Source: a virus. From it: a stretch of 33,534 nt of DNA. Position numbers and translations under genes: made by a program. Below the pieces are notes generated by a model. The model searched no databases, had not been told where the DNA came from, and worked only from the letters and a program-made list of their open reading frames with translations. The stretch is from the IMG/VR virus record IMGVR_UViG_3300017751_000094, positions 1 through 33,534 of that record. One strand, written 5' to 3'. Shown here piece after piece: positions 1 through 33,534 of the stretch; position 1 is the first letter of the stretch; each line of letters begins with the position of its first letter.

Positions 1-1
1 A

Positions 2-1699
2 CGTACTGATTGGTCTAACTATGATAATGGATTAGTTGATAATGATCAACTTACAGGTGGAGCTGATCTCTTTTCGTCTCATGCAATAGGAGTACTCAGT
101 GCTTGCGCTGGCACATTCTGTGGATGGTCTAATGCTTCGAGTCTTCGTGTAATTTATCTTGAATCAGTAGCTGACACATATAACGCTGTTATAGAATTTC
201 ATAAAACAAAACCAGTCAATCCAGTAACAGGTGTTCGTAACGCAACTATAGTTACTGGTGCATGGGGTTATACAACAACAGAACTTACTGATGCAATTCC
301 TATTGATGACATTGAATCTATAACAATATATGACGCAGATGATAATCCTACTACAATTAATCAAGGCGACAATCCGTATCCACAAACATTTAACATTACA
401 CTCGATGCTTCAGGTTCTTCCGAGTATAACGTCACTGGTGAAGATCGAGCTTATAAAGGTGCTGCAGCAAACATCCCAGTAGCGAATAGATCGTTAACGG
501 TCAAGCCCGGCGACACAATTAACATTACGAATAATGCTCACGGAAGCCATCCAGTAGAAATACGAAGAAGTGGTATAGCGGTTTCTGGTGTAACTGGTGC
601 AGGAACGGCGAACCTTTCATGGGTTGCTACCTCAGGTTCAGGAACATCTTACGTATGCACAATACATGCAGCTATGACGGGCGGTATCGTAGTATCTCCT
701 ATGTCAACGACAGATTGGTTTAGTGACTTTACACCTTTCGTCAACAACGGTATGTGGCCAAGAGTTATTGAAGATCCTGCTGACAACACAGACAAATGGT
801 GTATTGTTTGGGGACTGAACGGCGTTACTAGTTCCCGGCTTCGTTCCACTTCACTCGATACAGTCAATGCGACAATGAATACAGAAGGTGGAATGTATCA
901 TTTCAAGAGTGCAGGTAATTATAGTAACGTATTCTCGTCTGTAGGCACTCCTAGTTATAAAGCTGAAATACGAATTAAGAGTGGTTCAACTCTTATTGAT
1001 CTAGGCCGTGGTCTAAATGGTCTTACTATGATATACGATATTACTTCAGGATCCACGTTGTCTTCGGCAGTCACTCGCTATCCAAATGGTAATTATAGCG
1101 AAGGTGATGTTAATGATTTTACTATAGCAGCTAGTCAACATAGTACAGCGAATCCATTACTCGATGATTATAGTTCTCGAGGAAGCGGTATCGATCTAAG
1201 TGGAATGGGAGCTTATACTTATACGTGTTACCCAGGCACTACTTTCCCAGACGGACAATGGGCATTCTTTAGTGGAACAAGTTGTGCAGCTCCTCAAGCG
1301 GCAGGTTGTGCATCCTTATTCATTGATGATTATTACACTAAGCGCGGAGTCTATCCGAGCATTGCCGATCTTAAAAGTATAATGCAAGCGAATGCTTCAC
1401 CTGTTCTTGAAAGCGAAAACTTAGTTGATGAGTGGTGGAATACACCCAGTCCAACAAACTTTGCTTCAACACGTTTATATTCGTCTTCTGATGTATTCCG
1501 TATTCCTGATGCCGGCACCTATAATGGCGGTACTGACTTGAGTGATTTAGCAGGTACACCAAATTTACGAGTCAATGTTCCATACTCAGTTCGTCTAGGC
1601 ACAGGTAAGTATATAGCTCGAGGCCAAACGATTACTGAAGGACGAAGACCTACTTCAGGGCGTGTCTTCCCTCGACAAAAGATAAAACTCGAGGCTTAA
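2..1699 (+). CDS. Subtilisin-like serine protease with a nested cupredoxin domain (5' end outside window)
   Basis: The frame is open from the left edge, giving 565 visible residues; the ATG at 674 is internal. Subtilase (S8) features come in the right order. A catalytic-His motif SSHAIGVLSACAG has its His codon at 80-82, a strand-like TIVTGAWGY follows, the oxyanion-hole motif KSAGN has its Asn codon at 917-919, and SGTSCAAPQAAG has its Ser codon at 1280-1282. The catalytic Asp should lie upstream and is not visible. Visible residues 129-233 form a cupredoxin-like domain (SLTVKPGDTINITN, SHPVEIR, then CTIHAAM). His-Asn spacing is 279 residues, against about 91 in subtilisin BPN', so the copper-type domain is inserted inside the protease fold. 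Asn-Ser spacing (121 against 66) implies a further insertion. The gene lies directly before a gp8-like gene, so a virion-associated protease is inferred. Substrate and secretion are unknown. Confidence 0.85.
   Translation, partial: RTDWSNYDNGLVDNDQLTGGADLFSSHAIGVLSACAGTFCGWSNASSLRVIYLESVADTYNAVIEFHKTKPVNPVTGVRNATIVTGAWGYTTTELTDAIPIDDIESITIYDADDNPTTINQGDNPYPQTFNITLDASGSSEYNVTGEDRAYKGAAANIPVANRSLTVKPGDTINITNNAHGSHPVEIRRSGIAVSGVTGAGTANLSWVATSGSGTSYVCTIHAAMTGGIVVSPMSTTDWFSDFTPFVNNGMWPRVIEDPADNTDKWCIVWGLNGVTSSRLRSTSLDTVNATMNTEGGMYHFKSAGNYSNVFSSVGTPSYKAEIRIKSGSTLIDLGRGLNGLTMIYDITSGSTLSSAVTRYPNGNYSEGDVNDFTIAASQHSTANPLLDDYSSRGSGIDLSGMGAYTYTCYPGTTFPDGQWAFFSGTSCAAPQAAGCASLFIDDYYTKRGVYPSIADLKSIMQANASPVLESENLVDEWWNTPSPTNFASTRLYSSSDVFRIPDAGTYNGGTDLSDLAGTPNLRVNVPYSVRLGTGKYIARGQTITEGRRPTSGRVFPRQKIKLEA
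386..700 (+). other. Cupredoxin-like (type 1 copper) domain inside the protease
   Basis: This is a domain-level annotation within the subtilase frame. An opening strand TFNITLD is followed by the GDT turn (VKPGDTINITNN), a His in SHPVEI (codon 548-550), and the C-terminal ligand loop C-T-I-H-A-A-M: Cys codon 656-658, His 665-667, Met 674-676. The pattern C-x2-H-x2-M is that of amicyanin-type blue copper proteins. The first-His to Cys spacing is 36 residues, or 39 from an alternative His at 539-541; the latter equals amicyanin's. All four expected ligands are present, so copper binding is plausible. It is inferred, not shown. Similar GHP...C..H..M domains occur, to my knowledge, in other marine phage and bacterial proteins. 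Confidence 0.75.
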
Positions 1700-1707
1700 G
1701 ACATGTT

Positions 1708-1715
1708 AATAAATA
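1708..1715 (+). promoter_or_regulatory. Candidate T4-type late promoter (AATAAATA)
   Basis: The octamer AATAAATA lies in the 49-base gap between the protease stop and the gp8-like start. It differs from the T4 late box TATAAATA only at position 1 and fits the relaxed NATAAATA form reported for cyanomyoviruses. Its position, 33 bases before the start codon, suits a late promoter. AT-rich octamers also arise by chance, so the call rests mainly on location. Confidence 0.45.
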
Positions 1716-1748
1716 AACAAAACAACATCAATACAAGCGACTTCTGAT

Positions 1749-3392
1749 ATGCCAGAAATTTTAACTACGAGTTTCAAAAGTGATTCAACTCGATTATTCA
1801 TCGATAGCTTAGCTAGTGATGCGTACTACTTAGTCGTGTCTTCCATTGGAACGTTTGATCCTGCTGATACACTATATTCTAAGAACCAGTTTCTTGAAAA
1901 GATATTGTTTGGAAAGCGCGTTAATCCTAATGATATTCATTATGCTATTAAATATTATCCATGGCAGGTAGGCAACACTTATACTGAGTATGATGATAAG
2001 GTTGATTTAACCGGACAAAACTTTTATGCAGTTGTTGGACCCAACGATAATGATACAGGTGACTATCGAGTTTATAAGTGCTTACGCAATAACAACAATG
2101 GAGTAACTAGTAACCCACCTAATTACGATGCTGCGGTTATTAATCAAAGATACGAAACAGCCGATGGGTATGTTTGGAAATATATGTATCGTTTGACTTC
2201 ATTACAATTTGAAGCTTATGCAGCGGTAGGTTATATTCCTATTCTAGGTTTACTTGATAGCGATCCTGTTCCAACGGATAAAGGTTCAATTTCAGATATT
2301 GTTGTTGATAACCGAGATGATAACCAAGGATACCAAGTCGTAACAGGCTCACTTATTGATAGTGCAGATGTTACTGGTATTATGAATATTGATCCAGGCC
2401 CAGGCTGGAGTCCACGAGATGATTACTACTCTGGCCAATTCTTATATTCTACGAATCCAAATGGTGTATCACATATATTCGAAGTGTTTGATTATTCTTA
2501 TGAGCCAAACACTGGTGTTGCAACAGTTCGTGTAGGACAAGAATTAGTATCAGGTGATGCTGATCCTGTTACAGCCGGTGTTACTACAAACGCTAGCATA
2601 CGTATTGTCCCTAAAGTATTAATTCAAGGAGACGGTATTAGTACAACGAATCCTAATTATACAGCGGTAGGTGTTCCTAATATTGTCGATGGTCGAATTG
2701 ATTCGGTTGACTTGCTCGAGCCTGGTATCGGATATAGTAATGCGATTGTTACAGTTGTCGATCCTCAGTTTGACTTTGATCCTGATGATCCTAACTCGAC
2801 TGTTGTACGTGCTTCTTTAAGAGCTCGCATATCTCCTCCGGGTGGCCACGGTTTTAATATCATTGATGAACTTCGATGTCGTAACTTCTCAATGTATGCT
2901 TATATTACTGCAGATGATAATACTCAAATTGGTGATAGTAATACTTACGGAGCGGTTGGATTAATTCGCAATCCTAATTTTAATATAGCCAATCCAGTCA
3001 TTTTTGATAATCGTATTGCAATTACTACAAGTGACATTGGTAATGTAACAACAAACGCAACATTAACTCAAGTAAATGCTGATAATGATGTTGTATTCTC
3101 AGGCTTTGTACATGAAGTCGATGTTACAACAAACACATTTTACCTATGTGAATACATGGGACCTTATCGAAACAATTCAGCAACTGGTCAGGGAGATGTT
3201 TCTCTCGACCTTACATTGCCGCTCAGAAACGAGACCGGCCAAACAATTACTATAAATAGTCCAGTAGCAAGTAACGTAACAATGTCTCCGTACACTCAAA
3301 GATCCGGTGAAGTTTACTTTATGGAGAACTTCTTCCCACTACCTCGAACAGATAACTCGAGAGAAGAATTTAAGTTTGTACTGGAATATTAA
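1749..3392 (+). CDS. Baseplate wedge subunit, T4 gp8-like
   Basis: This 547-residue protein resembles T4 gp8, a baseplate wedge component. Shared landmarks are an N-terminal stretch ending in an LFGKRV / IKYYPW segment (about residues 50-75), the strand VYKCLRN near residue 105 (T4 gp8 has VYRCLDV), and DGYVWKYMYRL near residue 139 (T4 gp8 has DGYVWEYLFEI). A later GGHGFNIIDELRCRNFSMYA segment sits near residue 370. It is longer than T4 gp8 (334 residues); the extra length is beta-rich sequence in the middle, comparable to the longer gp8 proteins of cyanophages. No strong Shine-Dalgarno precedes the ATG; the upstream bases read CGACTTCTGAT. It sits 16 bases before the next structural gene, consistent with a late baseplate operon. 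The family call is confident, and assembly into the wedge is inferred from T4. Confidence 0.8.
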   Translation: MPEILTTSFKSDSTRLFIDSLASDAYYLVVSSIGTFDPADTLYSKNQFLEKILFGKRVNPNDIHYAIKYYPWQVGNTYTEYDDKVDLTGQNFYAVVGPNDNDTGDYRVYKCLRNNNNGVTSNPPNYDAAVINQRYETADGYVWKYMYRLTSLQFEAYAAVGYIPILGLLDSDPVPTDKGSISDIVVDNRDDNQGYQVVTGSLIDSADVTGIMNIDPGPGWSPRDDYYSGQFLYSTNPNGVSHIFEVFDYSYEPNTGVATVRVGQELVSGDADPVTAGVTTNASIRIVPKVLIQGDGISTTNPNYTAVGVPNIVDGRIDSVDLLEPGIGYSNAIVTVVDPQFDFDPDDPNSTVVRASLRARISPPGGHGFNIIDELRCRNFSMYAYITADDNTQIGDSNTYGAVGLIRNPNFNIANPVIFDNRIAITTSDIGNVTTNATLTQVNADNDVVFSGFVHEVDVTTNTFYLCEYMGPYRNNSATGQGDVSLDLTLPLRNETGQTITINSPVASNVTMSPYTQRSGEVYFMENFFPLPRTDNSREEFKFVLEY

Positions 3393-3408
3393 AGGAATAT
3401 GATAAAAG

Positions 3409-6400
3409 ATGCCTATTAATAAAGATCTCAGTTTAGCGCCGTACTTCGACGATTTCGATTCTGAAAAACAATACTATCGTGTGTTGTTTAAGCCCGGTTT
3501 TGCTGTACAAGCAAGGGAGCTTACTCAGCTCCAAACAATGCTGCAAAATCAGGTCGAACAATTCGGCGATAACATTTTTAAAGAAGGCAGCATTATTAAA
3601 GGCTGTAACTTTACAAATCTAAATGGATTGGAGTTCGTAAAGTTAACCGACACAGCATACCTTACTGCTGAAGGCCCGTCAACAACTCTTAATGTAGAAA
3701 ATTATGTTAGTCGTGTCATTACCGCAGACGATGGTACAGGTAACGAAATTGAAATCGACGAAATCTTCGAGTTAACTGGATCTAACACCGGTCTACGAGC
3801 TGATATTATTTCAGCCGCTCAAGGTAACAAACTCGATGTTCCTAATCTACGTACATTCTTTATTGATTATAAGAATACCGGTACAAATGGTGATACACAG
3901 TTTGCATTAGGTGAGCCACTGACTATTACTCGTAAGAGATATAAGCGTGGTACAACTACACAACTTTTCGCTGATGAGCCACAACAAATTACAGATCTTT
4001 TTGTTTGGGATAAAGTCAACACACCTCACGTTGGTAAAACTTTTGGTATCCAATCGGCACCAGGTGTAATATTCCAGAAAGGGCATTTCCTTTTCGCTAC
4101 ATCTCAAACATTGATTGTTTCAAAGTATGATCTCTTACCTAATAATGTTTCGGTAGGTTTTAGAGTAAATGAAGCATTCGTAAATACACTACAAGATTCG
4201 AGTCTATATGATAATGCAAACGGATCGTTAAACGAAAACGCTCCAGGTGCAGATCGTCTTAGACTTATACCCGAACTCGTTGTTATTGATACAACCACCG
4301 CTAGTAATGATCCTAATTTCTTTACACTAGTACGATACCAAAACGGAAACGCAATTACGGTTAGAGACGTTTCACAATATAATGTACTCGGTGAGGAGCT
4401 TGCACGCAGAACTTATGAAGAGTCAGGAAATTACGTTTTAGATAACTTTAGCGTTATCAGTGATGACTTAGTAGACGAAAATGGTGATAGTCACGTTAAC
4501 GTTCTATTAGGAACTGGTTGCGCTTATGTAAAAGGTTATCGTGTTGAAAATAACGCAGAACGAGCGTTTAAGATCGATCAGATCTCAACAACTGAAACTA
4601 TAAATGCACAAGCAGTTTCAATGGATTACGGCAACTATCTTGAAGTCGATAATTCTTCCGGTAATGGGTGGCAAGGTAAGTTAAGTGTTAATCTTACACA
4701 ATGTGATGTACAAGATTCTTCAGGTTCGTCACTCGGTTCTGCCTTAGTCGTGAATGTAACTCCTGATCGAGTATACATTACAAACCTCGTAATGGTTGGG
4801 TCTGTATCAGAAATTGCTCGACTCGCTTACTCTTCAGGTTATGTAAAAGTAAAAAATCGAGTCTTAGAAGCTTCTAAAAAGCCGCTCGTTTTTAATACCG
4901 GATTGCGCAGCCTATTCAATACTTCTGATACGCTGATTCCAGTCCGTGTTGAAGATGCTTCGGCAACTCAAACAGGTAATGTTATTACTATCAATGCAAA
5001 TGCTGATGAAGACTTTGTTGTTGATAATAATGATGTGCTAGTTATTGATAGTAACAGCAACTATATTCCAGTACTCAGTACAGCTACCGATGTTAATAAT
5101 AGTGTTCTTACGATTAATCTCGATCCTTCTGCATCATCCGATCCTAACGTAACTGTATACTATAACAAACGCATGATTGGTTCTGTGAGTGGCATCGAGC
5201 CTTATAATAAGGTCGTTAAAGAGCCATACATCAGGCTTGACTATGATCTCGCTGTAGACCAATATAACCTCGGTTTCCCAGACGTATTTAAGATTACTAG
5301 CATTGTCGATAATGCTGGTGTTGATTTTACGAATAGCTTTAGACTTGTTCCGAACCAAAAAGATACTCACTATGATCTTTCTTTCATGGAGTATATTCCT
5401 GGTCGGCCTCGTCCAACAGGTCGTTTAACTATTCAATTGAAAGTTTTCCAATTAGATAATTCAACTGGAGAATACTTCTTTACGATTAATAGTTATCCTG
5501 CTACACTTGATCCATCTGATATTCCAGCTTACACATCAGATTCGGGGCTTACATATAACTTAAGAGAATCATTTGACTTCCGTCCATATTGTAATAAGAT
5601 CGGTTTAGCTGATTATGATTACAATACACCCGGTGGTTCTCCAGTAATTGATCCTACTACTTACCCAGTAGGTGGTGCGGTTCCATTCTTTACAAACTTC
5701 GGAGCACCTTTAATACCTGCAATCAACGGGTCAGTGACATCTGATATTGAATATTACTTGTCACGAGTCGACACGATTGTTGTTGATTCTTATGGTGAGA
5801 TTAATATACTGAAAGGTAAAGAACAATCATACCCTGCTCCTGCTAAAGTCGGTAGAGATCAATTTGCAATCGCACAAGTTACTATTCCAGGCTATCCTGT
5901 CTTATCTACACGATCAGCCAATGCACAAAACAAACTTCCTTATGCGGTTACATCAATGGCAGTTGGTGCTACAGCCTATACAATGAAAGACATGCATTCT
6001 CTTGAGAGAAAAATTAATAACATGTCTTATTATATCTCGTTGAATCAACTTGAGCAAGCAACTGAAAATCTTACGATACTTGATGAAAATGGTTTATCAC
6101 GATTTAAGAATGGTTTTGTAGTTGATCCATTTAATGACTTTAGTTTATCAAACATTAAAGATCCTATGTTTAGTGCTTCAATACCGCACGCTCAAAAAAT
6201 TCTACAACCTGCGGTTAAGACATTCCCAATTGATCTTAAGTTTAAGAGTAGCTCAGCGGCAACACTATTCCCTTCTACCACCGACGCAAAGGTCGGTACA
6301 TTAGGTCGAGATAGTAACGTTGAAATTATTTCTCAAGAGGCTGCAACAGGATTCCGTAACTGTGTAAGTAACTTCTATCAATATACAGGGCAAGGATTTA

Positions 6401-8877
6401 TTTCTCCTCCTTATGATGTTGCTTATGACACAACTACGAATCCAGTAACTATCGACTTCGATATGACCGAAGCCTTTACCGAATTAGTCGAGAACTTACA
6501 AGAATTTATTCCATTGACTGACACTCAAACAACTACACGTACTGGTAATTTCTTTGCTGATAACTTTGATATGGAAGCTTCTAGAGCAGCTAGACGTTGG
6601 ATACGAAGGCCTGGTGGTACACTAACTGATACAATTACAACGACTACACGTGAAATAAGCATCTTACCAGATCAAGGCACGATGTCTCAACAGTTTGTTG
6701 GTGATTTCATAACTAACATGCAGTTCCAGCCATTTATTGCGGCACGTGACATCAAGGTCTACATGTCTGGTCTACGTCCTAATCAAAGACATTACTTCTA
6801 CTTTGATAAGCAATCAATTGATGCTAATGTTTGTGCTGGTACCGCTTCTGATACTGTCGATGGTATCGAACGTGGTGGAGAGTTTGGAGCAGCTATTACC
6901 TCTGATGCTAATGGTGTAATACGAGCAGTATTTGCTATTCCTGAAGAATCATTCTTTGTGGGTGATCGTGTACTTGAAATTGCTGACGTTGATGTATATT
7001 CAAGTATCGAAGCTGCAGCGACATCTCAAGGATTCATTACATACCGAGCATATAACTTTAGTGTTGAGCGTACATCACTTACTGCAACTACACGGATGCC
7101 AGAGTTTGATGTTAACGTAACGACTACAACTCGTAATGTTGTTCGTAGGCCACGTGGACGCGATCCAATTGCTCAGACATTCTTTATTAAGAAAGGTATG
7201 GGACAAGGAAGTAACAGTGTATTCTTATCTGAAGTTGACGTTTTCTTCAAGCGAGTAAGTGAAGAGAATGGCATTCAATTACAAATACGAGAAGTTGTTA
7301 ACGGCTATCCTTCAAATCAAATCATTCCTTTCTCAAGATCATATAAGAAAGCAGGTGCATTAACTTCTGCTAATGTATCTGATGATGCTTCAATAGCAAC
7401 TACATTTGCTTTTGATGCTCCTGTAAGATTGGATGTAGAAAAAGAATACTGTGTAGTATTACAGCCTGATGCAAACGATCCTAACTACTTAGTTTATATT
7501 TCACAGATTGGTCAAGTTGACCTTACACCTGGAGACACTCAAGGTGCTGCTGTTGTACAAGACTGGGGTGATGGTGTACTATTTAGTTCTACTAACAACT
7601 CAGCTTGGAAGTCATACCAAGACGAAGATCTTAAGTTTGTACTACGACGTCATAACTTTAATCAAAGTTCAGGTTCAATAACACTGACTCATAATGATTG
7701 CGAATTCTTTACGATTGATAATCTTACTGGTGGTAACTATAGTGCTGGTGAATTGATCTACCAAGAAAAAGCATTACAAGGTGGCACTCAAGCAACAGTC
7801 AGTGTAGCCAACGGCACAGCAATACTAACAGGTACAGCTCTTGATCAGACTTATGCGGTAGGTGACTTTATTAAAGTAACTACATCAGGCGTAACTCCTA
7901 AGACAGACATATTCAGTGTTGTAAGTGTTGACTCAACAACTCAGATTACATTGAATAAGCCGGCTTCATATGCGATTGCAAATGGAACAGGTACACCAGT
8001 CGTTATTGGCCACATGGTTTATCATAATCGACTTGACCGATCTGAACTTTACCTCGAGCGAAGTTCAGCACGAGTCGGTAGAACATTTACTGCTGGATCA
8101 CCTATTGTTGGTCTAGATAGTGAGAAGTCTGCTGACATCGTTACGGTTGACGATATTAACCTCAGCTATATCCAACCTATGATTGGTAAGACAGACGATT
8201 CTGTTTCAACAACGAATTTAACAGGTACATTTGTTCCTGCCGGTTTACCCAACGCAAGTTACTCCACCGGCTTAAAGTTCAGTGATAATAATACATTTGG
8301 CAACAAAGGTCTAATCGTTCACAGTAAGAGTAACGATCCTAGTGGTGCTAAATCATTTGATTTCGTAATTGATCTTGAAAACAATGCTAATGTAACATCT
8401 ACACCATTTATTGATATTGAAATTTCTAAGCTCTTTGCTTATCAATATAAAGTAACTGATACACCAGCAACAACTTCGAAGTATATTTCGAGTCAGATAG
8501 AACTCAGTGTTGATCTTGATGCTGAAGACATTCACGTCTTGGTTACAGGTTATCGACCAACTGGTACTGATATCAAAGTATATGTACGACCACACAATGT
8601 ATTCGATGGTTCAAATCCTAGAGAAATCGATTGGGTTGAGTTAGAACTATTTGAAGGTGTTAATACGTACTCTTCTAATATAAACCAACGCGATTATCGC
8701 GAATTTAAATATCGAGTAGCAGCGGCCGATAAAGATGTAGATGGGGCTTTAACTTATACTAGCCCAGCCGGTACCTTCTCAACATTTAGAAAATTCGCGA
8801 TCCGAATCGATATGCTATCACCCAATATACATAATGCTCCTACTTTGAGAGATTATAGGGCTATAGCGTTGACCTAA
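3409..8877 (+). CDS. Very large virion structural protein, DUF4815-like
   Basis: This protein has 1822 residues. Its N-terminus (YFDDFDSEKQYYRVLFKPGF, then AVQARELTQLQTMLQNQVEQ, both within residues 12-52) matches what I know of the DUF4815 family of large structural proteins in cyanophages and other marine myoviruses. Central landmarks are ARRWIRRPGG near residue 1063 and YMSGLRPNQRHYFYFD near residue 1120. A beta-rich segment DPIAQTFFIKKGMG starts near residue 1252. The C-terminal part (about 1680-1822) contains KVYVRPHNVFDG and ends TLRDYRAIALT. No transmembrane or catalytic motif is evident. It directly follows the gp8-like gene, so a peripheral baseplate or fibre-anchoring role is likely; this is inferred. 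A spaced AAAGGA at the preceding stop could serve as ribosome site. Confidence 0.75.
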   Translation: MPINKDLSLAPYFDDFDSEKQYYRVLFKPGFAVQARELTQLQTMLQNQVEQFGDNIFKEGSIIKGCNFTNLNGLEFVKLTDTAYLTAEGPSTTLNVENYVSRVITADDGTGNEIEIDEIFELTGSNTGLRADIISAAQGNKLDVPNLRTFFIDYKNTGTNGDTQFALGEPLTITRKRYKRGTTTQLFADEPQQITDLFVWDKVNTPHVGKTFGIQSAPGVIFQKGHFLFATSQTLIVSKYDLLPNNVSVGFRVNEAFVNTLQDSSLYDNANGSLNENAPGADRLRLIPELVVIDTTTASNDPNFFTLVRYQNGNAITVRDVSQYNVLGEELARRTYEESGNYVLDNFSVISDDLVDENGDSHVNVLLGTGCAYVKGYRVENNAERAFKIDQISTTETINAQAVSMDYGNYLEVDNSSGNGWQGKLSVNLTQCDVQDSSGSSLGSALVVNVTPDRVYITNLVMVGSVSEIARLAYSSGYVKVKNRVLEASKKPLVFNTGLRSLFNTSDTLIPVRVEDASATQTGNVITINANADEDFVVDNNDVLVIDSNSNYIPVLSTATDVNNSVLTINLDPSASSDPNVTVYYNKRMIGSVSGIEPYNKVVKEPYIRLDYDLAVDQYNLGFPDVFKITSIVDNAGVDFTNSFRLVPNQKDTHYDLSFMEYIPGRPRPTGRLTIQLKVFQLDNSTGEYFFTINSYPATLDPSDIPAYTSDSGLTYNLRESFDFRPYCNKIGLADYDYNTPGGSPVIDPTTYPVGGAVPFFTNFGAPLIPAINGSVTSDIEYYLSRVDTIVVDSYGEINILKGKEQSYPAPAKVGRDQFAIAQVTIPGYPVLSTRSANAQNKLPYAVTSMAVGATAYTMKDMHSLERKINNMSYYISLNQLEQATENLTILDENGLSRFKNGFVVDPFNDFSLSNIKDPMFSASIPHAQKILQPAVKTFPIDLKFKSSSAATLFPSTTDAKVGTLGRDSNVEIISQEAATGFRNCVSNFYQYTGQGFISPPYDVAYDTTTNPVTIDFDMTEAFTELVENLQEFIPLTDTQTTTRTGNFFADNFDMEASRAARRWIRRPGGTLTDTITTTTREISILPDQGTMSQQFVGDFITNMQFQPFIAARDIKVYMSGLRPNQRHYFYFDKQSIDANVCAGTASDTVDGIERGGEFGAAITSDANGVIRAVFAIPEESFFVGDRVLEIADVDVYSSIEAAATSQGFITYRAYNFSVERTSLTATTRMPEFDVNVTTTTRNVVRRPRGRDPIAQTFFIKKGMGQGSNSVFLSEVDVFFKRVSEENGIQLQIREVVNGYPSNQIIPFSRSYKKAGALTSANVSDDASIATTFAFDAPVRLDVEKEYCVVLQPDANDPNYLVYISQIGQVDLTPGDTQGAAVVQDWGDGVLFSSTNNSAWKSYQDEDLKFVLRRHNFNQSSGSITLTHNDCEFFTIDNLTGGNYSAGELIYQEKALQGGTQATVSVANGTAILTGTALDQTYAVGDFIKVTTSGVTPKTDIFSVVSVDSTTQITLNKPASYAIANGTGTPVVIGHMVYHNRLDRSELYLERSSARVGRTFTAGSPIVGLDSEKSADIVTVDDINLSYIQPMIGKTDDSVSTTNLTGTFVPAGLPNASYSTGLKFSDNNTFGNKGLIVHSKSNDPSGAKSFDFVIDLENNANVTSTPFIDIEISKLFAYQYKVTDTPATTSKYISSQIELSVDLDAEDIHVLVTGYRPTGTDIKVYVRPHNVFDGSNPREIDWVELELFEGVNTYSSNINQRDYREFKYRVAAADKDVDGALTYTSPAGTFSTFRKFAIRIDMLSPNIHNAPTLRDYRAIALT

Positions 8878-8893
8878 TCTGGAGCCACGAATT

Positions 8894-9079
8894 ATGAACC
8901 GAGCAACAAAAGATCCAAAGACAGGTGCAGTTCTTAATATGGACGCCGAAGCTCTAAATAAATATAAGATAGAGCGAAAGTACTATCGCAAAGTCGATGC
9001 ACTATATGATGATATTACGGATATCAAGGCAACCATAGCTGCTCTTTACGAAAGAATCGAAAACTTGGAAAGTAAATAA
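8894..9079 (+). CDS. Small coiled-coil protein of the tail-fibre cluster
   Basis: This 61-residue acidic/basic protein belongs to no family I recognise by name. Residues 34-58 form an uninterrupted four-heptad coiled coil: hydrophobic residues V34, L37, I41, I44, I48, L51, I55 and L58 alternate with 3 and 4 spacing. Beta-branched residues at a and mostly Leu at d favour a parallel two-stranded coil. The first 33 residues are polar and probably extended. GGAG at 8881-8884 is a good ribosome site nine bases before ATG. The stop lies one base before the next gene, implying translational coupling with the S74 fibre. It may be an oligomerisation adaptor or small structural protein; it could also be a chaperone. 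Confidence 0.7.
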   Translation: MNRATKDPKTGAVLNMDAEALNKYKIERKYYRKVDALYDDITDIKATIAALYERIENLESK

Positions 9080-9080
9080 A

Positions 9081-10241
9081 ATGGCAAAAACCATAACGAC
9101 AATTAACACGACTCAGACGTTTGAAGATTGGCTTCTTAAGACCAATGAAATGGTCAGCATCTTCGCGAGTGACGCTGTGACTGTATCGAATGGTACTCCA
9201 GCAGGTGACACGACAACGGGTAATGCTACAATCAATGGTAACTTTGCAGCTACTACTTTGATTGCATCTACGGTACTCAATGCTGATAGTATTGCTTCTC
9301 TTACTCCAAGCAATCCGGTTGCATTTTCTACTCCAATTGAAGTATCCGGTGCATCAGCAGTAGTAGCAACGTTTAGTCAAGCATCTGGTGCTCAAACACG
9401 ATATACTGATACTGCGCTTTCATGGGACGTCGGCCTAAACGGTACCGACTTCATGATCAACACCGGTGTAGATCCTAAGAAGTTTCTTTTAAGTACTGCA
9501 GGAACACTAACCGTTCCTAATATTGCAGCGGTTGAAGATATTACAGCAGGTGGTGATGTTACCGCGGTTAATTTTATCGGTGATGGTTCTCAATTAACTG
9601 GTGTTTCAGCAACCGCAGCTTTAGCTGACTTAACTGATGTTTCTTCAACCGCACCGGCTGATGGTGAAGTATTAAAGTGGAGTCAAACTGCAGGCGAGTG
9701 GGCACCAGGCGTTGATGTTGGTTCAAGCGGTGGCGGTAATGCAGATACACTGGGTGGTATTGCTCCAGGCTCATTTTTAAGATCTGATGCTGATGATACT
9801 GCGTCAGGTGATCTTACATTCACCGGCGAACTTACATTGAATAAGTCGTCGGGAACAGTATTAAACGTTGTAACAGCGGATGTACGTGTTGGTGGAAACT
9901 TACAAGTAACTGATCTGAGAGCAACAGGTAACGTAATTACTAAATATAGTAGTTCTGATATCGCTTTAAAAGAAAATTTAGAAATCATTAACAATGCTTT
10001 GGATAAAGTTACGCAAGTTAATGGTTATACGTTCAACTATAAGAATGATCCCGATGAAAGAGTTTCAGGAGTGGTTGCACAAGAGATCGAGAAAGTTTTA
10101 CCAGAAGTAGTATTTGATCATGAAGTCGATAATGAAACTTACAAAGCAGTAAGATATGATAACATCATTCCTCTTTTATTAGAGGCGATTAAGGAATTGA
10201 AAGTAAAGGTAGATGATCTTGAAAGCCAGCTGGCTAAATAG
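9081..10241 (+). CDS. Fibre-like protein with C-terminal peptidase S74 chaperone domain
   Basis: The protein has 386 residues. The N-terminal part is low-complexity, Thr/Ala-rich beta sequence. About residues 188-250 carry phage-fibre phrases such as LADLTDVSSTAPADGEVLKW, ADTLGGIAPGSFLRSDADDT and SGDLTFTGEL. The C-terminus is an intramolecular chaperone autoprocessing domain (peptidase S74): SDIALKENLE places the catalytic Ser at residue 292 (codon 9954-9956) and Lys at 297, followed by GVVAQEIEKVLPEVV and a coiled coil to the end. In this family the domain trimerises the fibre and cleaves just before the Ser, which would release about 95 residues. The usual Arg at Ser+3 is Ala here, a change also seen in phage members. 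It starts one base after the coiled-coil gene's stop. Confidence 0.85.
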   Translation: MAKTITTINTTQTFEDWLLKTNEMVSIFASDAVTVSNGTPAGDTTTGNATINGNFAATTLIASTVLNADSIASLTPSNPVAFSTPIEVSGASAVVATFSQASGAQTRYTDTALSWDVGLNGTDFMINTGVDPKKFLLSTAGTLTVPNIAAVEDITAGGDVTAVNFIGDGSQLTGVSATAALADLTDVSSTAPADGEVLKWSQTAGEWAPGVDVGSSGGGNADTLGGIAPGSFLRSDADDTASGDLTFTGELTLNKSSGTVLNVVTADVRVGGNLQVTDLRATGNVITKYSSSDIALKENLEIINNALDKVTQVNGYTFNYKNDPDERVSGVVAQEIEKVLPEVVFDHEVDNETYKAVRYDNIIPLLLEAIKELKVKVDDLESQLAK

Positions 10242-10255
10242 TCTCGTATTGTTCT

Positions 10256-10263
10256 TATAAATA
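10256..10263 (+). promoter_or_regulatory. T4-type late promoter, exact consensus TATAAATA
   Basis: An exact TATAAATA lies in the 45-base gap between the S74 fibre stop and the giant-protein start, 23 bases before the ATG at 10287. This is the T4 late promoter box. The position would start transcripts only about 15-20 bases before the start codon, just ahead of a GGGAAAG ribosome site at 10275-10281. It is the best match in any gap of the window. Confidence 0.65.
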
Positions 10264-10286
10264 TAAAGTAAAAAGGGAAAGACTAG

Positions 10287-13200
10287 ATGTCAAAGATTTC
10301 AGAATTACCTCCGATAACCGGTGCTAATACTAGGTCAGAAGATCTGTTTGTCATCGTCAACCTAGTACAGGGTGATGATGGAACGAGCAACATCACTCGT
10401 AAAGAGCTTGTTCAAGCTATTCAGTATGAAATTTTTGATAGAATTACGATTACCGGAGGAACGATCTCCGGTGTTGTCATGTCTGACTCTCGTCTTGATA
10501 ATGTTATTATCGACAATTCAAACATGGAAGATTCTGAGATTATCAGAACCTTGTTTGACGACGGTCAACTTACTAATTCTACCGGTGACAACCTCGAGAT
10601 TGTTCGTTCTGACTTCTCTGATGGTACCGGCGCTAATAACACCTTTACAGATTCTCGACTTAATGATAGTACAGCTAATAACGTAGCAATTACCTCATCT
10701 ACATTTACAGATGGCGAGATATTCGATTCAACTGGTAATAACGTTGTACTTACAAGTTCAGAACTCAATGACAGTACTGCAAACAACGTCGTTATAACAA
10801 ATTCAGAATTTAATGAAGGTACTGGTAATAATGTAGTACTTACAAATTCTACCATCGATGATTCTACAATCACCGATTCAACTGCAAATAATGTAGCAAT
10901 TACCTCATCTACGTTTACGGATGGTGCTGTTAACGATTCGACAGCTAATAACGTAACGATGACGAATTCATCATTTACTGATGGAACTATTGCTGATTCA
11001 ACCGCAAACAACGTAGGAATTACTTCGTCTACCTTCGCTGATGGTGCAGTAAGTAATAGTACTGCAAACAACATCACGATAACTGCTTCTACGTTCGATA
11101 ACGGTGCACTTACAAATTCAACTGGTGATAATGTAGACCTCGTCAATTCAGACTTCTCTGATGGTACAGGTGCTAATAACGTATTCACTGGATCTGAGCT
11201 CAACGACAGCACAGCAAATAATCTAGCAATTACTTCTTCTGATTTCTCAGATGGAACTGGTAACAATAATGTATTTACAAATACAACTATTGACCAAGGT
11301 GTAATTCAAGATTCTGTGATTGTGGATTCGTCATTTACAGGAACTATGGCTAATGTAGTTGCTGAGAACATGACAATTACGAGTTCAACAGCCACCGGCT
11401 TCGGTCAGACCAAGTCAACGTTTGACGATGGTGATGTAACTAAGTCAACGTTTAAAGATGGTGTAATTGATCAATCTAAACTTGTCGACTTTGACATGGA
11501 GATTGAAAATGACTTTGAGCCTTCTATTGACGAGAATAGCTGGTTCGCTTTAAAGAACGAAAAGACTGGCGAAACAGAAAAGATTACTTACGGTCAATTC
11601 TTTAGAGAAATATCTAAGACAACTGCTACTGATCTTAAAGTACACGTTGATCCTGTTAAAGGTGATGATTCAAACCCAGGCACCATGCTTGAGCCTATTC
11701 AAACACTTGAGCGAGCTTCTGAGCTTGCAATTGAAAAGGCCGGCGGTGATGCGAATCGTAACGCAATTAACAACGCGATTCATATTTCATGTGGGCCAGG
11801 TACATATTACACGAAAGGTAATATCGCACTACCAGATGATTGTGCAATGACATCAACCGCTGGTCAGTATGCTACGGTTATTGAAGCACTGCCAGGATAC
11901 GAAAACAACAACGCGGTATTGGTTGGTTCTGGTTGTTATGTTCAGGGCTTTGCATATCAGAACTGGAAAGTAGATAACTTTGACTTCCCAGAAGGTGGAT
12001 TCGCTGTTGCTTATCGACCAGGTGCTAAACTACTCCGATCTCCATACATTCGAGATTCATCTCAGCTTTCGAACTTCTTACGAGAAGATGTAGAACCGCC
12101 ATTGCAGCCTTTCAACACAAAGGGTAACGTTCTTGACTTGGGTCGAGAATTTATTCTTGAAGTAGGCTACACTGGCCAATTCTTGATGGATGACGAAATC
12201 ACTTTCAGTAGTGGTGCAAAAGGTTATATCTCTTGGGATGATACTCGAGACTTAGATCCTTCAGGTGATGGGTCATTACCTGCACTTACTCCAGATCTTG
12301 CAACTAATCGTAAAATCTTCGTTCGTAACTTGAAGAACGGAAGGGGTTATGCGGTTGGTGATACTGTTCGATCAGAAAGTGGTGGTGTAGGTGTTATTGA
12401 AAGCATCGGTATTGACAACTTCCCCAACCCATTAGTTGGTCGTGGTGGTGGTTGTATGTTGGCAGATCGACGAGTTCTTGATCCAGACTCTCTCTACACA
12501 TATGTACTATGTTTTGGTTTCACACCACGTTCTCAAAATGGTATCGGTTATGTAGCACGGGATGGTGCTGGTGTAAACGGTATTGGTTCTCTATCGATCT
12601 TTGTACGAGTTGCATTCTACGCCTTGAACGGTGGACAAATGACATTGAACAACTCAGGTACTCAGTTCGGTGACATCTCAATGCGAGCAAAAGGTACTAC
12701 TGAAATCTTTGCTCCAAAAGATCCTGATCCAAATGGTGATAACCTCTTCGGTAATACTGTATTTGCTTCAGTATTAACTGACAACAGTGATCTGATTATC
12801 GAAGACATGATTGGTCACCTTACCGCAAATACTTCAGACGGCGGATTGGGTTATACAGGTTATGATGCTGATAAGTGTGAGCGAGATTCCAAGATTATCA
12901 TCGACAACTCAGCATACGACATTACACTTGATACGAACTACTGGGGACGTTTAGCCGGTATTTCTTATCGTTCACCGATTTCAAGTAAGGTTGTTGGCGA
13001 ACAGCTTGAAGCAACACTGGGTGCTAACCAATATCTACAATCACGAATCGAATCTTTATTCGATGGTGATGTTATTGATCGTGCAAATACTTCTTTCCAA
13101 GAACTTTACAATGTAGTAGAGTTTGGCGAAGAGAATATGAATCCAATCATATTCACTGATACTGGAAATGCTAAGTATACCTCAGCTCGGGAAGTGTTAC

Positions 13201-16200
13201 AAGATAACAGATCATTCATTCAAGACGAATTACTTGATTGGATTGATAACAACGACGAGTTCTTTGCTTACGACAGCGTTAAGTGTAAGCGAGATACGAC
13301 CGAGTATATTCTTCCTGCAGCTAAATATGACATGCTTCTCGACACCAACTATAATGCTGTAAGAGCAGGTGGTGCATACTTTATGAAGTCTGCTGAGAAG
13401 GTTGTAGGTCAACAACGAAATGAAACTGTTGCAGCTTACCGTAGACTTAAAGATCAAACCAATGCGTTAATTGATGGTGATTCATATATTGCTACTTCTC
13501 GAGTAGATGCAGCTATGGACGAGATTGTTGACATTCTCGATTATCGTGGAACAACCTATACGCCTACTAACGCCACATACGATCCTACTACTGGAATAAT
13601 GGTAGTAACTATTGGTGCTCACTCATTAACACCTGGACGCAAGGTCCTGGTCTCTGAGGGTGGTATTACATTCAGTTGTGGAACTGATGGGAATGTGATT
13701 AATATCTCACACCCACGTCCTACTGATCCAGTGTTTAAGAGTCCAATTGAGATTCTTGATGTCACTGCAACTACCATTACGACTAATGTAGGAAGATCAT
13801 TCTACACTGGCATACATACATTTGTAAGCGCTCTTCCAAATTCAGTTATTGAAATGGGCTCAGAGATTACATGGTCTGATGATACGAATATCCCAGTTGA
13901 TAATCGTAATGCTCGTAAGCAAATACAAGCTAACCGCGAGTTTATTCAAGATCAGACTCTAGGCTACATTGACGATAACTACTTCCGTTACGATTCTGAA
14001 AAATGTTCTCGTGATGTACTTGAATATATTCTTCCTGCGGTTGAGCGAGATCTCATTACTGGTTCGAACTTTAACTCAATTCAAACTGGTGTTGCTTATC
14101 GTCAAGGAACTCAAGGTGCAGAAACTGTTGTAAGAGACCAGCTCGTTGAAACAGTCGGAGCAATGACCCATCTGAAAGGTCTTGTTAGTGCTGCGGCAAC
14201 TGATGCTCCATCTCGTCACAGAACAGATGCGGCATTTGATCAAATCATCGACATTTTAAATAACAATGGTAAGAGCTACACACCAGGTGCAGGTACAACT
14301 TACGATCCTACTACTGGTGTATTAGATCTTGCTATCGGTGCTCACGATTTACAAGAAGGTGCTACCGTTTTACTGGATGATGAGAGTATAGTATTTACAT
14401 GTGCTCTTGATGGTAATACAACAAATCATGCTTATCCACGTAAAGGTGATCCTGCATATCGAACTCCGGTAACAATCAACACCGTAACAGCGACATCGAT
14501 TACAGTCAATGTTGGTGGTTACTTAAATGGTACTGCTCATACATGGGTAAGTTCAACTACTGATTGTGTTAAGTCTGGAACTTATGAAGGTAGCTATACT
14601 CCTTCAACTGCGACTTACGATCCTGCTACTGGTATATTTGAAGCAACTATCGGACAACATAATTTATCAGCCGGCGATTACATTGAAATCAAACCAAATT
14701 CGGTTGTGTTTACTTGTGATCTCGATGGAGATGTTACAGAACATGCTGCTCCTCAAGCACACCATCCTTACTATCGCAAGCCGGTTAAACTCACCGCAGT
14801 AACCGCAACTACTATTACTTGTAATATTGGTGCAGGAACAGGTGGTACTCATACATTTGCTTATGCTCATGTAGGCGCAATTGATGGAGATCCTGTTGTA
14901 TGGACTGATCCATCACGTTACTTGAGCTACTACACACCTACAACTGCAACTTACGATCCTGTTACTGGTGAGAGTGTTGTAACAATCCCAGGACATGATA
15001 TTGCACTTGGTGATTACATTGAGTTTGCTCCTTACAGCTTTACATTTACATGTTCTCAAGATAGTGATGCTACTGAGCACTCATACCCACGCAAAGGTGA
15101 TGGAAACTATAATGAACCGATGCTAGTAACTGCTGTTGCTGGGGATGATATTACAGTTAATTCCGGTGTGGGTGCTGGTGGTACTCATACATTTGTAAGT
15201 GCTACTAATCAGGCTGTTGCTAAGACAACTCACCTTTCACAAGGTCAACTTGCTCGGGAACAACTACAAGCAAATAGGTCATTCTTACAAAATGAAGTAA
15301 TGGCTTACCTCGATACACAATACTTTGTATTCGATGGTGATAAGTGTTCAAGAGATACTGGAATCATTCTCAACTCAGTACGACATGACATTCTTACTGG
15401 TAGCAACTTCAGTTCGGTATTTGCTGGATTAGCATATCGTGCAGGTACAACTAGCGGTGACATGGTTATTTCTGATCAGCTCACTCAGACTGTTGCTGCT
15501 ATTGAATTTGTAAGAGATGAAACTGCAAACTACTTATCTGGTACAGCACTGGCTAGATCAACCTCTGCATTCAATGAAATTGTAGATGTTCTACAAAATG
15601 GTCAAGCAAATGCAGATCCTATCGTATTCGGAACAGCCGGTTTAAGTACTGCTCATGTCGAAGCTCAACAAGCTTTACAAGCAAATAAGGCATTCCTCCA
15701 GGCAGAAATTACTTCTTGGTTAGCTGCTAACTATCCGGCTCTCACTTACGATGTTGCTAAGTGTGAACGTGATCTTGGTTACATCATCGATTCAGCATCC
15801 TTTGATGTTCAGTTCGGTGGTAATACAGCATCTATTAATAATGCTCGACTCTACTACAGCAATGCAGTTGCGGTCTTACCTGAAGATCAACGTGTACCTA
15901 CTGCTCGAGCATTTGAGCATATTGCTAAGGTTGCTGATCAAATTGTAAGAGGAGAGGATGTAATACCAACATTCGGTTCTCAGTATAGTCCTACTAATGC
16001 AACTTATGATCCTGCTACTGGTGTGTATGAAGCAATCATCGGAACTCACGGCTTAAACATTGGAGACTTTGTTTGGTTGGCTGATAACGGTGTAACTTTT
16101 GAGTGTGACATGGGAAGCGGTCCTGCTAACCATACTTCACCTCAATCACATCACCCATATTGGAGAGCTCCGGTCGAGATTACAGCCGTGACCGCTACTT

Positions 16201-19200
16201 CAATTACAATGAATGTAGGAACAGGTGGAACAGGTCAAACACCTCATACTTTCGTAAGTGCGGTACCAAATGCTATCAGTGAGATTACTGGAAACACCAC
16301 TGCACAAGATAATACTTACCCATCAGGTACAGCAACAGATGCTGAAACATTTACAGTCGGTAAAGATGTAGTAGATGCAATCAGCTTAGTTGCTACGATG
16401 ATTCAAGAAGCGAACTTTGACTCCCTACCTGAGATTCAGCAGGTTACTTATCGTCCAGGTGATGCTACTTTGGTTTCAGCTTACAACGACATTGATGGTG
16501 TAACTGAATCATTACAAGGTGCGGTAATCAAGTACTTGAGAGAAGAGCATAAAGGCCTTCCATACAATAAAGACAAGTGCTATCGAGATGTTGGTCTTAT
16601 CACCGATGCGATCTCGAAAGATATCGAATATGGTGGAAACCAGAATACTATTGAAGCTGCTAAGTACTACTTTGCAGTTGATCTTGAGGAAGGTTCTACT
16701 TACGAGCAATTACGAGTTGTTAACGTTCTTCCAATTCCAGTTACTGGCCAGTTCGCCGTACTCGACGATTTAGCTTCGGTCTCTGGATTAAGGGAAGCAA
16801 CTAACGTTCTACCTCTTGAGCAACGTGAACCTACTAAACTTGCATTCGAGCATTTAGCTAGTGTTGCTGAGAAGGTCGTTACTGAAACAGCTCATACGAG
16901 CTTGTTCCCACGATACACTCCAACCAATGCTACTTACGATCCAGCAACTGGAATCTATACTGCTGAGATTGGTGCTCACTCATTAACAGTGGGTAAAGAA
17001 GTTTGGTTGAAGCCAAATGGAGTAACATTTAGTTGTGACATGGGTAGCGGTGTTGCTAACCATACTTCACCTCAGGCTCACCACCCTTACTATAATGCAC
17101 CAGTTAAGATTGAATCGGTAACTTCAACTAGCATTACAATGAATGTAGGAACTGGTGGTTCAGGTCAACAGGCACATACATTTGTATCAGCTGATGCAGA
17201 CTCAATCAGTGAAGGTCCATATCAGATCACTGACGGAACAGCAACAACGGCTGCTACAGGAACTGCGGTAAGTAACTTATATACAATCATCTCAGATGTT
17301 GTTGAAGATAACGATCTCGACAATCTAGATACAGTTGAAGTTAAGCCTCTTGCTGATCCTAACCGAACAGTTGCTCGTAAGCAAATTCAACGCAATAAGG
17401 ACTTTATTGTTGAAGAAGTTGTTGCATACCTCAATGATGAATATTACACATTCCCAGGAGATAAGTGTAAGCGAGATGTAGGTCTTATCATTGACGCTGT
17501 TAAACGTGATGTACTAACAGGTTCAAACTTCAATGCGGTCTTCAACGGTCTTGCATATCGAATTGGTACACCTGGCGCTGATGCAGTAATCAATGAGCAA
17601 TTAACAGAAACTATATCTGCTATTGAGTATGCTCGGGATATCGCGGTAGCCGCGGTTACTGATGTAACTGCTAAGACACGAACAACTGACGCATTCAATG
17701 AAGTTATTGATATCATGGGTAATGGATCAGGTAATGCTGATAACATCAACTATGGTTCTGAATGGGTTAGTATTGTTCATCTTAATGCTCGACTCCAATT
17801 GCAAAATAACAAAGAGTTCTTACAGGCAGAAATCACAGCTTGGTTGGCTCAGAACAGAGGATCACTTACTTACGATGTTGCTAAGTGTGAGCGTGACTTG
17901 GGATACATTCTCGATTCCGTATCATTCGACATTCAACATGGTGGTAATACTGCTTCACGCAACAATGCTATTCTCTACTTTGAGAATGCTGTAAGCGTAC
18001 TTCCTGAAGATCAACGTGAACCTACTGCAGCAGCATTTAATCATATTGCTAATGTAGCCGAACTGGTCGTTCAAGAAACTCCGGTTACTCCTACACCAGG
18101 AAATGGTGTTTCTCAGAACTTTAATTCTGGTAACGCTAGCCCAGCAGTTGCAGCTAAAGTAAAAGATCTTATTAACATTATTACTGAAGCAGTAGGCGAG
18201 AACGGTCTTGAGGGAATTCCAGTTGCTATCGAGAACACCCAATCTACGTATGATGTAGTATATCAGGCAGCTTATGCGGCGATCGAGGGTACTAAGGAAG
18301 CCATTCAGGACGGTGTACTTTCTCACCTATCTGTTTACTTTAATACACTCAGCTACAATGAAGTTAAGTGTAGACGTGATCTATCATTCATCATTGATGC
18401 GGTAACACACGACATTCAATATGGTGGTAATGCTTCTACGGTTAATGCTTCTGGATTGTATTTTGAGAATGCAGTAAGTGTTCTTCCACTCAATCAACGA
18501 CAAGCAACTCGAGATGCCTTCCTACACTTAGGTAAGGTAATGAATCATGTTACTCGTGAGATTGTGGTAGAGCCTACAGTAGGTAACCCATATACTCAAA
18601 GCTTTAAGGAAGTAGCTGCTAACCCACTTACAGGACATGCTGTACAAGCACTTGTTGAGATTGTAGCAAATACTGTTGACGATGCTATTCCTTCTACGGC
18701 TAACATACCAGCTGCGGTTGCACCTAATCTTGAATGGGTCGCTGGAAACTATAAAGCTTCTAACGATCTTATCGAAGATTCTGCTAAGACAATGGCTGAT
18801 TCAGTAATTAGTTACATTAGCACAACTTACAACGGATTGAGTTTCCCCGAGTTTAAGTGTCGCAGAGACATCGGTTACCTTATCGATGCAGTATCACATG
18901 ACGTACAATATGGTGGTAACTTTGCTACTCGACAGGCTGCTGGGATTTACTTCGAAAACGGTATCAGTGTACTACCTGTAGATACTCGAATCCAAACGGC
19001 TGATGTATACGCTTACCTAGCAACACTACTTGATGGTGTTGTTCAAGAAACTGATGTATCAAGTGCAACAACTTATACTCCAACCGATGCAACTTATGAT
19101 CCTGCTACTGGTGTGTTTACGGCAACTATCGGTTCAAACAGTTTCAATGTTGGTGATAAAGTTTGGTTCAAGCTAAATGGAATTACATTTAGTTGTGACA

Positions 19201-20903
19201 TGGGAAGTGGAGTTGCTAATCATACTTCACCACAGTCTCATCACCCATACTCAAATAGAGGATGTCCAATTACTGCGGTAGACGGAAACGTTATTACCAT
19301 GAATGTAGGAACGGGCGGAACAGGTCAAGTACCTCATACCTTTGTATCCGCGGTAGCAGATTCAATTAGCACTGGTCCTTATCAAGATACTGATGGTGAT
19401 CCTGCAACAGCGGTTGAAGGTGCTAGAGCTGCTGAGTTGATTGGTTATATTGAAGATGCAATACGTCAAGATACTATTGAGAGCCTACCACCACATGAAG
19501 AGCCAGATACTTCTTGGGTAGCAAGTGACTTGACTGATGCTGCGGTTAAGATTGATAGTAACCGATATGAACTTGCAAATGACTTGGTTGAATTCCTACG
19601 TCGTGAGTTTGATGTACTTGACTACAATCGAGCGAAATGTCGACGTGACACTGGTTACTTACTCGATGCATTCAGCTATGACTTGAACTACGGTGGTAAT
19701 ACAGCATCTCGTTGGAATGCAGACTTCTACTTCTGGAATAGCACATACCGCATCCCAGAAGATCAGCGCATACCTACTGCTAAGTCTTATCGTCAACTAG
19801 GTCAAATTTGTAAAGATATTGTTTTAGGACACTATCCTGGCCAGGTTGTTAAGAGTGGAACTGGTACGGAGGTTGAATCCGCTAAGGTTGAAGGTCTCGC
19901 AAATATCTTCTATGAAACTCAGATAAATAACGATACGAAGTATTTACCTGTTAAGATAGAGCCAGATTATGATTGGGTTAGTTCTGATGTTGCAGATGTC
20001 CAGCAAATCTTAGAGTTTAACAAGATCGATCTTGCTGCTGATACAGTCAGGTTCGTTAATGCTACTTACCGTTATGTTGATTTGAATCTAACAAGACGTG
20101 ATGGCAAGAACTTACTGAAAGCAATCAAGTCTGACTTTGAGAGTTTGAATGCGGGTGGACCATCACTTACTGGCTACTATCAAAATAACGGTAGTAGTGT
20201 TCGTACCAGAGCTTATGTTGCGGCATTCTTTGACTACGACGGAACACACGTATTCCCAGTCTTTAACCCAGCACGGGCAGGACTGAAATATAAGGGATCA
20301 GTAGTTGATGTTGCTGCACTGGCAGGAATTACTGGTCAGAAGCCATACCATGCATATATTGTTGCAACGGACTTGGCTACTAGCTTCTATGAGGGTAATA
20401 TATACTACTGGAATCCAGATATTAATGATTGGACTCTGGATGGGGCAAACAATACTGATCTATTGGATGCGTTCGTTGGAGCTTGGGATCGAATGAAAGA
20501 TTATATCGTTGCAAATCTTTCACCTGATGCTGAGCATACAGTTATGATTAATCAGTTATTTAATGATTGTATTAAGGATAACGTGTTAAGACCAGAAACA
20601 CTAACGTTTGGATCGTTGGTTGAATCGATTGCTCACCAGTTTAACGGTGCATCGGCTGGTGTTAACAGAAACGCACTACCACTGAACTTTAGAAACTTAG
20701 GTCTTCCAATCTCGGCGTTGGCTTCTGTACTAAGTGAAGATGGTGGACGTATACGATGGTCAGGTGCGGATGAATTGAATAACCAATACTTCGCAAGAGG
20801 TTTAAGAATTAACGGTAGAACAGGTCGAATTGAAGGTCGACCATTTACTTCATCCGTAAGAAAACTCGCAAGACGTGCATCTAATAGTAGAGCATCAATC
20901 TAA
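10287..20903 (+). CDS. Giant modular tail-fibre-like structural protein (3538 residues)
   Basis: One unbroken 10.6-kb frame encodes this protein. In order it contains: a short N-terminal head (SKISELPPITGANTRSEDLF); a pentapeptide-like helix with a 20-residue period (about residues 52-401); a pectate-lyase-like start, VHVDPVKGDDSNPGT, near residue 452, leading into Gly/beta-rich sequence to about 850; and then eleven KCxRD helical modules (residues about 860-3150) interleaved with seven TYDP beta modules. The tail contains a degenerate twelfth LTRRDGKNLL copy and ends in a basic stretch (SVRKLARRASNSR). No S74 or transmembrane segment is seen. Related giant proteins are known to me from cyanophages and other marine myoviruses as virion structural proteins of undefined function. 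A host-recognition fibre or large baseplate appendage is inferred. An exact late-promoter box precedes it. Confidence 0.8.
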   Translation: MSKISELPPITGANTRSEDLFVIVNLVQGDDGTSNITRKELVQAIQYEIFDRITITGGTISGVVMSDSRLDNVIIDNSNMEDSEIIRTLFDDGQLTNSTGDNLEIVRSDFSDGTGANNTFTDSRLNDSTANNVAITSSTFTDGEIFDSTGNNVVLTSSELNDSTANNVVITNSEFNEGTGNNVVLTNSTIDDSTITDSTANNVAITSSTFTDGAVNDSTANNVTMTNSSFTDGTIADSTANNVGITSSTFADGAVSNSTANNITITASTFDNGALTNSTGDNVDLVNSDFSDGTGANNVFTGSELNDSTANNLAITSSDFSDGTGNNNVFTNTTIDQGVIQDSVIVDSSFTGTMANVVAENMTITSSTATGFGQTKSTFDDGDVTKSTFKDGVIDQSKLVDFDMEIENDFEPSIDENSWFALKNEKTGETEKITYGQFFREISKTTATDLKVHVDPVKGDDSNPGTMLEPIQTLERASELAIEKAGGDANRNAINNAIHISCGPGTYYTKGNIALPDDCAMTSTAGQYATVIEALPGYENNNAVLVGSGCYVQGFAYQNWKVDNFDFPEGGFAVAYRPGAKLLRSPYIRDSSQLSNFLREDVEPPLQPFNTKGNVLDLGREFILEVGYTGQFLMDDEITFSSGAKGYISWDDTRDLDPSGDGSLPALTPDLATNRKIFVRNLKNGRGYAVGDTVRSESGGVGVIESIGIDNFPNPLVGRGGGCMLADRRVLDPDSLYTYVLCFGFTPRSQNGIGYVARDGAGVNGIGSLSIFVRVAFYALNGGQMTLNNSGTQFGDISMRAKGTTEIFAPKDPDPNGDNLFGNTVFASVLTDNSDLIIEDMIGHLTANTSDGGLGYTGYDADKCERDSKIIIDNSAYDITLDTNYWGRLAGISYRSPISSKVVGEQLEATLGANQYLQSRIESLFDGDVIDRANTSFQELYNVVEFGEENMNPIIFTDTGNAKYTSAREVLQDNRSFIQDELLDWIDNNDEFFAYDSVKCKRDTTEYILPAAKYDMLLDTNYNAVRAGGAYFMKSAEKVVGQQRNETVAAYRRLKDQTNALIDGDSYIATSRVDAAMDEIVDILDYRGTTYTPTNATYDPTTGIMVVTIGAHSLTPGRKVLVSEGGITFSCGTDGNVINISHPRPTDPVFKSPIEILDVTATTITTNVGRSFYTGIHTFVSALPNSVIEMGSEITWSDDTNIPVDNRNARKQIQANREFIQDQTLGYIDDNYFRYDSEKCSRDVLEYILPAVERDLITGSNFNSIQTGVAYRQGTQGAETVVRDQLVETVGAMTHLKGLVSAAATDAPSRHRTDAAFDQIIDILNNNGKSYTPGAGTTYDPTTGVLDLAIGAHDLQEGATVLLDDESIVFTCALDGNTTNHAYPRKGDPAYRTPVTINTVTATSITVNVGGYLNGTAHTWVSSTTDCVKSGTYEGSYTPSTATYDPATGIFEATIGQHNLSAGDYIEIKPNSVVFTCDLDGDVTEHAAPQAHHPYYRKPVKLTAVTATTITCNIGAGTGGTHTFAYAHVGAIDGDPVVWTDPSRYLSYYTPTTATYDPVTGESVVTIPGHDIALGDYIEFAPYSFTFTCSQDSDATEHSYPRKGDGNYNEPMLVTAVAGDDITVNSGVGAGGTHTFVSATNQAVAKTTHLSQGQLAREQLQANRSFLQNEVMAYLDTQYFVFDGDKCSRDTGIILNSVRHDILTGSNFSSVFAGLAYRAGTTSGDMVISDQLTQTVAAIEFVRDETANYLSGTALARSTSAFNEIVDVLQNGQANADPIVFGTAGLSTAHVEAQQALQANKAFLQAEITSWLAANYPALTYDVAKCERDLGYIIDSASFDVQFGGNTASINNARLYYSNAVAVLPEDQRVPTARAFEHIAKVADQIVRGEDVIPTFGSQYSPTNATYDPATGVYEAIIGTHGLNIGDFVWLADNGVTFECDMGSGPANHTSPQSHHPYWRAPVEITAVTATSITMNVGTGGTGQTPHTFVSAVPNAISEITGNTTAQDNTYPSGTATDAETFTVGKDVVDAISLVATMIQEANFDSLPEIQQVTYRPGDATLVSAYNDIDGVTESLQGAVIKYLREEHKGLPYNKDKCYRDVGLITDAISKDIEYGGNQNTIEAAKYYFAVDLEEGSTYEQLRVVNVLPIPVTGQFAVLDDLASVSGLREATNVLPLEQREPTKLAFEHLASVAEKVVTETAHTSLFPRYTPTNATYDPATGIYTAEIGAHSLTVGKEVWLKPNGVTFSCDMGSGVANHTSPQAHHPYYNAPVKIESVTSTSITMNVGTGGSGQQAHTFVSADADSISEGPYQITDGTATTAATGTAVSNLYTIISDVVEDNDLDNLDTVEVKPLADPNRTVARKQIQRNKDFIVEEVVAYLNDEYYTFPGDKCKRDVGLIIDAVKRDVLTGSNFNAVFNGLAYRIGTPGADAVINEQLTETISAIEYARDIAVAAVTDVTAKTRTTDAFNEVIDIMGNGSGNADNINYGSEWVSIVHLNARLQLQNNKEFLQAEITAWLAQNRGSLTYDVAKCERDLGYILDSVSFDIQHGGNTASRNNAILYFENAVSVLPEDQREPTAAAFNHIANVAELVVQETPVTPTPGNGVSQNFNSGNASPAVAAKVKDLINIITEAVGENGLEGIPVAIENTQSTYDVVYQAAYAAIEGTKEAIQDGVLSHLSVYFNTLSYNEVKCRRDLSFIIDAVTHDIQYGGNASTVNASGLYFENAVSVLPLNQRQATRDAFLHLGKVMNHVTREIVVEPTVGNPYTQSFKEVAANPLTGHAVQALVEIVANTVDDAIPSTANIPAAVAPNLEWVAGNYKASNDLIEDSAKTMADSVISYISTTYNGLSFPEFKCRRDIGYLIDAVSHDVQYGGNFATRQAAGIYFENGISVLPVDTRIQTADVYAYLATLLDGVVQETDVSSATTYTPTDATYDPATGVFTATIGSNSFNVGDKVWFKLNGITFSCDMGSGVANHTSPQSHHPYSNRGCPITAVDGNVITMNVGTGGTGQVPHTFVSAVADSISTGPYQDTDGDPATAVEGARAAELIGYIEDAIRQDTIESLPPHEEPDTSWVASDLTDAAVKIDSNRYELANDLVEFLRREFDVLDYNRAKCRRDTGYLLDAFSYDLNYGGNTASRWNADFYFWNSTYRIPEDQRIPTAKSYRQLGQICKDIVLGHYPGQVVKSGTGTEVESAKVEGLANIFYETQINNDTKYLPVKIEPDYDWVSSDVADVQQILEFNKIDLAADTVRFVNATYRYVDLNLTRRDGKNLLKAIKSDFESLNAGGPSLTGYYQNNGSSVRTRAYVAAFFDYDGTHVFPVFNPARAGLKYKGSVVDVAALAGITGQKPYHAYIVATDLATSFYEGNIYYWNPDINDWTLDGANNTDLLDAFVGAWDRMKDYIVANLSPDAEHTVMINQLFNDCIKDNVLRPETLTFGSLVESIAHQFNGASAGVNRNALPLNFRNLGLPISALASVLSEDGGRIRWSGADELNNQYFARGLRINGRTGRIEGRPFTSSVRKLARRASNSRASI
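10440..11490 (+). repeat. Pentapeptide-like repeat array, 20-residue period
   Basis: Within the giant protein, units such as STFTDGAVNDSTANNVTMTN recur about every 20 residues. Hydrophobic or small residues (F, V/I, A, I/M) fall exactly five residues apart, as in a four-sided pentapeptide beta-helix with one unit per coil. DNA units of about 60 bases share phrases such as GATTCAACTGCAAATAATGT. The array is cleanest at about 10905-11150 and more degenerate on either side. Confidence 0.7.
12865..19740 (+). repeat. Eleven KCxRD helical modules of the giant protein
   Basis: The phrase KC-x-RD followed by a helix (about I-I-D-A-x-x-x-D-I) and then GGN or GSN recurs, with its Lys-Cys codons near 12873, 13281, 14001, 15342, 15759, 16575, 17463, 17883, 18366, 18855 and 19635. 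Two subtypes are visible. One has LTGSNF...LAYR, at 14001, 15342 and 17463. The other has GGNTAS...ENAVSVLPEDQR, at 15759, 17883, 18366, 18855 and 19635. Each module is preceded by a helix like QANREFIQDEVLAYL. I do not recognise a named domain. Confidence 0.75.
13551..19370 (+). repeat. Seven TYDP/HTFVSA beta modules of the giant protein
   Basis: Modules of about 100 residues start near 13551, 14271, 14593, 14928, 15980, 16910 and 19070. Each has TYDPxTG, an IGxHxLxxGdxV strand, a strand ending in F-x-C, a Pro/His loop, TAVTATSITMNVG and HTFVSA. The Cys is present in all seven. Four copies (14593, 15980, 16910, 19070) also carry a HHPY loop. Similar modules occur in cyanophage structural proteins; the function is unknown. 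Confidence 0.75.
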
Positions 20904-20921
20904 AGAATAGGATAACAAAAA

Positions 20922-21344
20922 ATGGCAGTCACAATTACTACATCGCAGGCGCCAGACGCGAAACCGGTATACAGTAACTTAATACTTGAAACTACCGCCA
21001 AAGAAATTATCAATGTACCTAATTATCGGGTTCCTGAGTTGGTCTTTGGTGGTTCTACTACTGTTGAGCCGGGCGTTGGTGAAATTATTTCTCCATTGCT
21101 TTTATGCAATACTACTGCAACCACCGTTAACGTAGACGTAGAAGTTTATAGAGCTGATGAGAACGTATTCTTTAACTTTGTAAAGAACTTACCAGTACCT
21201 GGCTATGACACAGTTGCTCTACCATTGAACGGTCAGTTCTTAAAAACAGGTGATATACTACAAGCCTCTGCTTCTGTTAACTTTGCAATTCATAGCACTC
21301 TATCGTTCACCCTTGGACAGTCGGAAGAAGACGACGTTGTGTAA
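20922..21344 (+). CDS. Small beta-rich structural protein, function unknown
   Basis: The protein has 140 residues and no family I can name. The composition and alternating hydrophobic pattern suggest a beta-sandwich: VYSNLILETT, GEIISPLLLCNTTATTVNVD, VDVEVYRADENVFF, TVALPLNGQFLKTGDILQA and a closing IHSTLSFTLGQSEEDDVV with an acidic end. There is no signal peptide or membrane segment. It lies between the giant fibre-like protein and the collagen-like fibre, 18 bases after the former, with AGGAT at about 20909-20913 as a possible ribosome site. The position suggests a fibre connector, adaptor or virion decoration protein; this is inference from context only. Confidence 0.7.
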   Translation: MAVTITTSQAPDAKPVYSNLILETTAKEIINVPNYRVPELVFGGSTTVEPGVGEIISPLLLCNTTATTVNVDVEVYRADENVFFNFVKNLPVPGYDTVALPLNGQFLKTGDILQASASVNFAIHSTLSFTLGQSEEDDVV

Positions 21345-21357
21345 ACAACATATATAG

Positions 21358-21365
21358 TATAAAGA
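21358..21365 (+). promoter_or_regulatory. Possible late promoter (TATAAAGA, one mismatch)
   Basis: TATAAAGA lies in the 38-base gap before the collagen-like fibre gene, 17 bases upstream of its ATG and just before the GGAG ribosome site at 21370-21373. It differs from the T4 late box at position 7. This is a weak call based on location. Confidence 0.3.
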
Positions 21366-21382
21366 TCACGGAGAAATACTAA

Positions 21383-24300
21383 ATGGCCAATAGATTCGGC
21401 ACACTAACAGGAAAAGGAAGGCTGCTCGGACACGGCATACCACAAGCCTTTCCTATACAGTTAGACCCTTCGCCATTTGAAGGAGCAATCGTATATGCCG
21501 ATAACGGCGAATTGCGATACTCCGATGGTTCAGCTTGGTTACCACTGGGCACGGGTCCACAAGGTACTCAAGGTACTAACGGCATTCAAGGCAACCAAGG
21601 TCTTCAAGGTGGTTACGGTCCTGGGTTTACAATTATCGGCTCTGTTCCAGATGTCGATTCAGGTGGTGATCCACAAGCAACTCTTAATGCTGCATTCCCA
21701 GCCGCTAACATTGGTGAAGGTGTTATTGACGAAGCCGATGACGAGCTTTGGATTTACGATGGTGTAAATTGGGTAAACATCGGATCCTTCCGTGGAGTTC
21801 AAGGCTTCCAAGGCATACAGGGTAATCAAGGTTTACAAGGTGATACTGGTCACCGTGGTGTTCAAGGCTATCGTGGTGTACGTGGTTTCCAAGGAGCTCA
21901 GGGCGTACAAGGTATTCAGGGTGATCGAGGTTTCCAAGGCTTACAGGGTAACCAAGGTACACAAGGTGTTCAAGGACAAAAAGGTATTCAGGGTGACTTG
22001 GGTATCCAAGGTATTCAAGGACGTCGTGGTCCACAGGGTCTACAAGGTAATCAAGGTGTTCAAGGCGACACTGGTTTCCAAGGTGTACAAGGTACAACAG
22101 GCTTCTATGGTGGCGTAACATTTGAATATAACTTCATTGCTGCTACTGCTAACGTTTCACCAGGCAATACCAATGTAGCATTCAACAACACTATTATTAA
22201 CGCCGTGGATAAAGTATACATTCACGACGTTGCTGCAGTTCCTAATACAGACGTTGCACATCTTTTCGATAAAATTGCAGAAGTTGAAAATCCGATTAAA
22301 GCTTATGTTAAGCTTACTAATGTCGACGATATAGAAGAATTCACAATATTTGCTATTACAGATATAGTAGATAATTCAAGCTGGCACACATTTGATGTAG
22401 AATATGTAGGTGGTACAGGTACTCCTGCACTATATACAAACGAAAGACTCGCTGTTTCATTCTCTCAAGCAGGTGAAACGGGCGCGCAAGGAACTCAGGG
22501 AACGAAAGGTATCCAGGGTGATTACGGCATACAAGGTAATCAAGGCTTGCAAGGGCCACAAGGACCTCAGGGTACACAGGGAACTCAAGGAACACAAGGT
22601 ACGCAAGGTACGCAGGGACCACAGGGTACGCAAGGAACACAAGGTACATTAGGTGTACAGGGTAACCAAGGTGTACAAGGACGTACTGGTGAGTACGGCG
22701 GAGTAACATTTAGATTCATCTATGATGATACTGTTACAACTGCAAGCGATCCAGGCATTGGTGGCTTACGAGCTAATAATGCAACCTTAGGTAATGCTAC
22801 TGAACTTTACTTTGATGTTGAAGATGCTGATGATGTAACAATTAGTTCTATTATCGCAGAATTTTATGCTTCAACTAACCCTGGCAATAAGGGATACATT
22901 AAACTTTCTGATGCTGCTAACGTTTATAACTATGCAATGTTTGAAGTTACCGATGGTGCTCTTGTTGGTGATGCAGGATCTGGTTATCATACAATCAATG
23001 TAACCTCGTTTAGCGCCGGTCAAGGTTATGCTAACGGTACAGATTTCCGAGTATCATTTGTAAGAACAGGTGATCAAGGTTCTCAAGGTGTACAGGGTAC
23101 GTTAGGTATTCAAGGACCTCGCGGTAATCAGGGTGTACAAGGTGTTCAAGGTACAATAGGTGTACAGGGTAACCAAGGTCTTCAAGGATTGCAAGGTAAT
23201 CAAGGCTTGCAAGGCCCACAAGGACCGCAGGGTGTTCAAGGTACATTAGGTGTACAAGGTAACCAAGGTCTTCAAGGCGAATCAGTTCAAGGTACGCAAG
23301 GTACCCAAGGAACACAAGGTACATTAGGTGTACAGGGTAATCAAGGTGTACAAGGACAACGTGGACCACAGGGTCTACAGGGTATGCAAGGCTTGCAAGG
23401 TATTCAAGGATTGCAAGGTCTTTCTCAGTTCTCAGGCCTCTCTTATCGCTTTGATTACGATACCAATTCTACTCCGCAAACTGATCCTGGTCTAAGCACG
23501 GTCAAAACAAATAGTGCGATTGCTGCTTCTGTAACTCAGCTTACTATCGATGATCTACCTTTGAATGGTGGTACACTTGATGAACTGTATGATTACTTAG
23601 ACACATCATTTTACGGACAGCCACGTGGTTGGATTAAGCTTCAACCAGAAGGCAATAACAATTTCTACGATGTTTACGAGTGGACTGACTTTACTTGGGA
23701 TTCCGGTTCTAAAAACTGGGGCTGGTTTAACGTTACACACGTAACATCTACAGGTACATCTGCACAAACACAAGCTTCTATCGATGGTGTTCCATTGGTT
23801 GTAAGCTTTATTCTCGCAGGACCACAAGGTGCTCAAGGTACAGTCGGTACTCAGGGTACGACTGGACTACAGGGTCTTCAAGGCGAACAAGGCGAATATG
23901 GCGGCTTGACATTCGAGTGGCTATTTAATAGTAGTACTCTTGCACCTACTAATCCAGGCGATTATCAGTGGAAAGTCAATAATGTTAATCCAGAACTAGC
24001 TACATTACTGGTTCTTGACGATACTCCTAACGACTTATACGATACAAATATTCGAGATCTATTCGATTACTTAGATGCTAAGCCAACTGGAACTAAAGGT
24101 CAAATCTTTATTCAAGCTCCCGCGGGTGGGGATGCAGGTCCAGGCGGACACCACTTCTTAGTATACGATTATTCAGATTGGACTTGGGGTGATGTTGGTA
24201 AGAACTGGGGTTACTTCAATGTTAGTTTTGTAGAAGGTAGTGCATCTAACTGGAGTACAGTTGCTAGCTCCCACGGAAACAATACACTTATTACGTTTAT

Positions 24301-27214
24301 TCCTGCTGGTCCTCCTGGTATCCAAGGTATTCAGGGTGTTCAAGGTGACTTTGGTCTCCAAGGTATTCAAGGACCAATTGGTTCTGGATCACAAGGTATT
24401 CAGGGTGTTCAAGGTGGGCCTGGTCCTGCTGGTTCGTTTGGTGGTATCACGTTTGATTACACTTACGATACAAACACCGCAGATCAAGATCCGGGCACTG
24501 GTAAGTTAAGGTTTAACAATGCAAACTTTACTCTTGCTACACAAATGTACATTGATGATCGCGATGACAACTTCATCGATATCAGCCAGTTCCTACAAAC
24601 AATTGATGATTCTACTAGCCCGATCAAAGGTCACTACAAGGTTACTAAAGCAGATAATCCTGCTCAGTTCATCATCTATACGATTACAGCATTAACCGAT
24701 GTTGGTGGATCAACTTACTTTAATATTGATAGTGGTTATGTAGATGGTTCAGTAACAAGTTTTGCAAATGGTGAAGATGTTATTATTACCTTTGCAAGAA
24801 CAGGTGATGTAGGCCCAACAGGTGGACAAGGACCTCAAGGTGTTCAAGGTACAATAGGTGCTCAAGGACCCGGTGGTGTACAAGGTACAACTGGTTCAGG
24901 ATCTACTGGATCCCAAGGTGTTCAAGGTACAATAGGTGCTCAAGGAGCTACTGGATCACAAGGTCTTCAAGGTACTACCGGCGGTGCTGGTCAAGTAGGT
25001 ACTCAGGGCCCATCAGGTCTTCAAGGCTTTATTGGTAGTAAAGGTGATGATGGCATCCAAGGTGTACAAGGACCTCAAGGCCCACAAGGTGTTCAGGGTG
25101 AAGCTGGCGAGAGTGGCGGTGGTACTCAAGGTGTTCAGGGTACTCAAGGTGTACAAGGAACTCAAGGACAAACTGGTCTACAAGGTGGTACTGGTGGCGA
25201 AGGTCAACCAGGCGGATCTGGTCCACAGGGTGTTCAAGGTGTTCAAGGTCAGATCGGTATTCAAGGTGATACTGGTGTAGCCGATGGCGGTGCTCAAGGT
25301 ATCCAAGGTGTTCAGGGTAACCAAGGTTTAGCCGGTGGGCCAGGTAATGCTGGTGAAGATGGTACTCAAGGTACTACTGGTGCTCAGGGTGTTCAAGGTA
25401 TCCAAGGTCAAACTGGTGGTGGCACAACCATTCAGGGTGTACAGGGTAACCAAGGTACTACAGGATCTGGCATCCAAGGTATTGCTGGCGGACAAGGTGT
25501 ACAGGGTGTTCAAGGTGAGCAAGGACAGGCTGGTGCTGCTAACGCTGGTACACAGGGTATCCAAGGTGTTCAAGGTATCCAAGGTGAGGATGCAACAACC
25601 ACAGGATCACAGGGCATACAAGGTATTCAAGGTGACTTAGGATTAATTGGTAATCCTGGCACACAGGGTGCTCGAGGTATTCAGGGTTCTACTGGTACCG
25701 CAACCTTTACGGCTCAAGGTACACGAGGATCTCAGGGTGTACAAGGTGGTCGTGGCGCTCAAGGTATGCAAGGTACATCCGGTGAGCAATCAGGCTTACA
25801 AGGTATTCAGGGTGTTCAAGGACAAACTGGTGGAGCCGGTGGTACTCAAGGTCCGGTAGGCCCACAAGGTCTTCAAGGTTCTGGATCTCAGGGTGTTCAA
25901 GGATTACAGGGACATCAGGGTATTCAAGGTGGTGAAGGTGGATTCGAATCTGGTACCCAAGGTATGCAAGGACCTCAGGGTGTACAGGGTTCTGGTAACG
26001 AAGGTATCCAAGGTGTTCAGGGTCCTCGCGGTAACCAAGGTGTTCAAGGTAGTGCAAGTAATAACGAAGGTGTTCAAGGTCCGCAGGGTCCACAAGGTCC
26101 TACAGGTGTAGAATCAGGTGGTCCACAGGGTATTCAAGGTGTTCAGGGTGTTCCTGGCTCAGGACTTCAGGGTACTCGTGGTATCCAAGGTATTCAGGGT
26201 AATAATGGTACTATAGCAAATGGAACACAGGGTACTCGCGGTTACCAAGGTGTTCAAGGTAATGAAGGTGAGATTGGACCAGAAGGACCAATCGGACCAC
26301 AGGGTGTAGCTGGCGGCGGTGGCGGCGGTGGTAACCAGGGTGTTCAAGGACCAATTGGACCTCAAGGTACTGCCGGTCAAGCTGGTGGACCGGGTGCGCA
26401 GGGTACTCTTGGTGCTCAAGGTCCTGCAGGTGACAATGCTACTGCTGTGGAAGTTAGCTCAATTCATACTCAATCAGCGGCTTTACAGTCAACTAACTTG
26501 TTTATCCCAATGGTTTCTGGTAGTGCTGGAGCTCAGCCTTTCTATGCTACTAAGTCTCCAAACCCAGGAAGCCAAGAAAACTTCTTCTATACTAACGATG
26601 TAGATACTTTAACACTTGAAAACATTACAGTTGAAGGCGGTATCACACTAGGTGGTGTAACAGAAACCTCTTGGCCATCAGGCAGCGGTGGTGGGTTTGA
26701 CGGAACAGCTACTAATACAGTAACTACTGGTAAGATTGTCATGAACGACAATGCTGAAATTAGTTTCGGTACAAGTAGTGGTGAAGCTGACATGTACAGT
26801 GATGGTACTGACTTGATGTTAGACTTGACACACCAGAAGCTGTTCAAGATACGAAATGAGTACACATCTACAACGACCGGATTTACGTTCGACGCGTTTA
26901 ACGGTGACTTAACAGCAGCAGGTGATATTAATTCAACTTCAGACAAGCGTCTTAAAGAAAATGTTGAAACCATCGATAATGCACTCGATAAAGTACTTGC
27001 TATGAGAGGGGTAGGCTTTAATAGAATTGGTAAAGATACTCGATCAATCGGTGTTATTGCTCAAGAGATTGAAAAGATACTTCCAGAAGTAGTACATGTA
27101 GATGATTCGGATGAGAAGTTCAAGAGCGTATCTTACGCTAACATCGTCGCGGTATTGATCGAAGCTATTAAAGAACAACAAGAACAAATTGAAGATCTAA
27201 AAAGTAAAATCTAG
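21383..27214 (+). CDS. Collagen-like tail fibre with five globular inserts and S74 chaperone domain
   Basis: This protein has 1943 residues. The N-terminal head (about 1-55; GAIVYADNGELRYSDGSAW) may attach the fibre. Gly-X-Gln collagen-like stretches follow at about residues 59-80, 138-240, 366-436, 562-679, 812-837, 976-1017 and 1143-1686. Five related globular modules of about 110-140 residues separate them. They start with a YGGVTF / FGGITF-type phrase near residues 240, 436, 679, 837 and 1017, and contain a DPG turn, an IDD strand and an end like VSFxxTGDxG. The C-terminus is a peptidase S74 domain: SDKRLKENVE has Ser at residue 1853 and Lys at 1858, followed by GVIAQEIEKILPEVV and a terminal coiled coil. 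A trimeric collagen-type shaft, matured by self-cleavage, is expected. GGAG at 21370-21373 supports the start. Confidence 0.88.
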   Translation: MANRFGTLTGKGRLLGHGIPQAFPIQLDPSPFEGAIVYADNGELRYSDGSAWLPLGTGPQGTQGTNGIQGNQGLQGGYGPGFTIIGSVPDVDSGGDPQATLNAAFPAANIGEGVIDEADDELWIYDGVNWVNIGSFRGVQGFQGIQGNQGLQGDTGHRGVQGYRGVRGFQGAQGVQGIQGDRGFQGLQGNQGTQGVQGQKGIQGDLGIQGIQGRRGPQGLQGNQGVQGDTGFQGVQGTTGFYGGVTFEYNFIAATANVSPGNTNVAFNNTIINAVDKVYIHDVAAVPNTDVAHLFDKIAEVENPIKAYVKLTNVDDIEEFTIFAITDIVDNSSWHTFDVEYVGGTGTPALYTNERLAVSFSQAGETGAQGTQGTKGIQGDYGIQGNQGLQGPQGPQGTQGTQGTQGTQGTQGPQGTQGTQGTLGVQGNQGVQGRTGEYGGVTFRFIYDDTVTTASDPGIGGLRANNATLGNATELYFDVEDADDVTISSIIAEFYASTNPGNKGYIKLSDAANVYNYAMFEVTDGALVGDAGSGYHTINVTSFSAGQGYANGTDFRVSFVRTGDQGSQGVQGTLGIQGPRGNQGVQGVQGTIGVQGNQGLQGLQGNQGLQGPQGPQGVQGTLGVQGNQGLQGESVQGTQGTQGTQGTLGVQGNQGVQGQRGPQGLQGMQGLQGIQGLQGLSQFSGLSYRFDYDTNSTPQTDPGLSTVKTNSAIAASVTQLTIDDLPLNGGTLDELYDYLDTSFYGQPRGWIKLQPEGNNNFYDVYEWTDFTWDSGSKNWGWFNVTHVTSTGTSAQTQASIDGVPLVVSFILAGPQGAQGTVGTQGTTGLQGLQGEQGEYGGLTFEWLFNSSTLAPTNPGDYQWKVNNVNPELATLLVLDDTPNDLYDTNIRDLFDYLDAKPTGTKGQIFIQAPAGGDAGPGGHHFLVYDYSDWTWGDVGKNWGYFNVSFVEGSASNWSTVASSHGNNTLITFIPAGPPGIQGIQGVQGDFGLQGIQGPIGSGSQGIQGVQGGPGPAGSFGGITFDYTYDTNTADQDPGTGKLRFNNANFTLATQMYIDDRDDNFIDISQFLQTIDDSTSPIKGHYKVTKADNPAQFIIYTITALTDVGGSTYFNIDSGYVDGSVTSFANGEDVIITFARTGDVGPTGGQGPQGVQGTIGAQGPGGVQGTTGSGSTGSQGVQGTIGAQGATGSQGLQGTTGGAGQVGTQGPSGLQGFIGSKGDDGIQGVQGPQGPQGVQGEAGESGGGTQGVQGTQGVQGTQGQTGLQGGTGGEGQPGGSGPQGVQGVQGQIGIQGDTGVADGGAQGIQGVQGNQGLAGGPGNAGEDGTQGTTGAQGVQGIQGQTGGGTTIQGVQGNQGTTGSGIQGIAGGQGVQGVQGEQGQAGAANAGTQGIQGVQGIQGEDATTTGSQGIQGIQGDLGLIGNPGTQGARGIQGSTGTATFTAQGTRGSQGVQGGRGAQGMQGTSGEQSGLQGIQGVQGQTGGAGGTQGPVGPQGLQGSGSQGVQGLQGHQGIQGGEGGFESGTQGMQGPQGVQGSGNEGIQGVQGPRGNQGVQGSASNNEGVQGPQGPQGPTGVESGGPQGIQGVQGVPGSGLQGTRGIQGIQGNNGTIANGTQGTRGYQGVQGNEGEIGPEGPIGPQGVAGGGGGGGNQGVQGPIGPQGTAGQAGGPGAQGTLGAQGPAGDNATAVEVSSIHTQSAALQSTNLFIPMVSGSAGAQPFYATKSPNPGSQENFFYTNDVDTLTLENITVEGGITLGGVTETSWPSGSGGGFDGTATNTVTTGKIVMNDNAEISFGTSSGEADMYSDGTDLMLDLTHQKLFKIRNEYTSTTTGFTFDAFNGDLTAAGDINSTSDKRLKENVETIDNALDKVLAMRGVGFNRIGKDTRSIGVIAQEIEKILPEVVHVDDSDEKFKSVSYANIVAVLIEAIKEQQEQIEDLKSKI
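21558..26440 (+). repeat. Gly-X-Gln collagen-coding repeats
   Basis: The coding DNA consists of many nine-base units of the form GGT-NNN-CAA/CAG, with GGTGTTCAA, GGTATTCAA and GGTACACAA frequent. It is interrupted by the five globular modules and is longest at 24812-26440. Gln dominates the Y position and Pro is sparse, as expected for a bacterial or phage collagen without hydroxyproline. Such repeats favour slippage and recombination, so unit number may vary among relatives. Several open frames on both strands here are by-products of the repeat. Confidence 0.85.
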
Positions 27215-27237
27215 TTAGCCTGCTATTATTATGACAA

Positions 27238-27260
27238 AGCCGACCGGAAAAAGGTCGGCT
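27238..27260 (+). terminator. Hairpin terminator after the collagen-like fibre
   Basis: AGCCGACC (27238-27245) pairs perfectly with GGTCGGCT (27253-27260) around a seven-base GGAAAAA loop, 24 bases after the fibre stop. The downstream run ATCTTCGTT is only moderately U-rich, so termination may be partial. On the opposite strand the stem is followed by TTTGTC, so weak activity in that direction is also possible. It sits just before a candidate promoter, consistent with an operon boundary. Confidence 0.65.
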
Positions 27261-27283
27261 ATCTTCGTTCAATCTACCTATTG

Positions 27284-27295
27284 AATAAATAAATA
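27284..27295 (+). promoter_or_regulatory. Doubled late-promoter octamer (overlapping AATAAATA)
   Basis: GAATAAATAAATAAG contains two overlapping AATAAATA octamers, at 27284-27291 and 27288-27295, 28-39 bases upstream of the ATG at 27323 and downstream of the hairpin terminator. The boxes match the relaxed late form NATAAATA. Terminator-then-promoter order supports a new late transcription unit. AAAAGG at 27307-27312 is the likely ribosome site. Confidence 0.5.
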
Positions 27296-27322
27296 AGAAA
27301 AAGCATAAAAGGTTTCATTATA

Positions 27323-27661
27323 ATGGCATCCAGAGCTAACATTTACATAGACAAAGGAATGGACTTCAGAACAGCCATCGAGTTGTTCAATGAAGCTGGT
27401 GATGAATACCAAGACGCCACCATTGACGTTTATAACTTCTATAGCAGTATCCGAAAGGTATACTCGTCGACTGCTGTCGCGGACTTCGCGATAGAAAAAG
27501 CCAATAACGACATCACTCTAGTTTTGACCGACGCCCAAACTGACGCCTTGAAACCAGGCAAATATCAATATGATGTAATAATGCAAAAGCAAACAGGAGA
27601 ATTGTCCAAGATAGTTGAAGGCTTAGCGATTGTAGTCGATACTATTACGGAGGTTTCGTGA
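27323..27661 (+). CDS. Small structural protein preceding the repeat fibre
   Basis: The protein has 112 residues. It starts ASRANIYIDKGMDFRTAIEL and contains ADFAIEKANNDITLVLTDAQ, then the phrase TDALKPGKYQYDVIMQ and a closing EGLAIVVDTITEV. This arrangement (an opening IYIDKG strand, a ...LTxxQTxxLxPGxYxYDV segment and a final V-rich strand) resembles small beta-sandwich proteins encoded next to tail fibres in T4-like marine phages and some baseplate N-terminal modules; I cannot assign a named family. Its TGA stop overlaps the GTG start of the next gene in GTGA, implying coupled translation and probably matched amounts of the two products. A fibre-attachment or adaptor role is inferred. Confidence 0.75.
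   Translation: MASRANIYIDKGMDFRTAIELFNEAGDEYQDATIDVYNFYSSIRKVYSSTAVADFAIEKANNDITLVLTDAQTDALKPGKYQYDVIMQKQTGELSKIVEGLAIVVDTITEVS
27648..27653 (+). promoter_or_regulatory. Strong ribosome site deciding a GTG start
   Basis: CGGAGG at 27648-27653 lies four bases before GTG at 27658. The GTG overlaps the upstream TGA stop, and no ATG in frame lies nearby, so this site supports initiation at GTG. Confidence 0.7.
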
Positions 27662-30600
27662 GCATAAAGGTCAAGGTCGGTGGCGGCCGCAGTATAAAGG
27701 CCATACCGAAGGAAGATACAAGAACTCCTATAGTTGCACCCGGCGAACGTAAACCACAAATCGTTCCAGACAGTGTTGTTCTCGGTATTGATACTATCGG
27801 TGAATACGTCATTGCGGTTTCCAATACCGATGGGATTATTCTTACTCAAACAGAATTTAGACAGGGTGCTAATGTAGTCATTGGTCACGCTGATACTTCG
27901 AACGCTGTCAGTACATCAAATCCAGATCTCAGTTATCCCAAAAACATTGCGCTAGACCAGTTCGGTCATGTTACGCAGTTTGTTAACCAGAGTTTCAATC
28001 CTCTTAATTTTTCTGCTAATTCAACTACGATATTTACTAATGACTTTACGATTGGTAATACTTCGTTAACGCTCGGTGAAAGTACAACTACATTAGTAGG
28101 TCTTCAAGGTTTAGATGTAATCGGTGATATTGCCGGTGACACATTAGTGTTAAGAGATAAAACCGAAGGTCGTATCCTATTCGCTGGAGCTAATGGCACT
28201 ATCATTGATAGTTCAGGATTAGTCTTCGATGGTACATCGCTTATCGCATCTGGCGGGGTCTTCCTTGATGGATTACAAGTTGATGGACAAACAGACACAG
28301 ACAGTTTAAATGTTCGAGATCTTACAGATGGTCGTATTGTATATGCAGGTGCAAACGGCGAACTCATTGACAGTAATAATTTAACATTCGATGGTACATC
28401 ATTAACAGCAGCCGGTGGAGTATTCTTATCAGGCCTGGAAGTAAATGGCCAAACAAATGTTGATAGTTTAAATGTTAATGATCTCACACAAGGTCGTATT
28501 GTATATGCCGGTGCTAACGGTGAGTTAATCGACTCAGCTAATCTAACATTTAACGATACAAGTATAATTGCAACTGGTGGTGTATTCTTAGATGATCTTG
28601 ATGTAAGTTCAGGTCAAGCCACATTCGGTAGTGTTAACATTGTCGATCTTGACGAAGGTCGTATCATATACGCCGGAACAAATGGCGAGCTCGTTAATTC
28701 TGCTAATCTCTCCTTTGATGGTACAAGTATTACTGCCACCGGCGGTGTATTCTTAGACATACTCGAAGTTCCCGGCACTGCTGAGTTCGGTAGTGTACAA
28801 GTTAATGATCTCACTGAAACTCGAGTTGTATTCGTCGGTCCTGATGGAGAACTCGTTGATAGTAATAACCTTACGTTTGATGGTACTGATCTTACTGCTA
28901 CCGGCGGTGTATTCCTTGATGGGTTAGAAGTACAAGGTCAGTCAACATTCTCAAGTGTTAATGTAGAAGATCTTACTTCAAATCGAGTTGTATTAGCTGG
29001 TGCATCTGGTGAGTTAACCGACGATTCTCGATTACGGTTTAGTGCAAATACTCTTACTATTGAGGGTAATGCAGACATATACGGAAACCTTACACTCGGT
29101 GGTAATCTTCGTATTGGTGATGCAGATGTAGATACAGTTAACGTTGTAGCTGACTTTACTAGTGATTTGATTCCTGATGTTACGAATACATTTGATCTAG
29201 GTACTTTAGGAAAGAACTGGGGCCGAGTATTCACACCTGTAATTAAGAGTGATTCAGGTGTTGTTAGTATTGATACAACCGGCGCAATCAAAATACCAGT
29301 TGGTGGTACAATTGATCGTCCTACTCCTATCACAGGGATGCTTCGTTATAACTCTACGGATGACCGATTCGAAGGTTATGATGGTGCAGGCTGGTCTGAA
29401 CTAGCTGGTAGCGTAAAAGACGTTGATAAAGATACGTTTATACGTGCTGAGACCGCAGCAGGCGACGATAACGATCAGCTTGACTTTTTCACCGGTGGAA
29501 CACAAAGATTACAAATTAATCAAGGTGGCAATTTCATCTATGGTGCTAATGCTGTAGTATTTGATTTTGCATCAGGTGCTGTTGACATTGCCGGCACAGT
29601 AGACATTGGTGATGATACAGTTATCCAAGGTGATCTCTATGTTTATGATAACTTTACTGCTAACAGTGCCGCTGTTCAAGATTTAGCTACTAGCGGTATA
29701 GTATATTCTGGCCCCGGTGGCGAACTGAATGCTACTGCTAACCTTTCTTGGGACGGAACAAACCTTACGGTTGTTGGTGTTATCTCGGTTGATGGTGACT
29801 TTAGTACATCAGGCGGATTATCAGGTGATAGCTTATCAGTAGGTAACTTGGTTGCTAACACCATTATATTTGTATCTGAAACTGGTGCACTATCTTCGAA
29901 CTCAAGTCTTGCTTTCGATGGTGAAACACTTTCAATCAATGCTCACTCAACTTTTGGTGGGCCATTATTTGTAACAGATCTCACGAGCGATCGAGTCGTA
30001 TTAGCTGGTGCAAACGGTGCAATTACTGATAGTGCTGGACTTACATACGACGGATCATCACTTGATGTTACTGGTGATGCAAATGTAAGTGGTGCTCTTG
30101 ACGTCATTACAGATTTAACTGTCGGTGCATCTGCTACTGCAGCAACCGTAACAGCTGAGAACCTTACTCAAGGTCGAGTCGTTATTGTCGGTACCGATGG
30201 GCTACTCGAAGATAGTGATGGACTTACTTTTGATGGTAGTGATTTTGATATTACTGCTAATGTTGCTATCTCAGGATCTCTTACAATTGGAGATGGTGCT
30301 AGCTTTGGTGGTGATCAAGTTACTGTACCAAGTATTAATGTCGAAGATCTTACAACAGGTCGAGTAGTATTTGTAGGTGCAAATGGTGAGCTCGAAGATA
30401 GTTCAGACTTTACTTGGGACGGAAGCGATTTCTACATCAATGGTAATGGTGAATTTACTGGTGATGTAACAATTGCTGGTAACCTTACTCTTGGTGATCA
30501 GATACAAGATACAATTAATGTTGTAGCTGACTTTACTTCAGATTTAGTTCCGAAGGATACGAATACATATAGTATAGGACAAGGTCAAGTACTCGATGCA

Positions 30601-32394
30601 AACGGTGATATTGTTACCGCTGGTAGTAATTGGAAATCTGTCTATGCTCGAAACGTTGGTACTGATAGTGGTGTATTAACAGTATTAGCAAATGGTGCAA
30701 TCACTGTTCCTGTTGGTACAACTGACGAAAGACCTAGTCCTCTTGCAACTGGTATGGTTCGCTTTAATACTTCTGATGGAGTGTTTGAAGGTTATAGTGG
30801 AAATGCTTGGGCAAGCTTAGGTGGTGTAAAGGACGTAGATCAAGATACGTTTATCGATGCGGAATCTGCTCCGGGTGATGATAACGACGAATTACGTTTC
30901 TTCACTGCTGGTAACATGGCGTTTAAGGTTAACGCCTCAGGGGAAATAGAAACTTCTAATTCCGACCTGGTTCTAAACCTTGATGGTAACTTTAATGTTG
31001 GTAATACGATTATAACAGGTATCGACGATCCTGTACAGGCATTTGATGCCGTAAACAAAAATTATTTAGAAAATACCTACGCTCGTGAATTCTTTGTTAC
31101 CAAGTCAGCAAATACTTACGCTTTAGACCTACTCGATACCACTAATGTAGCTAAGCTTGAGTTAGGTGAAGCAATTAGCGGTAACTTCGACTCTGCTAAT
31201 AATAAGGTTACAATCTCACTTGATCCCGTCTGGGATTCATTTACTGGCTTACTTGAAGCTGGTCCAGAAGGAACTGTTCCAAACTTCGAGTTTGACGAGT
31301 TTGGTCGAGTCCGCTCATTAATTAACATTCCACTTTCTGTATCATCCAACGCTGTTGTTGACTTTGCATCATCGATCTTTGATGTAGTTGCAGACGCAGT
31401 TCGTAATGGAAACACAGAAAACGGCATACGTGTTATACCAGATTTTACTGATTCAAAATTAGATTTCTTTGTTGAAAGTTTTGATATCGAACTCGAGGGT
31501 GCTGTTACTGGTGAAGGGCGAGTAATTAACAACTCGAATGTTGTAATTCAAACGACTTACGACTTTACTGATTTAGACTCACGATTTGCAGAACTTACAG
31601 GTGATACATTTACCGGTGACGTGATTGCACCAAGATTCCGAGACGCTGCTAACACCGCTTACTACGCCGATCCTGCTGGTGCATCTCGACTTAAAGATCT
31701 TATTATTGGTTTCGGACAAGCCGAATCTTCACTACAAATGTCCACTGGTCCTACGAGCTTCCAATATCTTTATGCTGATACTACAAAGATTGGTTTCTTA
31801 GGATCATCATTTAACTTCTCTACTTACTTTGATACGTCTGATGACAGTTGGCGAGTTGAAGATGGTTCAGTTTATTCGCGAAACTTTATAGATTCTCAGG
31901 ATAATCAGTTCCTTCTTAACCCAGCTGGTAATACTTCAAGATTTAAGAGACTAGCTCTTGACGAAACGTTAACGGTAAATAGTAACTTAGTAATTAACGG
32001 AACCGATATTTCTACTCTCGGTGGGTCGTTATTCTTAAAACCTGATAATAGTATTATTAACGTTGATGATTCTGCTATAACAGGTATTTCTGATCCTTTC
32101 TCAGATACAGATGCAGTTAATAAGAGATTTTTAGATAATGCTATTGCAGCTATCGAAACTCAAGGTATCTCTATAGATGCCGAGAACGGTACTGCAGACA
32201 CGGTTGAATTAGGTCAAACAATTACCTTTGCTGCTGGTGAAGGTATTGAAACAACAGTCAGCAATAATCAAATATTAATTGCTGGTGAATTAGCAAGTGA
32301 TTCCAATATTGGTGTCGCTTCATTTAGCATAAATAACTTTACAGTTACGAGTGGTGATGTTGCAGTGACCGCTCTTGATGGAGGAACCTTTTAA
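27658..32394 (+). CDS. Long repeat-built tail-fibre-like protein
   Basis: The protein has 1578 residues and starts at GTG behind a strong GGAGG. The N-terminal part (about 1-147) is basic at first (KVKVGGGRSIK) and later has the fibre phrase LDQFGHVTQFVNQSF. Eleven repeats follow, of the form DLTxGRIVYAGANGELIDSxNLTFDG, in two blocks: six at residues about 148-467 and five at about 674-930. Each block ends in a similar cap domain (about 494-617 and 952-1090) with VVADFTSDL, a WxxV strand, GxIxxPVGxT, TGMLRYN-type and EGYxGxxW phrases, then KDVDxDTFI. Near residue 1326 lies DAANTAYYADPAGASRLKDL, a common phage-fibre motif. AVNKNYLEN and AVNKRFLDN phrases also occur. There is no S74 domain. A trimeric beta-structured fibre is inferred. 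Confidence 0.82.
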   Translation: MSIKVKVGGGRSIKAIPKEDTRTPIVAPGERKPQIVPDSVVLGIDTIGEYVIAVSNTDGIILTQTEFRQGANVVIGHADTSNAVSTSNPDLSYPKNIALDQFGHVTQFVNQSFNPLNFSANSTTIFTNDFTIGNTSLTLGESTTTLVGLQGLDVIGDIAGDTLVLRDKTEGRILFAGANGTIIDSSGLVFDGTSLIASGGVFLDGLQVDGQTDTDSLNVRDLTDGRIVYAGANGELIDSNNLTFDGTSLTAAGGVFLSGLEVNGQTNVDSLNVNDLTQGRIVYAGANGELIDSANLTFNDTSIIATGGVFLDDLDVSSGQATFGSVNIVDLDEGRIIYAGTNGELVNSANLSFDGTSITATGGVFLDILEVPGTAEFGSVQVNDLTETRVVFVGPDGELVDSNNLTFDGTDLTATGGVFLDGLEVQGQSTFSSVNVEDLTSNRVVLAGASGELTDDSRLRFSANTLTIEGNADIYGNLTLGGNLRIGDADVDTVNVVADFTSDLIPDVTNTFDLGTLGKNWGRVFTPVIKSDSGVVSIDTTGAIKIPVGGTIDRPTPITGMLRYNSTDDRFEGYDGAGWSELAGSVKDVDKDTFIRAETAAGDDNDQLDFFTGGTQRLQINQGGNFIYGANAVVFDFASGAVDIAGTVDIGDDTVIQGDLYVYDNFTANSAAVQDLATSGIVYSGPGGELNATANLSWDGTNLTVVGVISVDGDFSTSGGLSGDSLSVGNLVANTIIFVSETGALSSNSSLAFDGETLSINAHSTFGGPLFVTDLTSDRVVLAGANGAITDSAGLTYDGSSLDVTGDANVSGALDVITDLTVGASATAATVTAENLTQGRVVIVGTDGLLEDSDGLTFDGSDFDITANVAISGSLTIGDGASFGGDQVTVPSINVEDLTTGRVVFVGANGELEDSSDFTWDGSDFYINGNGEFTGDVTIAGNLTLGDQIQDTINVVADFTSDLVPKDTNTYSIGQGQVLDANGDIVTAGSNWKSVYARNVGTDSGVLTVLANGAITVPVGTTDERPSPLATGMVRFNTSDGVFEGYSGNAWASLGGVKDVDQDTFIDAESAPGDDNDELRFFTAGNMAFKVNASGEIETSNSDLVLNLDGNFNVGNTIITGIDDPVQAFDAVNKNYLENTYAREFFVTKSANTYALDLLDTTNVAKLELGEAISGNFDSANNKVTISLDPVWDSFTGLLEAGPEGTVPNFEFDEFGRVRSLINIPLSVSSNAVVDFASSIFDVVADAVRNGNTENGIRVIPDFTDSKLDFFVESFDIELEGAVTGEGRVINNSNVVIQTTYDFTDLDSRFAELTGDTFTGDVIAPRFRDAANTAYYADPAGASRLKDLIIGFGQAESSLQMSTGPTSFQYLYADTTKIGFLGSSFNFSTYFDTSDDSWRVEDGSVYSRNFIDSQDNQFLLNPAGNTSRFKRLALDETLTVNSNLVINGTDISTLGGSLFLKPDNSIINVDDSAITGISDPFSDTDAVNKRFLDNAIAAIETQGISIDAENGTADTVELGQTITFAAGEGIETTVSNNQILIAGELASDSNIGVASFSINNFTVTSGDVAVTALDGGTF
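28102..30450 (+). repeat. Eleven-copy fibre repeat in two blocks
   Basis: Copies are about 54 residues (162 bases) apart in the first block. Their GRI/RVV-type strands lie near 28168, 28330, 28492, 28657, 28819 and 28980. Five more, more diverged copies lie near 29695, 29860, 29990, 30174 and 30358. Each has DLT...GRIVYAGANGEL, a D-S-x-x-LTFDGTSL strand pair, then a GGVFLDGLEV-type strand. The two blocks plus caps suggest duplication of a whole repeat-plus-cap unit. Confidence 0.8.
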
Positions 32395-32396
32395 TT

Positions 32397-32410
32397 CACC
32401 TTTATAGGTG
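32397..32410 (+). other. Small hairpin between fibre genes
   Basis: CACCT (32397-32401) pairs with AGGTG (32406-32410) around a TTAT loop, just after the repeat-fibre stop. It is only 5 bp and has no U-run, so it is at best a weak transcript-end, pausing or processing element. Confidence 0.25.
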
Positions 32411-32428
32411 TAAACGAAGGACATATAT

Positions 32429-33534
32429 ATGTCGACATTAATTAAGTTAAGAAGAAGTGCCGTAGCAGGTCGCATTCCGACTACAGCTCAGCTGGAGTTA
32501 GGCGAACTTGCCATTAACACGGCCGATGGAAAAATCTTTATTAAACAGAACGTCAGTGGAACTGAATCCATTGTCGAGTTTAGTGCTGACCCCAATGATC
32601 TTCTCGCTTTAATTAAAACTGTCGATGGTTCTGGTTCAGGCTTAGATGCTGACTTATTAGATGGTTTAGACTCCTTACAATTCTTACGCTCAGATGAAGA
32701 TGATACCTTCGATGGTAGTCTTACAATTACGGGCAACCTTACTGTTTCTGGTAATACCACCACCGTTAGCACAGAAGAGATTCTACTCGCTGACAATAAA
32801 ATAACTTTGAATTCAAATGAAACCGGATCTCCTAGTCAAGATGCTGGTATTGAAGTTGAGCGTGGTACAGAAACAAATGTTGTTCTACAATGGAATGAAA
32901 GCAATGGTTATTGGGAAATTGCTTCAGGTGGAACACTAGGTCGAATCATTACAACTGGTGATGAAGGTGCTGGTAACGGATTTGATTCCGATACATTAGA
33001 CGGTGAAGAAGGAACTTACTATTTAGATTTTCCTAATTTCACGAATGTACCTGATCCTCAGATTGATGTTAATATTACAGGGAAGGTCACTGGGTCAGGG
33101 ACGACCACCTTAACAGATCTTGCCGATGGCACAATTGATATTGCTACTGAACTTGCAAATACAACAGTTACAGCAGGTTCATACGGTTCAGCTTCTCTCA
33201 TACCAACATTCACAGTTGACGAAGATGGTCGATTAACAGCCGCCGCTGATGTTGCGGTTGCAGGTGTCGATGGCGTTGATTGGTACACCTCGAATAATAC
33301 ATTTGAGGTTTCAACAGTTGATGGAAGTTTATTCCACGCAAATATTTCTGCCTTTGATGCTAATGTTGACTTTGGTGATGGAATTGATGTTACTGGCGAT
33401 ATCGATGTTACTGGTAATATTACTATCACCGGTGATGTTGATGGACGAGACGTTTCAGTTGATGGTGCTAAACTTGATGGTATTGAAGATGGTGCGACTG
33501 CGGATCAAACAGCACAAGAAATATTTGATGCAGT
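32429..33534 (+). CDS. Tail-fibre-like protein, 3' end outside window
   Basis: ATG at 32429 follows AAGGA at 32417-32421; the frame stays open to the right edge (368 residues visible). The N-terminus LIKLRRSAVAGRIPTTAQLE, continuing LGELAINTADGKIFIKQ, is a widespread phage-fibre head. Further fibre phrases are LDADLLDGLDSLQFLRSDED, DDTFDGSLTITGNLTVSG, a TTTVSTEEILLADNKITLN segment, FTVDEDGRLTAAADV and VDGAKLDGIEDGATADQTAQ at the edge. The DG-x-FLRSD / DDT-x-xG-x-LT phrase is shared with the S74 fibre starting at 9081, indicating module exchange between fibres. It is the last gene of the unit starting at 27323. Full length and C-terminal domain are unknown. Confidence 0.85.
   Translation, partial: MSTLIKLRRSAVAGRIPTTAQLELGELAINTADGKIFIKQNVSGTESIVEFSADPNDLLALIKTVDGSGSGLDADLLDGLDSLQFLRSDEDDTFDGSLTITGNLTVSGNTTTVSTEEILLADNKITLNSNETGSPSQDAGIEVERGTETNVVLQWNESNGYWEIASGGTLGRIITTGDEGAGNGFDSDTLDGEEGTYYLDFPNFTNVPDPQIDVNITGKVTGSGTTTLTDLADGTIDIATELANTTVTAGSYGSASLIPTFTVDEDGRLTAAADVAVAGVDGVDWYTSNNTFEVSTVDGSLFHANISAFDANVDFGDGIDVTGDIDVTGNITITGDVDGRDVSVDGAKLDGIEDGATADQTAQEIFDA

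Follow-up and report, generated by a model that had tools for sequence, protein, structure and literature searches.

A collagen-rod fibre gene of a putative T4-like marine phage with five homologous globular modules, and apparent exchange of such modules among its relatives

The window analysed here, a whole stretch of 33,534 nt of viral DNA, contains on its plus strand a 1943-aa ORF (21383-27214) without internal stop, in which collagen alternates with globular modules, hereafter beads. The preliminary description of this DNA had read the product as a rod alternating with five copies of a module and ending in a self-cleaving chaperone. Both parts of that reading are borne out, as a single ORF carries Gly-X-Gln collagen and five homologous modules, and its C-terminal part (aa 1853-1905) matches Peptidase_S74 (PF13884, E 2e-14; 54.1 bits, cut-off 22), for which self-cleavage is predicted. 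The parts of the gene and its two neighbours are as follows, with bead classes taken from the bead tree discussed below.

20922..21344, plus strand: 140-aa upstream neighbour gene, directly upstream in 96 of 107 loci with the fibre N-terminus
21383..27214, plus strand: fibre gene, 1943 aa, with Gly-X-Gln collagen, five beads and a C-terminal S74 chaperone
21383..21793, plus strand: N-terminal region, aa 1-137, presumably anchoring the fibre to the virion and conserved across 49 loci of IMG/VR
21794..22087, plus strand: collagen rod preceding bead 1, 98 aa
22088..22477, plus strand: bead 1, tree class B, aa 236-365
22478..22675, plus strand: rod between beads 1 and 2, 66 aa, likewise 66 aa in 14 distinct four-bead relatives
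22676..23074, plus strand: bead 2, class G, aa 432-564
23075..23395, plus strand: rod between beads 2 and 3, 107 aa
23396..23824, plus strand: bead 3, class A, aa 672-814, AlphaFold2 model pLDDT 88.9
23825..23878, plus strand: rod between beads 3 and 4, 18 aa
23879..24313, plus strand: bead 4, class A, aa 833-977
24314..24418, plus strand: rod between beads 4 and 5, 35 aa, likewise 35 aa in 14 distinct four-bead relatives
24419..24808, plus strand: bead 5, group E, aa 1013-1142, AlphaFold2 model pLDDT 92.8
24809..26437, plus strand: distal collagen, 543 aa, with many short breaks, bead-free
26438..27211, plus strand: tip region and Peptidase_S74 intramolecular chaperone, Ser1853 codon at 26939, cleavage predicted
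27323..27661, plus strand: 112-aa downstream gene, possible fibre assembly chaperone (phrog_3304, phrog_1084)

At E ≤ 0.1, the only Pfam families found in the whole fibre were this peptidase and collagen (PF01391, E 2e-86, 12 stretches). Ser1853 of the S74 domain sits in SDKRLKEN, and we take it to be the serine of the S74 cleavage motif. The N-terminal region, which presumably anchors the fibre to the virion, contains a short first collagen run (aa 58-81) followed by an insert of ~56 aa (aa 82-137). The first 144 aa of the fibre retrieved 49 relatives from IMG/VR and no match at E ≤ 1e-5 among 50,697 phage records; three of the 49 (L028, L057 and L073) are bead-free, on contigs that end no more than ~200 bases from the N-terminal match. 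The insert (window 21626-21793) is of a ~50-aa type with 'ELWIYDG..WVN' that also interrupts collagen in L017, L091 and L152 (several copies), and it represents a third kind of collagen punctuation, besides the beads and the copper-like domain described below.

The window also encodes a gp6-like baseplate wedge (phrog_438, E 2e-51) and a VrlC-like protein whose first 797 aa share 31–34% identity with the top records, which among the best 15 of 1439 matches belong to Sinorhizobium phages phiM7, phiN3, phiM19 and phiM12 and to Caulobacter phage Cr30. With these genes the window covers a portion of the structural genes of a T4-like myovirus, and an alphaproteobacterial host is our guess. The 140-aa upstream gene has a weak match to phrog_1276 (E 0.033). 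The 112-aa downstream gene, found within 9 kb downstream in 72 of the 107 loci, many of these loci being cut, matches phrog_3304, annotated as 'L-shaped tail fiber protein assembly' (E 7e-14), and phrog_1084, of unknown function (E 2e-15). The conserved N-terminus, the C-terminal S74 domain, the baseplate neighbours and the probable downstream chaperone argue for a tail or baseplate fibre. A cyanophage identity was not favoured, with psbA present in one of 12 records tested (L148), whose bead protein is laid out differently. In that bead-carrying record of 159,556 bases, psbA lies in two pieces ~720 bases apart, and an intron is possible.

Other repetitive or virion-like proteins were observed in the window. 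The protein at 674-1699, which adjoins the baseplate wedge gene, has a subtilase-family domain (PF00082, E 3.5e-7) and a tail fibre match (phrog_15006, E 2e-23). A shorter protein at 9081-10241 also ends in Peptidase_S74 (E 4e-14), so that two S74-chaperoned proteins lie in one structural region. Pentapeptide repeats (PF13599, E 3e-10) occur in the ORF of 3538 aa at 10287-20903, which resembles a virion protein, while the 1578-aa protein at 27658-32394, in which many units of ~50 aa around 'GRIVYAGANGELIDS..LTFDGTSL' are visible by eye, is possibly another repetitive fibre.

The shaft had been characterized beforehand as rich in Gln at the Y position and nearly free of proline. Gln indeed occupies Y in 180 of the 302 G-X-Y triplets of the window fibre (60%; runs of four or more), and the rods are Pro-poor, although the claim of near absence goes too far, with Pro at X in 35/302 triplets (11.6%) and at Y in 7/302 (2.3%). 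Across 26 fibres including that of the window, which were picked by hand together with contrasts (13 of 14 listed), Gln made up 63% of Y in 6063 triplets, and Val, Ile, Leu and Thr filled 45–61% of X positions. Viral collagens have 13.0% Gln at Y and 22.1% Pro at X in Table 4 of PMC3368898, the part of that paper used for this comparison. Gln-dominated collagen is far from this published average and raises the question of helix stability without hydroxyproline. The bead itself is not tied to Gln collagen, given that Thr is the commonest Y residue in the rods of L025, L119, L141 and L152, which are bead proteins beyond the fibre family. A bead at L160:8867-12574 stands beside 'collagen' whose Y residue is Ser in 146 of 152 triplets and which is unlikely to form an ordinary triple helix. 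We also observed that the distal collagen of L022 (aa 1281-1823) has no G-X-Y register breaks by the same test that gave many in the distal collagen of the window. Rod DNA consists of 9- and 18-bp tandem repeats. Collagen rises 0.286 nm per residue, at which the rods of the window alone would be ~250 nm long.

The beads share just 24–31% identity with module 1, and a profile of any four recovered the fifth (E 6e-22 to 2e-31, for one target sequence), which indicates homology and not chance. The YGGVTF start previously ascribed to all modules is exact in two of the five, the others reading FSGLSY, YGGLTF and FGGITF; the proposed TGDxG exit likewise survives as TGD in two, with AGET, AGPQ and AGPP in the remainder. 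Given that the five-bead alignment (A1) was too variable for searching, single beads and a later alignment (A3) were used instead. AlphaFold2 models of bead 5 (mean pLDDT 92.8, from a 90-sequence alignment) and bead 3 (pLDDT 88.9, from a 23-sequence alignment of class A only) have an identical order of strands and helix, with one extra helix in bead 3, and 46 of 48 BFVD matches at E ≤ 1e-3 are common to both. The idea of a common fold was therefore upheld, and the models show it as a single predicted fold, mostly beta-stranded.

The 48 BFVD matches of bead 5 comprise 26 proteins named collagen triple helix repeat, 13 unnamed and nine otherwise named; five of the 26 collagen-named matches are from giant viruses, the best being LCMAC102 (TM 0.91, 34% identity). 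None of the five window beads reached a Pfam cut-off, the sole match being the unrelated Enas (E 0.035, 14.6 bits against 22), and the best 25 of 33 Pfam families listed for 90 beads, which did not include C1q/TNF, each matched at most a single bead. Of these 90, 18 matched PHROG 35140, a family of unknown function. Bead profiles had no convincing match to PDB sequences, and Foldseek with the bead 5 model returned none from the PDB at E ≤ 1e-3, while two further PDB structure comparisons gave best Z values of 5.8 and 5.4. A TNF ligand appeared among structure matches at rank 43 with probability 0.08, and HerA, Upf1 and V-ATPase barrels among the middling ones were given no weight. The absence of PDB matches does not make the fold new; as a domain, the bead appears to be undescribed so far. 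Its most variable loops are 78-83 and 111-119, with high mean entropy and longest insertions of 13 and 15 residues; because they follow alternate strands, they are expected to lie at the same pole. The most invariant positions are G2, G5, G9, F125, G129, K70 and P25, of which the first five lie at collagen junctions.

Beads occur almost exclusively next to collagen: a G-X-Y run lies no more than 25 aa away from 298 of the 300 distinct beads, the two exceptions without nearby collagen being one bead of HTVC010P and that of MW202476. When loci were retrieved through the bead sequence, collagen was nearby in 40/40, 145/145 and 17/17 cases (202/202 in total), compared with 103/948 random stretches of other long ORFs from the same loci. 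IMG/VR held at least 588 bead stretches, and 84,980 bacterial and archaeal genomes yielded six bead loci, in scans that used the same alignment and differed in one of two peptide patterns. Three of these six were in one Rhodobacteraceae bin and one in another; the three share the neighbour genes of the fibre and have coverages of 88, 5.7 and 67, which suggests that they may be stray phage contigs. With single beads as queries, IMG/VR scans returned no relatives for beads 3 and 4 and one for bead 2, a first scan of the genome collection with bead 5 found nothing, and in the phage records nothing matched bead 1 at E ≤ 0.01.

The flanking of 298/300 beads by collagen, the position of the invariant residues mainly at collagen junctions (G2, G5, G9, F125 and G129, plus P25 and K70) and the Pro-poor rods of the window are in line with the main rival to a contact role, in which a trimeric bead would be a structural clamp that nucleates folding, keeps register and stiffens Pro-poor collagen without binding anything outside. 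We consider this rather unlikely, given that fibres with more collagen do not carry more globules (Spearman 0.15, p 0.39, 33 hand-chosen fibres) and that the longest collagen stretch is distal and bead-free. Moreover, beads change class between fibres with the same rods and can be replaced by an unrelated copper-like domain, as described below, neither of which would be needed for clamps.

Variation among related phages, which the preliminary description had led us to expect, is present both in bead number, from two to six in complete fibres of the family, and as replacement of beads in blocks. A tree built from 129 beads over 132 columns, in which many forks are unresolved, gave the clades labelled A, B, G, D and F, while E is a collective label for the remaining beads, among which D and F are nested. 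The class order is B-G-A-A-E in the window and B-G-A-E in its nearest N-terminal relatives, L026 and L027; elsewhere D-G-A-E, B-A-A-E, G-A-B-E, D-A-E, A-E and B-B-G-A-F-E were found. Rods of 66/90-93/35 aa are common to 14 distinct fibres from 31 loci, four of which were classed by nearest bead alone (49–93% identity); slot 1 holds B in seven of these fibres, D in six and G in one, and slot 2 holds G in 12 and A in two, while slots 3 and 4 hold A and E in 14/14. Slot 1 needs a minimum of four changes on a conserved-part tree and five on an N-arm tree. Resolution is weak in both trees, and shuffled slot labels equalled the observed count in 20/200 draws; the case for exchange therefore leans on pairs of fibres.

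Fibres L006 and L007 are 94–100% identical save for bead 1 (72%) and its rod (77%), with 144 nucleotide differences in the 588 positions of bead 1 and rod and 84 in the 2355 elsewhere up to bead 4. The divergent block begins gradually on the left and ends abruptly on the right near aa 425, where the rod meets bead 2. Its dS is 0.74 in bead 1 and 1.65 in the rod, against 0 to 0.26 in the rest of the gene, which points to imported DNA. Similarly, L042 and L026 share 85% identity in bead 3 and 29% in bead 1. Bead variation in these sequences shows itself as block replacement between rods of unchanged length, and repetitive rod DNA is a plausible site for the joins. As a separate observation, beads 2-4 of L011:6552-10574 and beads 1, 3 and 4 of L013:7751-13486 have their closest relatives within their own protein in the bead tree, a sign of recent tandem duplication.

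Selection inside the beads is purifying, with bead dN/dS below 0.6 wherever dS exceeded zero in 22 usable pairs of relatives, several nearly identical; the pair L011/L015 was left out of this set because it compares different slots. A few segments had one or two nonsynonymous and zero synonymous changes, and one rod (L019/L020) had a dN/dS of 1.3 on five changes. The diversifying sites that had been anticipated in the modules were thus not supported. Site-wise diversification of the beads, for example by a diversity-generating retroelement, would account for loops that differ strongly between beads. However, the low dN/dS, the lack of a retroelement-type excess of nonsynonymous sites in the 22 pairs and the raised dS of the strongly differing bead 1 of L006/L007 largely refute it, and we find it scarcely credible.

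Beads are not the only modules held between rods. Relatives carry 60 distinct non-collagen, non-bead inserts of at least 40 aa, of which 28 by our own count are one domain of ~100 aa, absent from the window fibre. Examples are located as follows.

L047:8256-8555, L075:5494-5784, L083:4177-4476 and other relatives: copper-like domain between collagen rods

In this domain His39, Cys85, His88 and Met91 are invariant in 17/17 aligned sequences, and we take this to be the ligand set of type-1 blue copper proteins. Matches to known families are weak and mostly appear to point to the blue-copper type: halocyanin in 3/17 (best 0.0028), amicyanin in 2/17 (best 0.15) and an At5g54830-like family in 10/17 (best 4e-5), with pseudoazurin at E 1.3 in the PDB, behind an unrelated chain at 6e-4. 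A profile of the domain found 45 ORFs, partly from overlapping loci, of which 44 bear beads. Slot 1 holds the copper-like domain in L083 and a bead in L096, the other segments of the two fibres being 64–90% identical.

Counting beads and copper-like domains together as globules, we found that collagen up to the last globule measures 330 ± 27 aa in 52 distinct fibres with three to seven globules, a set that leaves out near-copies, fibres cut at the 5' end and those whose collagen beyond the last globule is shorter than 200 aa. If the seven-globule fibre L031 is included, the total grows by 14.8 ± 4.7 aa per globule (p 0.003), and if not, by 2.3 ± 4.5 aa (p 0.61), although the mean rod between globules is 66 aa. 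Among the 22 rod patterns of these 52 fibres, the sum has a standard deviation of 35 aa, or 23 aa without L031, compared with ~92 aa for independently drawn rods, and none of 20,000 draws was as low as observed; such draws ignore common descent, which contributes to a constant sum. The partition can differ while the sum stays steady, as in L019 (partition 42/63/42/15/41, collagen sum 316 aa up to the last globule) and L050 (69/139, sum 321 aa). Given that the rod sum is kept despite varying partition, modules seem mostly to have been inserted into or removed from an existing rod.

We regard a rod-and-bead architecture with module exchange as very probable. That the protein works as a tail or baseplate fibre of T4-like type, from which exchangeable modules project sideways at fixed places, is a proposal to which we give an even chance. 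The conserved N-terminus would attach a trimeric fibre of a T4-like marine phage to the virion, trimer and orientation being presumed, and the Gly-X-Gln collagen triple helix would make the rod. The S74 domain would chaperone trimerisation and then probably be cut off. The rod would act as a ruler with slots, each taking one globular module per chain and hence three per position, and modules would be exchanged, gained or lost as blocks, presumably by recombination probably aided by collagen repeat DNA on both sides, while rod length is kept. The turnover of modules along a rod that keeps its length suggests that the virion determines the reach of the fibre, whereas lateral contacts follow the host or environment.

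That the modules are such contact sites, for example through multivalent weak binding to surface glycans, we hold slightly less probable than its opposite, and receptor binding by the beads would be a plausible, predicted role. Against the simplest picture of an adhesin, the beads are N-terminal and presumably virion-proximal, with 515 aa of collagen beyond them in the window. The absence of positive selection at bead sites likewise counts against the favoured reading. The proximal position of the beads, together with a last bead that falls in one residual group across the fibre family and the kept collagen length to that bead, would also suit beads that attach to the phage's own parts, such as tail, sheath or other fibres, and hold the fibre folded until cell contact. 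We judge such self-binding improbable, since slots 1 and 2 turn over between relatives with otherwise similar fibres. On the favoured reading of lateral display, a rod that keeps its length while its modules change uncouples reach from contact, two roles that tail fibres usually combine, and if the slots are truly exchangeable, the order of bead classes would be a readable interaction barcode in uncultured marine viruses. The family would also give boundaries to a domain hidden inside 'collagen triple helix repeat' annotations.

Among known systems, the tail fibre of Pelagibacter phage HTVC010P has three bead-homologous places (best 37% identity, E 1e-15), two beads lying back to back and the third in the next, overlapping ORF (L023, 7476-9360); unlike the window fibre, it is almost without collagen (five triplets). 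Collagen repeat proteins of LCMAC102, Indivirus and Klosneuvirus, whose genomes we take to be metagenome-assembled, hold the bead fold in BFVD models, and these, unlike the window phage, are viruses of eukaryotes. EPclB-type collagen-like side tail fibres of E. coli O157 prophages are close in design as described in the part of PMC3368898 used here: Pf2 separates two collagen domains, beaded molecules are seen in the electron microscope, and Gln is common and Pro rare at Y, as in our fibre. However, EPclB has one internal domain and 14.5% Gln at Y, compared with five related domains and 60% in the window fibre, from which the EPclP domains PfN (PF08400), Pf2 (PF03406) and PfC (PF06820) are absent (Pfam, E ≤ 0.1). 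Collagen repeats are also found among putative receptor-binding proteins of pelagi- and cyanomyophages, in a T4-like setting with VrlC as in the window, and the sections of that account drawn on here are without bead, slot or exchange (PMC7029224).

In the portions of the open PMC literature covered, we found neither the bead family nor the exchange of slots within a collagen shaft nor a copper-like phage-fibre domain described, and no open PMC paper paired cupredoxin with phage tail fiber or plastocyanin-like domain with bacteriophage virion; the parts used of PMC11705849 treat iron motifs of tail fibres, and those of PMC11334073 the collagen repeats of giant viruses and the transfer of genes between these viruses. 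Shuffled tail-fibre domains and phage collagen interrupted by a single domain are already known from the parts of the literature used here. Tentatively, and with more doubt than for the contact role, we propose a widespread viral fibre class in which a collagen ruler of fixed length carries an undescribed bead of phages and giant viruses, and in which unrelated globules, including a probable copper-binding one, swap by recombination into a combinatorial surface code. Phage receptor-binding proteins shuffle domains (PMC10684548), in a paper whose main text contains no occurrence of collagen; unlike the mosaicism in the portion of that paper used here, the exchange in the window family takes place inside a shaft of conserved length.
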